From: Kangiella taiwanensis | GTDB lineage: Bacteria > Pseudomonadota > Gammaproteobacteria > Enterobacterales > Kangiellaceae | NCBI RefSeq assembly: GCF_020005165.1 | Contig: NZ_JAHCLT010000001.1 | Coordinates: forward strand, 868,001 to 932,000 | Length of the DNA stretch: 64,000 nucleotides | Direction: 5' to 3' | Shown: positions 1 to 64,000 of the stretch, piece by piece | How positions within the stretch are numbered: the stretch's first letter is position 1 | Layout: each line of letters starts with the position of its first letter | Position numbers and translations under genes: made by a program | Notes under the pieces: generated by a model | Databases searched by the model: none | What the model was told of the DNA's origin: nothing | The model's input: the letters and a program-made list of their open reading frames with translations, nothing else

Positions 1-942
1 CACACCTAGGTTAAAACCTATGATACTAGTGAGCTGGTGACTTTTACTAAGACCCAGCTCGCTCAGCGCGCCAGCAAAACCCAATCCATGCAGTAAACCA
101 AACGCTACCGTCATAAGCATCAGACGTTTAATCCAATGGGTGACAACGTTTAAAGCGGAGTAAGCCACGGATATCGCAATCCCGACCTCTGCCCACTTTG
201 AAGAAACCGAGATCCAATCAAGAGCGGTTAAGGTTAAGGTGATGGAGTGAGCAATCGTAAAGCCAGTGACTAACCAAATCATGGATTTAAGATTAATCGT
301 ATTCCTGCTCGGGGTGCTGGTTGTCTGGCGGGGTTTGTTTACATAATGCAGAAGCAATGTGAGAACAAACAATACATGATCCAATCCAATCCAAATGTGG
401 ATCATTCCCTGGTAAAGATAAAAGAGAAACGTATCCCATGCAGATTGAGACGATGTTTCTACTTCCCAATGCTGAGCAGGTTTATCAATAATGGTTTGAG
501 TTTGCCCTTCTTCGAACGACCAGTTAATGAGTAGCTTGTGATCTGATGTTGAGTCAAACAAAGCCGTATAATGTACCGTTAAAGGCAAGGTGCAATTAAA
601 GTTAAGTGGCTGTTTTAGTAACGTTTCGCCATAACTATCTAATAAGCTGATATCAGAGCCAAAAGTAATAGGGCAGCTGCTATTTGGAGTATTGAACTGT
701 AAGTGCTTCCTTAGATACTCAGTAATGATTGAATGACTCTGAGACAGTTCAGCCCAAGTGAGGTTACCATCTTTATTGGGATCTAGACCTAAAGTATGAT
801 GAAGGTCGCTCACTGATAGTGCAATATATCCTTGGTGATGGCCTTCTGATGATTGCTCAAGTGTTAAGTTTGCTGTACTAAACTCGTGTGCTTTTAATGA
901 TGTTGCAACGAGTAATAGCGCTATCATGATTAAGTTGCGCAT
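1..942 (-). CDS. HupE/UreJ-type membrane protein, 3' end missing
   Basis: This reading frame starts at ATG 942 on the minus strand and runs off the left edge of the window without a stop (about 314 codons visible). The product starts with a signal peptide ending near LKAHEF. A periplasmic domain follows with one EF-hand-like loop (DPNKDGNLTWAEL, near residue 55). A multi-span membrane domain then begins with YQGMIHIWIGLDHVLFVL and contains HGLGFAGALSELGL, the His/Gly-rich pattern of the HupE/UreJ_2 family. Some HupE/UreJ members transport nickel or cobalt, so metal transport here is inference only. The start lies 7 bases after the stop of the TPR gene, so it is the last visible gene of the DUF4331 operon. 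The family call is good; the substrate is unknown. Confidence 0.78.
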   Translation of the reverse strand, partial: MRNLIMIALLLVATSLKAHEFSTANLTLEQSSEGHHQGYIALSVSDLHHTLGLDPNKDGNLTWAELSQSHSIITEYLRKHLQFNTPNSSCPITFGSDISLLDSYGETLLKQPLNFNCTLPLTVHYTALFDSTSDHKLLINWSFEEGQTQTIIDKPAQHWEVETSSQSAWDTFLFYLYQGMIHIWIGLDHVLFVLTLLLHYVNKPRQTTSTPSRNTINLKSMIWLVTGFTIAHSITLTLTALDWISVSSKWAEVGIAISVAYSALNVVTHWIKRLMLMTVAFGLLHGLGFAGALSELGLSKSHQLTSIIGFNLGV

Positions 943-949
943 AAATCCC

Positions 950-2029
950 TCAGTGATCTAATGATTGTGCCTGTAGCAATAGCTCTTTGTCTGCAGGTTC
1001 TTTTACATGCTCCCAGTTTTTCTGTGCCCACTGTGACGCTAATTCTGAATCTGGAGAGACGTAGGTATAGTAATAGGCTATGTCAGCGGCATGCAGATCG
1101 TCTTTCCTTAACTGTCTGAGCTGGACTCTATCTTTGGCTAAGCTCTGATATTTATTACCTGAATTGGTAGCTTGTTCGGCTCTTGCCAGACGGATCAATA
1201 AACCGTCTTCAATAGAAGAGTGGTTTTGCTCTAATTCATGGATTGCTTGATAGACTTTTTTGGTATCGCTGTTTTGAAACGCCATATCTGCCCATCTATA
1301 CCACTGGCTAACTGGTGCTTGTGCAAGATTGTTTGCAAAGCTTGCTTGAGCGCGTTGGTAGTCCTTCTCAATTCGGTACAGCGTACCGCTAATCTGATGA
1401 AAGTATTGAGAGAGTGGAGAGCTTTGTTCTTGGTAGCGTTTAGCAAGGCGCTGGATTGACTGTTTGGCTGTACTTAGTTCTCCCTGGTGTACCTTTACCT
1501 CAATTAAACATAGCTCGCTTGCGGGTAAGTTGTAACTTATCAGCCGACGACATTGCTGTTCAGCAGCATCCAGCTGGTTTTGAATAATATAAACCCTTGC
1601 AGCCACCAGAAGGCTTTGTGGGAAATAAAGACTACTTTGTCCAATATTGTTGAGCAGGGTCAATGATTGTTCAAAATCATGCTGACTCTGCGCAATGTTA
1701 GCTTGAGCTAAGTAGTAACGATCTTTTTGCTGACTACTGAGACCTTGAGAATCAATTTTTGCTAGCCACTGTTTTGCAGTCATTAGATTCTGACTGTTAC
1801 CTGGCAGCTTCGCTGACTTAATTAATTGTTCAACTTTGCTCAGTGTACTCTGTGCGTCTATCGGCCCTTGAGACTCATCTTGGGCGGAAACGAAGTCTTT
1901 GTCGTAAGTAAGAATAATGTCTGTGGGGTTTTCCGGAGTCCATTCTTTGCTGAATATTTCCGAACTATGAAAAAACATCAGCAGCGGTAAGGCTGCTGAT
2001 GTTACTAGTTTGAGTTTACTGTTCGCCAT
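950..2029 (-). CDS. TPR-like periplasmic protein (359 aa)
   Basis: The product has an N-terminal hydrophobic segment (LVTSAALPLLMFF) suggesting export. The rest is a helical, Gln/Ala/Leu-rich solenoid with TPR-like repeats, for example the pattern around residues 95-135 (YYLAQANIAQSQHDFEQSL) and again around 215-240. No catalytic motif is visible. Such proteins usually hold partners together, but no partner can be named from the sequence. Its start overlaps the end of the upstream Ig-like lipoprotein gene by 14 bases, which suggests translational coupling. It precedes the HupE/UreJ-type gene by 7 bases. In related gene clusters DUF4331, TPR and HupE/UreJ proteins occur together, so a shared envelope or metal-handling role is plausible. 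Confidence 0.7.
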   Translation of the reverse strand: MANSKLKLVTSAALPLLMFFHSSEIFSKEWTPENPTDIILTYDKDFVSAQDESQGPIDAQSTLSKVEQLIKSAKLPGNSQNLMTAKQWLAKIDSQGLSSQQKDRYYLAQANIAQSQHDFEQSLTLLNNIGQSSLYFPQSLLVAARVYIIQNQLDAAEQQCRRLISYNLPASELCLIEVKVHQGELSTAKQSIQRLAKRYQEQSSPLSQYFHQISGTLYRIEKDYQRAQASFANNLAQAPVSQWYRWADMAFQNSDTKKVYQAIHELEQNHSSIEDGLLIRLARAEQATNSGNKYQSLAKDRVQLRQLRKDDLHAADIAYYYTYVSPDSELASQWAQKNWEHVKEPADKELLLQAQSLDH

Positions 2030-2528
2030 CTTGAACCAAGTCCTGATAAGTATCAGTGGTTGTTACGTCGAATATAAACTCACGACCATTGACTCCGGAA
2101 GGCTCATCGCCAGCTTGCTTTTGATAAGCTTCACGGCTGTATGAGCTAAACACTTCCTGTTTGACGTTTACTGTGACATCCACTTCGGTCGTTGCACTGT
2201 TAGATTGACCGTCGCTTGCCAAAAAAGTAAACACATCAGACCCTGTAAATTCACTGTCAGGCGTATAAGTAAAGCTGCCATCATTGCTCAGCTCAACGGT
2301 ACCCGACTGCGGATCATTAACGATAACGAAGCTCAGCGCATCACCATCGGGATCTTCTGCTTGGAGTTGGTCCATGACGGGGGTGTCGGTTTCCGTCATG
2401 ATGGATAGTTTACTGGCTACGGGCGCCTGATTCATATCAGGCCCCGCGTTATCATCGTCGCTACAAGCCGCTAGGACTAACGCCGAGGAGACGATTGCCA
2501 TATACTTGAATGTTTTCAAAGTATTCAT
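2016..2528 (-). CDS. Lipoprotein with cadherin/Ig-like repeat (170 aa)
   Basis: Residues 1-21 form a lipoprotein signal peptide with lipobox LAAC, so the mature protein should be lipid-anchored. Residues about 35-125 form one bacterial Ig/cadherin-like domain, recognisable by DPDGDALSFVIV, GTVELSNDGSFTYTP and GSDVFTFLASDGQS, a pattern common in cell-surface proteins. The last 40 residues show no recognised domain. The gene follows the DUF4331 gene by 15 bases and overlaps the next gene by 14 bases, so it is an internal member of this operon. The function is unknown; a scaffold or binding role on the outer membrane is inference. Confidence 0.72.
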   Translation of the reverse strand: MNTLKTFKYMAIVSSALVLAACSDDDNAGPDMNQAPVASKLSIMTETDTPVMDQLQAEDPDGDALSFVIVNDPQSGTVELSNDGSFTYTPDSEFTGSDVFTFLASDGQSNSATTEVDVTVNVKQEVFSSYSREAYQKQAGDEPSGVNGREFIFDVTTTDTYQDLVQDGEQ

Positions 2529-2543
2529 GAATGACTCCTATGA

Positions 2544-4139
2544 TTAGTTAGGTGAACCCGCTACTGGAGTTTTCAAGTAAGGGAAGCTCTCGTCCACATC
2601 ATCTGCTGATAACGGTGCTCCATCCGTAAATGGTGCATCACCGACATTGGCATCTGATGGTGAGCAGTAACCTAGGTTTGTAGGCGTGCCATTGACAGGA
2701 AACTCGTAACACAAGCGACCCATCACTACGCGTAGAGCGATATCGACTACGTCGTCACCTGGGCGACGGCCATTCGGAAAGCCTGCTAAATCATCACCAA
2801 CCACACCGTAGGGTGATTGCTGAGACGCTGGCACTGCTGGAATAGCTGTGTTTAAACGTAACATTTCAGACGCTGTCACGGTGGCTTGTTGGTTTACACC
2901 AGGGAAGCCAGTAAGGAATGCAGCGACTAAATCTGTACGTGGAAAGTTTGTCGGTGCAATGGTCTCAAAGTTTGTGCCTAGAGTCGCGTTAACAGCATCT
3001 TTGAATAAGATGTTTAACAACTCTGGGAAACTTGGATGCGTCACATAGTCAGCAAATTGACCATCACCACTTGGGGCGGCAGTTGAAAACTTGTCTTTGT
3101 CGGGAAGACCGATCACAACTTCGTTCACTAGTGGGTTACTAAGACGCGAAATTTGCACCATAGCACCGCCATTTACTTCTGGCTTTTCAAAAGTTGCGTT
3201 CGGGTTTTGGATGCGTGCTTGTGGTACATAGGCTGTTGTCCACGCACCGATAACACCGTTACCTTCTCCGATTAAGCAACTTTTTGGTAGCTCAAGCGCA
3301 ATAGTTGTAACGTTTTTATCACGAAGGTCATCGTTTGCTGTATCTTGAGTAATACCGCCAGGGAAACCGTTTCCATCACCAGCACCTGGTGAGCTGTCAC
3401 CCTCAACTGGAACATAATTGACTAAGTCAAAACTTTCACCCAAGTTCACGGCAAACGCGTCTGAACGTTGTCCAACGAATGCTTTACCGGTCTGGGCACA
3501 GTTTGGAACACTGATGTCATAAACATACTGATCAGCGTAAGCTTGGTAGTCTGCCGATGATGAGAATGTTTTGTCACCAATGTAGTCCCATGGCTTGGTA
3601 AATGTCGTTTCACCGCCTGCAGCAGTGACCGACGTTTTTGTACCCGTACTTACAGGGCCTTCTACTAGATCGATAGAGTACTCTTCGATGAAGTTAAGAA
3701 CTGAACTATCCCCAGCAGAAATACCGCCTGCGTTTTTAAGCGGAATAGCAATTTGTTTCTTATCGCCGTCTGGGCCAATCGCTAATTGAATGCCTGCGCC
3801 GTTGGCTGCAAGGTTGTTATCAAATTTGAACTGATACGTCAGATCTTCTACAGCATCACCATCACTGTCAACGTGGATGTTATAGTGTGCTGCTGGATCG
3901 AGCGCAAAGTAGTTAGGACCACCATAAGCATCTTGGAGTGGAACATAGTTTGCGATAAGGGTAACGTAATCCTCTCTACCAGATTCGTAACTGTTGAACA
4001 CATAAAAATCAGTAGAATCGAGTGTTGGATATCGTGTAATATTTGGGGCTTCGCGGTGACTTGAAGCGGCCGCGTCCTGTGCTATGTAAGCGCCAGTTAT
4101 GCATAAGCATACAGCACTTGTTATAATATGCTTCTTCAT
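2544..4139 (-). CDS. DUF4331 family exported protein (531 aa)
   Basis: The protein starts with a signal peptide (residues about 1-25). The mature N-terminus carries SSHREAPNI and the phrase STDFYVFNSY, both typical of DUF4331 proteins. An acidic loop DSDGDAVED near residue 113 looks like a calcium-binding loop. The C-terminus contains the family-like DDVVDIALRVVMG and ends near DDVDESFPYLKTPVAGSPN. No enzyme activity is established for the family that I can name. It is the first gene of the leftward operon that continues with the lipoprotein, TPR and HupE/UreJ genes, and it is divergent from a TonB-dependent receptor gene. The layout suggests a trans-envelope uptake system. The family call is strong and the role unknown. 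Confidence 0.85.
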   Translation of the reverse strand: MKKHIITSAVCLCITGAYIAQDAAASSHREAPNITRYPTLDSTDFYVFNSYESGREDYVTLIANYVPLQDAYGGPNYFALDPAAHYNIHVDSDGDAVEDLTYQFKFDNNLAANGAGIQLAIGPDGDKKQIAIPLKNAGGISAGDSSVLNFIEEYSIDLVEGPVSTGTKTSVTAAGGETTFTKPWDYIGDKTFSSSADYQAYADQYVYDISVPNCAQTGKAFVGQRSDAFAVNLGESFDLVNYVPVEGDSSPGAGDGNGFPGGITQDTANDDLRDKNVTTIALELPKSCLIGEGNGVIGAWTTAYVPQARIQNPNATFEKPEVNGGAMVQISRLSNPLVNEVVIGLPDKDKFSTAAPSGDGQFADYVTHPSFPELLNILFKDAVNATLGTNFETIAPTNFPRTDLVAAFLTGFPGVNQQATVTASEMLRLNTAIPAVPASQQSPYGVVGDDLAGFPNGRRPGDDVVDIALRVVMGRLCYEFPVNGTPTNLGYCSPSDANVGDAPFTDGAPLSADDVDESFPYLKTPVAGSPN

Positions 4140-4421
4140 TGTACATACCTCTAGTTTCTGTGGGGTATTTTTGTTGTATTACGATGGATGTGTGTGTGAA
4201 GTCGTATGCAACATTGATACCCCCGTCTATTTAAACAGTACAAATCGTGAAAGCTTGTACCTGTGTCCACACTAAAGCCTTCGATGTGAAAATTATGTAA
4301 ATAATCACATCCGATGAGTTGGCTGTTACCGCTTGATTTAGAAAATTTTTTTAGACATTCACACAGTATTCACTCCATCCGTTCTAGCGTGAGTTTAAGT
4401 TGATGGAACGCGAATGGAATA
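4140..4421. promoter_or_regulatory. Divergent promoter region with GTACAA/TTGTAC inverted repeat
   Basis: This 282-base gap separates the leftward DUF4331 operon from the rightward TonB receptor gene, so it should hold both promoters. At 4238-4243 and 4255-4260 there is a 6-bp inverted repeat GTACAA / TTGTAC with an 11-base spacer, a possible operator. The same half-site returns downstream of the receptor gene, as TTGTACAA at 6521-6528 and TTGTAC near 6556. I could not place a convincing -35/-10 pair, and no Fur box is obvious. Confidence 0.35.
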
Positions 4422-6506
4422 ATGATGAAAATGAAACTATCGGCACTAACGATACTAATAACTGCTACAGCGGTTAATGCGAATGATGAAACATCGGATA
4501 CCCTGACAACCGACCAAAGTTACGAGGTCATGGTGATAGAGGGGCAGAGAACCAATCTTATTGGAAGTTCTCAATCTGCTTCGGAAGGTGTCATTGGTCA
4601 GGTTGAACTGTCGCAAAGGCCCATGCTTCGGACTGGTGAAATACTTGAAATGGTCCCAGGACTGGTGGTCACGCAACACAGCGGAACAGGCAAAGCAAAT
4701 CAGTATTTTTTAAGGGGCTTTAATCTCGATCATGGTACCGACTTTGCTACTTCTATTGATGGTATGCCAATCAATATGAGAAGTCATGGACATGGACAAG
4801 GGTATACAGATCTAAACTTTATTATTGAGGAAGCGATCGAGCAAATAACCTACAAAAAAGGGTCGTATTACGCCGATGTTGGTGACTTTAGTGGTGCTGG
4901 TACAGCTTTAATCAATACTCAAGAAAGAGTTGAGCAAGGGTTCGTCGAGCTGACGTTAGGGGAGGATTCATATCAGGAACTCACGTCAGTGAACTCTTTT
5001 CAAGGTGATGATGTGTCTTGGCTATACGCTCTAAATCTCAACTATTATGACGGGCCATGGACTGACATTGAAGAAGATCTTAACAGAAAAAATGTATGGT
5101 TAAAGCGCAGTCAGACATTTGATGATATGACTTTTGATGCCACATTAATGTTGTATGACAATAGCTGGAATAGTGCCGACCAAATCCCGAGAAGAGCCGT
5201 CGAGCAAGGCATTATTGGTGAGCTTGGGTCTTTAGACACGACGGTAGGAGGGGAGTCAGATCGTTATAGTCTAAATCTGCAATGGTACAACGAAAACTTT
5301 TCAGCAAATATTTATGCCATTGAGTATAACTTAAATCTGTGGTCAAACTTTACCTACTTTCTTGACGACGAAAATAATGGTGATCAGTTCGAACAAGTTG
5401 ATCAGCGAACAATCTATGGTGGTTCGTTCAATTATACATTCCCTCAGTCAGATTCTATCGTTACACATTCTGTCGGAGCTGAAGTCCGCTACGATGATAT
5501 TGATGAAGTCGGACTTTATAAGACGCAGGACCGAGATCGATTGGGTGTTATTCGCAGTGACAGGGTCGGAGAGTTGAGCTTAGGTGCTTATTATGAGGCA
5601 ACGGTTCAGTGGACAGAGAACCTAAAAAGTGTCACTGGGTTACGTTACGACTACTATGATTTTGATGTTAACAGTCTATCTAACTCAAACATTAATGGTG
5701 TCGATCTGACACAGAATAACGGTCAAGATACTGATGACTTGCTGTCTGCTAAAGCTAGTTTAATTTATTCAATGAGTCCAGAGTGGGAAACGTACCTATC
5801 CGTAGGACAAGGTTTTCATTCAAATGATGCTCGGGGAGTGACTGGCAGGGTCGACCCTGCGACGGGGCAGCCCATCGATAGCGTTGACCCATTAGTTCGT
5901 TCGCTCGGCTATGAACTGGGCATTAGAGGGTTTATTACTGACCGACTGAATACATCGCTCTCGCTTTGGGCTCTAGATCTAGACAGTGAACTACTTTTTG
6001 TTGGTGATGCGGGTAATACTGAAGCAAATGGTGCTTCGGAACGGCTTGGATTAGAGTGGACAGCTTATTATCGACTGAATGACACTTGGTCTTTTGATCT
6101 TGAATATGCTTATACCGACGCTAAATACAGTGACGTCGCTGCTGGCGAAGGCGACCAAATTCCTGGCGCTATTGAGCATGTCCTGCAGGCTGGTGTGAGT
6201 GCTAATTTTGCTAATGGTTGGTTTATGAATAGCCGTGTTCGCTATTTTGGTGAACGCCCGCTGGAAGAGACGGGAACAGTTTTATCTGATTCTAGTACCT
6301 TAGCCAATATTCGCTTGGGCTTCAGGGAAGACAATTGGACTTTTAAAGTTGATGTTCTCAACGCATTGGATAGTAACGATCATGATATTGACTATTATTA
6401 TCCATCACGCCTGTCATCAGAAGCTTCCGGTGTTGGTACCGAGGATATTCATTACCATGTATTGGAACCTAGAACGGTAAGATTATCGGCTACCTACCAT
6501 TTCTGA
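4422..6506 (+). CDS. TonB-dependent outer-membrane receptor (694 aa)
   Basis: A signal peptide (residues about 1-20) is followed by a plug domain (residues about 40-165) with VMVIEGQRTNLIG near the TonB-box position, GEILEMVPGLVVTQHSG and YFLRGFNLDHGTDFATSIDG. The remaining residues form a 22-strand type beta-barrel ending in LSATYHF, with a C-terminal Phe as usual for barrel proteins. The plug contains a His-rich stretch, MRSHGHGQGYTDLNF, characteristic of a receptor subgroup whose ligand I cannot name; metal or a metal complex is plausible. It is divergent from the DUF4331 operon and probably works with it. The start ATG at 4422 gives a normal signal peptide. Confidence 0.88.
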   Translation: MMKMKLSALTILITATAVNANDETSDTLTTDQSYEVMVIEGQRTNLIGSSQSASEGVIGQVELSQRPMLRTGEILEMVPGLVVTQHSGTGKANQYFLRGFNLDHGTDFATSIDGMPINMRSHGHGQGYTDLNFIIEEAIEQITYKKGSYYADVGDFSGAGTALINTQERVEQGFVELTLGEDSYQELTSVNSFQGDDVSWLYALNLNYYDGPWTDIEEDLNRKNVWLKRSQTFDDMTFDATLMLYDNSWNSADQIPRRAVEQGIIGELGSLDTTVGGESDRYSLNLQWYNENFSANIYAIEYNLNLWSNFTYFLDDENNGDQFEQVDQRTIYGGSFNYTFPQSDSIVTHSVGAEVRYDDIDEVGLYKTQDRDRLGVIRSDRVGELSLGAYYEATVQWTENLKSVTGLRYDYYDFDVNSLSNSNINGVDLTQNNGQDTDDLLSAKASLIYSMSPEWETYLSVGQGFHSNDARGVTGRVDPATGQPIDSVDPLVRSLGYELGIRGFITDRLNTSLSLWALDLDSELLFVGDAGNTEANGASERLGLEWTAYYRLNDTWSFDLEYAYTDAKYSDVAAGEGDQIPGAIEHVLQAGVSANFANGWFMNSRVRYFGERPLEETGTVLSDSSTLANIRLGFREDNWTFKVDVLNALDSNDHDIDYYYPSRLSSEASGVGTEDIHYHVLEPRTVRLSATYHF

Positions 6507-6588
6507 TAATAATACTTGCCTTGTACAAAAAATAAGCATATAAAGTAGCCAAAATTTGTACGCGTAACTTTACTTGAGGAATCCGCTA

Positions 6589-7269
6589 TTGGGCAGTGTT
6601 GAAACTGAGTCTATGGCTGCAATAAGCACGCCGTCACTCGAAACTTCCTTTCTTTTTCAGAAAGTTGCAGATGATCTTAGGCAGCAAGGCTACAGTATTA
6701 ATCCCAATGCCTTGCCTTATGAGCTCTCTCAGCGGTTGTTGGAGCAGTTACACCTAATGAGCTCGAGCGAGTTCGATACCGCCGGTATCGGTCGCCAGCA
6801 GGATCATATGGTGAATAACTTCGTCCGTACCGATGAAATTTGTTGGATTGATGGCAGCTCTAGCGCGGGAGAGCAGTGGTTGGTTTGGGCTTCTGAGTTA
6901 CGAGAATATTTGAATTCTCAACTGTTTCTGGGCTTATTTTCCTTCGAAAGTCATTTCGCCCATTATGCTCCCGGAGATTTCTATAAGCGCCATGTTGATG
7001 CATTTAAAGGCGAGTCGAACCGAGTCTTGTCTTTGGTAGTGTATTTAAATCCTGATTGGTTACCGGAAGATGAGGGGGAATTGGTCCTGTATAAAGACGA
7101 AACAGACCTAGAAGGAACTAAGGTAACGCCAAGCTTCGGTACTGTAGTGGCGTTTTTGAGCGAAGAATTTCCACATGAAGTGTTGCCCGCTGCTCGTGAC
7201 CGCTATTCGATAGCGGGCTGGTATCGTTTAAATACCAGTCAGGCCGATCGCGTCGATCCTCCAAGATAA
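6589..7269 (+). CDS. 2-oxoglutarate/Fe(II) oxygenase, prolyl-hydroxylase type
   Basis: The product is a soluble Fe(II)/2-oxoglutarate-dependent oxygenase of the SM-20/prolyl 4-hydroxylase kind. The visible iron ligands are HVD (in YKRHVDAF) and the distal His in FPHEVL, and RYSIAGWYR supplies the 2-oxoglutarate-binding Arg. The start is uncertain. A GAGGA Shine-Dalgarno at 6576-6580 lies 8 bases before an in-frame TTG at 6589, which I prefer (226 aa). The longer TTG at 6574 would contain the Shine-Dalgarno itself. ATG 6613 has no obvious ribosome site. The gene sits between two TonB receptor genes; hydroxylases of this fold are often iron-regulated, but its substrate cannot be told. A strong hairpin terminator follows at 7305. 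Confidence 0.82.
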   Translation: MGSVETESMAAISTPSLETSFLFQKVADDLRQQGYSINPNALPYELSQRLLEQLHLMSSSEFDTAGIGRQQDHMVNNFVRTDEICWIDGSSSAGEQWLVWASELREYLNSQLFLGLFSFESHFAHYAPGDFYKRHVDAFKGESNRVLSLVVYLNPDWLPEDEGELVLYKDETDLEGTKVTPSFGTVVAFLSEEFPHEVLPAARDRYSIAGWYRLNTSQADRVDPPR

Positions 7270-7304
7270 TTCTATAAAAACAGCTTTTCCTTTTCGATTA
7301 CGAC

Positions 7305-7328
7305 AAACGCGGCCAATGAGCCGCGTTT
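7305..7328 (+). terminator. Rho-independent terminator after the oxygenase gene
   Basis: A perfect 9-bp stem AAACGCGGC / GCCGCGTTT with a 6-base loop is followed by a T-rich run (TTTTGTTTTT). It ends the oxygenase transcription unit before the siderophore receptor promoter. Confidence 0.85.
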
Positions 7329-7391
7329 TGTTTTTAAGGTGTTATCTAAAACATTATATAAAAAAGATCTCCAAACGCTATTGCAGATGCA

Positions 7392-7410
7392 AATGAGAAA
7401 GGTTATCATT
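7392..7410 (+). promoter_or_regulatory. Probable Fur box
   Basis: AATGAGAAAGGTTATCATT matches the Fur 7-1-7 pattern TGATAAT-n-ATTATCA at 11 of 14 positions (TGAGAAA-G-GTTATCA). It lies about 60 bases before the siderophore receptor start, which is the expected position for iron repression of the receptor and the PepSY gene behind it. Confidence 0.65.
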
Positions 7411-7470
7411 CGCGCAAATTAATGCAGTGTTGCATTGTTAGTTCCCGATGAAGTATTGGAGTTGTGACAA

Positions 7471-9627
7471 GTGATAACTAAAAAAGTGTATTTTGCAGTA
7501 GCGACGATTCTCGGTTCGCTTAACTCAGTGGCTTATGCCGAAGAGCAAGCTTCTAGCGAAGAAGACAAAGAAAAGAAAGCGGAAGTCATCCAGGTTTTAG
7601 GTGAAGGCATTGATCAACAAGGATTGTATGTCGAAAAAGACGCCAGTAGCGCTACGGGGTTAGCTCTGTCATTAAGGGAGACGCCGCAAGCGATTTCCAT
7701 CGTTACCCGAGCGCAAATGGATGACTTTGCTTTGCAGAATATTAACGATGTGTTGGCAGTGACAGGAGGCGTTAGTGTCGAGAAGGTCGAAACTGACCGT
7801 ACTTATTACAGTGCGCGCGGCTTTGACATCACGAATTTTGAATACGATGGTGTCGGCACACCGTTTGTTTATGGCAACACCTACGGTGACATCGATGTTG
7901 CGATTTATGATCGTATTGAGGTGATTCGTGGTGCAAACGGACTGATGTCGGGTACGGGCAACCCTTCTGCAACCGTTAACTTTGTGCGCAAGCGTCCAAC
8001 GGAAGCGTTTCAGGCTTCTGTTGCTGGCTCTTTAGGGTCGTGGAGTAATCAGCGAATTGAGGGTGACGTGTCGGGTAGCCTGAATGAAGAGGGTTCGATT
8101 CGCGGACGATTTGTTGGTGCTTATCAAAATAAGGACTCCTACCTTAACCGCTACAGTCTTGAAAAATCGATTTATTATGGTGTCCTCGCGTTTGACTTGT
8201 CTGAGGCTGCGACACTTACCGTTGGTCATGCGAAACAGGACAATAAGCCCAATAGCCCAATGTGGGGCGCTTTGACCTTAAATTATACCGACGGCACTCA
8301 AGTTGATTTCGATGCCTCACGTAGCACAGCATCTGACTGGTCATATTGGGACAACGTCAGCTCACGCACGTTTGCCGAACTGGTCTACGACTTAGGGCAT
8401 GACTGGGAGCTCGTCACTACCATTACTGAACGTAAAGATGACAGTGATAGCCGCTTATTCTATCAGTATGCGTTAGGCGGTTTGAATGACGATAATACGG
8501 GGTTGTACGCTTACTCAAGCCTATACAGTTTTGAGAATGATCAGCTATTAGCCGATATCGCTCTGAATGGCTCATTTATGCTAGGTGGTCGCGATCACTT
8601 ACTTTCTCTAGGCTATAACTGGTCACGCTCAGAGACCGATGACTTGTCGGTTTATGGTCAAGATATTGGCACGCCGTTACCCTCGTTTGATGACTGGAAT
8701 GGTGACTACCCAGTACCAGACTTTGGTCCAGCCACTGGCGGCAGTGACTTTACCGACAAGATCAATAGCTTCTATGCTGCTGCACGACTCTCGCTTGCTG
8801 AAGATTGGGCGCTAGTCACTGGTGCGCGTTCAACCAGCTTAGATTCTGAAGGAACGAATTACGGTACGCCAAAAGAGTACCGTATTGATAATGAGATCAC
8901 GCCTTATGCAGGTTTAGTCTATGACTTAAACGACAGCATGTCGGTTTACGGTAGCTACACCAAGATCTTTAACCCGCAACGCGAAAAAGACATTAATGGT
9001 GATCGTTTAGATCCTGTTGATGGTGAGAATTATGAGCTCGGTGTTAAAGGGGAGTTCTTCGACAAGATGCTGAATGCTAGCGTGGCGATCTTTAGCACTA
9101 AGCAAAATAATGTTGCTGAGTTTGCTGGAACGAACCAGCAAACCGGCGAAGACTATTTTACAGCCGTCGATGGTGTATCTAGCAAGGGTTATGAGCTGGA
9201 TATCATGGGTGTTGTCGCTGAAGGCTTGCAAGTTTCTGGTGGCTTCACTCACGTGGATATTGAAGGTCCTGATGGTGGTGATGTGAGAAGTTTTACACCA
9301 AAGAACACACTACGTTTGTCAGGCACTTATACGCTTCCTGAATTTGAAGCTCTGAGGTTGGGTATGAACGTCAGATGGCAGGGTGATATTTATCGCAATC
9401 AAGGAACTGCCTCGAATGGACCTAATGCGGGCCAGCCTTTCACTATTGAGCAAGATAGTTATGCTTTGGTCGGTTTAATGGCCAGCTATGAGATTAATGA
9501 TAATTTGTCGGCGACCTTGAATATCGACAATGTGACCGATGAAAAATACTTGACCAGTCTGTACTGGGAACAAGGTTTTTATGGTGCACCCCGTAATTAT
9601 CTATTAACCCTACGTTGGGGTATGTAA
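7471..9627 (+). CDS. TonB-dependent siderophore receptor (718 aa)
   Basis: This is an outer-membrane ferric-siderophore receptor of the FhuE/FpvA kind. A signal peptide ends near VAYAEE. An acidic, Lys-rich linker and a TonB-box-like VIQVLGEG follow, then a plug domain with SLRETPQAISIVTRAQMDD, the typical siderophore-receptor phrase. YDRIEVIRGANGLMSGTGNPSATVNFVRKRP lies in the plug near residues 145-180, and the barrel ends in YLLTLRWGM. The start codon is GTG 7471 with GGAG upstream at about 7459. A Fur box lies 60 bases upstream. It is followed by a PepSY membrane protein, the common receptor/reductase pairing. Confidence 0.92.
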   Translation: MITKKVYFAVATILGSLNSVAYAEEQASSEEDKEKKAEVIQVLGEGIDQQGLYVEKDASSATGLALSLRETPQAISIVTRAQMDDFALQNINDVLAVTGGVSVEKVETDRTYYSARGFDITNFEYDGVGTPFVYGNTYGDIDVAIYDRIEVIRGANGLMSGTGNPSATVNFVRKRPTEAFQASVAGSLGSWSNQRIEGDVSGSLNEEGSIRGRFVGAYQNKDSYLNRYSLEKSIYYGVLAFDLSEAATLTVGHAKQDNKPNSPMWGALTLNYTDGTQVDFDASRSTASDWSYWDNVSSRTFAELVYDLGHDWELVTTITERKDDSDSRLFYQYALGGLNDDNTGLYAYSSLYSFENDQLLADIALNGSFMLGGRDHLLSLGYNWSRSETDDLSVYGQDIGTPLPSFDDWNGDYPVPDFGPATGGSDFTDKINSFYAAARLSLAEDWALVTGARSTSLDSEGTNYGTPKEYRIDNEITPYAGLVYDLNDSMSVYGSYTKIFNPQREKDINGDRLDPVDGENYELGVKGEFFDKMLNASVAIFSTKQNNVAEFAGTNQQTGEDYFTAVDGVSSKGYELDIMGVVAEGLQVSGGFTHVDIEGPDGGDVRSFTPKNTLRLSGTYTLPEFEALRLGMNVRWQGDIYRNQGTASNGPNAGQPFTIEQDSYALVGLMASYEINDNLSATLNIDNVTDEKYLTSLYWEQGFYGAPRNYLLTLRWGM

Positions 9628-9659
9628 TTCAGTTTGTTCTTGTAGTCGTAAAACGAAAT

Positions 9660-9694
9660 AGCGCGGGTCTGTGAAAGCAGGCGCCGTGCTTTTT
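9660..9694 (+). terminator. Weak terminator or attenuator hairpin
   Basis: AGCGCGG and CCGTGCT (one G-T pair) enclose an inner GTCTG/CAGGC stem and are followed by TTTTT. It lies between the receptor and PepSY genes and could reduce read-through rather than stop it. Confidence 0.45.
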
Positions 9695-9732
9695 CGCATA
9701 AAGAGTACTGCTAGATAAAAAAGGTTAAGAAA

Positions 9733-10893
9733 ATGGCAATTAAAAACAGACGTTTATGGTTCCAAGTTCATGGCTGGTTGTCGTTACCCATATGGATTCT
9801 GTTTAGTTTTATCTGCTTAACAGGGACGATTGCGGTGTTGAGTCATGAGTTAACGTGGCTGACCAACCCCAACGCGAGAGCGACAAATCCAGAACAACTT
9901 GAGGCTAAGCCAGTGTATGAGCTGGTTGATGTGGTTACGGATGAAATCCCTGACGCGAAGATTCAAGGGCTTATGGTTCTTGAGCCTTACTTGGTGACGC
10001 CGATACGTTTCAGCAGCCAAGACCACCCAGTTGGCTTGGCTTACGTTAACCAATATACCGGCGAGGTTCAGGAGATCAATAACGGTGTCACGTTTGTAGA
10101 GTTCATGCGTTCTCTACACGGATGGTTGTTATTTCCTTGGCAGGAAGGGTATAGCTGGGGATATTATCTTGTGTCTATCATGTCTTTCGTGACCTTGGGC
10201 GCGCTGATTACTGGGCTGGTGGTGTACAAAAAGTTTTGGAAGTCCTTCACACAACCGAGACTTCGCCGCAAAAAAGGCGCTCGGACGTTTTTTGGCGACT
10301 ATCACCGGTTGAGTGGTGTTTGGTCAATTTGGTTCTTATTGGTCATGGGGATCACTGGATTATGCTACTTTATTCAAGCGATAGGCTGGCATAACGGTGC
10401 AGATGTCTGGGAGGAGCCTAAAGCTTTGGCCATTGGTGAAGTCCCTTTAAATCAGGCGAGCACTGATGCTCCACAGCAAATTAGCTTTGAGCAAGCAATG
10501 GACAGTGCTAAGCGAGCCATGCCAGGCTTTCAACCGAGTTACATTGCCATGCCAGAGCATAGTCGTGGCCACTTCACGATTATGGGATCGGGTGGCGAGA
10601 TCTTTTATGATCAATACAGTCACCAAGCTTATGTTAACCCATGGACTGCCGAGGTTGATGAGTTGAGAACCCCTGAGCGGATGAATGTATTGCAAACGAT
10701 GGTCCACATCACGGATCCACTGCATTACGGCACTTTAGGCGGTGTTTGGACCAAAGTTATATGGTTCCTGTTTGGTTTGCTACTCACCACTATGTCGATC
10801 AGCGGCTTTGTTATTTACAGTAAACGCATGGTTAAAACCCCGAAAAAGCAAACAGGGGCTAAAAAGCATATAGAGGAAGTAACACATGACTAA
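9733..10893 (+). CDS. PepSY-domain inner-membrane protein, likely ferric-siderophore reductase (386 aa)
   Basis: The protein has about four membrane segments: near residues 15-38 (LPIWILFSFICLTGTIAVL), 140-165 (YYLVSIMSFVTLGALITGLVVY), 198-218 (IWFLLVMGITGLCYFI) and 340-365. PepSY domains fill the periplasmic loops. Paired His residues flank the helices (HGWLSLP, SLHGWLLFPW, DYHRLSGVW, HITDPLHYG), a pattern suited to haem binding. PepSY-associated TM proteins next to siderophore receptors are thought to reduce ferric siderophores at the inner membrane. It follows the Fur-preceded receptor and overlaps the next gene by 8 bases. Confidence 0.85.
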   Translation: MAIKNRRLWFQVHGWLSLPIWILFSFICLTGTIAVLSHELTWLTNPNARATNPEQLEAKPVYELVDVVTDEIPDAKIQGLMVLEPYLVTPIRFSSQDHPVGLAYVNQYTGEVQEINNGVTFVEFMRSLHGWLLFPWQEGYSWGYYLVSIMSFVTLGALITGLVVYKKFWKSFTQPRLRRKKGARTFFGDYHRLSGVWSIWFLLVMGITGLCYFIQAIGWHNGADVWEEPKALAIGEVPLNQASTDAPQQISFEQAMDSAKRAMPGFQPSYIAMPEHSRGHFTIMGSGGEIFYDQYSHQAYVNPWTAEVDELRTPERMNVLQTMVHITDPLHYGTLGGVWTKVIWFLFGLLLTTMSISGFVIYSKRMVKTPKKQTGAKKHIEEVTHD

Positions 10894-11347
10894 AAAGAAC
10901 AGTAAAGCGAAGATGGGTTCGCCTAAACGTTGGTACTATTGTCTGAGTGGTTTGTTGCTGGTCCTTCCTTTTTGGTATCTCTACCAACAGCTGAATCCAA
11001 CGTTTCCGCCACCGTTAGAAAAAAAGGACATAGGGCCATACAGTGTGCAGCCTATGCCTTTGAACGAGTTGCCTGCGTATGATTATGGTGACGATTACTT
11101 TAAAGACTTTAGCCTGACATTTTGCCAAGGATGCGTTGAGAACATTCGCTATGCTTATATGAGTGTAGGCCCAGAGCCTGCGCCAATGCCCCATGATGCT
11201 GATGGCGCTATTCATGGAGTTGGCGACGTGAAACATGCTCATGCACCATTCCCTGAACGTCTCACTGACTCCGACAAGTTATGGGTCACAGTCCAAGATT
11301 GGCAAGGCAAAAGCTACCATGCCTACTGGGAACTCTCCGAGCTTTAG
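10886..11347 (+). CDS. Small membrane-anchored protein with CxxC and His-rich segment (153 aa)
   Basis: I do not recognise the family. The protein has one N-terminal membrane segment (YYCLSGLLLVLPFWYLYQQL, residues about 15-36). The rest, probably periplasmic, contains CQGC near residue 75 and a His/Asp-rich stretch around residues 95-120 (MPHDADGAIHGVGDVKHAHAPF) that could bind metal. It overlaps the PepSY gene by 8 bases, so it is co-translated and likely acts with the reductase. A strong terminator follows it. Confidence 0.65.
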   Translation: MTKKNSKAKMGSPKRWYYCLSGLLLVLPFWYLYQQLNPTFPPPLEKKDIGPYSVQPMPLNELPAYDYGDDYFKDFSLTFCQGCVENIRYAYMSVGPEPAPMPHDADGAIHGVGDVKHAHAPFPERLTDSDKLWVTVQDWQGKSYHAYWELSEL

Positions 11348-11364
11348 ACCATTACTGACCTCAT

Positions 11365-11390
11365 AAAAGCTACCTCAAGGGTAGCTTTTT
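11365..11390 (+). terminator. Terminator of the siderophore receptor/PepSY operon
   Basis: AAAAGCTACC / GGGTAGCTTTT, a stem of about 10 bp with a short loop followed by a T run, starts 18 bases after the stop of the small His/Cys protein gene. Confidence 0.85.
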
Positions 11391-11647
11391 TATTGGTTGA
11401 GAGAAGTCGTCTAGGAGTTGTCGTGCTGATTAGCTGACACTTAGACATGTGAAATTAAGAGGCGCTAGCTGCGGAGACTGTGAGATAAGAAACTTAGCCA
11501 TGCTTTTTATCGGGGTTTTTTGTATAATTGCGCAACAATTTTTACAGCGAGATAGAAATCGCTGGCGCGGCCCCTCGATGCACAGCTATGACGTACTGCC
11601 ATCGAGCTGCGTAACCTAAATTTGTACCGTTCTCATGAGGAGTGACA
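11391..11647 (+). promoter_or_regulatory. purE promoter and long leader
   Basis: A TATAAT at 11523-11528 is a good -10 box. It leaves a purE leader of roughly 110 bases. The leader can fold: AGCGA / TCGCT around 11548-11564, and CTCGATG near 11575 with CATCGAG near 11602. AGGAG at 11638-11642 is the purE ribosome site. I do not recognise a known purine, ZTP or PRPP riboswitch in it. The rest of the gap shows nothing I can name. Confidence 0.4.
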
Positions 11648-12130
11648 ATGAAAGTAGGTATTATAATGGGCTCTAAGTCTGACTGGCCCACTATGCAACA
11701 TGCAGCAGACATGCTCGATAAATTCGGTGTAGAGTATGAAACTAAAGTTGTTTCAGCTCATCGCACTCCTCAATTACTTGCAGATTATGCTTCTTCCGCT
11801 GCAGAGCGCGGTATTAAGGTTATTATTGCTGGTGCTGGTGGTGCTGCGCACCTTCCTGGAATGGCGGCGGCTTTTACGTCGTTGCCAGTGTTAGGGGTGC
11901 CGGTGAAGTCTAAAGCTTTAAATGGTGTCGATTCGTTGTTGTCCATTTGCCAAATGCCAAAAGGTGTAGCGGTGGGAACATTAGCCATTGGTGATGCTGG
12001 TGCAGCCAATGCTGGCTTACTTGCTGCACAAATCTTAGGCTGTCAGCAACCAGAGCTTCTGGCGAAAATTGACCAGTTCCGAAGCGAACAAACGGACACT
12101 ATTTTAGCCAACCCAAACCCAGCCGAATAG
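11648..12130 (+). CDS. purE: N5-carboxyaminoimidazole ribonucleotide mutase
   Basis: PurE converts N5-CAIR to CAIR in de novo purine synthesis. The class I PurE signature is clear: [24 protein letters not shown] (with the active-site His) and [17 protein letters not shown], then [30 protein letters not shown] 11648 is chosen because AGGAG lies 5 bases before it; a GTG two codons upstream overlaps that ribosome site. This gives 160 aa, the usual length. purK follows after 10 bases. Confidence 0.97.
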
Positions 12131-12140
12131 TGAGCCTGAT

Positions 12141-13289
12141 ATGCAAATGTTAGTACTCGGAGCGGGGCAGCTCGCACGCATGATGGCGCTTGTAGCGACT
12201 CCCCTAGATATTCATATTCGTGCTTACGACGTTGTCAGTGAGCAAGTGCTGCACCCAGTTACCGGAGAGCGCTACGAGCAGACCCTAGAGCAAGCAATTG
12301 CTGCCAGCGACCGTATTACTGCGGAGTTTGAGCATGTCCCAGCAGATGTCTTGGCGCTGTGTGAGCAAAGCGGTAAATTTTTCCCAGGTAAAAAAGCCAT
12401 CGAATGCGGTGGGGATCGCGCTAAAGAGAAAGCCTTATTGGATGGGGCGGGCGTACCCAGCGCTCCTTATGTATTGGTAACAGAACGTGCTCATTTTGAT
12501 AGCGCCATCGAAGAGCTAGGATTACCTTTGGTCATTAAAACCTGTCAGGCGGGGTACGACGGTAAAGGTCAATGGCGTTTAAAAGCTACCGACCAAACCG
12601 ATGGTATCTGGCAAGAAATGCAGGCATTTCTGGACAAGGATGCGGCGCATAGCATTATTTGTGAAAAGATGATTCCGTTTGATCGTGAGGTGTCAGTAAT
12701 TGGCGCGCGTGATGCGCAAGGTAATGTGAAGGTTTACCCTGTGACCGAAAATGAACATACTGATGGTGTTTTGACATTATCAGTTGCGGGTATCGTTAAT
12801 CAAGACATCCAAGACCAAGCGGTTGATGCGTACCATAAAGTTGCTAAAGCACTGGATTATGTTGGCGTGTTGGCAATCGAGTTTTTTGACGTTGGTGGTG
12901 ACTTGCTGGTTAACGAAATCGCACCACGAGTCCATAACTCAGGTCACTGGACGCAGCAAGGAGCTTTCTGTTGCCAGTTCGAGAATCATGTGCGTGCGGT
13001 TGCTGGTTTGCCGTTGGGCAGCACTGACTTACAACAGCCCAGTGCAATGATTAATGTATTGGGACAAGAAGCGATTCCTCAGCAAGTATTAGCAACAAAT
13101 GATGTTCGCAGTCATTGGTACGGTAAAAAAGTAAAGCCTGGTCGTAAAATGGGCCATATTAATGTGAGTGCTACCACGTTACATGACCTAGGGAAACGAC
13201 TTGATGAGTTGCGCGAGTTTTTAAGCGAGCAAGCTTACCCAGGTATTGAAGCGCGAGCAAAACAGTTGATGCAGAGTGAGCTCAGCTAG
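12141..13289 (+). CDS. purK: N5-carboxyaminoimidazole ribonucleotide synthase
   Basis: PurK is an ATP-grasp enzyme that carboxylates AIR using bicarbonate. The N-terminal Rossmann-like motif MLVLGAGQLARMM and the ATP-grasp phrases GYDGKGQWRL, IICEKMIPFDREVSVI and VNEIAPRVHNSGHWT are all present. At 382 aa it has normal length. It is the second gene of purEK and ends in a strong hairpin terminator at 13321. Confidence 0.97.
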   Translation: MQMLVLGAGQLARMMALVATPLDIHIRAYDVVSEQVLHPVTGERYEQTLEQAIAASDRITAEFEHVPADVLALCEQSGKFFPGKKAIECGGDRAKEKALLDGAGVPSAPYVLVTERAHFDSAIEELGLPLVIKTCQAGYDGKGQWRLKATDQTDGIWQEMQAFLDKDAAHSIICEKMIPFDREVSVIGARDAQGNVKVYPVTENEHTDGVLTLSVAGIVNQDIQDQAVDAYHKVAKALDYVGVLAIEFFDVGGDLLVNEIAPRVHNSGHWTQQGAFCCQFENHVRAVAGLPLGSTDLQQPSAMINVLGQEAIPQQVLATNDVRSHWYGKKVKPGRKMGHINVSATTLHDLGKRLDELREFLSEQAYPGIEARAKQLMQSELS

Positions 13290-13320
13290 CTGCTGATTCT
13301 TGCAATTTGCACCAGACATA

Positions 13321-13348
13321 AAAAAGGTCACTTCATAGTGACCTTTTT
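13321..13348. terminator. Terminator of purEK
   Basis: A perfect 12-bp stem AAAAAGGTCACT / AGTGACCTTTTT has a 4-base loop. The flanking A and T runs make it usable in both directions. Confidence 0.9.
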
Positions 13349-13356
13349 ATTGATAA

Positions 13357-13495
13357 TTGGTGGAGGCGGCGGGATTACTCGGCTCTTCCTGAGCCTCGCC
13401 CTCGAAAGCGAGGATTAGCTAAAGCTATTCAAAATTGTTCCCGACAATTTTGTCGAACCCTTCTGCGGGTTCTCGCCCATATCAAGCACACAAAT
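13357..13495. repeat. Multi-hairpin element starting with a copy of the ssrA 3' end
   Basis: The 18 bases TTGGTGGAGGCGGCGGGA at 13357-13374 are an exact direct repeat of the ssrA 3' end region at 13531-13548. Four small inverted repeats follow in a row: GGCTC/GAGCC (about 13381-13395), CCTCGC/GCGAGG (about 13396-13415), AAAATTGT/ACAATTTT (about 13431-13451) and GAACCC/GGGTTC (about 13455-13472). There is no reading frame of note. It looks like a mobile or duplicated structured element tied to tRNA-like 3' ends. I cannot name the family. Confidence 0.6.
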
Positions 13496-13524
13496 AAAAA
13501 AAGCCCACCTTTCGGTGAGCTTTT
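13496..13524 (-). terminator. Terminator of ssrA
   Basis: Read on the minus strand, a GC-rich stem (AAAAGCTCACC / GGTGGGCTTTT with one mismatch) is followed by a run of seven T, just after the tmRNA 3' CCA. Confidence 0.85.
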
Positions 13525-13531
13525 GTTTATT

Positions 13532-13883
13532 TGGTGGAGGCGGCGGGACTCGAACCCGCGTCCGCGAATCCTCTGCTTCAGGATCTACATGTTTAGAACC
13601 ATTGTTAATTTAACCGATGATGAGCCAATGGCCAGGCTTTCAAAGGCGGTCTCGAGGAAAGTTTAACAGTTGGCTGCCGAGCACAGTTACCTGCGAGTCC
13701 CTGTATATGACTGTCTAGCTCCTACCAAGGACGCTCAGAGTAGACAGTTAGCCTATTAAGCGGCTAAAGCGTAGTTGTCTTCGTTTGCAACTATAAGTTT
13801 TCAGCTTTGATTTTACGAGATTCGCTGAACATCTCGACATGCACCTAAAGTTTCGTAATCCACGTCGAAGCCAATTCGCCCCC
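13532..13883 (-). ncRNA. ssrA: Transfer-messenger RNA (tmRNA)
   Basis: On the minus strand the 5' end GGGGGCGAATTGGCTTCGACG starts at 13883 and the 3' end CGCCTCCACCA stops at 13532 (352 nt). The 7-bp acceptor stem GGGGGCG / CGCCTCC forms with one G-U pair, and the T arm GCGGGTTCGAGTCCCGC is intact. The tag frame lies at 13756-13788 and reads ANEDNYALAA followed by a stop, close to the E. coli tag ANDENYALAA. tmRNA rescues stalled ribosomes together with SmpB, whose gene lies 4.4 kb away. A TATAAT at 13896-13901 (minus strand) is a likely -10 box. Confidence 0.97.
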
Positions 13884-14024
13884 ATGGAACAACGCATTAT
13901 AACTGATATGGGGATTGTGTATACAGACTTCAATGATTATATTACTAAAAGTAATTTGTGGGTTGGTTAACATTCCTTTGTTAAACAAAAGGTTACACTT
14001 TGTGGGTTATAGGTAGGAGGGTTA

Positions 14025-14816
14025 ATGTCAGAGCAAAATAAAAAACGCCTTGAGTCGGCGATGCTGTCTCATAAAGGTGTATCTCGCGAGAATAATGACG
14101 ATAAAGTTTATGGTTCCTCAGAGCTAGGCTTATGGTTGTTATCGGACGGGGTCGGTGGCCTGAAACAGGGGGAGCAAGCCAGCCTTTATACAGTTAAAGA
14201 AATCCGCAAGTCAATTGCCAACGGCTCTAATCTGTTTAATGCAGTGCATTCGGCGCACTCGGTTATTAAAGCATACAATCGACACGAAGAAGAAGACCGT
14301 GGAGCAACGGTAGTTGCTGTGCATTCGAAGGATGAAGCTTATGATATAGCTTGGGTTGGAGATAGTCGTGCGTACTTATGGAACGAAGTAACCGGAGAGT
14401 TAACTCAACTTACTGAGGATCATACTCTTGTTCAAAAATTACTGAATGCAGGTTTGCTTGAACCCTCGCAAGTCAAACACCATCCAAAGCGCCATGTTAT
14501 AACGCAATGTTTGGGAATAGAAAATGATCATCAACTAAATATTGGCTTTTTGAGCCGAGAGTGGGATTATGGGGAGCACTTGTTATTAGCTAGCGATGGT
14601 TTGTATGATGAGCTCTCGCGTACCGAGCTAATCGGTGCTTTACGCATGCAGCGAAATAATCAGGCCAAAGTAGAATATATGGTCTCGCTTGCATGTAAAA
14701 ATGGGGGTAGCGATAATGTTTCTGTCATTCTTATTTCCTCGCCAATCAAGAAAGCGCGGAAAAAGAAGAAAAAGAGCTTTATCGAACAAATTAAAGAATT
14801 ATTAAAAATAGGTTAA
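14025..14816 (+). CDS. PP2C-family Ser/Thr protein phosphatase (263 aa)
   Basis: A metal-dependent phosphatase of the PppA/Stp kind. The metal and core motifs are present: NNDD near the N-terminus, LLSDGVGGLKQGEQAS, RGATVVAVH, WVGDSRAYL, LLASDGLYDELS and GGSDNVSVI. The C-terminal 20 residues are a Lys-rich tail that could contact the membrane or nucleic acid. GTAGGAGGG precedes the ATG. It is the first gene of a phosphatase/FHA/kinase operon, so it most likely reverses the kinase encoded 1.4 kb downstream. Confidence 0.93.
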   Translation: MSEQNKKRLESAMLSHKGVSRENNDDKVYGSSELGLWLLSDGVGGLKQGEQASLYTVKEIRKSIANGSNLFNAVHSAHSVIKAYNRHEEEDRGATVVAVHSKDEAYDIAWVGDSRAYLWNEVTGELTQLTEDHTLVQKLLNAGLLEPSQVKHHPKRHVITQCLGIENDHQLNIGFLSREWDYGEHLLLASDGLYDELSRTELIGALRMQRNNQAKVEYMVSLACKNGGSDNVSVILISSPIKKARKKKKKSFIEQIKELLKIG

Positions 14817-14829
14817 ACGTGAGGTAAGT

Positions 14830-15384
14830 ATGTCGTCACAAGATTCGTCAAATAATAAGCCCGACTCAAATAAAGGGTACCGAGAAGATAAGGCTGGGCC
14901 ACAGGGGACACTGGTTTTTGACTCGAAAGAAGTCGATAGGATGATTGCTGCTGAAATTCAGAAGTTAGAAGATGATGGAACAAAAGTACCTGCTTTATTA
15001 GCAACAACAAAACCTCATGCTGGGACTGCATTTTTATTAGACTATGGGAAAAATGTTATTGGTCGAGGGAAGGGCAACAGTGTCACTATTTATGACCCTG
15101 CTGCTTCGTCAACTCACGCGCAGATTACTTACTATAATGGTGAGTGGAAAATTTTAAATTTATTGTCTTCTAATGGCACCATCGTTAATGGTGAAAAAAT
15201 CTCGGAACGAGAGCTGTCTTTTGGCGATAAAATACAGATTGGGCACACTGAGTTTTTATTCACTTTGGTCGATGCGCAGGAAGATGAAGAAGATGATAAG
15301 GCTGAAATTAACTGGATGCTTGCTGGATCTTTCGGTGTGGCAGCGTTACTGTTAATTGGTGTTTTGGTCTGGTTATTCCTTTAG
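14830..15384 (+). CDS. FHA-domain protein with C-terminal membrane anchor (184 aa)
   Basis: Residues about 60-145 form an FHA domain, seen in NVIGRGKGNSVTIYDPAASSTHAQI and LSSNGTIVNGEKI, with the conserved GR, S-T-HA and NGT/N residues that read phosphothreonine. The N-terminus is polar and low-complexity. A single C-terminal membrane helix (WMLAGSFGVAALLLIGVLVWLFL) makes it a tail-anchored protein facing the cytoplasm. It lies between the phosphatase and kinase genes and probably docks onto phosphorylated Thr produced by the kinase. Confidence 0.9.
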   Translation: MSSQDSSNNKPDSNKGYREDKAGPQGTLVFDSKEVDRMIAAEIQKLEDDGTKVPALLATTKPHAGTAFLLDYGKNVIGRGKGNSVTIYDPAASSTHAQITYYNGEWKILNLLSSNGTIVNGEKISERELSFGDKIQIGHTEFLFTLVDAQEDEEDDKAEINWMLAGSFGVAALLLIGVLVWLFL

Positions 15385-15396
15385 AAACCATCCTTC

Positions 15397-17142
15397 ATGT
15401 CTGATAAATTAACTATTGGTCGCTATGAGCTGATCGAAGAGATCGGCCGTGGCGCCATGTCTGTTGTTTATTTAGCGAAAGATCCCGAGATTGGCCGCTC
15501 CTTGGCTATTAAACTGCTCAAACATGATTTAGTCGAAGAAGATGAGTACCGTAATTTATTTTTACGAGAGGCTCGTGCTGCTGGTGGTTTAAGCCACCCT
15601 GGTATTGTCACTATTTATGATGTAGGAATTTGGCAAAATAGACCCTATATCGCTATGGAGTTACTTGAAGGTCAGAACCTAGATGACTATCTTGAAGAGC
15701 ACGGAACTTTCTCCATTAGCGAGGCCTTAGACCTAGCGCAGCAGTTAACTCAAGCTTTGGACTACGCACATAATAAAGGCGTGGTACACAGAGATATAAA
15801 GCCTGAAAATGTGTTGGTGCTGGACGATGGTAAGCGTTTCAAAATTACCGATTTCGGTATCGCTCGTATAGAGCACCAGTTCTTAGAGGGTGAAAGTGAA
15901 GACGAGCAGGCAAAAGTGATGGGAACGCCTGCATACATGTCACCAGAGCAAATCTCTGGTAACGAAACCACATTCAAGACGGATCTATATTCCCTTGGTG
16001 TTATTTTGTACAAAGTCACTAAAGGAGAGTTACCCTTTCAGGCTGCTAATTACGGCGCAATGATGCAGGCAGTGTTACAACAAAACCCCAAACCATTGAA
16101 TGCTTACTCCGAGCAGGGTTTTATTTGGCAAAGTATCATTTTTAGGCTTCTACAGAAAAATCCAGATTTGCGTTATAGCAAAACGGAAGAGCTTATTGAT
16201 GAGCTCGATGCGTTGTCTGACGAGATCGAGCAGGAGCGGAAAGGGATAGCTGGTATCCGTTTTGTTTCAATGCGGGCTCGCTGGGCGATATCACTGTCAT
16301 CACTTGTTTTGGTTGTGATGGTGTTGGGAATGATTTGGGTTTATAACAAGCAAAACACCTTAATGAACCAATTAGTGTACGACTACGGCAGTTCAATGGT
16401 GCAAATCATTTCTAGTGAAACAGCAGAACCTTTGTTGCTGGATGAAGATGTGGCTTTGCAAGCTATTACTGTTGATATTGTTGATAGCTCTGAGATTCTC
16501 TATCTCTCGATTCGTGATAAAGATGGGCTAGTACAAAGCAGTAGCCAACCTCAGCAAATCGGAAAAAATTATAGGAGTTCAGATAATAGCAAGCTGATTG
16601 GTCGTAGGGGAAATAATCAGATCTTTGAAAATTTGAGTGAATTTTCGCAAGAAGCTTTTATTTTTGATACGCCGATTATGTTTCAAGATAAACAAATTGG
16701 TTATGCCAACATCGCCATTGGCCGCAACAATCTGATTAGTGCGACGCGCTCATCGCTTCTTACCATGATCATATGGATGTTTGTGATTATGTTAGCTGTA
16801 TTCTCAGGAGTGTATTGGCTGGCAAATAAGTTTACCCGACGTATTAATAAAACTCGCCAAATCATCAAAGATATCAGAGCTCATGGACAAGCTGATTTGA
16901 TCAAGGTTGATACTCACGATGAAGTCGGCCGTTTGCAACAGGAAGTGAATGATCTTACTCATAAGATTGCAGGCCTAACAAAAACCCAACATATGGGTAC
17001 TACTGACATTGACTCGTCACTGAGTGATTTAACAGAGGTCGAGAAAACTATGCTATTGGACTACCCTGAGTCTAAGTCTTCAGACTCTAGCGAATCAAGG
17101 AACGGCGATGCTTCTGACGTTGAAAAAAATGAAAAGCCCTAG
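15397..17142 (+). CDS. Membrane Ser/Thr kinase with periplasmic sensor and C-terminal HAMP (581 aa)
   Basis: Residues 8-270 form a Hanks-type kinase: IGRGAMSVVYLAK loop, Lys39, HRDIKPENV, DFG and GTPAYMSPEQ are all intact. A membrane helix at about 294-316 leads to a periplasmic domain of about 135 residues (317-450) that resembles a single-Cache/PAS-like sensor. A second helix at about 451-474 returns to the cytoplasm and is followed by a HAMP-like segment (475-530, with HDEVGRLQQEVNDLTHKI) and a Ser/Asp-rich tail. A HAMP lying after rather than between sensor and kinase is unusual. It is the last gene of the phosphatase/FHA/kinase operon; no type VI secretion genes are nearby. Confidence 0.9.
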   Translation: MSDKLTIGRYELIEEIGRGAMSVVYLAKDPEIGRSLAIKLLKHDLVEEDEYRNLFLREARAAGGLSHPGIVTIYDVGIWQNRPYIAMELLEGQNLDDYLEEHGTFSISEALDLAQQLTQALDYAHNKGVVHRDIKPENVLVLDDGKRFKITDFGIARIEHQFLEGESEDEQAKVMGTPAYMSPEQISGNETTFKTDLYSLGVILYKVTKGELPFQAANYGAMMQAVLQQNPKPLNAYSEQGFIWQSIIFRLLQKNPDLRYSKTEELIDELDALSDEIEQERKGIAGIRFVSMRARWAISLSSLVLVVMVLGMIWVYNKQNTLMNQLVYDYGSSMVQIISSETAEPLLLDEDVALQAITVDIVDSSEILYLSIRDKDGLVQSSSQPQQIGKNYRSSDNSKLIGRRGNNQIFENLSEFSQEAFIFDTPIMFQDKQIGYANIAIGRNNLISATRSSLLTMIIWMFVIMLAVFSGVYWLANKFTRRINKTRQIIKDIRAHGQADLIKVDTHDEVGRLQQEVNDLTHKIAGLTKTQHMGTTDIDSSLSDLTEVEKTMLLDYPESKSSDSSESRNGDASDVEKNEKP

Positions 17143-17160
17143 CTTTTAGCTAAGGGTTCA

Positions 17161-18186
17161 TTAAAGGTTTTCCAGCTTATTTTGCAGCGCTTTAACCCGG
17201 TCTTGGTAGACCAGCGCTAAATCATCATTAGGATTCACAGCTAGGATCTTTTTCCAGTAGACCAGAGCACTCTCAAGCTCTTGACTTCGATAGTGGCGAA
17301 GAGCTTTTTGGTGATAGTGTTCAGAAACTTTGTTTCTAGTCGTCGTGAAGAGGATATTATTTTCCAGTGGCTGTCCTACTTGTTGCCATGCCACTAACAA
17401 AATATCGTATGACTCATCGAACTTTGATTGATCTGCAAAGCGTTTAGCAGTAATGAGCTCTTGCTCAGCTTTGAGTGTTGAAAGCTCGCTAATTAAGGCC
17501 TTTTGGTTATTTTGTGTCAAAGGCGCTTCGCTTATTAGCCCTGAAAGTAACGTCTCAGCGTCAGCTACCTGCTGTTGTCTTTTATAAATTTTTGATTGCG
17601 TTAATGCCAGCTCAACCAATTGTTCCTGCAACTCGACGTTGTTGCTTAATTCCGGTTGATTCAAAATCCACTGAATCGCTTGATTGTATTGTTGAGAATC
17701 CACTAGCTCATTAAGTTCTGGGTAGGTCTTGTTAGGTTCGATGTCAGAGCTTTTTTTATTGCTGTTTGAAGATTGGAGCTCGTCTGGTTGCTTGAGCCCC
17801 TTTGTTGGAAGCTGTAGTTTTTGGCCGACGTAAATAGCATCCGAAGACTTTAATTCATTCAGCGCTAATATTTCTGTATATCGCTGTGAGGAACCAAGGT
17901 ATTTTTGTGCGATGATCCCGAGCGTGTCACCAGAGCGCACGGTATAACTGTACGTTGGAACGGTTTTCGTTTTTTGCTGGGTCTCTTGTGGAAATTGTAG
18001 TTTTGATGACTGTGCAGGTTGCGCATCGATAATAGGCACAACAATATCGTTCCGGTCTTCTTTAAAAGAACATCCTGACAAAACGACAGCGACAGCAATC
18101 GCAGAAAGCTTCGCTGTCTTTAAAAAGGGCAATGATAACTGCTTTTGTGCATTCAAACCGTTCAATTTCCTAGTAATTTTTATCAA
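17161..18186 (-). CDS. LysM-domain lipoprotein with TPR-like C-terminus (341 aa)
   Basis: An N-terminal signal with lipobox LSGC predicts a lipoprotein. A LysM peptidoglycan-binding domain at about residues 78-127 is clear (YTVRSGDTLGIIAQKYLG and AIYVGQKLQLP). The rest is helical and TPR-like. It may tether or monitor the cell wall. The gene is convergent with the kinase gene, with only 18 bases between the stops. Confidence 0.82.
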   Translation of the reverse strand: MIKITRKLNGLNAQKQLSLPFLKTAKLSAIAVAVVLSGCSFKEDRNDIVVPIIDAQPAQSSKLQFPQETQQKTKTVPTYSYTVRSGDTLGIIAQKYLGSSQRYTEILALNELKSSDAIYVGQKLQLPTKGLKQPDELQSSNSNKKSSDIEPNKTYPELNELVDSQQYNQAIQWILNQPELSNNVELQEQLVELALTQSKIYKRQQQVADAETLLSGLISEAPLTQNNQKALISELSTLKAEQELITAKRFADQSKFDESYDILLVAWQQVGQPLENNILFTTTRNKVSEHYHQKALRHYRSQELESALVYWKKILAVNPNDDLALVYQDRVKALQNKLENL

Positions 18187-18245
18187 ATCATAGTAGCAGG
18201 AATCTAGTATTTTCAGAGTCCCAGCCAGTCATTTTAAGAACTGTG

Positions 18246-18725
18246 TCACACACTGTGCTTCATAATGCGTTCTTTTGTTTTGTTCCACTCACGCTCTTTC
18301 TCGGTAGCCCGCTTATCGTGTTTCTTTTTACCTTTGGCAAGACCAATTTCTAACTTGATAAGTGACTTTTTCCAATAAAGCTTTAGTGCTACGACAGCGT
18401 ATCCTTGTTGCTCTACACCTCGGAATAACTTCGCAAGTTCATGGTTATTTAACAATAACTTGCGAGTTCTAAGAGGGTCCGCTACCACATGGGTCGATGC
18501 GCTGATAAGGGGAGTGATGTGGCATCCGAATAAAAAAGCTTCACCATTCTTTAGCAGAACATAGCTTTCTGATAAATTGACTTTGCCTTCACGAAGGCTC
18601 TTTACTTCCCAGCCTTGGAGCGCGAGTCCTGCTTCAAACGTCTCTTCTATGAAATAATCATGACGTGCTTTCTTGTTTAAAGCAATCGCACTGCTTGACG
18701 TCTTTTTTTTACCTTTTTTGGCCAC
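18246..18725 (-). CDS. smpB: SsrA-binding protein
   Basis: SmpB binds tmRNA and delivers it to stalled ribosomes. The protein has the family features: [43 protein letters not shown] and a basic C-terminal tail with [15 protein letters not shown]. The 159-residue length is standard. It is divergent from ratA, the common arrangement in gammaproteobacteria. Confidence 0.97.
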
Positions 18726-18863
18726 AAACGCTCTCTATAGTTTTAGATATACATAAAATTAGTGTAAAGGGATTATAGGATGCAATGAGTTAGGCCTCAA
18801 TAGTCTAGGATTTTTTAAAAGGCCAATGTTACAATTGCGCCATGATTTTAGGGTGTTTTGACT

Positions 18864-19298
18864 ATGAAAACCATTAAAAGACAGGCTTTACTTCCTTATT
18901 CTGCACAACAAATGTTTGAGTTGGTGGATGATATTAACAAGTATCCGGAATTCTTGCCTAATTGCGCAGGCGCTAGAGAGATTGAAAGGACAGGTGACAC
19001 CGTTATTGCGAGTTTGGCGGTATCTAAAGGTGGTTTTGAGAAAGAGTTTACAACAAAGAACACTAATACGCCTTATAGTGCTATTGATATGGTGTTAGTT
19101 GATGGTCCTTTTAAGCATTTAACAGGGCACTGGAGCTTTACCTCATTAGATGATAAAGCTTGTAAAATAGAGCTTGAAGTGAACTTTGAGTTTTCAAATA
19201 TGCTAACAAGTATGGCTTTTGGTAGTATTTTTAATCATTTGGCAGAGTCGTTTGTTGAAGCTTTTTCACGTAGGGCAAAGCAGGTATATGGTGCATAA
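18864..19298 (+). CDS. ratA: RatA-type START-domain protein
   Basis: A 144-residue START/polyketide-cyclase fold protein with the RatA/Coq10 signature: LPYSAQQMFELVDDINKYPEFLPNC near the N-terminus and FNHLAESFVEAFSRRA near the C-terminus. E. coli RatA was described as interfering with 70S ribosome association, while homologues resemble the ubiquinone-binding Coq10, so the true role may be in quinone handling. ATG 18864 is preferred to the TTG two codons upstream because it gives the usual N-terminus MKTIKRQ. It forms the standard ratA-rnfH pair. Confidence 0.93.
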   Translation: MKTIKRQALLPYSAQQMFELVDDINKYPEFLPNCAGAREIERTGDTVIASLAVSKGGFEKEFTTKNTNTPYSAIDMVLVDGPFKHLTGHWSFTSLDDKACKIELEVNFEFSNMLTSMAFGSIFNHLAESFVEAFSRRAKQVYGA

Positions 19299-19309
19299 GG
19301 GAATTCTTA

Positions 19310-19648
19310 ATGTCTGAGTTAGGTAACGGCGCCACACAAAAGCTTATCAATGTCGAAGTTTGTTATGCTTTGCCGGAGAAGCAAACGTTACTTCAGCTAT
19401 CGGTCGCAGCAGATACGACTATTCAAGTTGTTATTGAGCGCTCTGGGATATTAGAGAAACATCCGGAGATTGACCTTAAAAAGGATAAAGTTGGGGTTTT
19501 TAGTAAACTCGCTAAGCTGTCAGATACGCTCCACGATGGAGACAGAGTTGAAATATATCGTCCGCTATTAATTGATCCAAAAGAAGTGAGAAAACAGAGA
19601 GCTTTAAAAGCTAAGCAAGAAGCAGAAAAACAAAAAAAGGAAACCTAA
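19310..19648 (+). CDS. rnfH: RnfH family protein (UPF0125)
   Basis: A small beta-grasp protein of 112 aa with VEVCYALPEKQTLLQL, VGVFSKLAKL and DGDRVEIYRPL, the UPF0125 signature. The C-terminal tail is Lys-rich. Despite the name a link with the Rnf complex is not established. It follows ratA by 11 bases and its stop abuts the next start. Confidence 0.93.
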   Translation: MSELGNGATQKLINVEVCYALPEKQTLLQLSVAADTTIQVVIERSGILEKHPEIDLKKDKVGVFSKLAKLSDTLHDGDRVEIYRPLLIDPKEVRKQRALKAKQEAEKQKKET

Positions 19649-20902
19649 TTGTTACGCTACCTTTATACTATTATTTATTATCTTTGTGCACCTTTGTTGT
19701 GTATTCGATGGGTTTATAAGAGTTTTAAACCACCTCAATACCGAGAACCTATGCGTGAACGATTTGGTTTTGTGGCTAAACAAAAATCAGAGTCAGTTTG
19801 GTTTCACGCAGTGTCTATGGGGGAGTCTATAGCGGCGAAAACAATCATTACCGAGCTATTGAAGCAACAGCCTCACTTAAATATCGTGGTGACGACGACC
19901 ACTCCGACAGGTGCTAGACAAATAATCGAAGGGTTAGGTGACAAAGTGACACATCACTTTTCTCCTTGTGACCTGCCGGGGACAATTAAGCGCTTTGTGC
20001 GAAGAATCAAGCCTAAGGCGTTGATTATTATGGAAACAGAGCTGTGGCCAAACTGGCTGCATCACATGCGGAAAGAAAACATCCCCGTGGTGTTAGCCAA
20101 CGCGAGGATGTCACAAAAGTCTGCAGATAAGTACTTAAAAATAAAGTCATTGAGCACGAGCATGATGCAGTCATTTTCAAAGGTTCTGGCCGTTGGCGAA
20201 CATGATTGTGAGCGGTTTATCAAGCTCGGTGTTAGTCCAGAGAACTGTCAAACTACTGGAAACATTAAGTTTGACCAGGAGTTTCAGTTGAATGGGGCTA
20301 ACGGGTATTTTCCGCCTTGGTCATCTCATCAAGACGCTGTTTGGTTAGCGGCTAGTACCCATAAGGGCGAAGACCAGCTGCTATTAGAAGCCCATCGCTT
20401 TGTGATTGATGCTTTTCCTCAGGCTAAGCTGATCATTGTTCCGCGACATCCTGAGCGCTTTGATGATGTTGCAAGGATGATAGAGGATAATGATTTCAGT
20501 TATGCAAGACGTTCTGATGCTGAAAGTTGGGAGTCCTCGGTTGACGTGCTACTAGGCGATACCATGGGCGAGTTAATGCTAGCTTATGAGTTAGCGGATG
20601 TTGCCTTTGTGGCTGGTAGCTTAGTGCCTGTAGGTGGACATAATATGATTGAGCCAGCCGTATTAGGGAAACCGATTATTTCTGGCCCTCATGTTCATAA
20701 CTTCCAAGAAATTTTCCGAGAGCTAGAGGAAGGTGGTGGTGCGTTTAAAGCAGGAACAGCTCGTCAAATCAGCGATATAGTCATTGAGTTATTCAAAAAC
20801 GAAGCGTATAGGGAAAAGGTAGGAAACCAAGCAAAAGCGGTTGTAGAAAAAAGCCGTGGTGCATTAAAGCGTACCGTAAAGGCTTTAGTACCTTTTCTTT
20901 AA
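19649..20902 (+). CDS. waaA: 3-deoxy-D-manno-octulosonic acid (Kdo) transferase
   Basis: WaaA (KdtA) adds Kdo to lipid IVA in lipopolysaccharide core synthesis. The visible motifs are an N-terminal membrane-associated segment, WFHAVSMGESIAAKTII, METELWPNWL, ANARMS, STHKGEDQLLLEAH, RHPERF and GGHNMIEPAVLGKPIISGP. The start is TTG, immediately after the rnfH stop, with AGGAAA upstream, and gives a normal length of 417 aa. Confidence 0.95.
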   Translation: MLRYLYTIIYYLCAPLLCIRWVYKSFKPPQYREPMRERFGFVAKQKSESVWFHAVSMGESIAAKTIITELLKQQPHLNIVVTTTTPTGARQIIEGLGDKVTHHFSPCDLPGTIKRFVRRIKPKALIIMETELWPNWLHHMRKENIPVVLANARMSQKSADKYLKIKSLSTSMMQSFSKVLAVGEHDCERFIKLGVSPENCQTTGNIKFDQEFQLNGANGYFPPWSSHQDAVWLAASTHKGEDQLLLEAHRFVIDAFPQAKLIIVPRHPERFDDVARMIEDNDFSYARRSDAESWESSVDVLLGDTMGELMLAYELADVAFVAGSLVPVGGHNMIEPAVLGKPIISGPHVHNFQEIFRELEEGGGAFKAGTARQISDIVIELFKNEAYREKVGNQAKAVVEKSRGALKRTVKALVPFL

Positions 20903-20941
20903 TGGAAGGAAAGGCACTAAAGCAGTATCAGACTTTAGCCT

Positions 20942-22342
20942 TTAGTTATTTAATAGCCATTCATTTACTTGCTCAATATCCTGTTCGGTTAGTGTTCCAA
21001 CAGCTTGCTTTAGGATTAAACCGTTAATCAGATAATCAAACTTAGCTCTGCTTAGTGAGCGCTCTGCAGCATATAGTGAGCGTGTGGCTTGTAGTACATC
21101 AATAATATTACGAGTACCAGCTTGGTAGCCATCTTGAGTTGCCTCAAGAGAGCTTTGACTTGACTCAAGAACTCGCTTATTCGCATTAAAAGATTGAATC
21201 GATGCTTCCAAAGTGGTGTAGGCAGAACGGACATTTTTTTGTACTGAGCGAGTGTTTTGCTCTAACTCATGAGTGGTTCGTAGGTAGTTCTGTTTCGCTT
21301 TTTCAGTTTGAGCGGAAGTCCTAAAGCCCGAAAATAAGGGGACAGATATGGTAATGCCTGCTTGATAACCATTTGATTGTTGGCTAGAACTGCTAACAAA
21401 TCCTGGCGGTAAAGCTGGTGTGCCAGTTGTTCCCTGAGGGAATGTTGTGTCTGTATCGCTATCACTATCGGAGTAGCTTACGCGGAAGTCAGCTCTTGGG
21501 TAATGACCACTGCGATTACGCTTAACTTCGTCTCGTGCTACTCGTACGTTCATTTGTTGGGCTTTCAAGCCTAGATTAGACTCTGTAGCTACACGCATCC
21601 AGTCGTCCATGTTTGATGGACTAGGTTGTTGCATGGCGATTGAGTTTCCAACGCTTTCAAGCTCACTGTAATATTGCCCCGTAACTTCGCGCAAGGACTC
21701 TTGGGCATTGATTAAAGCCGTTTCTTGACTTATTTCATTGGCCACGGCTTGATCATAATTGGCTTGTGCGTTTAAAAAATCAGTGGCGTTTGCAAGCCCT
21801 GATTCATACTGCTCACGCGTCAGATCGAGCTGCTTTTGCAGTGCGGATTTTTCATTTTGCGTGATTTCTAGGGATTCTTCAGCCGCCAAAACATTGAAGT
21901 ATGCTTGAGCGGTTCTTAGGATAAGGCTTTGCAGGTTAGCTGCATGGGTCAATTCAGCGGCACGAACACGCATTTCCGACTGATCGAGCGCAATCCATTG
22001 TCCCCAATCAAATATCACTTGATCGAGCTGCACCCCGTAGCTCGTGGAGTTCACTTCTCGGTTGAAAGGATCTGAGGGAGCGCCGTCCACCCCTTGTCCT
22101 TCGCTATCAGAGTCAGAGCGCGAGCGACTGATGCTGCCGCCAATCTGTGGTAAAAGGCTTGAGCGCGAAATTCTATGATCTTGCTCAGTCGCTTTTAAAT
22201 TGGCTTCGCTTATTTTGTATTGCGTATCGTTTTGCAGAGCATCTTTATAGACCGTTAATAAGTCTGTATCTGCAAGGCTGGCATTGGCAAAGCTACCAAT
22301 CAACGCCGCGGCAATTAATTTATATGTGGTTGTCATCTTCAT
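20942..22342 (-). CDS. tolC: TolC family outer-membrane channel protein
   Basis: The protein (466 aa) has a signal peptide ending at ASLADTDLL and two OEP repeats of long coiled helices (residues about 40-225 and 245-455), typical of TolC. Family phrases include LLTVYKDALQNDTQYKISEAN, TAQAYFNVLAAEESLEI, and YQAGTRNIIDVLQATRSLYAAERSLSRAKFDYLINGLILK. It is the outer-membrane duct for RND/MFS/ABC efflux and type I secretion. It lies downstream of the isoaspartyl-methyltransferase-like gene, as in many gammaproteobacteria. Confidence 0.95.
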   Translation of the reverse strand: MKMTTTYKLIAAALIGSFANASLADTDLLTVYKDALQNDTQYKISEANLKATEQDHRISRSSLLPQIGGSISRSRSDSDSEGQGVDGAPSDPFNREVNSTSYGVQLDQVIFDWGQWIALDQSEMRVRAAELTHAANLQSLILRTAQAYFNVLAAEESLEITQNEKSALQKQLDLTREQYESGLANATDFLNAQANYDQAVANEISQETALINAQESLREVTGQYYSELESVGNSIAMQQPSPSNMDDWMRVATESNLGLKAQQMNVRVARDEVKRNRSGHYPRADFRVSYSDSDSDTDTTFPQGTTGTPALPPGFVSSSSQQSNGYQAGITISVPLFSGFRTSAQTEKAKQNYLRTTHELEQNTRSVQKNVRSAYTTLEASIQSFNANKRVLESSQSSLEATQDGYQAGTRNIIDVLQATRSLYAAERSLSRAKFDYLINGLILKQAVGTLTEQDIEQVNEWLLNN

Positions 22343-22385
22343 CAGAAACTGTCTCTCTGGTGCTTATTGTTCGGTTAGCGCAGTA

Positions 22386-23054
22386 CTAAAAGTTGAACTG
22401 CGGTTTGGGTTTGCTGTTAATTAGGCTTGGAATAACGGTTTCATAGAGGCTTTCATAATGCCACTCATCCTCGCCTAAGCGCGTAATCAGTTCTGCCTTC
22501 ATGGCTGGCTCTGTGCCGGTGACACAGAATAAACGCCCGCCCACAGTAAGGTGCGTTAAGTACTGCTCAGGAAGCTGGTAATAACTCCCGGTAATCGCGA
22601 TAACATCATAGGGCTTGTGATGGGGCCAGCCATTCACTGCATCGCCTTCTTCAAACTCGATATTCGTTAACCCTAGCTCTTCGGTGACCGTTTTAGCTGA
22701 GTTTATGAATTCTTCAATAATATCGACGCTGTATACTTTTTCGGCAAGGCTGGCTAAAAGAGCCGTGCAGTAACCGGTGCCTGTACCAATTTCTAAAACA
22801 ATATCAGTAGGCTTTATCGCCAAAGCTTGTAACATCCGAGCTTCTTCTTTAGGCGTCATCATAATTTGGCTATGGCCGATATGAATTTGCGTATCAGCAT
22901 AAGCAATAGACTTATACTTTTTAGGTACAAATTTATCACGTGCCAAGCCATGAATCTTATCCAATACTCTTTGGTCGAGCACATTCCATGGACGGATTTG
23001 CTGCTCAACCATATTGTGTCTTGCTGTTTCGAAATCGGTTGCTGCGCTTGTCAT
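22386..23054 (-). CDS. Protein-L-isoaspartate O-methyltransferase family protein (222 aa)
   Basis: A SAM-dependent methyltransferase of the Pcm fold. Motif I LEIGTGTGYCTALLA and EKVYSVDI are clear, and the N-terminal ARHNMVEQQIRPWNVLD matches the group found beside tolC rather than the surE-pcm-rpoS type. Repair of damaged aspartyl residues is the family activity, but this tolC-linked subgroup may have a different substrate. It is transcribed in the same direction as tolC, 43 bases upstream. Confidence 0.85.
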   Translation of the reverse strand: MTSAATDFETARHNMVEQQIRPWNVLDQRVLDKIHGLARDKFVPKKYKSIAYADTQIHIGHSQIMMTPKEEARMLQALAIKPTDIVLEIGTGTGYCTALLASLAEKVYSVDIIEEFINSAKTVTEELGLTNIEFEEGDAVNGWPHHKPYDVIAITGSYYQLPEQYLTHLTVGGRLFCVTGTEPAMKAELITRLGEDEWHYESLYETVIPSLINSKPKPQFNF

Positions 23055-23262
23055 TCATACCCCACTTAGTTAAGGTTTTTGACTCACTATCTCAGCTTAC
23101 TCTTAACAGTTAGCTTAAAGAATAGTCATTTCTTATATTTCAAACAACACGCTAAGTGTAACAGATTATGAAAGAGTGTTATGTTATTGGGAGTGGTTTT
23201 AGTGACCAACCAGTCGCCCAGCGTATTTCAACGAGATTATTTAGGGTAGAGGAATATATCGA

Positions 23263-23865
23263 ATGACCCAATTTACACAGGAAGACATTAAAATATTAGG
23301 TGAAGAGGAGCTTTATAACGGTTTCTTCTCGATGAAAAAATACCGATACCAACACCGACGCTACCAAGGTGACTGGAGCCCTGTGGTTGAGCGGGAAATC
23401 TTTGAGCGTGGTAATGCCGTTGGTGTGTTGTTGTTTGATCGAGAGAAAGACTGCTTTGTCATGATTGAACAATGTCGTCCAGGTGCTTTGCTTGGTAAGG
23501 ATACGCCTTGGCTGGTTGAGATTGTTGCTGGAATGGTTGAAGAAGGAGAGGCGCCGGAAGATGTGGCATACCGTGAAGTGCAGGAAGAGGCAGGCTGTGA
23601 TATTCAGAGGTTAATTCCTATGCCCGGTTATTGGGTCAGCCCTGGCGGAACAACGGAGTATGTGAATTTATATTTAGGCTTGGTGGATAGTGATAATGCC
23701 GCAGCGTTTGCTGGATTAGAAACTGAGCATGAAGATATCAAAGTTTTAGTACTCGAGCGCTCGGAAATGTTCACTCTTATGGAGCGTGGGCAGATCAATA
23801 ACGCTATGGCGCTAATTGCGGTACAATGGTTCTTATTACACGAGAAAACCGTGTTAACCCATTAA
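23263..23865 (+). CDS. nudF: ADP-ribose pyrophosphatase (Nudix)
   Basis: A 200-residue Nudix hydrolase that cleaves ADP-ribose to AMP and ribose 5-phosphate. The complete Nudix box (about residues 97-118) reads GMVEEGEAPEDVAYREVQEEAG. The N-terminal LYNGFFSMKKYRYQHRRYQGDWSPVV is typical of NudF. It leads the nudF / DUF1249 / cpdA / parE / parC gene order known from enterobacteria. Confidence 0.95.
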   Translation: MTQFTQEDIKILGEEELYNGFFSMKKYRYQHRRYQGDWSPVVEREIFERGNAVGVLLFDREKDCFVMIEQCRPGALLGKDTPWLVEIVAGMVEEGEAPEDVAYREVQEEAGCDIQRLIPMPGYWVSPGGTTEYVNLYLGLVDSDNAAAFAGLETEHEDIKVLVLERSEMFTLMERGQINNAMALIAVQWFLLHEKTVLTH

Positions 23866-23906
23866 GAGGACTGTGTTAAGCCGTTAAAGAAGTGTGTGAA
23901 TACGAT

Positions 23907-24362
23907 ATGACAGCAGTAAAACGTAAATATACCCCTAACCTCAAAGAGTTTATGGCGCTTTGTTCGAGTAACTATGCCAAGCTCTCTCGCATTGTCAATC
24001 TAGTGGATATTGAACTCGAACAATCATTTTCAGTACATATTGATGGGCAACCTAACCTTTTGATTTCGTTAAAGCAGCGAAGTGAACACACCGCCACCTA
24101 CGAGCTTTTACAGGAATCGCAAAACATTAGTTTAAAAAGACGTTATTTGGTCAGAATGTACCACGATGCGAAAGTAGCTGAAGTCTTGTCTGGCCTGAAT
24201 CAGGGGATGTTACCTCCAGTGTTCCCCTATCCAAACAAACAAATGAAACAGCCTGATGAAAAAATTCAGTTGAATCGGTTTTTAGCCGAATGGCTCAATT
24301 TTTGTCTAGAATTTGGGCAATCTCACAGTTTAAACAAGACCCAATTGGTTTTTTTTGATTAG
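23907..24362 (+). CDS. DUF1249 (YqiB-like) protein
   Basis: The product resembles E. coli YqiB, which also lies between nudF and cpdA. Family phrases include KRKYTPNLKEFMALCSSNYAKL and MYHDAKVAEVL, and the end is rich in aromatic residues (LAEWLNFCLEFG). I prefer ATG 23907 (151 aa) to GTG 23892 because the family starts near KRKY. The function is not established. Confidence 0.85.
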   Translation: MTAVKRKYTPNLKEFMALCSSNYAKLSRIVNLVDIELEQSFSVHIDGQPNLLISLKQRSEHTATYELLQESQNISLKRRYLVRMYHDAKVAEVLSGLNQGMLPPVFPYPNKQMKQPDEKIQLNRFLAEWLNFCLEFGQSHSLNKTQLVFFD

Positions 24363-24404
24363 AAATCAAGCGATAATAATAATTAAGTCACAAGAGGTCA
24401 TGGT

Positions 24405-25259
24405 TTGAATAATCAATCTTTGGACAAAAAGTATTTAAATAAAGAGCAGGCACGCCTTTTTATCGGGCGCTCGACCATGAAGGTCTTGCATTTGTCTGAT
24501 CCGCATTTATTTGCAGATGACACTTCAACGTTGTTGGGCGTCAATACGGACGAGAGCCTTCTCGCGGTATTGGACGATATCAAACGCCGTGGCATTACTC
24601 CTGACCTTTTCGTGGTCACAGGAGATATTTCTCAAGATTATACGCCCGAGTCATACCAGAAATTTGTCGACTACTTAGCGCCATTTGGTAAGCCTGTTTT
24701 AAGTTTAGCAGGCAATCATGACGAAAGACCGAAACTCAAACGTTTTTTATCGCAGAAGCCATTCTCATCAGCTGAGCAGTTGCTCACAGAGCATTGGCAA
24801 TTATTGATGTTGAACAGCCATGTTCCAGGTAAAGTTCATGGTCACTTGGCTGACGAAGAGCTATCGTGGCTGGAGTCGTGTTTACGTGACAACCAGGACT
24901 TACCAACTATGGTCTTCACGCATCATCACCCCATTCCTGTCGGTAGTCACTGGCTGGATCAGATTGGAATTGAAAATGGGCAGCGTTTGGTGGATATACT
25001 ATCTGAGCATCCACAAGTCAAAATGTGCGCTTTTGGGCATGTACACCAATCCACTGACCGTCGCCACAAAGAGGTTAGTTACTGTTCTGTTCCGTCAACT
25101 TGTGTGCAATTTAAACAGCATTCCGTGGATTTTTCGGCGAGCCAAGAAAAGCCTGGCTATAACTTATACCACTGCAATAATGATGGCATTATCAGTGTCG
25201 ACAGTTTCCGTGCAGACAGTTATTTACCATCAGTGAACCTAGCAATATCTGGTTACTAG
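24405..25259 (+). CDS. cpdA: 3',5'-cyclic-AMP phosphodiesterase
   Basis: A class III metallophosphoesterase that hydrolyses cAMP. The metal motifs are in order: LSDPHLF, VTGDISQDY, LAGNHDE, FTHHHP and FGHVHQ. The start is TTG 24405 with AAGAGG six to ten bases upstream; the next candidate is ATG 24477. The TTG start gives an N-terminal extension comparable to that of E. coli CpdA. parE follows after a 200-base gap. Confidence 0.92.
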   Translation: MNNQSLDKKYLNKEQARLFIGRSTMKVLHLSDPHLFADDTSTLLGVNTDESLLAVLDDIKRRGITPDLFVVTGDISQDYTPESYQKFVDYLAPFGKPVLSLAGNHDERPKLKRFLSQKPFSSAEQLLTEHWQLLMLNSHVPGKVHGHLADEELSWLESCLRDNQDLPTMVFTHHHPIPVGSHWLDQIGIENGQRLVDILSEHPQVKMCAFGHVHQSTDRRHKEVSYCSVPSTCVQFKQHSVDFSASQEKPGYNLYHCNNDGIISVDSFRADSYLPSVNLAISGY

Positions 25260-25431
25260 TTGTACGAAATTCCGACTGAAATCCCCTCAGTTGCATCATC
25301 TTATTGCTACTATCTAACTGTTCTTTGGCTTTACAAATATTTTGCTTGCACAAAAAGATCTGCCTTTATAGGATAAGGCGTAATAACAAGATATAGCGTC
25401 TTCTTGAGCTAAATAGCACAAAATCACATAG

Positions 25432-27357
<1,926 letters not shown>

Positions 27358-27374
27358 ACGAATAGTGAGTTAAC

Positions 27375-29621
27375 GTGGAAGAAATAGATTACGAAGGTAT
27401 TGAGAAACGTTCTCTAGCCGAATTTACTGAAGAGGCGTACTTAAACTATTCGATGTACGTCATCATGGATCGTGCTTTGCCTCATATTGGTGATGGCTTA
27501 AAGCCGGTACAACGTCGTATCGTTTATGCCATGAGCGAATTAGGCTTGAAGGCTACGTCTAAATACAAAAAATCAGCGCGTACCGTGGGTGATGTTTTGG
27601 GTAAGTTTCACCCGCATGGTGATTCTGCCTGTTATGAAGCGATGGTGTTAATGGCACAACCATTTTCCTATCGCTACCCGTTGGTTGATGGTCAAGGTAA
27701 CTGGGGCGCGCCAGACGATCCTAAATCTTTTGCCGCGATGCGTTACACCGAATCGCGTTTAGCGGCTTACTCTGACGTTCTTCTTAAAGAAGTCTCGCAG
27801 GGTACTGTTGATTGGATTCCAAATTTCGACGGCACCATGAAAGAACCTAAGGTGCTGCCGGCTCGTGTTCCTAATTTATTGTTGAACGGTACCACGGGTA
27901 TTGCCGTTGGTATGGCGACGGATGTTCCTCCTCATAATCTGACAGAAGTTGCTAATGCCTGTATTCACATGCTGGATAATCCGAAGGCAACAGTAGAAGA
28001 TTTGATGGAGCATGTGCAAGGACCAGACTATCCAACAGATGCTGAAATTATCACGTCTAAGGCCGATATCCTTGAGATGTATCAAAAAGGCCGCGGTTCG
28101 ATTCGTATGCGTGCACACTTTGAAAAAGATGACGGTGAAATTATAGTAACTGCTTTACCACACCAAGCGTCAGGCTCGAAGGTGTTGGAGCAAATTGCTG
28201 CGCAAATGCAGTCGAAAAAGTTACCGATGGTCAGCGATCTTCGTGATGAATCAGATCATGAAAACCCAACGCGGTTAGTGATTATTCCTCGTTCTAATCG
28301 TGTCGACACTGATGAATTAATGAAGCACTTGTTCGCGACAACAGACCTAGAAAAGACCTACCGCGTTAACATGAACATGATTGGTCTTGATGGTCGGCCA
28401 CAAGTAAAAAACTTGCAGATGTTTGTCAAAGAATGGCTCGACTACCGTCTTGAGACAGTGCGCCGACGTCTACAATATCGCTTAGATAAAGTGATGGACC
28501 GTTTACATATTCTAGACGGTCTTTTAATCGCTTATCTCAACATTGATGAAGTGATTCATATTATTCGCACAGAAGATAAGCCAAAGCTCAAATTAATGGA
28601 GCGCTTTAAATTATCTGACGTGCAGGCTGAAGCGATTCTTGAACTCAAGTTGCGTCACTTGGCGAAACTTGAAGAGATGAAGATTAAGGGTGAGCAGGCT
28701 GAATTAGAAGATGAAGCCGACTGGTTACAATTAACGCTTGGCTCTAAGCAGCGCATGAAAACTGTTGTGAAAAAAGAGCTGCAAGAGGTGGTGGATGAGC
28801 ATGGTGATGAGCGTCGTTCACCAATCGTTGAACGTGAAGATGCAAAAGCTCTTTCTGAAACGGATCTGATGCCTACAGAGCCTGTAACAGTGGTATTATC
28901 CGAGAAAGGTTGGGTGCGTTGCGCTAAAGGTCACGATATTGATGCAACAGGCATGAACTATCGATCTGGCGATGGTTATCTAGACTCGACACAAGGCAAA
29001 AGCAATCAATATGCCGTCTTTTTGGATTCAACAGGTCGAAGCTTCTCATTACTTGCTAACACACTGCCTTCGGCACGGGGCTTAGGTGAGCCTGTGACAG
29101 GACGAGTAAACCCTATTGCTGGTGCAGAGTTTTTGTCGACTATCATGGGTGAAGATGACGATAAGTTTTTATTCGCATCGGATGCCGGTTACGGTTTTAT
29201 TGGGAAGTTTAGCGATTTGGTGTCGAAAACTAAAAACGGTAAAGCTTTCTTAAACCTGCCGTCAGGGGCTAAAGTACTCAAGCCGAAACGTATTCCTGCT
29301 GACGGTGATTTGTACTGTGTGGCAGTGTCCAATGAAGGGCGCATGTTGGTATTCCCTCTGCAAGACTTGCCAGAGTTAGCCAAAGGTAAGGGTAATAAAA
29401 TTATCAGCATCCCCACGGCGAGAGCAAAAAATCGAGAAGAGTTTGTGGTTTCGATAGCTGTTGTTAGTACCGAGGATAGCTTGGTAATTCATTCGGGCAA
29501 GCGCCATTTGACATTAAAACCGAAAGATCTTGAGCATTACCGAGGTGAGAGGGGGCGTCGAGGAAGTAAGCTACCGAGAGGTTTCCAGCGTGTAGAGTCG
29601 ATGGAGGTTGAGCCTAAGTAA
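27375..29621 (+). CDS. parC: DNA topoisomerase IV subunit A
   Basis: ParC breaks and rejoins DNA. The catalytic Tyr124 lies in [10 protein letters not shown]. The quinolone-resistance region [12 protein letters not shown] carries Ser84 and Glu88, the residues of susceptible type. The start is GTG 27375 (748 aa), giving the standard N-terminal [17 protein letters not shown]. It forms parE-parC with the preceding gene. Confidence 0.98.
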
Positions 29622-29643
29622 TGGGCTTAGGGCTCACACTCCT

Positions 29644-30807
29644 TTAGTCTTCGCTTAAGAAACGTACCTGGCGCTCGATTAAGCCACGCTGTTCGGCGTC
29701 AGGTTCTTCTAATTGACACAGCTCAATGATGTCATGTGTATCTAGCTCAATGTCTATCAATTTTGTTGATGGCCAATCATAGTTGTCATCTTTTTGTCTG
29801 AGTTTTTTCTCGAACCACACTCCAGGTTCAATAATATCAAAAAACATGTGATAGATTTCGCGATCAAAGTTTAGATGATGCAGAAGAATTTTGGGCTGCA
29901 GCTGTAATTGCTGTAAGCATCGCTCCAACGCATGCAGTGGGTTTCGGTTGAGGGGTGTTGAGGTCGGATCAAGGCCAAGTACCAAGAGACCATCACTAAA
30001 TTGAGTGGCTAATAGGCCATTCTGTGGCAGCCATCGGCTTAAAACTCTGAGTAATAGAGCATTGCTTTCGGCGTCTAATTTGGACCACTCAGCTTTTATT
30101 ACGAGGGAATGCTGAATCGTTTTGTTTTGAAGTTGTTTGCGGTTTCGCTTAATCAGCTCTTTTAATACCACCTCATTCTTTTTAGCGGTTTGAGGCGGCA
30201 CTACTGACGTTTGGTCAGGAGTTGTTTGAGTTGGTTCTTTTTTACGACGTATAAAAGTCAATAAAAAGAACAAAAGAAGCCATAAAGTAGCACCAATACC
30301 CCAAATCATAAAGGGTTTGAGCCAGAACGGGGGCTCCGACTGGACGAGATCAGTTGCAGGGATGAAGTAGATTACTAAATACCCGTTATAATTATCTTCA
30401 TAAGAGATATTTGCGATGACGGGAGCGCTGTGTGGCTTAGCAGCGTCACCGGCTGAGTATATGAGCTCACCGTTACGACGATAAATTGCTAGCTTTTGGA
30501 TGTTTTCATTGTTGTTTAAGCGCAACCCGATGGATTCGATAGCATCTGTATTCTCGTCTTCAATTAAATGACCTAGATAAGCCGCACTGAGATCTGCCAT
30601 GCCTTGATTATATTGCAGGCTGAACTCATGAGTCTGGTTATCCAGGGATTCTTGATACCATGAAAACATTGAAGAACAGAGGATAATAACAACAATCGCT
30701 GTCGATAGTAGGATCGGTAAACGAATAGTTTGCAGGTTACTGCGCTCTGTATGATTCGATTTATTCACAAAGTTTCGTGAAGTTCTTGTTTGTTGGTAAT
30801 ATATCAT
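29644..30807 (-). CDS. AhpA/YtjB-type inner-membrane protein (387 aa)
   Basis: The protein has two membrane segments, near residues 30-50 (PILLSTAIVVIILCSSMFSWY) and 165-190 (PFMIWGIGATLWLLLFFLLTFI). Between them lies a periplasmic domain of about 110 residues resembling a small sensor fold. The cytoplasmic half (190-387) has no enzymatic motif I recognise. The position divergent from serB matches ytjB/smp of E. coli, and the N-terminal layout fits. The function is not established. Confidence 0.7.
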   Translation of the reverse strand: MIYYQQTRTSRNFVNKSNHTERSNLQTIRLPILLSTAIVVIILCSSMFSWYQESLDNQTHEFSLQYNQGMADLSAAYLGHLIEDENTDAIESIGLRLNNNENIQKLAIYRRNGELIYSAGDAAKPHSAPVIANISYEDNYNGYLVIYFIPATDLVQSEPPFWLKPFMIWGIGATLWLLLFFLLTFIRRKKEPTQTTPDQTSVVPPQTAKKNEVVLKELIKRNRKQLQNKTIQHSLVIKAEWSKLDAESNALLLRVLSRWLPQNGLLATQFSDGLLVLGLDPTSTPLNRNPLHALERCLQQLQLQPKILLHHLNFDREIYHMFFDIIEPGVWFEKKLRQKDDNYDWPSTKLIDIELDTHDIIELCQLEEPDAEQRGLIERQVRFLSED

Positions 30808-30871
30808 AGATCTATTAACTTAGTACCATTGTGAGATGTGACTTAACAAGTGGTTGGGATATTCAAAAACA

Positions 30872-31813
30872 ATGACAAAAAATGTGACCTGTTTTATTTT
30901 TTCTTTACAAGCGTTGGACCTTGAGGCCCTAGTGACACAACTCGTAGCCAGTTCGGGGGAGACCGAGAGCTTTGACTCAGGTCTTGAGGTTCGGGCAATC
31001 CATACTATAGCTTCTGAGGACTTGGCGTTTTATCGAAGCGCTGCTGCCTTGAGTTTGAACATCCCGACGAATACTCCTGATTCAGACATCAAAGTGACAG
31101 TTGAACATCTATCCCAAATCGTAAAGTTCGACTACTGTTTGCTCAGTTCACCAGAGCAGGTTACAGCCATAAAGTTAGCGGTATTTGACATGGATTCCAC
31201 ACTAATACCGATGGAAGTCATTGATGAGCTAGCAGCCGAAGCCGGCGTTAAAGAGGAGGTTGCTGCAATTACAGAGCAAGCAATGCAGGGAGATTTGGAT
31301 TTTAATCAAAGTTTTAAGAAGCGCCTGTCTTTGCTCAGAGGCATGTCAAAACAAGCAGTAGGTGAGGTCAAGTCTCGCTTAACGTTTAATGCTGGTGTGG
31401 AGCAGTTAATTGCTCACCTAGTTGATCACGGGGCAGTTGTTGGTATTGCATCTGGCGGCTTTGAGCCTTTTGCAAAAGCTTTGGCAGAGTTAGCCCCTAT
31501 TACGAAAATTCGTTCTAATACTTTATTGTTTGACAGTGATGAGCTGGCAGGACAAGCCGTTGAGCCTATTGTCAATGCTGAAGTGAAGGCACATCAGGTT
31601 AAGGAATGGCAAGCTGAGTTAGGTATAGGGAGCAACGAGATCATGGTGGTGGGCGATGGTGCTAATGACAGCAAAATGATGGAAGTCGCTGGCCTAGGAG
31701 TTGCATACAAGGCGAAGCCATTGTTACGTCAAAAAGCTGACTGTGTCATTCAGTATGGAGAAATGAATGGCTTGATTGATATTCTTAAGGTGGTATTGCG
31801 GTTTAGAGCTTAA
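30872..31813 (+). CDS. serB: Phosphoserine phosphatase
   Basis: SerB makes L-serine from phosphoserine. The HAD motifs are complete: FDMDSTLI, then GIASGGFEPFA, K in VKAHQVKEW, and VVGDGANDSKMM. The N-terminal 100 residues form the ACT-like extension of the long SerB type. ATG 30872 (313 aa) is preferred to TTG 30854 because MTKNVTCFIF starts the domain. A convergent-gene terminator lies at 31846. Confidence 0.96.
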   Translation: MTKNVTCFIFSLQALDLEALVTQLVASSGETESFDSGLEVRAIHTIASEDLAFYRSAAALSLNIPTNTPDSDIKVTVEHLSQIVKFDYCLLSSPEQVTAIKLAVFDMDSTLIPMEVIDELAAEAGVKEEVAAITEQAMQGDLDFNQSFKKRLSLLRGMSKQAVGEVKSRLTFNAGVEQLIAHLVDHGAVVGIASGGFEPFAKALAELAPITKIRSNTLLFDSDELAGQAVEPIVNAEVKAHQVKEWQAELGIGSNEIMVVGDGANDSKMMEVAGLGVAYKAKPLLRQKADCVIQYGEMNGLIDILKVVLRFRA

Positions 31814-31845
31814 ACTGGGGCGAAGGGTATATTTCAAGATCAAAA

Positions 31846-31874
31846 AAGCCTGCAAGCATACAGCTTACGGGCTT
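31846..31874. terminator. Terminator between convergent serB and the fimX-like gene
   Basis: AAGCC/GGCTT and AAGC/GCTT form two stacked short stems around a small loop, with an A run upstream; read on the minus strand it has a T run after it. Confidence 0.55.
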
Positions 31875-31897
31875 AATCAGGGGGATGCCTTTAGCTC

Positions 31898-33970
31898 TTA
31901 GAAGTCACTATCAGCAAAGTCATAGTTAAGCTTTGAAATTGGTTTTGAAACATAGTTACCCATAACAAAGTCGATTCCAAGTGGCCAAATTTGAGCCAGT
32001 GTTGATGCATCTTCCAGACTGGTGATAATCGTTTTAGCTTCAATTTCGGCTGCAGCGTTGACGATAGGTTGAACTTTCTCGGAGCCATGCTCTTTAAGTG
32101 TTTCGATAAATGGCGGCGCCATAGCGACAAACTGTGGCTTTATAGAGCGAACCAATTCACTACTGTCAGTCTCGATGCCTGAAAGGCAGAATGGGACGCC
32201 AATCTTCTTTAGCCCAGCTTTAAGTTCAATCACCTTTTTGAGATAGGTTTGTGCGGTTTTACCTTTCAATGTCAGAACAAGGTTGTCACTACTAATACCT
32301 GCGGCAGTAATAAGCTTTTCTAGCCAGTCTTCTAAATCGTCTCTCAATAAAGTATTTGGACTAAGAGCTACAAATAATTTGTTGCTATTATTTTCGGCTT
32401 TATCCTTAGCTAAAACTTTAAGTGCATGTTTCAGTGTGATTTTATCAATTTCAGCATCAATCCCCACCTTTTCAAAAACATGGAAAATATCTTCACCAAG
32501 TCCCCAGCCGCCGTCTTTTAGTTGGTAGCGGAAGTAACACATATATTGTTTACTTGGACTGCCTTTAAGGCTCATCATTGGCTGGTAGAACAATGTCATA
32601 TTGCCTTCTTCACGAGCAATAGTGAATTCTTCATAGATTTTGCGCTCGTGTTCATCAAGCAGACTATCAATCGATGGGTTGAAAATTTGGTAGTTATTGC
32701 CACCTTTCTCTTGCAAGTGATGAGCTGTAGTTGTTGCGTGTAAAAGTAGCTTGCTTGGCTCAACGTCATTGTCAGTACAAGGTACACCGCCAATACTGAA
32801 CGTGATCTTCAGCGTTTGACCAGAGATTTCAAATAATTGGTTTTCGATATCGCCAATCAGCTTTTTAGGTAACTCTGTTGGTGACTTTGAGGTATCACTG
32901 AGCATAATCGCAAAACTGGTATCACTAATACGGCCAATAACATCGCTGCTATCACAATGGTCTCTCAACCAGTCTGCCACATCTTTTAGCAACACATCGC
33001 AGTCAGCAATGCCAAATTTGCTACGGTAATTGGTAAAGTTATCAATCTCTATCAAGTACAACAGTGCATTAGTGTTTGTTGTTCTTGCTGTATCTACGGT
33101 CTGGTTTAGGTGATCCATAAACGCTGGACGGTTGAGAACACCTGTGACTTGGTCAATTTGACTGACTTCTTTTAATTTTTTCATCAACTCTTGCTGATCA
33201 CCAATATCCCGAACCAATAACTGGACACATTCTTCGTCATCATAAATTGCCGAACTGATGATGAAGTCTGCTTCAAACTCTTCCCCGTTGGCTGTTTTAC
33301 CTTTCAAAACTTCACTCACTTCCGTACCTTCTTGGGCTTGACGTTTAAGCAAAGACTTTATGGCGTCTGTATCGTCATCAGCAATAATATCCATGATGCT
33401 CATTACGATAATTTCATCTTCTTCATACCCAAAACGCTTGATATAGGTTGGGTTGGTATAGATGTGCATGCCTTCATGGATATAAGCAATGGCATCTTTT
33501 GAGCTGTCTAGAAGCAGTTCGTTGCGTTTATTCGTTTCATAAACGATTTTATTTGCCTGCTCTAGTGATTGGAGAGAATTCACGAGCTGCTGATCACGCT
33601 TAATGATCATGGCAAGTAGGTCGAGAGATTTCGCTGGGATATAGTCTTTAAGTCCCTGAGCTATGAGTTCAAAGCGCTTTTCTTCGTCATACTCATTGGA
33701 TAATAACACTGCTGGGACCAACACAGGCTGGTTTTTTAGTTGCTTCAGGGCCTGTTTTATCGGGAGATTGTTCAGCTCATCAATAAATATGGCTTGTTGC
33801 CAGTGCTTAGTGTCGGTAGCGTCTTTTAATTGTTCACTATCAGAAATAAGCTGGTGACGAATGGGTAGCCCCATGTTTTTCAGATGGCTCGCTACCTGCT
33901 CACTATCATTTGGTGAAGAGGAGAAGATGAGTGTATTGATTGGTGACTGCTTAACCTTTTCTTTCATCAT
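31898..33970 (-). CDS. FimX-like degenerate GGDEF-EAL protein (690 aa)
   Basis: The domain order is pseudo-receiver (about 1-125), PAS (about 150-270), GGDEF-like (about 285-425) and EAL-like (about 430-685). The GGDEF signature is replaced by RISDTSF, and the EALLRW motif by MCYFRY, so both enzyme activities should be lost. FVMGNYVSKP marks the EAL C-terminal part. P. aeruginosa FimX (691 aa) has the same domain order and length and is encoded next to serB. FimX binds c-di-GMP and controls type IV pilus assembly. By synteny and architecture this is the probable equivalent, but c-di-GMP binding cannot be assumed given the substituted residues. Confidence 0.8.
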   Translation of the reverse strand: MMKEKVKQSPINTLIFSSSPNDSEQVASHLKNMGLPIRHQLISDSEQLKDATDTKHWQQAIFIDELNNLPIKQALKQLKNQPVLVPAVLLSNEYDEEKRFELIAQGLKDYIPAKSLDLLAMIIKRDQQLVNSLQSLEQANKIVYETNKRNELLLDSSKDAIAYIHEGMHIYTNPTYIKRFGYEEDEIIVMSIMDIIADDDTDAIKSLLKRQAQEGTEVSEVLKGKTANGEEFEADFIISSAIYDDEECVQLLVRDIGDQQELMKKLKEVSQIDQVTGVLNRPAFMDHLNQTVDTARTTNTNALLYLIEIDNFTNYRSKFGIADCDVLLKDVADWLRDHCDSSDVIGRISDTSFAIMLSDTSKSPTELPKKLIGDIENQLFEISGQTLKITFSIGGVPCTDNDVEPSKLLLHATTTAHHLQEKGGNNYQIFNPSIDSLLDEHERKIYEEFTIAREEGNMTLFYQPMMSLKGSPSKQYMCYFRYQLKDGGWGLGEDIFHVFEKVGIDAEIDKITLKHALKVLAKDKAENNSNKLFVALSPNTLLRDDLEDWLEKLITAAGISSDNLVLTLKGKTAQTYLKKVIELKAGLKKIGVPFCLSGIETDSSELVRSIKPQFVAMAPPFIETLKEHGSEKVQPIVNAAAEIEAKTIITSLEDASTLAQIWPLGIDFVMGNYVSKPISKLNYDFADSDF

Positions 33971-34105
33971 TGCTATCTGCTTGTTATTTATTGATCTCCA
34001 AAGAATTATTGTAACGAGATTCTTAGGAACTTACTGTAACTAGGCCACAAATCCTTACAATAAATAAGGAGCTTCATAATCGCAAGCCTGTGACCTCATA
34101 AACTG

Positions 34106-35881
34106 TTATTTTTTACGAAACTGAAACTGAATAAAGTTATCCGTTTCAATGATTTTTTTATTGAGTTCAACCTTATATTCATCTTCAGGTGTCATGATGG
34201 CTACAGTTTGACCTGAGCGATAACCCAGCGGCGGCAAAATAATCGAGGCATCAATACCAATATTGGGCATTTCAGGCAGTAGTAAGCCATTATGATGGTA
34301 GGCTGGTTTAGCATAGTCCCAGTCCAAAGTAGCTCGCACCGGAGTGGCTTCAGGAGCTATGATTTCAACACCGATCAGAAAAACCGAGTTTTTATGCCAA
34401 CGATTCCAACGAATCATGCCAAGGTTGTACTGCTCTTGGCTGTTCTTAATGTTTTTGATCGTAATCAATTCATTGGCTTCAGCGTAGCTAGAAGGAGCTT
34501 TTTCAAAGCCTAAACAAAAACCCGCCGGACTAACGTCTCTTACGATGCCTTGTGACCATTGGTAGCGTGATTTGGTTTTAATGTCTTTAAATGGCTTATC
34601 TTCCATCTGATGTTGCTTGTCTTCTTTGCTCTGAGGCTTGTAAATAGAAGCAAAGGCATCTTTTTGTTGATCGCCACTCAAGGTTGAGCCGCTTGAACGG
34701 TTTTTCCAAACAAAGCTGTGTTGGCTATCTTCTTCTTGCTCAAGCTGCAGTGAATCAGGTTCAATGTTGTGAGTGACGCTCTTCTTTTGGCCGAAAAAGC
34801 GTTGCTCAGTTTCTTTGCCGAGTTTTTCGACTAGGAAATGGTGCGAAGCGGCGAGCCCAATACAGACTTCTGTATTTGCCTGCGAGTTCATGCGGATAAA
34901 GTTACGATTGAGTTGTTGGCTCCAGTGCGTAATCAAGTGTTCAGATAGCTCTTGATCCAACTCAACTTGCGGCGCTTTTTGTGTGAAGCGGCTAAAGAAG
35001 CCCCCTGATTCATTCTTTAAACTTTTCTCAAGGGCCTCTGCTAACGGCTGTAAACTAAGGCCAATAACGGTTTGCCCTTCCTTCTCAATAGAGTTCACAG
35101 GTTGGGGAGGGATATCACTATCGGGTAGATAAGCAAATAAACAGTCTTGTGTGTCATTGAGCCTTAAATCCGAGAGGGTGGCGAGCTCCTCTAAGCTGTT
35201 GTAGACATCGCTTATTTCGCCATGCTTCAGCTGATACGGGTTCGAAACCGGTAAAATTAGATTGATCAGAAGTTGTTTTTTTATGGTCCCTAGTGATGCA
35301 GAGTCTTTTCGAAGTTTGTGCTCAAGCAAGTCGTACTCTTGGGCCAGCTTGAAGATGATGTTTTGTTGAGCCCAGAGTTTGGAACCAACAGTTTTGTAAA
35401 GTTGGTAACGCTGTAATTGAATGAAGCCTTGAAATTGAAGGCTGTTTGCACAGGCTGCAGGTAAAATGGTCTTTTGGTACTTGTCCAGAGCCACTTTATC
35501 ATCGTATAAGTCTTCTATCACTGTGTTAAAACCAAATACTACCTCAGAAGAAATAGCATGCACTAACTCAGATGCGGACTGTAATTTTTGTGAGTATTTT
35601 AAGGGACTATGGATATAGACCGTTGCCAAAGAGTTTAAGGTATTTAGACATGAATTTTTAATGGCTTCTAAAATTTGCAAGCGAATTTTAGGAGAGACTG
35701 GCGATTGGTTTAAATCATACAGGTAATGGAAAATCTTAGACGCTGTCTCGCCCATATCGGCAGCAGGTAGCTCCTCGAGCCACTGCTTAGCAGCTTTGAC
35801 CGACGAAGGTATATCGGCGATCATCGAACTGTTTTTGACCCGAACGGTCAACCCCAAGGTTCCTTTGGTTAGCGCCACCAT
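34106..35881 (-). CDS. PilZ-domain protein beside the fimX-like gene (591 aa)
   Basis: The N-terminal 300 residues are helical and unrecognised. The C-terminal part (about 435-530) is PilZ-like, with RYQWSQGIVRDVSPAGFCLGF giving the DxSxxG motif and a preceding Arg. It may therefore bind c-di-GMP. The gene is upstream of and codirectional with the fimX-like gene, which matches the P. aeruginosa order serB, fimX, then a conserved hypothetical gene. AAGGAG precedes the ATG. The role is probably in surface motility signalling (inference). Confidence 0.7.
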   Translation of the reverse strand: MVALTKGTLGLTVRVKNSSMIADIPSSVKAAKQWLEELPAADMGETASKIFHYLYDLNQSPVSPKIRLQILEAIKNSCLNTLNSLATVYIHSPLKYSQKLQSASELVHAISSEVVFGFNTVIEDLYDDKVALDKYQKTILPAACANSLQFQGFIQLQRYQLYKTVGSKLWAQQNIIFKLAQEYDLLEHKLRKDSASLGTIKKQLLINLILPVSNPYQLKHGEISDVYNSLEELATLSDLRLNDTQDCLFAYLPDSDIPPQPVNSIEKEGQTVIGLSLQPLAEALEKSLKNESGGFFSRFTQKAPQVELDQELSEHLITHWSQQLNRNFIRMNSQANTEVCIGLAASHHFLVEKLGKETEQRFFGQKKSVTHNIEPDSLQLEQEEDSQHSFVWKNRSSGSTLSGDQQKDAFASIYKPQSKEDKQHQMEDKPFKDIKTKSRYQWSQGIVRDVSPAGFCLGFEKAPSSYAEANELITIKNIKNSQEQYNLGMIRWNRWHKNSVFLIGVEIIAPEATPVRATLDWDYAKPAYHHNGLLLPEMPNIGIDASIILPPLGYRSGQTVAIMTPEDEYKVELNKKIIETDNFIQFQFRKK

Positions 35882-35964
35882 TTTCTCCTTATAATTCTGG
35901 CTAGTCTATTAACTTCTATATTAGCGAAAAGCACCTGCCTGTGCTAGTTATTTTTAAGCTTAAG

Positions 35965-37005
35965 TTATTGATTATTATTGCCTAAATCAATCCAAGATTT
36001 ATGCGGTTTCCCGCCTTCTTCTCGCACTAGCTTTGGAACGAGAAACCCGGCTAGTTCAACTTGGAGTTGTTGGGTTAGAGTTTGGGCTTCAGTTTCGGAT
36101 ACATCAAAGTGATGTGCGCCAGAAACTTTATCAAGTAAATGAAGGTAATAGGGTAGAATCTTATGCTGGAACAGCTTCTCGCTCAAATTCGCCAAAGTTG
36201 TTGCATTATCATTGATGTCTTTTAACAATACGGTTTGATTGAGTAACGTTACCCCGGCTTTAGACAATCGTTCCATAGCAAGTCCAAACCACTTATCGAC
36301 TTCATTGGGATGATTGACGTGTGTGACAAAAACCGTCTGAAAGCGACAATTTTCAAGGGTTTCGACCAAACTGTGAGTAACTCTCTGAGGGATAACCACA
36401 GGAAGACGGCTATGAATTCTAAGGCGCTTAATGTGAGCAACTTCGCCTATTAAGCGGATAAATTCGGCGAAATATCCGTCATTGACAGCTAAAGGGTCGC
36501 CACCGCTCAAAATAACCTCGTTGACTTCAGGGTGCGCCTGAAGATAGTCTACAATGTCTTGCCACCCAGATTTACTCAGCTGATTATCAGAGTAAGGAAA
36601 TTCGCGCCTAAAACAATAACGGCAATTAATAGCGCAGGCAGTGGAGAGCATGACCAAAACGCGACTTTTATACTTATGCAGTAGCCCTGGTATAGCGCTT
36701 TCATGCTCATCCAGCGGATCTGAAACATAACCCGGAACCGTTTTCGTCTCTTCCGCAAGCGGTAACACTTGAAGCAATAAAGGGTCAAATGGGTTGCCTT
36801 TTGTCATACGATCGACAAAGCCTTGAGGAACGCGCTGAGCAAAAGCGTGATTGTCCAAAATAGGGTAGGGTAGGGACTCAGGCGACAGCTCTAGGTGTTT
36901 TAAAAGCTGAATTGGTGAGGAAAATGCCCCAGAAAGCAACTTTTTCCACTCATTATCCTGCCAATAAGAGTCATTTCGCGTTAAAATCTGCACGTTTTGA
37001 ATCAT
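35965..37005 (-). CDS. epmB: EF-P lysine 2,3-aminomutase
   Basis: EpmB is a radical-SAM, PLP-dependent enzyme that makes (R)-beta-lysine for modification of EF-P. The cluster motif CAINCRYC (CxxxCxxC) lies in LSTACAINCRYCFRREF. The PLP lysine region and VILSGGDPLAV and PYYLHLLDKVSGAHHF are typical. It is divergent from efp with only a 26-base gap between starts, and epmA lies just after efp, so the whole modification pathway is in one place. Confidence 0.96.
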   Translation of the reverse strand: MIQNVQILTRNDSYWQDNEWKKLLSGAFSSPIQLLKHLELSPESLPYPILDNHAFAQRVPQGFVDRMTKGNPFDPLLLQVLPLAEETKTVPGYVSDPLDEHESAIPGLLHKYKSRVLVMLSTACAINCRYCFRREFPYSDNQLSKSGWQDIVDYLQAHPEVNEVILSGGDPLAVNDGYFAEFIRLIGEVAHIKRLRIHSRLPVVIPQRVTHSLVETLENCRFQTVFVTHVNHPNEVDKWFGLAMERLSKAGVTLLNQTVLLKDINDNATTLANLSEKLFQHKILPYYLHLLDKVSGAHHFDVSETEAQTLTQQLQVELAGFLVPKLVREEGGKPHKSWIDLGNNNQ

Positions 37006-37031
37006 AAATATATCAATTGTTAGAGGAACTC

Positions 37032-37595
37032 ATGGGAACAATTACGACAAACGACCTGCGCAATGGTACCAAACTGATCTTAGATGGCGAACCTTGCACG
37101 GTTGTTGACAACCAGTTTGTTCGTCCCGGCAAAGGCCAAGCATTCAGTAAAACAAAAGTATTATACTTGTTAACTGGGCGTACTGTTGAGAAAACTTTTA
37201 AATCAGGCGAAAGCATCGAAACAGCGGATGTAATTGATACCGATATGGATTACATCTACAACGATGGTGAATTCTGGTATTTCATGGATCCAAATACTTT
37301 TGAGCAAGTTCAAGCGGACGCTAACGCAGTGGGTGATGCTAAAAATTATCTGATCGAGCAAGATAAGTGCCAAGTTACTCTATGGAACGGTAGCCCAATT
37401 GCTGTGACGCCTCCAAACTTCGTGATTCTTGAAGTGACGGATACAGACCCAGGCTTACGCGGCGACACCTCAAGCGGTGGTTCAAAGCCAGCAACCATGC
37501 ATACCGGTGCTGTAGTTAAAGTACCGTTGTTTGTGAATATTGGCGATAAGCTGAAGGTTGATACGCGAAATGGGGAGTACGTTTCACGCGCCTAG
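37032..37595 (+). CDS. efp: Elongation factor P
   Basis: EF-P rescues ribosomes stalled at polyproline. Lys34 in VRPGKGQAF is the site that EpmA beta-lysylates. [44 protein letters not shown] is the standard C-terminus. ATG 37032 (187 aa) has AGAGGA upstream and is chosen over the TTG five codons earlier. Confidence 0.97.
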
Positions 37596-37947
37596 CTTGC
37601 TAAATTCTCGCTATACAGCGTTACGTTGCTTTTTGAAAATGCTCACTTAGTTGATCTAAGCTCCGCGTTTCAAAAAGCAACAAGCCTTGTCTAGCAAGAA
37701 TTTGCCGGCGCTAGTGTGAGAAGATTCGTTTGTGTTTTGTTTGGAATTATTTTTTGCTCATTTACTGTTCGTAAACTCCGCAAAATAATTATTATCCGCC
37801 GCGTCCAAGCAAATTTTATCTCCATTAGGGTTTTGTTTGGACTTGGCTCGGCGTTTTAAATGTAAGTGCGCCTTGTCTAGCAAGAATTTTTTGACGCTAG
37901 GAGTATTCCCTTAGTAAGTGTTTATTCTCTTCTAACTCATAATCATT
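37596..37947. repeat. Paired long-hairpin element between efp and epmA
   Basis: This 352-base gap holds no gene. Hairpin 1 pairs 37625-37638 with 37668-37681 (14 bp perfect, GTTGCTTTTTGAAA). Its inner stem is CTTAG/CTAAG at 37646-37660. An outer imperfect arm pairs AAATTCTCGCTA (from about 37602) with TAGCAAGAATTT. Hairpin 2 pairs AATTATTTT (37745-37753) with AAAATAATT (37782-37790), with inner stem TTTAC/GTAAA. In both, GCTCA precedes and CTCCGC follows the inner stem. A 20-base direct repeat GCCTTGTCTAGCAAGAATTT occurs at 37684-37703 and 37870-37889. A terminator or promoter role cannot be excluded. Confidence 0.65.
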
Positions 37948-38901
37948 ATGCCTAACTGGAAACCAACCGCTTCAATCGAAACTCTTAAAGCGCGCGCTGA
38001 GATTATGGCGCAGGTGCGTCAGTTTTTTTCAGAGCGGGATATCCTAGAAGTAGAAACACCCTTACTGAGTCAGTACAGTGTGACGGATCGCTATATGAAG
38101 TCTTTCGCGGTAAAGGATTTCATGGGTGAGGACGGTTATCTTCAAACGTCACCTGAGTATGCGATGAAGCGTTTACTAGCGGCTGGTTCAGGTTCGATTT
38201 ATCAAATCTGCAAAGCGTTTCGTCAGGATGAGCTGGGTCGTCGGCATAACCCAGAGTTTACAATGCTGGAGTGGTATGTTGAGGGATTTGACCACCATCA
38301 GCTCATGGAGCAGCTGTTTGAATTACTGGGTACCTTATCTTCAAGTCCACTAAAAAAGGTATCTTTGACTTATCAAAGTGCTTTTGAGCGCTACCTCAAT
38401 ATCAATCTTTTTACTATTTCAGATGCTGAGCTACAGGCACTGAGTGAGCAGTTGTTAGGTGACTTACCTCAAGATTTAGAGCGAGATGACCATTTAGCCT
38501 TATTGTTCGAAGACCGTATCGAGCCAGAATTGGGGAAGGGCGATGAAGTATGTTTTGTGCACGGTTATCCGGTGAGTCAGGCCGCATTGGCTAGGGTTGA
38601 TGAAAACAATCCTGACACAGCGTGTCGCTTTGAAGTCTATTGGCATGGAGTTGAGTTGGCGAACGGTTTTTATGAGTTGGCTGATGTGGCAGAGCAACGT
38701 CGTCGATTTGAAGCGGATAATACATGGCGCAAAGAAAATGGGCTGCCTCAGATGCCCATAGACGAACACTTTATGGCAGCCCTAGATGTTGGCCTCCCCG
38801 AGTGTGCTGGCGTAGCCTTGGGTCTCGATCGTCTTATTATGATTTTGTTGGAGCTAAGTGATCTGACCGAAGTGATTGCATTCCCTGCAAATAGGGCCTA
38901 A
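37948..38901 (+). CDS. epmA: EF-P--(R)-beta-lysine ligase
   Basis: EpmA (PoxA/GenX) is a truncated class II lysyl-tRNA synthetase lacking the anticodon domain that attaches beta-lysine to EF-P. Motif 2 region FRQDELGRRHNPEFTMLEWY and motif 3 region GVALGLDRLIMILL are clear. At 317 aa the length is typical. It follows efp after the hairpin element. Confidence 0.95.
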   Translation: MPNWKPTASIETLKARAEIMAQVRQFFSERDILEVETPLLSQYSVTDRYMKSFAVKDFMGEDGYLQTSPEYAMKRLLAAGSGSIYQICKAFRQDELGRRHNPEFTMLEWYVEGFDHHQLMEQLFELLGTLSSSPLKKVSLTYQSAFERYLNINLFTISDAELQALSEQLLGDLPQDLERDDHLALLFEDRIEPELGKGDEVCFVHGYPVSQAALARVDENNPDTACRFEVYWHGVELANGFYELADVAEQRRRFEADNTWRKENGLPQMPIDEHFMAALDVGLPECAGVALGLDRLIMILLELSDLTEVIAFPANRA

Positions 38902-38905
38902 GCCC

Positions 38906-39259
38906 TTAGGCTGCCGTCGGGGTAAGCTCTGGTGAAATATTGGCCTCCTTTTCTACTGCTTTAATAATTTTGATGTAGGTTCGCTGGTCAGTTGAAGCGA
39001 TCAAACGTCGCTTATCTTCAAGTTTGGCCATGAAAAACACTTGATCTCGACTAGCTGTTTCAATGTATTCTTTGGTTGCTTCATCAGTGTCCAATAGTAA
39101 CAAGAATTCTTCTGTGGCTTTGCTTATTGATGTTACTTGTTGCGCCGAGACGGTTTCACAAAGGTAGTGATTTTCATCACCAGGCAAAGTGAAGTTTCGA
39201 ATGGTAAAACGACCGACTCCAGTAGGAAAGTCTCCAGCTATAACGGTGAGTTTGGACAT
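38906..39259 (-). CDS. Unrecognised small protein, paralogue of the next gene (117 aa)
   Basis: I do not recognise the family. The N-terminal half shares a conserved core with the gene at 39509: MSKxTxxAGDFPxGxGxFTxRNFTLPGD, then NHYLCETV. A later shared pattern is DxRRxIAxTD. There is no signal peptide or membrane helix, so it is probably cytoplasmic. An AGG ribosome site precedes ATG 39259. The stop lies 4 bases from the convergent epmA stop. Confidence 0.7.
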   Translation of the reverse strand: MSKLTVIAGDFPTGVGRFTIRNFTLPGDENHYLCETVSAQQVTSISKATEEFLLLLDTDEATKEYIETASRDQVFFMAKLEDKRRLIASTDQRTYIKIIKAVEKEANISPELTPTAA

Positions 39260-39508
39260 TTTCTTACCTCATGATTCCTTCAAACTAAGTGAATGACTCT
39301 TAAATCCATCTTGAAGTTTGCTTCTACAACTAAAAGATGTATTTGAAAGTTGTTTTTATCTATTTTTATCGAACGAAAAATAAACAGTCAAACAAATAGG
39401 CTCTTTTCATCAAAGAGTTGAGACGGGGTTATTATTTTGTGCAAATTTGACTTGCAGTTAAAGCGTAACTGCTTGAAGTGTAAGTTAAAAATGCATCAAA
39501 AAATCGAT

Positions 39509-39886
39509 TTAAGCACTAGTCGCCATGCTGACTTGATCGGCGTTTTGACTCCGTTTGATCGACTTTTTAATTTTATGGAAAGTGACATCGTCAGTCTCAG
39601 CAATAAATCGCCTCTGATCAGAGAGCCTGACCATAAAGATAATTTCATGTTCGTCCGCGATTTTTATCTTTTCTTCTAACTCTAACTGTATCTCTTCAGC
39701 GACGGCAGGATCTTTATTAAGCAGTAAAGCCATTTTAGGGTTCGCTGTATTAATAAACTCAACCTGAGTAACGCAGACAGTTTCGCATAGATAATGATTT
39801 TGATCGCCCGGCAACGTGAAATTGCGGAATGTAAAGTACCCAGTCCCTCTGGGAAAATCACCTGCTAGTATTGTTACTTTTGACAT
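39509..39886 (-). CDS. Unrecognised small protein, paralogue of the previous gene (125 aa)
   Basis: It shares the core AGDFP, FRNFTLPGD and NHYLCETV with its neighbour and has an extra acidic helix-forming segment in the middle (EEIQLELEEKIKIADEHEI). A strong GGAGG lies before ATG 39886. The 249-base gap to the neighbour is AT-rich and shows nothing I can name. Tandem duplication is the simplest origin. Its function is unknown. Confidence 0.7.
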   Translation of the reverse strand: MSKVTILAGDFPRGTGYFTFRNFTLPGDQNHYLCETVCVTQVEFINTANPKMALLLNKDPAVAEEIQLELEEKIKIADEHEIIFMVRLSDQRRFIAETDDVTFHKIKKSIKRSQNADQVSMATSA

Positions 39887-40049
39887 GGCCTATTGCCTCC
39901 TTGACACATGTTATGGTCGCCCTTCAATGAGGGGTATTTCCTTATTCAGCTATGGTGATACATTGTTTATTATTTGTACTGTTATTACAGTCATACTCCT
40001 AAATGTGACGCAATTCAAGGTTTTTTGTATCTCAAAAGTAAAGGTTTGT

Positions 40050-40973
40050 CTAAACACTCTCTATAAGCCATTGATTTATAAGCTTTCTAGAAATTGAGTA
40101 TTCAAAAGGTAGTACCAGTTCACCTGTCTCCACAGCTTCCTTGAGGGCGGTACGAGAAAACCATCGAGCATCCTCTAACTCTTTATCCAGCAGTGAAATT
40201 TGGTTGCTTTGTGCCTCTGCTGTAAAGCCGACCATCAATGACTGAGGAAATGGCCATGGTTGAGACTGGTAATAACGGACTTGGCTCAGAGCCAGCCCTG
40301 TTTCCTCATAGGCTTCGCGAACAACTGCTTGTTCTAACGTTTCTCCTGGCTCAACAAAGCCAGCAATGACGGAGTAGCGTTTTTCTGGCCAAGACTTCTG
40401 TCGTCCAAGTAGTAGCTCGTCTTGATAGGTTATGGCGCAGATAACGGCACTATCGGTACGTGGGAAATGCTGTTGTTGGCACTGAGCATGACTGCATATT
40501 CGTACAAATCCCGCTTGGGCCGCATAAGTTTTATGGCCGCAATATCCGCAATATTGATGGGTGTTGTGCCAATGTTCGATAGCAATAGCCACATTACAAA
40601 CGTGTGCTTCTTCCGGTGATAGACGTTTGAAAAGCTCCCTTAGTCCACATAGCTCAATTGATGGGGCTTGGTCATCCAAAGTCACATGATTGAGTAAGTC
40701 GACTGATTTCAGGCGGTATGTAAAGTAGTGCTTACTATCGACTTCGCCTAGGTATATCAGGTGCTTTCGGGCGGGAGGCTGGGATTTGAAGTGCAGTTGC
40801 CGGTAGCTTAACCAAAGTGGAGCCAAGTGCTTATCATTTACCTCACAAGCGATAGATTGTTGATAAACAGGTAGATAATAGGCGTCGCTGCTAGAGATGA
40901 TAGGTGTAATAAAGTCGTCAGTATGTCGAACATCGCCGTGGCGATTGAGAGGGTTTGTCTGAAATGCAAACAT
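40050..40973 (-). CDS. nudC: NAD(+)/NADH diphosphatase, RNA NAD-cap hydrolase
   Basis: NudC cleaves NADH and removes NAD caps from RNA. The zinc site CGYCGH...CSHAQC (around residues 140-165) and the Nudix box GFVEPGETLEQAVVREAYEETG followed by SQPWPFPQSLM, the NudC specificity motif, are all present. At 307 aa it is a normal length. It follows the YeiH-family gene by 12 bases, probably in one transcript. Confidence 0.95.
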   Translation of the reverse strand: MFAFQTNPLNRHGDVRHTDDFITPIISSSDAYYLPVYQQSIACEVNDKHLAPLWLSYRQLHFKSQPPARKHLIYLGEVDSKHYFTYRLKSVDLLNHVTLDDQAPSIELCGLRELFKRLSPEEAHVCNVAIAIEHWHNTHQYCGYCGHKTYAAQAGFVRICSHAQCQQQHFPRTDSAVICAITYQDELLLGRQKSWPEKRYSVIAGFVEPGETLEQAVVREAYEETGLALSQVRYYQSQPWPFPQSLMVGFTAEAQSNQISLLDKELEDARWFSRTALKEAVETGELVLPFEYSISRKLINQWLIESV

Positions 40974-40985
40974 GCGATCAGTCCA

Positions 40986-41927
40986 TTACCAATATAAAAC
41001 TACCAGCAGGGTAGTGATAGAAAGTATGAGCCATAAGATTAACCCAAGCAGCATAGCTTTAATAGGGATGGTTTTGATGGCTTGTTTATTCAAACTGGTG
41101 CCCATCCATAACAAACTCAAAGCAAAGAGGTTCTTAGCCGCAGGTTGAATATACTCGGCAAACGTACTTAGATTGACGAAACTTCCGATGCTACTGGCGA
41201 GCAAGAAAAACAGAATAAAGAGTGGAATCGTTAACCGGAACTTGCCGGAACGAACTGCAAAGGATGCTATGAGTGCTACAGGTATGATCCACAGTGCGCG
41301 TGCTAGTTTCGCCGTGGTTGCGATTTCCAAAGCCTCGGAACCATAATCTGCTGCTGCCCCGACTACGCTGCTAGTATCGTGGATACCGAGTGCTGCCCAG
41401 ATACCAAACTGTTGTTGGCTGAGTTCTAACCAATGCCCGATGGCGGGATAAACAAATAACGCTACTGCGTTTAGTAAAAACACGATGGCCAAAGAGACAA
41501 CCATTTGTTGTTGGTCGGCCTTGATAGAGGAACCTACGGCAGCGATGGCGCTACCGCCACAAATCGCTGTACCAGAGCTGATGAGCCAACTTTGGTGTTT
41601 GTCCAACTGAAAGAGTTTTCCAAGAAGCAGTCCTAAGAGAATGGCACTTGCGATAACGATTACGGTAAGCCAAAAACTGTCCCCAGCGTTATTGACCAGC
41701 TCACCGAAGGGCAGGGTAAAGCCAAGTAAAACAATGGCGACTTTAAGTAACAGGCTGGCCCAAGAGCCTAGGGGAAGACTGTGAGAACCTGAGAAAAACC
41801 AACCCCAAAGGAGTCCAGCTGCTAATGCGTAACTGGCTTTCAAAAAACCAACCACACATAAAATTGTGAGGATAATCAATAAGATATTTGATAGACGCTG
41901 AAAGTTTTTATAGTCCTGCAAAGCCAT
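40986..41927 (-). CDS. YeiH-family (UPF0324) membrane protein (313 aa)
   Basis: About nine hydrophobic helices and the family phrases WLISSGTAICGGSAIAAVGS and IHDTSSVVGAAADYG identify the YeiH/UPF0324 (PF03601) family, annotated as putative sulfate exporters. The substrate is not established. It is upstream of nudC and codirectional. Confidence 0.87.
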   Translation of the reverse strand: MALQDYKNFQRLSNILLIILTILCVVGFLKASYALAAGLLWGWFFSGSHSLPLGSWASLLLKVAIVLLGFTLPFGELVNNAGDSFWLTVIVIASAILLGLLLGKLFQLDKHQSWLISSGTAICGGSAIAAVGSSIKADQQQMVVSLAIVFLLNAVALFVYPAIGHWLELSQQQFGIWAALGIHDTSSVVGAAADYGSEALEIATTAKLARALWIIPVALIASFAVRSGKFRLTIPLFILFFLLASSIGSFVNLSTFAEYIQPAAKNLFALSLLWMGTSLNKQAIKTIPIKAMLLGLILWLILSITTLLVVLYW

Positions 41928-42043
41928 CTTCTTATATTAGAAACTCTTAAACTTAGGCGCACAGTGTACGCTTCTAAGCACTTATATTCACCTACTAATT
42001 GAGGCTGAGATTAAAAAATATGCTAAAAATGCTTTACTGATTA

Positions 42044-42067
42044 GGTGTTATATGTAAGTATAACACC
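42044..42067. promoter_or_regulatory. Palindromic operator of the GntR/ABC operon
   Basis: A perfect 9-bp inverted repeat GGTGTTATA / TATAACACC with a 6-base spacer lies 115 bases before the GntR gene. The site is AT-rich and of the size bound by YtrA-type repressors, so autoregulation is likely. Confidence 0.6.
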
Positions 42068-42181
42068 ATATCGGTATGACACGTGACAGGTTTAACAACT
42101 GGCTCGGCGACATACTGACTCTTAAGCAGGCTCTGACATAGTCACAATATGAGGGGCTGAGACGTAAAAGGTAATGATGGT

Positions 42182-42556
42182 ATGCAGATACAGTGGGATG
42201 ACTCACAACCAATCTACCTCCAACTGAGGGATCGTGTACAAAACATGATTCTCGAGGGAAATCTAGCGGAAGGTGAAGCTTTGCCGTCGGTAAGAACGGT
42301 GTCAGCGGAATATCAGCTGAATCCAATTACCGTGTCAAAGGCTTACCAGTTGTTAGTGGATGATCAGTTGGCAGAGAAAAAGCGAGGACTAGGTATGTTT
42401 GTAGTAGATGGCGCAAAAGATAAATTATTGCAGCAGGAACGTGAAGTGTTTTTAACCACTGAGCTGCCTGCCTTGTTAAGAAAATTAAAACGATTAAATA
42501 TTACAAGAGAAGAGCTGCTGGATGCGCTCGATAAGGAGGAATTGGATAATGGCTAG
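42182..42556 (+). CDS. GntR-family regulator, YtrA subgroup (124 aa)
   Basis: A short GntR regulator: the winged helix-turn-helix (about residues 8-75, IYLQLRDRVQNMILEGNLAEGEALPSVRTVSAEYQLNPITVSKAYQLL) is followed only by a short helical tail, as in YtrA proteins. These repress neighbouring ABC transporter genes. It overlaps the ATPase gene by 8 bases. Confidence 0.9.
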   Translation: MQIQWDDSQPIYLQLRDRVQNMILEGNLAEGEALPSVRTVSAEYQLNPITVSKAYQLLVDDQLAEKKRGLGMFVVDGAKDKLLQQEREVFLTTELPALLRKLKRLNITREELLDALDKEELDNG

Positions 42557-43406
42557 TGTCATTTCAGCAAATAATGTGAACAAGTCGTACGGCGACTTTA
42601 AAGCATTAAATGATGTCAACTTTAGCTTAGACAAGGGGCGTATTTTGGGACTGATTGGCCCAAACGGCGCAGGCAAAACGACCTTGTTAAAGGCTGTTTT
42701 AGGCTTGACTAACTATTCTGGGGATTTAAAGGTTCTTGGCTTAGACCCACACAAGCAACGTGATGAACTGATGCAGCGGGTATGCTTTGTGGCTGATGTG
42801 GCGGTATTGCCGCGTTGGATTAAAGTCAGCCAAGCCATAGATTTTGTGGAGGGAGTCCACCCTAAGTTTAATAGAGAGCTGTGCGAAAAGTACCTTGCTG
42901 AAACCAAAATAAAGCGTGACAGCAAAGTCAAAGCCTTATCGAAAGGCATGGTGGCGCAGCTACATTTGGCGCTGATCATGGCAATTGACGCAGATTTATT
43001 GATACTGGATGAGCCGACTTTGGGCTTAGATATCCTTTACCGTAAGTCATTTTATGAAACGTTGCTCAATGATTACTTTGATTCTGAGCGTACGATTATT
43101 ATCACCACGCACCAAGTTGAAGAAATCGAGCACATTCTAAGCGACTTGGTGTTTATCCAAGACGGACGAATTGTATTGGATGACAGCATGGAAGAGGTAG
43201 GGCAGTCATACTTCGAGGTGATGGTAGAGAAGGAGTTTGAAGATGCGGCATTAGCATTGAAGCCAATAAATGTACGTGAAGTTTTTGGGCAAAAAGTATG
43301 CCTTTTTAACGGTGTCGAACGTAGCCAAGTTGAGGAATTCGGTAAAGTGAGGAAACCCAGTGTGGCGGATCTGTTTGTGGCAAAAATGAAAGGAGATGTC
43401 GCATGA
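42549..43406 (+). CDS. ABC transporter ATP-binding protein (285 aa)
   Basis: Walker A GPNGAGKTT, signature LSKGMVAQ, Walker B LLILDEPTLGLD and the switch His in ITTHQVEE are complete. GGAGGA precedes ATG 42549, which is preferred to the upstream in-frame ATG at 42522. It pairs with the permease gene that overlaps it by 4 bases. YtrB-like transporters are often induced by cell-envelope stress; the substrate is unknown. Confidence 0.93.
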   Translation: MASVISANNVNKSYGDFKALNDVNFSLDKGRILGLIGPNGAGKTTLLKAVLGLTNYSGDLKVLGLDPHKQRDELMQRVCFVADVAVLPRWIKVSQAIDFVEGVHPKFNRELCEKYLAETKIKRDSKVKALSKGMVAQLHLALIMAIDADLLILDEPTLGLDILYRKSFYETLLNDYFDSERTIIITTHQVEEIEHILSDLVFIQDGRIVLDDSMEEVGQSYFEVMVEKEFEDAALALKPINVREVFGQKVCLFNGVERSQVEEFGKVRKPSVADLFVAKMKGDVA

Positions 43407-44362
43407 ATACTTTCGTAACGTTATTGAAACGTGAGTACTGGGAAAGCAAAACTAGCTTTTTATGGGTTCCGTTAGTGATTACGGGAATCACCATATTCAC
43501 TGCGGTGCTTGGGTTAATTATTGCATCAACAGGCAATATCGAAACGGGCGAGTTTGGCTCGCACGATCTGGGCAGCTTATTCAAGCTCTATGATGTGTCC
43601 GTTGATCCAGATATAAAAGCCTTTGCGACACAAAGTGCACTCTATTCTGGCGTCTATAGTTATTATCTAGTGTTGGCGATAGTTGGCTTTTTCTACTGCT
43701 TAGGCTCTTTGTATGACGATCGAAAAGACAAAAGTATTCTGTTCTGGAAGTCGATGCCTGTGTCAGATTCACAGACTGTGTTATCAAAATTTGTGTCTGT
43801 TGCTGTGGTCGCACCGTTCTTATACTGGCTGGTGATTATAGCGACTAACCTCATGATGTTGGTCATCGGTACGATTTTCGCTTGGTTATCGGGTGTAGAC
43901 GCGTGGAGCGCACTGTGGGCTAATTCAGGATTCTTCAAAGTAGCGATTTACCAGTTCGGTGCTATTTATATGGCAATGTTGTGGGCAATTCCTTTTGTTG
44001 GCTACTTGTTACTGATTTCTAGCTGGACCAAAAAAGTACCGTTTCTAGTTGCGACAGTACCGCCTGTTCTGGTCGTGATCGCTGAAGGTATGATTTTTAA
44101 GACGGCGAATGTTGCATCATTTTTAGGCGAGAAATTGTTCGGAGTTGTGCAGGCGTTAATTGCACCATTTAACTCACTAGCTCGTGAGTTTTCACAGAAG
44201 CGCGCTGAAATCGAAGATGATCTACCTATTTTCGACGAGTTTGAATTTCTAAGTTTTGGCCAGCAGTTTCAGGACTCAGGTTTTTGGATAGGTTTATTAC
44301 TTGGTGCGGCGATGATTGCTGGTGCGATATACATCCGTCGTTTCCGTGACGAAGCATTTTAA
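43403..44362 (+). CDS. ABC-2 type transporter permease (319 aa)
   Basis: The protein has about six membrane segments: residues about 20-42, 75-95, 130-158, 175-202, 210-232 and 295-315, in the ABC-2 layout. It starts with TLLKREYWESKTSF, typical of this group. It is translationally coupled to the ATPase gene. Confidence 0.87.
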   Translation: MNTFVTLLKREYWESKTSFLWVPLVITGITIFTAVLGLIIASTGNIETGEFGSHDLGSLFKLYDVSVDPDIKAFATQSALYSGVYSYYLVLAIVGFFYCLGSLYDDRKDKSILFWKSMPVSDSQTVLSKFVSVAVVAPFLYWLVIIATNLMMLVIGTIFAWLSGVDAWSALWANSGFFKVAIYQFGAIYMAMLWAIPFVGYLLLISSWTKKVPFLVATVPPVLVVIAEGMIFKTANVASFLGEKLFGVVQALIAPFNSLAREFSQKRAEIEDDLPIFDEFEFLSFGQQFQDSGFWIGLLLGAAMIAGAIYIRRFRDEAF

Positions 44363-44393
44363 TTGAGTGCGATGATAATTTAAGGAGGCACTT

Positions 44394-44582
44394 ATGACGT
44401 ATAACAGGAAAACCAGTAAACGTGTGAGTCAAATCTGTTTGTATATAGCCATTGCAGCAATAGGGTATACCATCGCTGCAAAGCTGAACCGCGTACAACC
44501 AGAGGTGGGTGTTCTCAACAGCTTAGAAACGGTTGAGTCTATCCATAAGGGAATAAAAAATATTTTTGTAACGTTGGATTAA
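44394..44582 (+). CDS. Small single-span membrane protein (62 aa)
   Basis: A strong AAGGAGG lies 7 bases before the ATG. The product has a basic N-terminus (NRKTSKRVSQ) and one membrane helix (ICLYIAIAAIGYTIAAKL). It closes the GntR/ABC operon and its stop is 1 base from the convergent TetR stop. I do not recognise it; a small transporter subunit is possible. Confidence 0.6.
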   Translation: MTYNRKTSKRVSQICLYIAIAAIGYTIAAKLNRVQPEVGVLNSLETVESIHKGIKNIFVTLD

Positions 44583-44583
44583 G

Positions 44584-45186
44584 CTAGTTTCTTACCCAGT
44601 GCATGAGTCCTGACACAGATTCGTCTGCGATGGACTCAAGCTCACTTTCACTAAAATGGACTTTCAGTTTGAGAAGTAGTGGCCAAAGGACGCGTTCTTT
44701 GAGAATACCGAAAAAAATCTCTGCTGCGATGTCAGCTTTCTTCACCACGGTCTCATCGAAGGTAAATTCCGATAATAATTTGGTCAAAGACTGCATAATC
44801 GGAATTTTAACGTACTGTAAGAAGTTAATCGGTACCTGTGGGTGGTGCTCGGCTTCCGATATGATTACTCGAAATAGAGCCACCGTATCAGGCTGAACTA
44901 AAATTCGAACAATTCTCTGAGAGAACTTTCGTAGACGCTCCTCTGGTGAGCCCGACATATGGTCAATATCTGGTATCTTACTGACAACGCGTTTATTGAC
45001 TTCTTCTAATCCTGCAATAAATAAGGACTCTTTATTATCAAAATGATTATAGAGTGTGATCTTTGATACTTTGGCAGCTGATGCGATTTGCTCAATGCTT
45101 GTCTTAGATACGCCTTGCTTCAAAAACATTTTGATAGCGGTATCAAGAATATGTTCTCTTTTCGGTAATTGTTTCTTCTGGGGCAT
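44584..45186 (-). CDS. TetR-family regulator of the fatty-amine-like cluster (200 aa)
   Basis: Residues about 10-60 form the TetR DNA-binding domain (ILDTAIKMFLKQGVSKTSIEQIASAAKVSKITLYNHFDNKESLF). The C-terminal ligand domain resembles the AefR group. It lies downstream of the alpha/beta hydrolase gene in the same direction, and that unit is divergent from the large biosynthetic operon. Two 19-bp near-palindromes in the divergent promoter are good candidate operators, so it likely controls both units in response to a lipid-like ligand (inference). Confidence 0.88.
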   Translation of the reverse strand: MPQKKQLPKREHILDTAIKMFLKQGVSKTSIEQIASAAKVSKITLYNHFDNKESLFIAGLEEVNKRVVSKIPDIDHMSGSPEERLRKFSQRIVRILVQPDTVALFRVIISEAEHHPQVPINFLQYVKIPIMQSLTKLLSEFTFDETVVKKADIAAEIFFGILKERVLWPLLLKLKVHFSESELESIADESVSGLMHWVRN

Positions 45187-45235
45187 ATTATAAGTTCTTT
45201 TTATATGGCTATCGCTGTCAATGCACTAGACGAGC

Positions 45236-46192
45236 TCAGTCTAGCACAGTTTCTAAGGCTTGGGTATCTGACAAAAAATGCACTACAGCGTTGATTACTT
45301 CGGGGTTTGTGAGGATACGTTTGTGTCCCAGCCCCTCGGTTAACTGTAGCTCACTTCCCTCCCAGTTTTCATGAATTAAAACCCCCTCTTCGTAGGGAAC
45401 TTCTTTATCATTTTTATCATGAATTATCATAGCCTTAGCTGAGCTTTTGCGAGCATTCATGTAAGTTGAAAACTCATTCCATATATTTGTATTTTGTGTA
45501 ACAAACCGATGCTCGATATGCTGAGACAGACTTTCTGTGACCCTGTTAGTTAAGCCAAGAATTGCTTGAAACTTATAGACCAGTCCTTTGAAATGAGACG
45601 GTGTACTGATAGTTACAACTTTATCGGTATTGAGACCATTATTGATAGAGTAGGCGGTACAAATAGCCCCAAAAGAGTGGGCGATGACCCCTGCAAACCG
45701 ACCAAACTGGTTTTGCAAATATACTATAACTCGATGAAACTCTAGAATATCTGTGTGCTTCCCTGAAGAGAGGCCGTGTCCAGGCGCATCAAATGAGATA
45801 ACGTTATATCCTGCTTCTAAAAGCTTGAATACAAACTCATGAAACTGGCTTGCACGTCCCTCCCAACCATGAACTAAGAGAACAGTATTATCATAGAGTA
45901 GAGACTCGTTGGAAGTTTGCCATTGATACAGCTTAACCGTTTTGTCATCAGACAATTTGAAAGTGCGGTGCTCTGCCTTCTTGATGATACTGATTTCTGC
46001 AGATGATGGTTTAAACTTCCTAGGTTTAAACCACAAATCACTAGCTATTTTGCCTGCCTTGTTAACAAATAATTTATCACCGAGTTTAAAAAAGAGGTGT
46101 AAGGCCTTCGCTATTGGGTGGCTCGACTGCTTAGTATTTCCCTTAAGTGTAATTGCTTCATCGATATTTGTTTCTACGCTACCCATCGTCAT
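45236..46192 (-). CDS. Alpha/beta hydrolase (318 aa)
   Basis: The fold is clear: LLVHGWEGRASQFHEF (oxyanion region), ISFDAPGHGLSSG and the nucleophile elbow VIAHSFGAIC with Ser. An Asp (in IHDKNDKEVP) and a His (GLGHKRIL) complete the triad. The elbow is AHSFG rather than GHSxG. An esterase or thioesterase role is plausible; the substrate is unknown. The gene is divergent from the large operon. Confidence 0.85.
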   Translation of the reverse strand: MTMGSVETNIDEAITLKGNTKQSSHPIAKALHLFFKLGDKLFVNKAGKIASDLWFKPRKFKPSSAEISIIKKAEHRTFKLSDDKTVKLYQWQTSNESLLYDNTVLLVHGWEGRASQFHEFVFKLLEAGYNVISFDAPGHGLSSGKHTDILEFHRVIVYLQNQFGRFAGVIAHSFGAICTAYSINNGLNTDKVVTISTPSHFKGLVYKFQAILGLTNRVTESLSQHIEHRFVTQNTNIWNEFSTYMNARKSSAKAMIIHDKNDKEVPYEEGVLIHENWEGSELQLTEGLGHKRILTNPEVINAVVHFLSDTQALETVLD

Positions 46193-46223
46193 ATTCCTGT
46201 AACTTTGAATTGCTACATATAGT

Positions 46224-46242
46224 AAACTGTACCGTATAGTTT
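46224..46242. promoter_or_regulatory. Candidate TetR operator, copy 1
   Basis: AAACTGTACCGTATAGTTT is a 19-bp near-perfect palindrome (one mismatched pair around a central C). It is located just upstream of the hydrolase/tetR unit. Confidence 0.65.
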
Positions 46243-46346
46243 TTCAATGTAACTGGTCTTATCTCAGGTGTTTTATTGAAAAATATATTGTTTTTACAGT
46301 TTTTACTGGTGTATATTCTTGCGCAGACAAGGATGCATCTAAATAT

Positions 46347-46365
46347 AAATTGAACCGTATAGTTT
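46347..46365. promoter_or_regulatory. Candidate TetR operator, copy 2
   Basis: AAATTGAACCGTATAGTTT differs from copy 1 at only two positions and shares the block ACCGTATAGTTT. It lies 20 bases before the start of the first biosynthetic gene, close to its GGAGGGGG ribosome site. Confidence 0.65.
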
Positions 46366-46384
46366 TGTAAATATTGGAGGGGGT

Positions 46385-48070
46385 ATGAGTAATCATTCGA
46401 TTATCTCTACAGCATACAAGCACGCTGTTGAAACTAATCCATTGTGGAGGTTTCCGGCGGAATCTAAGCAACTACAGTTGTCTGAGATACTCAAGGATGC
46501 AGAGACAGCCGCAGCATTTTTATTAAGTCGTGGGGTGAAAGCGCAGGATCGAATCGGCTTTGTGATGAGCAATTCATCCCAATATATATCGCTGATGCTA
46601 GCGAGTTGGATGCTAAATGCTGTTGTTGTTCCACTAAGGCCACAGGGTGGCAAGTACATTAAGTATAATGCTTACCTTTCGGGTATTGATGATATCTGTG
46701 ATCTTAAAGTTCTCTTTCATGATCCTGAGATCCCTGAAGAAGCAATGGCTGCTTGGGCTGAAGAAAGCGGCAAGCAGGTTTTTGCTACCACTATTCTGGA
46801 CGGTTTTGAGCATGAGATTGGGAATATTGAAGTAGCAGTGCCGAACAAGGACGATCTGGCTGTACTACAGTTTACATCTGGCAGCACGGGTATGCCAAAA
46901 GGGGTAATAGTCACCCATAAAATGGTGATTGAGCAGCTCGAACAGTTGCATGGTAATCACTTTTACTCGCGGCAAGGAAGGAAGGTCGAAGCATCTGGCT
47001 CGTGGTTACCGTTAAATCATGATATGGGGTTATTCATTGGTTTTTTACTGCCGCTGTTTGATGGCTGTTCAAATATTCTTGTGCCGACTTCGTACTATAT
47101 GCGCAATCCAGCACGCTGGTTCAAGCTGATGTCCGAACATGAAGTGGATTTAAACTTCACCACGAACTCAGTCTTATTTTCGAGTTTAAAAAGTATCAAA
47201 CGTCTGCTCGAAAAAGAAGTTGATCTATCAAAACTGCATATCTACGTGGCTGCTGAAAAAGTGCATCCAAACATTCTGCGAAAAGCTCAAAAATTGTTCA
47301 GTAATTTGGGGATGCCGGCCGAAAGTTTCCATATCGGTTATGGCATGGCGGAAAACGCATTAGGGTGTACGCGAACTCCTCACGGAATTATAAAAACATT
47401 AAACGTTGTTATTGCTAATGAGAAAGTCTCATTAGCTCGAGAAGACGATCAAGACCAAGTTGAGCTTGTTTCTGTTGGTATTCCCAACGTTAATCATGTC
47501 ATTACCATTCGAGGCGAGGACGATGAAATACTTCCTGATTTAACTTTGGGTGAAATCAGTATTGTCAGTGATTGTGTGACACCGGGTTATTACAACAATG
47601 CTGAAGCAACAGAACTATCTGTGGGTGGTGGTCGCCTCAGAACAGGTGACCTTGGCTTTAGTTATGCTGGAGAGTTCTATTTTTACTCTCGTAAAGACGA
47701 CATGTTGATTACTAACGGCCGCAATATCGTTCCAGATGACGTCGAAATTGCGGCTGAAGAAATAGATGGTGTTGGAGTGGGTAGGACGTGCTTGTTAGGT
47801 ATAGAAAGCAAAGAAACAGGTGTCCTAGAAATGACATTATTAGTTGAAGAGAAGCAGAATACGTCAAGTCATGATCTCAAAAAGAAAAAACTTGATATCC
47901 AATCTTACGTATACCAGACATGCGATCTGTTGCTCACGAAAATTGTTTTCTGTGAACGCGGAACCATTGAAAAAACATCAAGTGGCAAAAAACGCCGAAA
48001 GGTAATACGCCAACGTTATATTAACAATGAAACGAATTTAATAGGGACAATAAATGACTGTGCAGCATAA
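46385..48070 (+). CDS. Fatty-acyl-AMP ligase-like adenylating enzyme (561 aa)
   Basis: An ANL-superfamily enzyme. The ATP loop FTSGSTGMPKGVIVTH and SWLPLNHDMGLFIGFLLPLF (the FAAL-type motif) suggest it activates a fatty acid as acyl-AMP and passes it to an ACP rather than to CoA. The C-terminal hinge region GDLGFSYAGEFYFYSRKDDMLITNGRNI and the lysine region TSSGKKRRK are intact. It is the first gene of the operon and overlaps the next by 17 bases. The gene encodes no ACP domain; the carrier protein is separate downstream. TamA of tambjamine synthesis is the functional analogue I have in mind. Confidence 0.85.
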   Translation: MSNHSIISTAYKHAVETNPLWRFPAESKQLQLSEILKDAETAAAFLLSRGVKAQDRIGFVMSNSSQYISLMLASWMLNAVVVPLRPQGGKYIKYNAYLSGIDDICDLKVLFHDPEIPEEAMAAWAEESGKQVFATTILDGFEHEIGNIEVAVPNKDDLAVLQFTSGSTGMPKGVIVTHKMVIEQLEQLHGNHFYSRQGRKVEASGSWLPLNHDMGLFIGFLLPLFDGCSNILVPTSYYMRNPARWFKLMSEHEVDLNFTTNSVLFSSLKSIKRLLEKEVDLSKLHIYVAAEKVHPNILRKAQKLFSNLGMPAESFHIGYGMAENALGCTRTPHGIIKTLNVVIANEKVSLAREDDQDQVELVSVGIPNVNHVITIRGEDDEILPDLTLGEISIVSDCVTPGYYNNAEATELSVGGGRLRTGDLGFSYAGEFYFYSRKDDMLITNGRNIVPDDVEIAAEEIDGVGVGRTCLLGIESKETGVLEMTLLVEEKQNTSSHDLKKKKLDIQSYVYQTCDLLLTKIVFCERGTIEKTSSGKKRRKVIRQRYINNETNLIGTINDCAA

Positions 48071-51041
48071 TTATAATGACTTTTGTAAGCCAAAATTAAA
48101 CAAGCTCTTATCTGCTTTAAAGTTAGATAAGAACTACATCAAAGCTGAAGGAAATTATCTTTTTACGGACGATGGAAAGGAAGTGATCGACTTTGTCGGT
48201 GGCTTTGGGGTTTCTATTCTAGGACATAATCATCCGACGTTGATTAATGAGATGAAGGCTGCGCTAGACAATAGGGTCGCTATTAACAGCCAGTGTTCGG
48301 TAAGAAGTGAGTCGGCTAACTTGGCTCAGTTGCTGAATGAATACATAGATAATGGTCAAAACTATAAGGTTAATTTTAGTAATAGTGGTGCAGAAAGTGT
48401 TGAGGCAGCGATAAAGCATGCCTATAAAGTACACTTCGATAAAGTTCGTCGAGAGTACGAGCGGATTACAAGAATACTCAATGACTTTTACTATAAAGTT
48501 GAGCGCGAAGGGATTGATGTAGAGTTACCTGGTGATGAGAATGATTTAATTGATTTCCGCAACGATCTTGATGAGTACAACCTTAATCAATTTGAGAGCT
48601 TTCAAAAGTCGCCGGTAATAGCAGGGCTCAAAGGAAGTTATCATGGCAAGACATGCTCACCTTTGAAGGTGACATTCAATAAATCTTATCGGGAAGGTTT
48701 TGAAGGCTTATCCTCAATTCAATCTGCATTTGTTGATCATGATAAGCCTGAGCGTTTAAAAGAGCTAGTCAACGAGATGGCGTGTGTCTTCTATTACCCA
48801 GTTTTAGTTGGGGGGAAAGTTGAAATTCACACCCTGAAAATAACTCGTGTCATGGCTTTTATCATGGAAACTTTGCAGGGGGAAGGTGGTATCAAGCCTG
48901 TTCCTGAAGAAACCCTGTCTCAATTGGCCAGTATTCACGATGAATTAAAAATACCTTTTATTATTGATGAGATTCAAACTGGGTGTGGCCGCCTTGGTAG
49001 TATCTATAGTTATCAAAACACGGCTCTGAATGCTATCGCTCCCGAGTATATCACTCTCAGCAAATCTCTTGGTGGGGGGCTGGTTAAAATCGGTGCAACG
49101 CTAATCCGAGGCGATATATACGATCAAGATTTTGGAATTTTGCATACTTCTACTTTTGCTGAAGATGATTTGTCTGCGAGAGTTGCAATTAAAGCTCTAG
49201 AGCTACTAAAAGAAAACGATAGTGAGCTTCTTAAGCGCGTTAATGTGCAAGGAGGAAAGTTGCTATCGAGTCTTGAGACCCTGCAGAAACGTTACCCTGA
49301 GATCATTAAAAATGTACGCGGCAAGGGGTTGATGATAGGTGTTGAACTCACGCCATTACGCTCCCGCTCACCATTCTTTAGGGCGACCGGTAAGCAGGGT
49401 GTTTTATCGATGTTGGTGGCAAGTTATTTGCTTGAGTACCACAACATTCGGCTTTTGGCACCTCTTACAACCATGTTAAAAGGCAATCCGGGAAAAAATC
49501 GGATGTCGATTCTGCGGGTCCAGCCACCAGCAACAATTACCGACGAAGAAATAGATGCATTATTAACAGCGTTCACTGAAGTATTAGATATTATTCAGAG
49601 CAATAATGAGTACTTACTCGTTGCGCATTTGATTGAGCAAAAGCTGTCCCCTGAGCAGCGTCAAACACCTGTTACGATGGAAGTTAAATGGCCGTTTAAT
49701 GAAGAGCAAAGTCATATTGATGCCCGTACAGGTTTTATTGTCCACCCAACCAAAGTACAGCACTTAATTGACTACTTCTTCCCGTCTTTTGAGCGTTACG
49801 AATGGTCTGAAAGTGCAATGAAAGGGTGGTGGAATAACATTGCACGCTTCTTGGAGCCGGTGCATGTGAAGCGTAATTACATTACGTCGAGGGACTTTAT
49901 TTTAGAAAACAACTTAGTTTTTGTACCTTACCTACCCGAGTACCTTGTACAGGAAAAAGAAGCGTATCTTGAGCAGGAAGTTCGCGATAAGGTTCAGGAT
50001 GCAGTCACTATTGCCAAAGAGTTGGGCGATGACAATATCCCAGTATCAATTATCGGGTTAGGTGCTTATAGCTCTATCGTGACTAACAATGGTATTACAG
50101 TAAATGATTACGAGTCTCCTATCACAACAGGCAATGCTTACACGGCAGCTTTAACGCTTCAGGGTATGATGTTTGCTGCAAATAATGTGCAGCCCCCGAT
50201 AGATATTACTCAAGCTGAAGTGTCAGTTGTTGGTGCCGCGGGAAATATTGGTTCAGTCTTGTCGCAAATTCTTGCTTTGCAAGTCGGGCGTTTATGCCTA
50301 GTAGGTAGTGGCAGTTCAACCAGCGAATTACGACTCAAGTACGCACGCAAAACTTGTCTAGCTGAAATCATCAAAGCGATAAAGACAGAATTGAACGCTG
50401 GTGTAACGTTTGAGCATACTCAGTTGGCTGGTGTGGGTAAAAGGGTATACGAGCTGATTTTAAGCTCAGGTGAAAGCCAGCAGTTGAAATTCTTTAACGA
50501 TGTTCAAGAACAAGCAGATATTGATTATTTGAGCAAGCAACTAGATTTAATTCTAACCCAGTATCACTCGGATGAGTACGAACAGCTTTTTTTGATCCGC
50601 GCTGATTTTAGCCAGTTAAAGTCAAGCGATATTGTCGTTGTTGCGACAAACTCACCAGACGACGAATTAATTAAAACCGACATGGTTCGTCCTGGCGCCG
50701 TAGTCTGCTGTGCCTCAGTCCCATCAAACCTTAGTCAGAGCTTCGAGAAAGAGACGAACAAATACCTTGCTTTTGATGGAGGTCTATCTGCATTACCCGA
50801 GCAGTCTGAAATTAAGTTCGTTGGCATGCCCGAAAACGGCCTAGCATATGGCTGTTTGGCTGAAACATTAATTTTAGGATTTGAGGGCCAAAACCACTCT
50901 TTCTGTAAAGGACCGTTAAGCTCTGAGCACGTTTACCAAGTAATGTCTATGGCAGAAGAACATGGCTTTGAGCTGGGTAACTTGAAATTGAATAACAATG
51001 TACTTCTTACTACCAAAGACAGTACAACCGTGAACGCATAA
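48054..51041 (+). CDS. Fusion of class III aminotransferase and acyl-ACP reductase (995 aa)
   Basis: Residues about 20-515 are a class III PLP aminotransferase: FSNSGAESVEAAIKHAY, PLP-binding FIIDEIQTGCGRLG and the Schiff-base Lys337 in LSKSLGGGLVKIG. A charged insert of about 60 residues lies near 140-200. Residues about 640-990 resemble cyanobacterial acyl-ACP reductase: IIGLGAYSSIVTNNG, ITTGNAYTAALTL, the NADPH loop SVVGAAGNIGSVLSQ (about 722-736), ATNSPDDELI, and GCLAETLILGFEG with Cys934 at the place of the acyl-thioester Cys. The combined logic is acyl-ACP to aldehyde to fatty amine in one protein. The bifunctional TamH reductase/transaminase of tambjamine synthesis has the same logic. 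Confidence 0.85.
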   Translation: MTVQHNYNDFCKPKLNKLLSALKLDKNYIKAEGNYLFTDDGKEVIDFVGGFGVSILGHNHPTLINEMKAALDNRVAINSQCSVRSESANLAQLLNEYIDNGQNYKVNFSNSGAESVEAAIKHAYKVHFDKVRREYERITRILNDFYYKVEREGIDVELPGDENDLIDFRNDLDEYNLNQFESFQKSPVIAGLKGSYHGKTCSPLKVTFNKSYREGFEGLSSIQSAFVDHDKPERLKELVNEMACVFYYPVLVGGKVEIHTLKITRVMAFIMETLQGEGGIKPVPEETLSQLASIHDELKIPFIIDEIQTGCGRLGSIYSYQNTALNAIAPEYITLSKSLGGGLVKIGATLIRGDIYDQDFGILHTSTFAEDDLSARVAIKALELLKENDSELLKRVNVQGGKLLSSLETLQKRYPEIIKNVRGKGLMIGVELTPLRSRSPFFRATGKQGVLSMLVASYLLEYHNIRLLAPLTTMLKGNPGKNRMSILRVQPPATITDEEIDALLTAFTEVLDIIQSNNEYLLVAHLIEQKLSPEQRQTPVTMEVKWPFNEEQSHIDARTGFIVHPTKVQHLIDYFFPSFERYEWSESAMKGWWNNIARFLEPVHVKRNYITSRDFILENNLVFVPYLPEYLVQEKEAYLEQEVRDKVQDAVTIAKELGDDNIPVSIIGLGAYSSIVTNNGITVNDYESPITTGNAYTAALTLQGMMFAANNVQPPIDITQAEVSVVGAAGNIGSVLSQILALQVGRLCLVGSGSSTSELRLKYARKTCLAEIIKAIKTELNAGVTFEHTQLAGVGKRVYELILSSGESQQLKFFNDVQEQADIDYLSKQLDLILTQYHSDEYEQLFLIRADFSQLKSSDIVVVATNSPDDELIKTDMVRPGAVVCCASVPSNLSQSFEKETNKYLAFDGGLSALPEQSEIKFVGMPENGLAYGCLAETLILGFEGQNHSFCKGPLSSEHVYQVMSMAEEHGFELGNLKLNNNVLLTTKDSTTVNA

Positions 51042-51051
51042 GGACATAACG

Positions 51052-52899
51052 ATGTTTCAGTTTAGTACATTTAAGAAAAAAGATACGTCATTCAAGGTTT
51101 ATAACTCGATTAGTAGTGTCGCTGATATTTTTGATGAGCAAATGCTGTCATACAGCAAGTCCGTTGCCATACGTTATGACAATGGATCAACCTATGAGTA
51201 CATGAACTTTGAGCAGTATCGCAAGAATATTAAAGCCATGATTCAGTTTTTTGTGACGGAAAACTGTGAGCAGCAGGTGATCGCCACTTTGTGTAAAAAC
51301 AGACCGGAGTGGGATATGACCTCAATGGCAACGTTTTACACCGGCAATGTCATTTTTCCACTGGACACCAAAACCAATGACACTGAGTTAAAGCACTTAT
51401 TAACTCTGAATCCACCGAAGTATATGTTAACGCCACGTGCACAGCTAGAGCGTGTTAGAGGGCTTATTGAAGAGCTAGAACTAGAGACCACTATCCTTCT
51501 GGCAGATAGCTATGAAGTGTTCGAAGATATCGGCTTTGAAGTGCCTGAGTTACGTGAAGGGGAGCTGTCTACTCAGTCCATTATTGAGGCGTGCGATGAT
51601 AATGTCATGGTTGTGTCGAGCCCATTACTAAAAAAAGATGACACAATTTTGGGAAACTATCCAACTTCTGGTACGACAAGTTTACCTAAAATCGTTCAGA
51701 TCACTCACGGTAATATTGTCGCCGAGGTTAATGAAGCCGTAGATGTTATCAACCTACGTTCTAATGAAGAAGTTCTCAATATCGGGCCTTATACCCACAT
51801 CGCAACATTGGTTGAGTTTTTAATGACTAAGACTCGAGGCTTTTCGGTGACTTATTTTACCAGAGAGCCTGATGAAGATGATGTTCTTGAAGATGAAATT
51901 AAAAAGCTTAAGAAGCTTGGGATAAGAATTAAGGCGTTAATGGCTGTGCCAAAGTTTTGGATCTACGTGCTTAAAGAGTTGCTGGAGGAAATGAAAGGGA
52001 AGCCAGTCCTTCGAAATCTTTACAACTACCTGATTAGCATCGAGAAGAACGCAAACTTACATGATATAGGTACTCTAGATAAAACGAAGTTGACTGCTAT
52101 GAGGACCTTGCTACGCAATAAGCTCGGTGGATACTTTAGTTATGGTGTGTCTTCTTCAATGAAGCTGGATGGCGCCTTGGTCGAGATCTTCGGTAAGCTT
52201 GGAATTACCGTAATTGATATCTACGGTGCAACAGAAGCCTGCGGAATCATTGCCAGAAATAAACTCAACGATGTAAAGCCAGGTTCCTGCGGCAGAATTA
52301 TCAAACCATTGCAGCACCGGCTCGCCAATATGGTGGAGATTCCGGGTATTGATCAGGAAGTGGGTGAGCTACAAATTAAGGGAGATACCATCATGCACTC
52401 CTATCTAGGTATGGATAAAAGTGCCCATCTTGATAGTGACGGCTTTTATAGTACTGGTGACTTATGTTGGTTGGATAGTGAAGGGTATCTTTACATAGTG
52501 GGCAGACAAAAAGAGCTGACCAAGTGGGATGATGGTAGTTACATTGATCCTCAACATTTATCGAATATTATGGTGCGAAGTATCTTCATCAAAGATGCTT
52601 TAGTAACGCGTCTCAAGCCTGAAGATGATTTCTTAAGTGTTTATGTCTACCCCGATTACAAGCGTCTTAATAAAGATAAAGAGTATCAGGAAGATCTTAA
52701 GGCTGGTTTGTCGCCAAAAGAAGCATTAAGAAAAAGAATTGAGGAAGCGATTGATTATGCTCAATCTATAGTGAATATCACTCCAGAGTTAAGTAAGAAA
52801 ACCATCTACTTACTGCCCAAGTCATTAGAGCGCACACCTACGCACAAAATTAAGTTTTTGTTTGAGTTGGAGCGCTTGCATTTAGCTGAAGAGATTTAA
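51052..52899 (+). CDS. Second adenylate-forming enzyme, long-chain acyl-CoA synthetase-like (615 aa)
   Basis: Another ANL enzyme, of the long-chain acyl-CoA synthetase type. IYGATEACG, YSTGDLCWLDSEGYLYIVGRQKELTKW and the C-terminal Lys in TPTHKIKF are present. The ATP loop reads YPTSGTTSLPKIVQITH, where two Gly of the usual SGTTGxPKGV are Ser and Ile, so activity or specificity may be altered. It lies just before the ACP gene (10 bases), so it may load that ACP. Its relation to the first ligase of the operon is open: different chain, different acceptor, or a different step. Confidence 0.82.
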   Translation: MFQFSTFKKKDTSFKVYNSISSVADIFDEQMLSYSKSVAIRYDNGSTYEYMNFEQYRKNIKAMIQFFVTENCEQQVIATLCKNRPEWDMTSMATFYTGNVIFPLDTKTNDTELKHLLTLNPPKYMLTPRAQLERVRGLIEELELETTILLADSYEVFEDIGFEVPELREGELSTQSIIEACDDNVMVVSSPLLKKDDTILGNYPTSGTTSLPKIVQITHGNIVAEVNEAVDVINLRSNEEVLNIGPYTHIATLVEFLMTKTRGFSVTYFTREPDEDDVLEDEIKKLKKLGIRIKALMAVPKFWIYVLKELLEEMKGKPVLRNLYNYLISIEKNANLHDIGTLDKTKLTAMRTLLRNKLGGYFSYGVSSSMKLDGALVEIFGKLGITVIDIYGATEACGIIARNKLNDVKPGSCGRIIKPLQHRLANMVEIPGIDQEVGELQIKGDTIMHSYLGMDKSAHLDSDGFYSTGDLCWLDSEGYLYIVGRQKELTKWDDGSYIDPQHLSNIMVRSIFIKDALVTRLKPEDDFLSVYVYPDYKRLNKDKEYQEDLKAGLSPKEALRKRIEEAIDYAQSIVNITPELSKKTIYLLPKSLERTPTHKIKFLFELERLHLAEEI

Positions 52900-52909
52900 G
52901 GAGTCACGG

Positions 52910-53179
52910 ATGACATTCTTATATAAGCTGATTTCACTCTGCCAAGAGTATGAAATTATCCCTGCAAATAATATCGAACATCAATTGGATGCTGATTTAC
53001 TAGAGAGCGGCATCATTGATTCGATGGGTGTAGTGATGTTTCAGGAACTTCTGAGTGAGAAGTTCGGTATGGATGTGCCAACGGAAAAGTTCATTATTGA
53101 ATTAAGAACCTTAAGGGCTATTGCTGGGTATGTACAGCTTCAGTTAACAGAGGAAGAGTTGGAGTTGGCCTGTGCTTAA
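52910..53179 (+). CDS. Stand-alone acyl carrier protein (89 aa)
   Basis: A small acidic helical protein with the phosphopantetheine motif LLESGIIDSMGVVMFQELL; Ser38 in DSM is the expected attachment site. It should carry the acyl chain between the adenylating enzymes and the reductase domain. The sequence differs from the usual housekeeping AcpP motif (DSL). It overlaps the next gene by 8 bases. Confidence 0.87.
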   Translation: MTFLYKLISLCQEYEIIPANNIEHQLDADLLESGIIDSMGVVMFQELLSEKFGMDVPTEKFIIELRTLRAIAGYVQLQLTEEELELACA

Positions 53180-54242
53180 ACATCTATTCCAACGTAAATC
53201 TAGGGAAACTCTGAGTTGTGAGATTCTAAACTCAGGGTTTGCATTCGACTTACAAGACAAAGCTACCATTCTTCAGTCAGCAATGAATGCTGGAGTGACT
53301 ATGGCACATAACTGCCAGGTGGGATCTTGTAAAGAATGTTGCTGCAAACTTATTGAAGGGGATATTAAATCTCACGTAGAGCTAGATTACCTTTTTGACA
53401 AGGAAGAGATCGAGGCTGGTTACTTTTTACCGTGCCAATCAGTTGCGAAAACAAGTGTTGTGATTGAGTCCTTGAAGGACTTTAGCGATACCGATGGGTA
53501 CGCGACCGTTTCGGTTGAATCGATTAGAAGCTTAACTCCAAAGATAAAGCGCTTGACGGTAAGGTCGCAAAAACCGATTTACCCAAAGCCAGGTCAATAT
53601 TGCAATCTAATGTTGCCCGAAAGTGGAGAGTACCGATCATATTCTTTTTCAGAGCAGGATGATATCGAAATGCTCTATAGTTTTGATATTACTCATCATG
53701 CAGCTGGCCGTGTTTCTGCACACTTGTTGTCACAAGCCGCTATTGGAAGCGAGATTAAAGTTAGCAAGCCCCACGGATGCTTCTCCCTCAGTAATGCAAA
53801 GGGACCTGTATTGTGTATTGTGGCTGGCAGTGGTCAGGGAGCTGTGATGAACATTCTTAGAAGCTCAAAAGAAACGCTGAAACATCGCCCTGTCTTTTTT
53901 ATGTGCAGCACTAAAACAATGAGTGGACAGTACTCCAAAAGTGATATCGATGAGTTGAATCAATTGAGTGATTGTCATTACATTCCGTTTCTAACCCAAG
54001 CCCAACCTAACGACATTCAAACACAGAGTGGCTATACGAGGATCGGGAGAATTCCTCTCCAACTGAAGCAGGAGCTGAGCAAGCTACTTGAGCAGTGTTC
54101 ATTGAGCAGTGATTTCGAGGATTGGAGTGTTTTGCTATGTGGAGCACCGGGCTTAATCGATGACTCTCTGACTGTGTTAGATGATATGGGCTTTAGAAAA
54201 AATCATATTGCTTTTGATAAGTACGAATTGTCTGGAGGCTGA
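53172..54242 (+). CDS. [2Fe-2S] ferredoxin/FAD/NAD reductase, XylA-like (356 aa)
   Basis: An electron-transfer chain in one protein. Residues about 15-100 are a plant-type [2Fe-2S] domain (CQVGSCKEC, with the fourth Cys in FLPCQS). The FAD domain carries RSYSFSEQ, and the NAD domain has VLCIVAGSGQGAV and a C-terminal LLCGAPGLIDD. This is the layout of XylA and related reductases that feed membrane or soluble oxygenases. The start is GTG, overlapping the ACP gene. The likely partner is the AlkB/XylM-type protein 2.4 kb downstream. Confidence 0.88.
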   Translation: MLKHLFQRKSRETLSCEILNSGFAFDLQDKATILQSAMNAGVTMAHNCQVGSCKECCCKLIEGDIKSHVELDYLFDKEEIEAGYFLPCQSVAKTSVVIESLKDFSDTDGYATVSVESIRSLTPKIKRLTVRSQKPIYPKPGQYCNLMLPESGEYRSYSFSEQDDIEMLYSFDITHHAAGRVSAHLLSQAAIGSEIKVSKPHGCFSLSNAKGPVLCIVAGSGQGAVMNILRSSKETLKHRPVFFMCSTKTMSGQYSKSDIDELNQLSDCHYIPFLTQAQPNDIQTQSGYTRIGRIPLQLKQELSKLLEQCSLSSDFEDWSVLLCGAPGLIDDSLTVLDDMGFRKNHIAFDKYELSGG

Positions 54243-54294
54243 AAAGGTAGCGATAAAGCAGGCTGTCTAATCAGATAAGAATTAGGATTATATT

Positions 54295-56643
54295 ATGTTT
54301 ATAAAGTTTATTGAGCGGATTTCTCTACAGTATTCATGGCTTGTTTTAGTTGCCGCACTATTGATCAGTTTTGCTTTTGGTGCTGGCGTTAAAAACTTTA
54401 CTTTTAGTAACGATTATCGTGACTTTTTTAGTGAAGAAAACCCACAGTTAGTAGAATGGGAAGAGCTACAAAAAGTCTATTCAAAGACGGACAATGTTTT
54501 GTTTGCGGTGACCTTTGAGGAGGGGACTGTATTTTCTGCTGGTAGGTTACAAGTCATTCATGAGCTTACACAAGCTTCGTGGGAAATTCCTTATGCTACT
54601 CGTGTAGATTCAATTACCAACTTCCAAGATATCAAGGCACAAGGTGATGACTTATTGGTTGATGACCTTGTTGAGTCAACGGCCGCTCTTAACGAAGAGC
54701 AATTAACTTACATTCAGCGGGTGGCAACAGAGCATCCGTTGCTGGTCAACCGGTTAATTAATCCAAAAGGTACAACCGCAGCGGTTAATGTCACCACATT
54801 GTTGTCTGAAAAGCCCCGCGCACAAGTTCAGGAAATTGGTGAGTATGTTTATCAGATGGCAGACGACTTTAGAGCCAAATACCCAGGCGTGAAAATCCAT
54901 ATCTCCGGCGCAGTACCTTATAACTATGCTTTAACTGATGCCTCTAAGCAGGACCTCAAATCTGTCATGCCTTTGATGTATTTGGCCGCATTGGTGTTAT
55001 TAGGGGGTTTACTGAAAACCATTGGTGGTGTGTTTGCAACATGGCTCATGATCATAATTTCGTTGATTGCGAGCATGGGGGCTGCAGGCTGGGCTGGTAT
55101 TGTTCTTATGGCACCTTCTTTGAGTGCGCCGACCATTATTATGACTATGGTGGTGGCTAACTGTGTCCATCTTCTGGTGACTTTTTATCAAAAGTTTAGA
55201 CCTGGCGTTGATAAAAAGTCAGCGATCATAGAAACGTACAAAATTAATATTTCACCAGTGATTGTCACTAATGTAACAACGGCCATTGGCTTTTTAACCA
55301 TGAACTTTAGTGATGTACCACCTTACCGTGATTTGGGGAATATGGTGGCTGGAGGTTTAATATTTGTGGTTTTATTTAGCTTGTTTGTACTACCAGCGAT
55401 CATGAATATCTTCCCTCTGAAGCCGAAGAAAGTGGCGGCTCAAAATCGAGAAGGTATTTATGCAAGATTGGCTGACTTTATCGTTACCAGATATAAAGTT
55501 GTAATGACCGCTTTTGTATTTTTAGCAACATTCTTGGCGTTAGGAGTTAGCAAACTAGAGTTTAACGATAAGTTTGTCGAATGGTTGGATGACCGTTATG
55601 AGTTCCGACAAGATAGTGATTTTATCAATGAAAACCTAACCGGCTTGTATCGTTTGGATTGGTCTCTTGAGTCGGGTGAAAGTAACGGTATTGCGTCACC
55701 TGAATACCTACAGGTTTTGGAGAAATTTACCGCTTGGGCGAGAAGTCAGGAAGGCGTTGTTCATGTTCATAGCATGATTGATATTTTTAAAGAAATGAAT
55801 ATGAAGATGCATGGCGGCGACCAAGAGTATTATAGAGTCCCTGAATCAAAAGAGCTGGCCTCACAATTACTCTTAGTTTATGAGCTTTCATTACCCAAAG
55901 GATTAGACTTGACTAATACAGTCAATATTTCTAAATCAGCGACCAAATTCGTGATCCGCACCAGTAATATGGATTCACAAGAATTGTTGTCACTAGAGCA
56001 CCGAGCCAAAGAATGGTTAACAGAGAATGCTCCTGAAAGCATGGTCAGCGAAGCAGCGAGTACCAGTATTCTTTTCGCCAATATTTCTAAAAGAAACATC
56101 CAAGCATTGCTTGGCGGGACTCTGATTGCTTTGGCTTTGATTTCAATTCTTCTGATTGCGCCATTACGCAGCGTTAAGTTTGGTGTGATGAGCTTAATAC
56201 CGAACTTATTACCTGCGCTATTAGGTTTTGGTATTTGGGGGCTACTTGTGGGGCAGGTTGGTTTGGCCATTTCGATTGTTGTAGGTATGACCCTAGGCAT
56301 TGTTGTCGATGATACGGTTCACTTTTTGAGTAAGTATTTGCATTATCGACGAGAGCGAGGGATGAACACCGCTGCGGCCGTAAAAGAAACCATTATCACA
56401 GTAGGGCCTGCTTTATTCGGTACAACAGTGATCTTGGCTACTGGGTTTACCATGCTGGCGACCTCTGGTTTCGAAATTAACTCACAAATGGGAGCTCTAA
56501 CAGCGATCACCATTGTTATAGCATTTGTTGGCGATTTCTTCTTATTACCGTGCTTGATGATGATATTTGATCGTTCGGCAAAGAAAGTCAGTGATGAGCA
56601 GACAGTGGTGGAAGCAAAACCTTTGACAGAGACAGGAAACTAA
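54295..56643 (+). CDS. RND-superfamily (MMPL-type) lipid exporter (782 aa)
   Basis: The protein has two halves of six membrane helices each, with two large periplasmic loops, in the RND/MMPL layout. The N-terminal loop motif FSNDYRDFFSEENPQL and the helix-4 region MTLGIVVDDTVHF with paired Asp are typical of the predicted exporter group of the family. HpnN and MmpL relatives move lipids such as hopanoids. It sits within the biosynthetic operon, after the reductase and before the hydroxylase, so export of the lipid product is the natural role. Confidence 0.87.
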   Translation: MFIKFIERISLQYSWLVLVAALLISFAFGAGVKNFTFSNDYRDFFSEENPQLVEWEELQKVYSKTDNVLFAVTFEEGTVFSAGRLQVIHELTQASWEIPYATRVDSITNFQDIKAQGDDLLVDDLVESTAALNEEQLTYIQRVATEHPLLVNRLINPKGTTAAVNVTTLLSEKPRAQVQEIGEYVYQMADDFRAKYPGVKIHISGAVPYNYALTDASKQDLKSVMPLMYLAALVLLGGLLKTIGGVFATWLMIIISLIASMGAAGWAGIVLMAPSLSAPTIIMTMVVANCVHLLVTFYQKFRPGVDKKSAIIETYKINISPVIVTNVTTAIGFLTMNFSDVPPYRDLGNMVAGGLIFVVLFSLFVLPAIMNIFPLKPKKVAAQNREGIYARLADFIVTRYKVVMTAFVFLATFLALGVSKLEFNDKFVEWLDDRYEFRQDSDFINENLTGLYRLDWSLESGESNGIASPEYLQVLEKFTAWARSQEGVVHVHSMIDIFKEMNMKMHGGDQEYYRVPESKELASQLLLVYELSLPKGLDLTNTVNISKSATKFVIRTSNMDSQELLSLEHRAKEWLTENAPESMVSEAASTSILFANISKRNIQALLGGTLIALALISILLIAPLRSVKFGVMSLIPNLLPALLGFGIWGLLVGQVGLAISIVVGMTLGIVVDDTVHFLSKYLHYRRERGMNTAAAVKETIITVGPALFGTTVILATGFTMLATSGFEINSQMGALTAITIVIAFVGDFFLLPCLMMIFDRSAKKVSDEQTVVEAKPLTETGN

Positions 56644-56654
56644 CGGATTAAGCC

Positions 56655-57842
56655 ATGAATGATTATTTGAAATACAGTTATTTACTACTGGTGTTTATAC
56701 CATTAACGGCTGTTTGTGTATTAGCTGGAGGCTGGTGGAGTTTGATTGCACCAAATGTGGTAATTCTGTTCCACCTAATTTATGACAATGTGTCATCGCC
56801 AGACTTACAGACGCGCCCAATAAAGCATAAAGGGATACTGAACTTTATGTTGTATATGCATCTCCCTGCATCCTTGGTTTTAGTCTTTGTACTAGTCTGG
56901 CAAGCTGCCCCTGGTGACTTTCTTGGTTTCGGTGCTTGGCTATCAGGACTAACGTCGTTTGATTTATTGCAAGCTCACAATGAGATGAGCTTAAGTCAGT
57001 TACTGTCTGCAGCGTTCGCTGTGGGCTTTATTCTAAGTACCAATACATTGGTCGGGCATGAACTGGTACATCGTACTAGCCATAAGTTCTCCATGTTTGT
57101 TGGACGCTGGTTACTTGCGATTGTTGGTGATGCCCAGTTTTCGATTTCGCATGTTTACGCACATCATTTGAATGTCGCTACTTACGAAGATGCAGCAACT
57201 GCTCGCCGTGGTGAATCGCTTTATGCGTTCTTTTTTCGCTCAAGTATTGGGCAATATCAAGAGTCTTGTGAGATTGAGAAGCGTCGCTTGACCAATAAAG
57301 GCGTCTCTTTCTGGTCCTTTAGAAACCGGGTGTTAACGGGGGTTGCAATGACGGTAGTGATTGCAGCTTGTACTACCTTGATTGCTGGATGGCTGGGGCT
57401 TTTAGCTTATGGGGTGTTATTGCTCACGTCAAAGTTCTTATTTGAAACTGTTAACTATATTGAGCATTACGGATTGCTTAGAGAAAAAGGCTCCAAAGTA
57501 GAGCCTAAACATAGTTGGGACTGCAATACTCGAGCAGCGTCTTACGTATTGTATAACTTAAGTCGTCACTCAGATCATCATGCAAGTGCAACAACGCCTT
57601 TTTGGGAGCTAAAAGCGCACCCGAATGTGATGGAACTGAAGTATGGGTACATCGCGCACATGATTTTAGCGATGATTCCTCCTTTGTGGCATCAGTATAC
57701 GGCACCCAAACTGGCTTACTGGGATCAAAACCTAGCGACAGACGCTGAGCTCGAATTAGCCAAGCAGTCTAACCAAAGTAGTGGTAAGCATATTTTCAAT
57801 CAAGCAGCTTCAGCACAACTTGCTGAAGAAAATAAATACTAA
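56655..57842 (+). CDS. AlkB/XylM-type membrane di-iron monooxygenase (395 aa)
   Basis: An integral-membrane alkane 1-monooxygenase family protein. The His boxes are HELVHRTSH (from residue 135), HVYAHHLNVATYED (from residue 166) and LSRHSDHHAS near residue 305, with NYIEHYGLLRE near 270, all as in AlkB. RRGESLYAFFFRSSIGQ matches the AlkB phrase after box 2. It should hydroxylate an aliphatic chain, most likely its terminal carbon, using electrons from the XylA-like reductase gene product. Fatty acid, aldehyde or amine could be the substrate. Confidence 0.88.
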   Translation: MNDYLKYSYLLLVFIPLTAVCVLAGGWWSLIAPNVVILFHLIYDNVSSPDLQTRPIKHKGILNFMLYMHLPASLVLVFVLVWQAAPGDFLGFGAWLSGLTSFDLLQAHNEMSLSQLLSAAFAVGFILSTNTLVGHELVHRTSHKFSMFVGRWLLAIVGDAQFSISHVYAHHLNVATYEDAATARRGESLYAFFFRSSIGQYQESCEIEKRRLTNKGVSFWSFRNRVLTGVAMTVVIAACTTLIAGWLGLLAYGVLLLTSKFLFETVNYIEHYGLLREKGSKVEPKHSWDCNTRAASYVLYNLSRHSDHHASATTPFWELKAHPNVMELKYGYIAHMILAMIPPLWHQYTAPKLAYWDQNLATDAELELAKQSNQSSGKHIFNQAASAQLAEENKY

Positions 57843-57859
57843 ATCTAACAGGAGTTGTT

Positions 57860-58645
57860 ATGAGACTGATAAGAGCAATAGCTACGTTGACGTTAGCCAT
57901 CAGCGCGGGGGCACTAGTAGCAGAAACGGACAAAAGTAAAGGTTTAGAAATTATGACCGAGGTTGATCTGCGTGATGAGGGGTTTGACGATTTTTCAGCG
58001 AAAATCTCGATGGTATTAGAAGATAATAATGGAAATAAAAGCACGCGTTTAATGGAAGTGAAGAATTTAGAGGTTAAGAATGATGGTGATAAGCGGTTAC
58101 TAGTGTTTAAGGAGCCTAGTGATGTATCTGGAACAGCACTACTCACTTACTCACATATTCTTGAAGATGATGAGCAGTGGCTATTCTTACCTGCTTTGAA
58201 GCGTGTTAAACGAATTTCATCTAGCAACAAGTCAGGGCCTTTCGTAGGCAGTGAGTTTGCTTATGAGGATATGTTATCACAAGAAGTTGAGAAGTATGAG
58301 CATGTGTTTATCGGTGAGGATACGTTCAATGGACTTGAGTGTTATGTAGTAGAACGTAAGCCACGCTATGAAAGCTCTGGCTATAATAAGCAAAAGGTCT
58401 GGATCGACAAAGAGCATTTCCGTTACCAAAAAATAGAATACTTTGACCATCAGGATTCGCATCTTAAAACACTTGTTCTTAGTGAATATGAACAGTTCCT
58501 AGATAAGTTTTGGCGAGCAAAAGAAATGGTGATGACAAATCATCAGACGCAAAAAAGCACCGCCATGTACTGGAAGGAGTTTTCTTTTAGAAACGGTTAT
58601 GACGACAGTTCTTTTACCAAGAGTGTCTTGAAGCGAAGTCGCTAA
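57860..58645 (+). CDS. LolA-like outer-membrane lipoprotein-sorting protein (261 aa)
   Basis: A periplasmic protein with a signal peptide (about residues 1-20) and the LolA-like fold phrases IMTEVDLRDEGFDDF, WLFLPALKRVKRISSSNKSGPFVGSEFAYEDM and YNKQKVWIDKEHFRYQKIEYFD. This group is often encoded beside MMPL-type exporters and may carry lipid across the periplasm. The gene follows the hydroxylase gene by 17 bases. Confidence 0.87.
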   Translation: MRLIRAIATLTLAISAGALVAETDKSKGLEIMTEVDLRDEGFDDFSAKISMVLEDNNGNKSTRLMEVKNLEVKNDGDKRLLVFKEPSDVSGTALLTYSHILEDDEQWLFLPALKRVKRISSSNKSGPFVGSEFAYEDMLSQEVEKYEHVFIGEDTFNGLECYVVERKPRYESSGYNKQKVWIDKEHFRYQKIEYFDHQDSHLKTLVLSEYEQFLDKFWRAKEMVMTNHQTQKSTAMYWKEFSFRNGYDDSSFTKSVLKRSR

Positions 58646-58668
58646 GCGACATTGATAGGGAACCTATT

Positions 58669-59637
58669 GTGGAGTTATACAGTAAAATTAAAGGAGTGGG
58701 GAGTTATGTTCCAGCGCATGTGGTGTCAAACCATATGTTAGAGCAGACCCTGGATACAAGCCACGAGTGGATTGTTTCTCGTACTGGAATTGAGGAAAGG
58801 CGGATTTCTTCTGATACAGAGTCATCGTCTTATATGGCAATTGAAGCAGCAAGAAAGGCCATCGATGCTGCTGGAGTAAGCCTTGACGAAATTGACATGG
58901 TGGTGGTCGGAACCACCACATCTACCTATGTTATGCCGAGCACGGCATGCGAGGTCGCTGCGGGCTTAGGTATTGCGGGAGCAACAGCTTTTGATGTGGC
59001 TGCTGCCTGCTCAGGCTTTATTTACGCGGTGAGCGTTGCCGATAAGTTTATTCGAACTGCTGAGGCTCGATGCGTGTTAACCATTGGCGTAGATCGCTAC
59101 TCAAGATTATGCAACCCCGAAGATCGCAATACCAGCATCTTGTTTGGTGATGGTGCTGGCGCCGCTATTATTAAGCTCAGTGATACCCCTGGAATTGAGT
59201 ACACTGAACTCGGCTCTGATGGCGGTAGGAGCAATATTTTAACCGCAAAACATCAGGAGCGCCTTCCTTATACAACAGATGGAGATAATGCATACTTACA
59301 GATGCAGGGACAGGATGTCTTTAAAACCGCTGTGAGCAAATTTGTCGATCTTATTGAAAGTGTTCAAACCAAAAAAGGTGTTCACCTCGATGATATCGAC
59401 ATGCTGATTCCACACCAAGCTAATATTCGTATTATCAATTCGGTGGCAAAAAGGTATAAGTTGCCCCAAGCTAAGGTGTTTCTTAATGTCCAAAAGTATG
59501 GGAACACTTCAGCAGCTTCAGTTGTATTAGCACTAGATGAAGCCATGCAAAGCGGCCAAATAAAAGAGGGAAGTCGGGTGCTTATGTTGGCTTTTGGGGG
59601 CGGTTTAACATGGGGTAGTATTCTAGCTACATTTTAA
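58669..59637 (+). CDS. Beta-ketoacyl-ACP synthase III-like enzyme (322 aa)
   Basis: A FabH-fold thiolase enzyme with the full triad Cys114 (AAACSGF), His249 (IPHQANIRI) and Asn279 (GNTSAAS). The start is GTG 58669. In a secondary cluster it could start a dedicated acyl chain or condense or acylate an intermediate (as in the acyltransferring KAS III relatives). It is the last gene of the biosynthetic operon. A housekeeping fabH role is unlikely here as no other fab genes flank it. Confidence 0.9.
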   Translation: MELYSKIKGVGSYVPAHVVSNHMLEQTLDTSHEWIVSRTGIEERRISSDTESSSYMAIEAARKAIDAAGVSLDEIDMVVVGTTTSTYVMPSTACEVAAGLGIAGATAFDVAAACSGFIYAVSVADKFIRTAEARCVLTIGVDRYSRLCNPEDRNTSILFGDGAGAAIIKLSDTPGIEYTELGSDGGRSNILTAKHQERLPYTTDGDNAYLQMQGQDVFKTAVSKFVDLIESVQTKKGVHLDDIDMLIPHQANIRIINSVAKRYKLPQAKVFLNVQKYGNTSAASVVLALDEAMQSGQIKEGSRVLMLAFGGGLTWGSILATF

Positions 59638-59906
59638 GGAAGCCCCCAGCTTTAATAACAAGGCGTTGTTTACCTGGGATAATATTCAGCGACGATTAAT
59701 ACTCCCCTGTTACCCTAAAACCGAGATGATTTTGTATCAAAATTATTGAGTTTAGACGTCTAAATCCTTCTCACCGTTATATTTCTTGCTTAAAAGTGGA
59801 AATTATTGATAGTATGCAAATTAACAAGTGGTATGACGTCTTATGGAAAACCGCTTCCGAATAACGAAATAAACAGTTAATTCCTGTCGATGGGGGAAGG
59901 AATTGT
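59638..59906 (+). promoter_or_regulatory. Promoter region of the DUF1302 unit with TTTAGACGTCTAAA palindrome
   Basis: A perfect 14-bp palindrome TTTAGACGTCTAAA lies at 59751-59764, and a second GACGTC core at 59835-59840 (TATGACGTCTTA). These are candidate operator sites for a regulator other than the TetR above, since its 19-bp site is absent here. The start of the next gene is preceded by GGGGGAAGGAA. Confidence 0.45.
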
Positions 59907-61808
59907 ATGAATAGAAATAAACCTCTAATGACCTTATCTAAGATAGCTGCTGGTGTTTCACTAGCGGTTGCTGCTTCTGCATCTCAAGCTGTTAATTGGG
60001 AAAGTGAGAACTTTGAGTTTAGCTTAGACTCAACAATTTCAGTGGGTGCTAGTATGCGTGTCGAGGAACGTGATCGTAATCTGGTGGGTAAGGCTAACCT
60101 TTATCAGCAAGAAACAGGCATGTCGATTACGAATCTGTATGGTTCGGGTGTGGTGCCTGACGGTGCTTGGTCGAATAATTCAGACGACGGTAACCTGAAC
60201 TTCAATAAAGGTGATTTCTTCTCTCAAGTCATCAAAGGCACACATGAATTTGATATGCGCCACGAAGATGGTGACTACGGTTTCTTTGCTCGTGGTCTTT
60301 GGTACTACGACCGCGTGTTAATGGATAAGGAGTTGCGGTTCCGTGACTTAGATACTTATCCAGAAGGTGCTTATGGTGCTGGCGAAACGACTGCTCGAAA
60401 AGAACAGGGTTATGATGCTCGCATGTTAGACGTATATGCGTGGGCAAACTTTGAAGTTGGTGATTACAGCATTCTACAAGTACGTCTTGGTGAGCAAGTG
60501 GTTAGCTGGGGTGAGAGTACATTTATCCAGCACAGTTTATCGGAAGCGAATGCTGTCGATTTAAGAACGTTAAGAAACCCAGGTGCTGAATTAAAAGAAG
60601 CATTTATCCCATCGCGTATGTTATGGGCATCTATCGATCTTTCTGAAAGCTGGTCGGCTCAAGCTTTTTATCAGTTTGAGTGGGAGCCAGTTCGCACCGA
60701 TGAGCCAGGTACTTATTTTGCAACCCGTGACTTCCTAGGTCTTAAAGGATCTGAGGTTCACTTAGGTTTTGCACAATTCCCAGAGGGTCAGCCCGGTACT
60801 GTGGCAATTCGTAGGGATACTCGTGAAGCAGACGATAACGGCCAGTATGGTATGAAGTTGGGCTACTTTACCGAAGGTGGTACTGAGTGGGGCTTCTATT
60901 ACATGAACTACCACAACCGTCGTCCTATTATTTCTGCTAACGCAGCGGATAATACTGGTACAGTCTACGGTTTCTTAGAGTACCCAGAAGATATTCAAAT
61001 GGCGGGTGTTAGCTTTAATACTGCTACTGATGGCGGTGTTTCTCTCGCGGGTGAAGTCTCATACCGTATTGATGAGCCTTTGCAGGTGGATGATGTTGAA
61101 TTGTTATTCGCGACATTAGAGCCAATTGGGCAAATACCAAGCGGTACAAGTCAAGTGGCTAACGGTGTAGGCCTAGGCGAAGAAATTTCAGGCTACCGTT
61201 TACACGATACGATTCAAGCGCAAATGACCATAACGAATTTACTCGGCTCTGTATGGGGTTCTGATCAAACTGTGTTCTTAGTGGAATTCGGTATGAACAA
61301 GATCTTAGATATGCCAGAGCAAAATGAACTTCGTTATGAGGCTGAAGGCACCTTCCGTTCAGGCAACCCTGCTCGTGGCGTTGACGCAAACGGAAACGGC
61401 ACCGTAGGCGGTGTTTTTGAATTGGCACCTCCTGGTAGTACTCCTTGTGGCTTTACAAACCCATCGAATGGTCAGCGTGTAACAACTGAGTGTGAAGGCA
61501 CTACAGACGGCTTTGCTCACGACTTCTCGTGGGGTTATCGTGTTGCCATGCGTTGGGATTACAATGATGTCTTCAGTGGTTGGAACATGCAGCCGCGCAT
61601 CGTCTTCCAACATGATGTCAAAGGTAATACGCCTGCGCCGATTTCGAACTTCTTAGAAGATCGTCAGTCTTTAGCACTAGGTACTAGTTTCGATTATCAA
61701 CGCCGTTGGAAAGTTGATTTTGCGTACAACTCATTCTTTGGCGCTGGAGATAAGAACTTAATCTCTGACCGAGATTACGTTTCTCTAGCACTAAGTTACT
61801 CATTCTAA
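59907..61808 (+). CDS. DUF1302 outer-membrane protein (633 aa)
   Basis: A signal peptide (to about ASQAVNW) is followed by a beta-rich protein with the DUF1302 phrases WESENFEFSLDSTISVGASMRVEERD, VRLGEQVVSWGESTF and GYRVAMRWDYNDVFSGW; it ends in SLALSYSF, with a C-terminal aromatic typical of a barrel. DUF1302 and DUF1329 genes commonly pair and are linked with lipid or hydrophobic-compound metabolism; the function is not established. It starts the second unit of the cluster and directly precedes DUF1329. Confidence 0.9.
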   Translation: MNRNKPLMTLSKIAAGVSLAVAASASQAVNWESENFEFSLDSTISVGASMRVEERDRNLVGKANLYQQETGMSITNLYGSGVVPDGAWSNNSDDGNLNFNKGDFFSQVIKGTHEFDMRHEDGDYGFFARGLWYYDRVLMDKELRFRDLDTYPEGAYGAGETTARKEQGYDARMLDVYAWANFEVGDYSILQVRLGEQVVSWGESTFIQHSLSEANAVDLRTLRNPGAELKEAFIPSRMLWASIDLSESWSAQAFYQFEWEPVRTDEPGTYFATRDFLGLKGSEVHLGFAQFPEGQPGTVAIRRDTREADDNGQYGMKLGYFTEGGTEWGFYYMNYHNRRPIISANAADNTGTVYGFLEYPEDIQMAGVSFNTATDGGVSLAGEVSYRIDEPLQVDDVELLFATLEPIGQIPSGTSQVANGVGLGEEISGYRLHDTIQAQMTITNLLGSVWGSDQTVFLVEFGMNKILDMPEQNELRYEAEGTFRSGNPARGVDANGNGTVGGVFELAPPGSTPCGFTNPSNGQRVTTECEGTTDGFAHDFSWGYRVAMRWDYNDVFSGWNMQPRIVFQHDVKGNTPAPISNFLEDRQSLALGTSFDYQRRWKVDFAYNSFFGAGDKNLISDRDYVSLALSYSF

Positions 61809-61828
61809 TAAAAGGGTATTAACAGTTT

Positions 61829-63205
61829 ATGGCTAAGATTATGAATAAATGGTTATTGGCGAGTTCAGTCGCTTCGGTACTCTTTTCAGGCGTGGCTACC
61901 GCAAAAGTGTCAGAGGAAAAAGCTGCTCAACTAGGCGGAGACATCTATACTCCAATGGGCTCGGAAAGAGCGGGTAATGCTGATGGTTCTATTCCAGCTT
62001 GGACTGGCGGTATTCAGCAAGCTCCTGAAGGGTATGAGGTTGGTGACCACCATCCTGATCCATTTGCTGAAGACGAGATTCAATTCACGATTACTGCGTC
62101 TAACTATAAAGAATATGAAGACTTCTTAACCGTTGGTCAGGTAGCTTTGTTTAAAACCTACCCTGAAAACTTCAAGATGCACGTCTATCCAAGTCGCCGC
62201 TCAGCTTCATTCCCACAAGGGGTTTATGATGCTATTAAAGCGAATGCTCCTCGAGCAGAGTTGGTAGAGGGCGGTAACGGTATTAAAGGCGCTTCAATTG
62301 GTGTGCCTTTCCCTTTCCCTGAAAACGGTCTACAACTTATCTGGAATTCGATTACTCGCTATCGTGGCGTATCAGTAGAGCGTGAAGTAGGTCAGGCAGC
62401 ACCACTGCCAGACGGTGACTTTGTCTTAGTTAAACTGAAAGACGAGCTTCACCACATTTATAATGAACCTGATATGACTCCTGAGAAGTTGGCTGAAGGG
62501 AACGTTCTGTTTTTATTCCGTCAGATCGTAGAAGCTCCAGCTCGTCTTGCGGGTACGGCACTTTTAGTCCATGAAACGATGGACCAAGTAGCAGAGCCTC
62601 GTAAAGCTTGGACTTATAACCCAGGTCAACGTCGTGTACGTCGAGCTCCAAATGTCGCTTATGATGCGCCAGGTACTGCCTCTGATGGCCTGAGAACAAC
62701 TGATGATTTTGATATGTTCAATGGTGCGCCAGATCGTTACAACTGGACAATCAAAGGTAAAAAAGAAGTTTATATTCCTTATAACAACTATAAACTTCAC
62801 TCGGATGAGTTAGAGTATGAAGAAATCGTCAAGCCGGGCGTTATCAACTCAGACCTTGTTCGCTACGAGAAACATCGTGTGTGGGTGCTTGAAGCTAACT
62901 TAAAATCTGAGACCCGTCATCAGTACAAGAAACGTGTCTTCTACATTGATGAAGATAGCTATCAGATTGTAGCTGAAGAAATGTATGACGAGCGCGGTGA
63001 ACTATGGCGTGTAGCACAAGCATATCCAATTAACTATTATGATGTGCCTACACTGTGGTCTACATTAGAAACTTATTATGATCTTCCTTCTGGCCGCTAC
63101 CTTGTTATTGGCTTAGATAACCAAGAAGACATGTATAATTTCAATGCTGACTTCAGAGGGTCACACTTTACTCCATCGGCACTGCGTAGAATTGGTCGTC
63201 GATAA
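61829..63205 (+). CDS. DUF1329 exported protein (458 aa)
   Basis: A signal peptide (to about ATAKVSE) precedes the family phrases GGDIYTPMGSERAGNADGSIPAWTGG, RRSASFPQGVYDAIKANA and DFDMFNGAPDRYNW. DUF1329 proteins resemble outer-membrane lipoprotein-sorting folds and occur with DUF1302. The gene follows DUF1302 by 20 bases and the pair ends in a hairpin at 63215. Confidence 0.9.
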   Translation: MAKIMNKWLLASSVASVLFSGVATAKVSEEKAAQLGGDIYTPMGSERAGNADGSIPAWTGGIQQAPEGYEVGDHHPDPFAEDEIQFTITASNYKEYEDFLTVGQVALFKTYPENFKMHVYPSRRSASFPQGVYDAIKANAPRAELVEGGNGIKGASIGVPFPFPENGLQLIWNSITRYRGVSVEREVGQAAPLPDGDFVLVKLKDELHHIYNEPDMTPEKLAEGNVLFLFRQIVEAPARLAGTALLVHETMDQVAEPRKAWTYNPGQRRVRRAPNVAYDAPGTASDGLRTTDDFDMFNGAPDRYNWTIKGKKEVYIPYNNYKLHSDELEYEEIVKPGVINSDLVRYEKHRVWVLEANLKSETRHQYKKRVFYIDEDSYQIVAEEMYDERGELWRVAQAYPINYYDVPTLWSTLETYYDLPSGRYLVIGLDNQEDMYNFNADFRGSHFTPSALRRIGRR

Positions 63206-63214
63206 CTACAATAT

Positions 63215-63240
63215 AAGCGGTCGGGTTCACCGGCCGCTTT
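63215..63240 (+). terminator. Hairpin after DUF1329
   Basis: AAGCGGTCGG / CCGGCCGCTT pair imperfectly around a short loop, and only three T follow. It may be an attenuator before the YCF48-like gene. Confidence 0.5.
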
Positions 63241-63269
63241 GCTATTAACACCAAGAAAATATCAAAACA

Positions 63270-64000
63270 ATGAAAAGTTTCCTACAAGTTCTATTTAGTA
63301 GCTTGGCTCTAGTAGCATCTTTTTTGACTCAAGCAGAGCCAGCCGTAATCGCACCAAAAGCTAAAGATTCCCTGTTGTTAGACATTGTCAAAGTGACAGA
63401 CGAACGGTTTGTCACGGTCGGACAGAGAGGCCACATTCTGGTGTCGGACGATAAAGGCATGACGTGGAGACAGGTAGCTGTTCCTGTTGATGTTAATTTA
63501 ACTGCGGTGGATTTTCTAAACGATAGTCATGGTGTGGCTGTCGGATTTGATCAGACGGTCTTATTGACCGAAGATGCTGGTGAGACTTGGTCTATCAGCC
63601 ATCAAGAGATTTCTAACTTTCAGCCTGCACTGTTCAGTGTCTTATATACTTCTGAAAATTCCATCACGGCAGTAGGGTCCTATGGCTTGTATCTAGAAAC
63701 CAAAAATGGTGGTGAGAGCTGGGGCAGTCGTGAAGTGAGTACTTTGAGCGATGTCTATGATGGTTTTAGCCACTTTTATGACATTGAGCAGCTTGATGCC
63801 GAGACATGGTACATGGCGGGTGAAAAGTATATTGCTGAGTCTAACGAAGATGGTGATGAATTCAGTAAAGGCATGATTGCTGTTACAAAAGATGGTGGTG
63901 AAACTTGGGAAAAACTGAACTCACCTTATGAAGGGTCTTTTTTTGGTATAAAGGTAAAGAATAGCGATATTTACGTCTATGGGCTAAGAGGTAACCTATT
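63270..64000 (+). CDS. YCF48/BNR-like repeat protein, 3' end missing
   Basis: The frame starts at ATG 63270 and continues to the window edge (243 codons visible). A signal peptide ends near TQAEPAV. The repeats are of the YCF48/BNR beta-propeller type: TVGQRGHILVSDDKGMTW, AVGFDQTVLLTEDAGETW, AVGSYGLYLETKNGGESW, IAVTKDGGETW. YCF48-like proteins often follow DUF1302/DUF1329 and MMPL genes. A periplasmic assembly or stabilising role is inference. Confidence 0.85.
   Translation, partial: MKSFLQVLFSSLALVASFLTQAEPAVIAPKAKDSLLLDIVKVTDERFVTVGQRGHILVSDDKGMTWRQVAVPVDVNLTAVDFLNDSHGVAVGFDQTVLLTEDAGETWSISHQEISNFQPALFSVLYTSENSITAVGSYGLYLETKNGGESWGSREVSTLSDVYDGFSHFYDIEQLDAETWYMAGEKYIAESNEDGDEFSKGMIAVTKDGGETWEKLNSPYEGSFFGIKVKNSDIYVYGLRGNL

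Follow-up and report, generated by a model that had tools for sequence, protein, structure and literature searches.

In a gammaproteobacterium with a small genome, an island of eleven genes probably makes a long-chain primary amine, which would be exported, either as such or after further modification, as a cell-envelope lipid. The island spans positions 44583-59742 (15,160 bp, 15.2 kb) of the window, i.e., the whole 64-kb stretch of DNA that was analyzed, and comprises a nine-gene operon, a divergent gene for a TetR-family regulator, and an alpha/beta-hydrolase gene; at the same place, the related genome G006 has 151 bp. New here are the island at this site of the genus and the tie between a clade of TamH-like transaminase/reductase fusions and two partners, a second adenylating enzyme (ANL2) and an MMPL exporter. 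The island is a concrete candidate source of natural long-chain amine lipids, and it offers a compact operon in which to test the making and moving of a single- or two-chain amine lipid.

Genes of the island and the predicted pathway

As the initial annotation had described, nine close-packed ORFs occupy the plus strand at 46385-59637, with successive gaps or overlaps of -17, 10, 10, -8, 52, 11, 17, and 23 bases, and their assignments agree with Pfam and NCBIfam. The NCBIfam matches lie under the curated cut-offs, save two for the KAS III, and the AlkB-type and LolA-like proteins have no NCBIfam match. The first gene encodes a fatty-acyl-AMP ligase (FAAL; 46385-48070) of the AMP-binding family, the counterpart of the TamA adenylation domain, which we aligned with a 695-aa TamA-like FAAL-ACP protein of locus L129. 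The fourth encodes an acyl carrier protein (ACP; 52910-53179; PP-binding) with a DSM phosphopantetheine site at S38. According to the available part of the report, TamA combines FAAL and ACP in a single chain and, in trans, also loads an ACP domain supplied on its own (PMC5939613). The FAAL and ACP of the island look like TamA in two pieces, and the ACP is presumably the partner of the FAAL.

The second gene (48054-51041) encodes the TamH-like fusion, with a class III transaminase at residues ~1-515 and an acyl-ACP reductase at ~540-995. Its N-terminal half belongs to Aminotran_3, with CrmG as the best match both by sequence and by structure model. The C-terminal domain has no Pfam match, and its profile matches PDB entry 6jzq, a long-chain acyl-ACP reductase (E 2.9e-20). 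Since the best 50 fold matches listed for the fusion model (mean pLDDT 75.2) are all transaminase-fold proteins, the reductase assignment rests on this sequence profile. The catalytic residues are K337, the GxxGxxG motif at G727-G733, and C934; the lysine is present in 21/21 aligned relatives, and the 20 relatives with a reductase domain all have GxxG and the cysteine (20/20 each), the full GxxGxxG being found in 16 of them.

Domain order and catalytic residues equal those of PtTamH from Pseudoalteromonas tunicata. As both are kept and the FAAL and ACP resemble a split TamA, TamH-type chemistry in the fusion (acyl-ACP to aldehyde to amine) is a well-supported prediction, and so is the proposal of the initial annotation that a fatty acid passes through acyl-AMP, acyl-ACP, and aldehyde to a 1-aminoalkane. 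TamA and TamH together are reported to convert a C12 acid to the C12 amine in vitro (PMC9594044, available text). Their cascade, which serves tambjamine YP1 in P. tunicata, shares with the island a FAAL, an ACP, and a fusion of N-terminal transaminase and C-terminal reductase. It differs in that the island has separate genes for FAAL and ACP together with ANL2, MMPL, and LolA-like genes, the condensing enzyme for bipyrrole was not found in the island genome, and the fusion falls in a separate clade. Indeed, identity between the fusion and its tambjamine-type counterpart from L127 is ~31%, and a tree from which G586 was excluded (it has no reductase) sets the two apart with a support of 99. PigE of the prodigiosin pathway also carries transaminase and reductase in one protein, in reversed order (the reductase profile matches PigE 201-335, and the transaminase 576-742). 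Richardson et al. noted distant TamH homologues in Chitinimonas, Paucibacter, and Streptomyces, whose domain organization is similar to that of the fusion, and left their tambjamine role open in the text available (PMC9594044). In the open-licence literature, we found no such cluster outside work on tambjamines and prodiginines; in the accessible portions of those sources, the TamA/TamH conversion of fatty acid to amine concerns the tambjamine tail, from which the island clade stands apart. This clade is linked to a dedicated exporter and a second adenylating enzyme.

We propose that the FAAL would convert a fatty acid to acyl-AMP, from which the acyl group would be loaded on ACP. The reductase half of the fusion would then take the acyl chain onto its cysteine and release an aldehyde, which the transaminase half would turn into a 1-aminoalkane. 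Adenylation, loading, reduction, and transamination are supported as predictions by homology to tested enzymes; export, hydroxylation, regulation, and the roles of KAS III and ANL2 we infer. The MMPL pump (RND; 54295-56643; best NCBIfam match HAE3, under its cut-off) would extract the product from the inner membrane, and the LolA-like lipid carrier (57860-58645; PF17131, LolA_like; probably periplasmic) would pass it through the periplasm towards the outer membrane, a direction and a substrate suggested by the protein families. Aryl polyene clusters likewise contain an RND transporter together with LolA-like proteins, with a proposed function in outer-membrane delivery (PMC8253772, available text), and their acyl-activating enzyme and ACPs also have counterparts in the island. 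They differ in their polyene set of KS, KR, and DH, their DUF3261 LolB-like protein, and their product, a polyene acid rather than an amine; among the eleven island proteins, we found one KAS III and neither KR nor DH.

In this genus, the chain would in addition be oxidized, probably at its far end, by the AlkB-type membrane hydroxylase (56655-57842; FA_desaturase family), fed by a BenC-like [2Fe-2S]/FAD/NAD reductase with Fer2 and FAD domains (53172-54242), its probable electron donor. The hydroxylase matches solved alkane 1-monooxygenases (E 6.2e-42) and contains HELVH, HVYAHH, EHYG, and RHSDHH, which we take to be AlkB-family histidine motifs. It shares these motifs with AlkB alkane hydroxylases, and a Fer2-FAD-NAD reductase is encoded in the same operon; it differs from them in sitting inside a biosynthetic operon, and it could act on some other substrate. 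The FabH-type KAS III (58669-59637; Cys-His-Asn motifs) is a second copy (contig C3 encodes the other, at 46% identity), and a dedicated enzyme of this kind may supply a particular starter chain. No acyltransferase or headgroup gene was recognized among the eleven island proteins, and the final product therefore cannot be read from the genes.

The two minus-strand genes of the inserted block, which the initial annotation had missed, lie divergent from the operon. The TetR-family regulator (44584-45186; TetR_C_7, AefR-like C-terminal domain) is 89% identical in G009, a genome of the same genus, and was not found at this site in 6/6 island-free relatives examined. The alpha/beta-hydrolase (45236-46192), in the same direction, evolves fast (63% identity in G009). 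The divergent control region (46193-46384) holds two candidate TetR-operator-like sites, at 46225-46241 (AACTGTACCGTATAGTT) and 46350-46366 (TTGAACCGTATAGTTTT), both conserved in G009; across both strands of the 64-kb window, the 12-mer CCGTATAGTTTT occurs just at these two sites, from which TetR may repress the operon.

Conservation in the genus and in other bacteria

The island is patchy in the genus, being present in 2 of 20 genomes, i.e., the source genome (G000) and G009, and the site was without it in 6/6 island-free relatives looked at. G009 has all nine operon genes in the same order at 58-90% protein identity, the [2Fe-2S]/FAD reductase (58%) being the lowest among the eleven island proteins. 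Given that order is kept while synonymous sites are saturated and dN is low, the operon has been maintained beyond chance. Either the island is ancestral to G000 and G009 and was lost in G006, G004, and G008, or it was transferred between species; in the flank tree, G000 groups with the island-free G006 and G004. Identity between G000 and G009 is similar for the island and its flanks, which favors loss. Occupied and empty sites in close relatives provide a natural with/without comparison for lipidomics.

A contig search with the single fusion protein returned nothing; one with a three-row alignment returned at least 80 loci, at least 12 of which cover nearly the whole fusion (one of these, L028, had no ORF match and was left out; L110 of G256 duplicates the record of L019, and the pair counts as one). 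The clade of the island fusion is rare, with at least 12 loci, including Gammaproteobacteria, Gemmatimonadota, and Polyangia. Among the matches listed, ANL2 is intact beside the fusion in 9 of 12 clade loci, MMPL is present in 10, and LolA-like proteins are present in 7, which are all of the gammaproteobacterial ones (7/7). The MMPL matches are partial at L024 (E 2.4e-10) and, split into two pieces, at L027 (E 2.4e-7 and 5.1e-15), and the LolA gene of L021 is absent from the ORF calls and was detected by tblastn. L022 (5.9 kb) and L024 (10 kb) are short and L027 stops after the fusion, so that gene absence there is no proof. MMPL and LolA also stand beside the more distant fusions of L017, L125, and L126.

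AlkB, the [2Fe-2S]/FAD reductase, and KAS III occur in 2 of the 12 clade loci among the matches listed, both from genus members, and on account of this confinement they look like lineage-specific tailoring. The initial annotation is thus partly supported: its core pathway stands and its gene set recurs in other genomes, whereas these three proteins are not supported as general steps.

By ORF comparison, the 20 fusion loci among the matches listed (two being halves of one G009 region, with G000 not counted) included FAAL at 9, ANL2 at 8, ACP at 6, MMPL at 11, and LolA at 8, compared with zero for each at 68 control aminotransferase loci. Fifty-one of these controls match the fusion through ordinary transaminases, and 2 have a reductase (FdR) match. 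Here the predicted amine-forming chemistry is encoded by a gene set of its own, which has relatives in further bacterial phyla. In Gemmatimonadota and Polyangia, the fusion occurs with ANL2 and/or MMPL and has no FAAL alongside, from which it follows that FAAL loading is not universal; none of the four genomes concerned gave a good FAAL match. At the Bacteroidota locus L026, FAAL and ACP are present, and ANL2, MMPL, and LolA were not found.

ANL2 and alternative readings of the product

ANL2 (51052-52899), to which the initial annotation assigned no role, is an ACSL-type (long-chain acyl-CoA-synthetase-like) adenylating enzyme of the AMP-binding family and the best conserved partner of the fusion. 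Its identity across gammaproteobacterial loci is 64-69%, versus 42-47% for FAAL; it is more conserved than both FAAL and the fusion and calls for an explanation of its own. Of 369 genomes of the class, 3 gave orthologues (E <= 1e-70), and these three are also the ones that have the clade fusion; the count scored at most 3 candidates per genome and may include misses. Our preferred, yet unproven, idea is that ANL2 activates a second carboxylic acid, which would be joined to the amine as an amide. It is quite possible, though short of probable, that ANL2 is instead a second acyl supplier similar to a carboxylic acid reductase (CAR) A domain, loading ACP or making acyl-CoA, with a free alkylamine as the product. 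This would suit L023 and L024 of Gemmatimonadota and Polyangia (and L025, with a fragment), where fusion and ANL2 occur with FAAL neither adjacent nor well matched genome-wide, and ANL2 and ACP do have weak CAR matches in NCBIfam. CAR A domains are also among the best fold matches of ANL2, a weak hint given a poor model (mean pLDDT 62.5). However, the best NCBIfam match of ANL2, a long-chain acyl-CoA ligase, scores 133 bits against 57.5 for CAR, Gammaproteobacteria keep ANL2 better conserved despite having FAAL and ACP for loading, and C12-CoA was not used as a substrate by PtTamH in the available text of that report (PMC9594044).

The conserved module of fusion, ANL2, and MMPL, present in at least three lineages (Gammaproteobacteria, Gemmatimonadota, and Polyangia) and joined by LolA in Gammaproteobacteria, may produce and traffic a new class of envelope lipids that have a long-chain fatty amine as their base, at its boldest an N-acyl alkylamine in which an amide links two chains, made by the fusion and ANL2; we put this forward tentatively, at somewhat less than even chances.

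Fatty amines are membrane-active, and the product could be a diffusible signal or defensive amine, with MMPL as an efflux or self-protection pump. The dedicated TetR and the patchy distribution in the genus would fit, but a LolA-like carrier at every gammaproteobacterial clade locus points to transfer from periplasm to outer membrane, and we regard this reading as unlikely.

It is far less probable that the island serves hydrocarbon use, with alkanes or similar compounds taken up and oxidized by AlkB, the reductase, the acyl-activating enzymes, and MMPL, LolA, DUF1302, and DUF1329 proteins, the fusion being incidental. In the accessible text, Thalassolituus cells on n-C28 alkane induce a protein that combines MMPL and LolA-like domains (PMC6304351), and AmeABCD (DUF1302, DUF1329, COG4447, and HAE3) is a proposed exporter of monoterpenes (PMC6394551). 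Against this, ACP, FAAL, acyl-ACP reductase, and KAS III indicate synthesis, no alcohol or aldehyde dehydrogenase was found among the eleven island proteins, and no match to AlkB or its reductase was listed for 10 of the 12 clade loci. Moreover, DUF1302-DUF1329-MMPL neighbors persist without the island in 6 relatives examined, and DUF1302 was found in 19 of 20 genus genomes. We reject a pure alkane-use island on the strength of the biosynthetic genes and the narrow occurrence of AlkB and its reductase.

Although TamA and TamH are the closest biochemically tested relatives, it is highly improbable that the amine feeds into a tambjamine- or prodiginine-like pigment, with the remaining genes elsewhere in the genome, and this reading was rejected, given the separate clade and a genome-wide search with a TamQ-like enzyme (L130) that gave partial matches of 32% and 39% in one 798-aa ORF, taken for a PEP synthase. 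The earlier statement that bipyrrole genes are absent nearby is true of the 18 proteins examined at 40053-63202, none of which is an MBC, TamQ, or PigC protein, and for this one enzyme genome-wide.

Downstream of the island, AmeAB-like DUF1302 and DUF1329 genes (59907-63205, plus strand) open a DUF1302-DUF1329-YCF48-MMPL cassette whose composition and order are those of AmeABCD, the proposed efflux system for apolar monoterpenes. We rejected this cassette as part of the island because it is kept in genomes without it; it is a genus neighbor, conserved independently, whose DUF1302 and DUF1329 products are possibly used by the island.

Operon and its probable amine-forming core

In the 2.56-Mb Kangiella taiwanensis genome (window at C1:868001-932000), nine ORFs at 46385-59637 share one strand with a spacing of -17 to +52 bases, and their initial assignments (FAAL, fusion, ANL2, ACP, reductase, MMPL, AlkB, LolA-like, and KAS III) were backed by Pfam and NCBIfam, with the NCBIfam matches mostly below curated cut-offs. 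Genes for an alpha/beta-hydrolase (45236-46192, -) and a TetR regulator (44584-45186, -) lie upstream and diverge from the operon. The 192-bp control region between this pair and the operon contains two TetR-operator-like copies, both kept in G009 (a second genome of the genus), and the 12-mer common to them has no further occurrence in the window.

The N-terminal half of the fusion (48054-51041) matches class III transaminases, with CrmG best and PigE next, and Foldseek with a model of the fusion (mean pLDDT 75.2) agrees with this assignment. A profile of the C-terminal half matches a cyanobacterial acyl-ACP reductase (6jzq, E 2.9e-20) as well as the reductase at the N terminus of PigE. All 21 aligned relatives keep the PLP lysine (K337); the 20 relatives with a reductase domain all retain GxxG and the catalytic cysteine C934, and 16 have the full GxxGxxG. 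TamH of Pseudoalteromonas tunicata has the same domain order, with equivalents K340, G707-G713, and C887; together with TamA it converts C12 acid to C12 amine, using NADH and glutamate, it gave no product with C12-CoA, and distant homologues of like organization and unclear role are listed for Chitinimonas, Paucibacter, and Streptomyces (PMC9594044). TamA joins a FAAL-like domain and an ACP in one protein and can also charge the ACP domain in trans (PMC5939613).

Genome G628 hosts a cluster with a 941-aa fusion, the same length as P. tunicata TamH, and a 695-aa FAAL-ACP protein; it looks like a tambjamine cluster, with one protein taken by eye as a PEP-synthase-like condensing enzyme. Since the FAAL-ACP protein aligns with the FAAL of the window and TamA combines the same two parts, the FAAL and ACP look like TamA split into two genes. 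A search of the K. taiwanensis genome with the G628 condensing enzyme returned only partial matches (32% and 39%; one 798-aa ORF, taken as PEP synthase). Collectively, the proposal of a fatty-amine operon holds at the sequence level, with a fusion that is TamH-like in domain order and catalytic residues and a TamA-like FAAL and ACP.

Occurrence and gene content of related fusions

Among the 80 loci listed by a profile scan of genome contigs, at least 12 match the fusion over almost its full length; nine of them share 40-59% identity with it, and the three from planctomycetes share 30-31%. The close clade comprises 12 loci, including those of K. taiwanensis, G009, and G265 (G256 is L019 again and was counted once); gene contents were scored from ORFs and tblastn, and Pfam was run on ten proteins. 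ANL2 is intact directly 3' of the fusion in 9 of the 12; the L025 match is limited to the first 209 residues, the L027 contig stops 31 bp past the fusion, and L026 (Bacteroidota) is without ANL2. MMPL occurs in 10 loci (partial matches in L024 and L027), with no match in L026 and none on the truncated L022 contig; it lies 3' of the fusion in Gammaproteobacteria and directly upstream in Gemmatimonadota and Polyangia. LolA-like genes are found in all seven gammaproteobacterial loci (7/12), FAAL in seven (the L022 contig starts at the fusion), and AlkB, reductase, and KAS III in the two Kangiella loci. FAAL-fusion-ANL2-ACP-LolA-MMPL is complete in L019, L020, L021, and L111, and L022 agrees up to its contig limits; both Kangiella loci continue after ACP with reductase-MMPL-AlkB-LolA-KAS III.

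The core of the gene set recurs in other genomes. Among 20 fusion loci, we found FAAL in 9, ANL2 in 8, ACP in 6, MMPL in 11, and LolA in 8, vs 0/68 for each in control aminotransferase loci from the same scan (E 1e-8), which are shorter (average 14 kb vs 19 kb) and from other taxa; 2/68 controls had a reductase match.

The clade is rare. ANL2 orthologues (E <= 1e-70) occur in 3 of 369 class genomes, the same three that carry the clade fusion, and not in four other class genomes with weaker reductase matches. The 394 order genomes yielded no clade fusion beyond K. taiwanensis and G009, only G052 and five weaker relatives, and the 398 phylum genomes yielded K. taiwanensis and one weaker relative. 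In our tree, the clade with L026 stands apart from tambjamine-type, NRPS-like, and other fusions (support 99); without L026, its support is only 48. New here are the island (operon, hydrolase, and TetR), the module of fusion, ANL2, and MMPL with its distribution, and an AlkB and a KAS III specific to the genus.

Several other TamH-like fusions were observed. L113 (9033-18071, -) encodes a 3012-aa protein with the fusion C-terminal and adenylating-domain matches before it, with an MMPL (41% identical) nearby. In L112 (3759-11917, -), the fusion is followed by 879- and 877-aa proteins, by eye PEP-synthase-like (PigC/TamQ-like), and this is perhaps another amine-condensing cluster. L017 (4383-18439, -) and L125 (4194-16943, +) combine the fusion with ketosynthase-like and short-chain-dehydrogenase-like proteins (by eye), LolA-like, and MMPL; here the chain is perhaps built de novo, then aminated and exported.

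Second adenylating enzyme and probable tailoring and export

ANL2 (51052-52899) belongs to the ACSL-type adenylating enzymes and carries P-loop, TGD, and C-terminal lysine motifs. Its identity is 64-69% across Gammaproteobacteria outside the genus and 52-56% with L023 and L024; FAAL is less conserved (42-47%). Two readings remain. ANL2 may activate a second acid that is then joined to the amine, a role favored by the coexistence of FAAL and ANL2 in Gammaproteobacteria. Alternatively, it may serve as another loader in the manner of a carboxylic acid reductase A domain, a role favored by the occurrence of ANL2 without FAAL elsewhere. A FAAL search in four Gemmatimonadota/Polyangia genomes gave no good match (best E 3.8e-9); one in the Bacteroidota genome gave a good match (1.7e-39). 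The support for a loader role falls away if the FAAL-less fusions use acyl-ACP made by the general fatty acid synthesis machinery, which is the source for cyanobacterial acyl-ACP reductases.

AlkB matches solved alkane monooxygenases and keeps the histidine motifs of the family. The AlkB-reductase pair, which was seen in this genus only, probably hydroxylates one chain at its omega end. Another KAS III, encoded elsewhere in the genome, is 46% identical to that of the operon; the presence of a second copy suggests a special starter chain.

MMPL and LolA-like genes also adjoin three more distant fusions (L017, L125, and L126). In L126 (6136-14890, -), the fusion (27%) accompanies an MMPL (39%) and a LolA (51%) that are nearer the window's own than are those of gammaproteobacterial clade loci outside the genus, and this export pair may have been swapped between clusters. 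For aryl polyenes, delivery to the outer membrane has been proposed to rely on an RND transporter together with Lol-like proteins (PMC8253772); by analogy, the island product is probably an envelope lipid.

The island and its site in Kangiella

Of 20 genus genomes, two (K. taiwanensis and G009) carry the fusion gene; among the 18 fusion-free ones, G001 is 55% and G002 86% complete. The empty site was compared in six of these 18 (G004, G006, G008, G013, G016, and G019). In all six, the upstream ABC-transporter gene runs straight into DUF1302-DUF1329-MMPL genes, with YCF48 between DUF1329 and MMPL in five (the ORF caller did not report it in G004). Alignment with G006 delimits an inserted block at 44583-59742 (15,160 bp), in place of which G006 carries 151 bp. 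The G+C content is 41.7% across 44363-59900 and 43.8% and 44.5% on either side within the window.

The same eleven genes occupy the same site in G009. Island proteins share 58-90% identity, similar to flanking ones (68-90%). With synonymous sites at saturation and low dN (0.07-0.14 in 9/11 genes; highest in the hydrolase, 0.27, and reductase, 0.36), these comparisons indicate that the island is old in both lineages and under purifying selection. A flank-protein tree of eight genomes groups K. taiwanensis with island-free G006 and G004 (support 0.999), apart from G009, and with G006 alone at 0.738. The history of the island would accordingly involve either repeated loss or same-site movement between species.

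DUF1302 was found in 19/20 genus genomes, and its cassette is a neighbor of the island, outside it. DUF1302-DUF1329-YCF48-MMPL lies directly 3' of the island (59907-63205 and L002:5270-8909). The content and order are those of AmeABCD of Castellaniella, for which apolar monoterpene efflux is proposed (PMC6394551). At the left edge, a 62-codon ORF encoding a hydrophobic segment (44394-44582) stops exactly where the island begins, and island-free G006 has it too.
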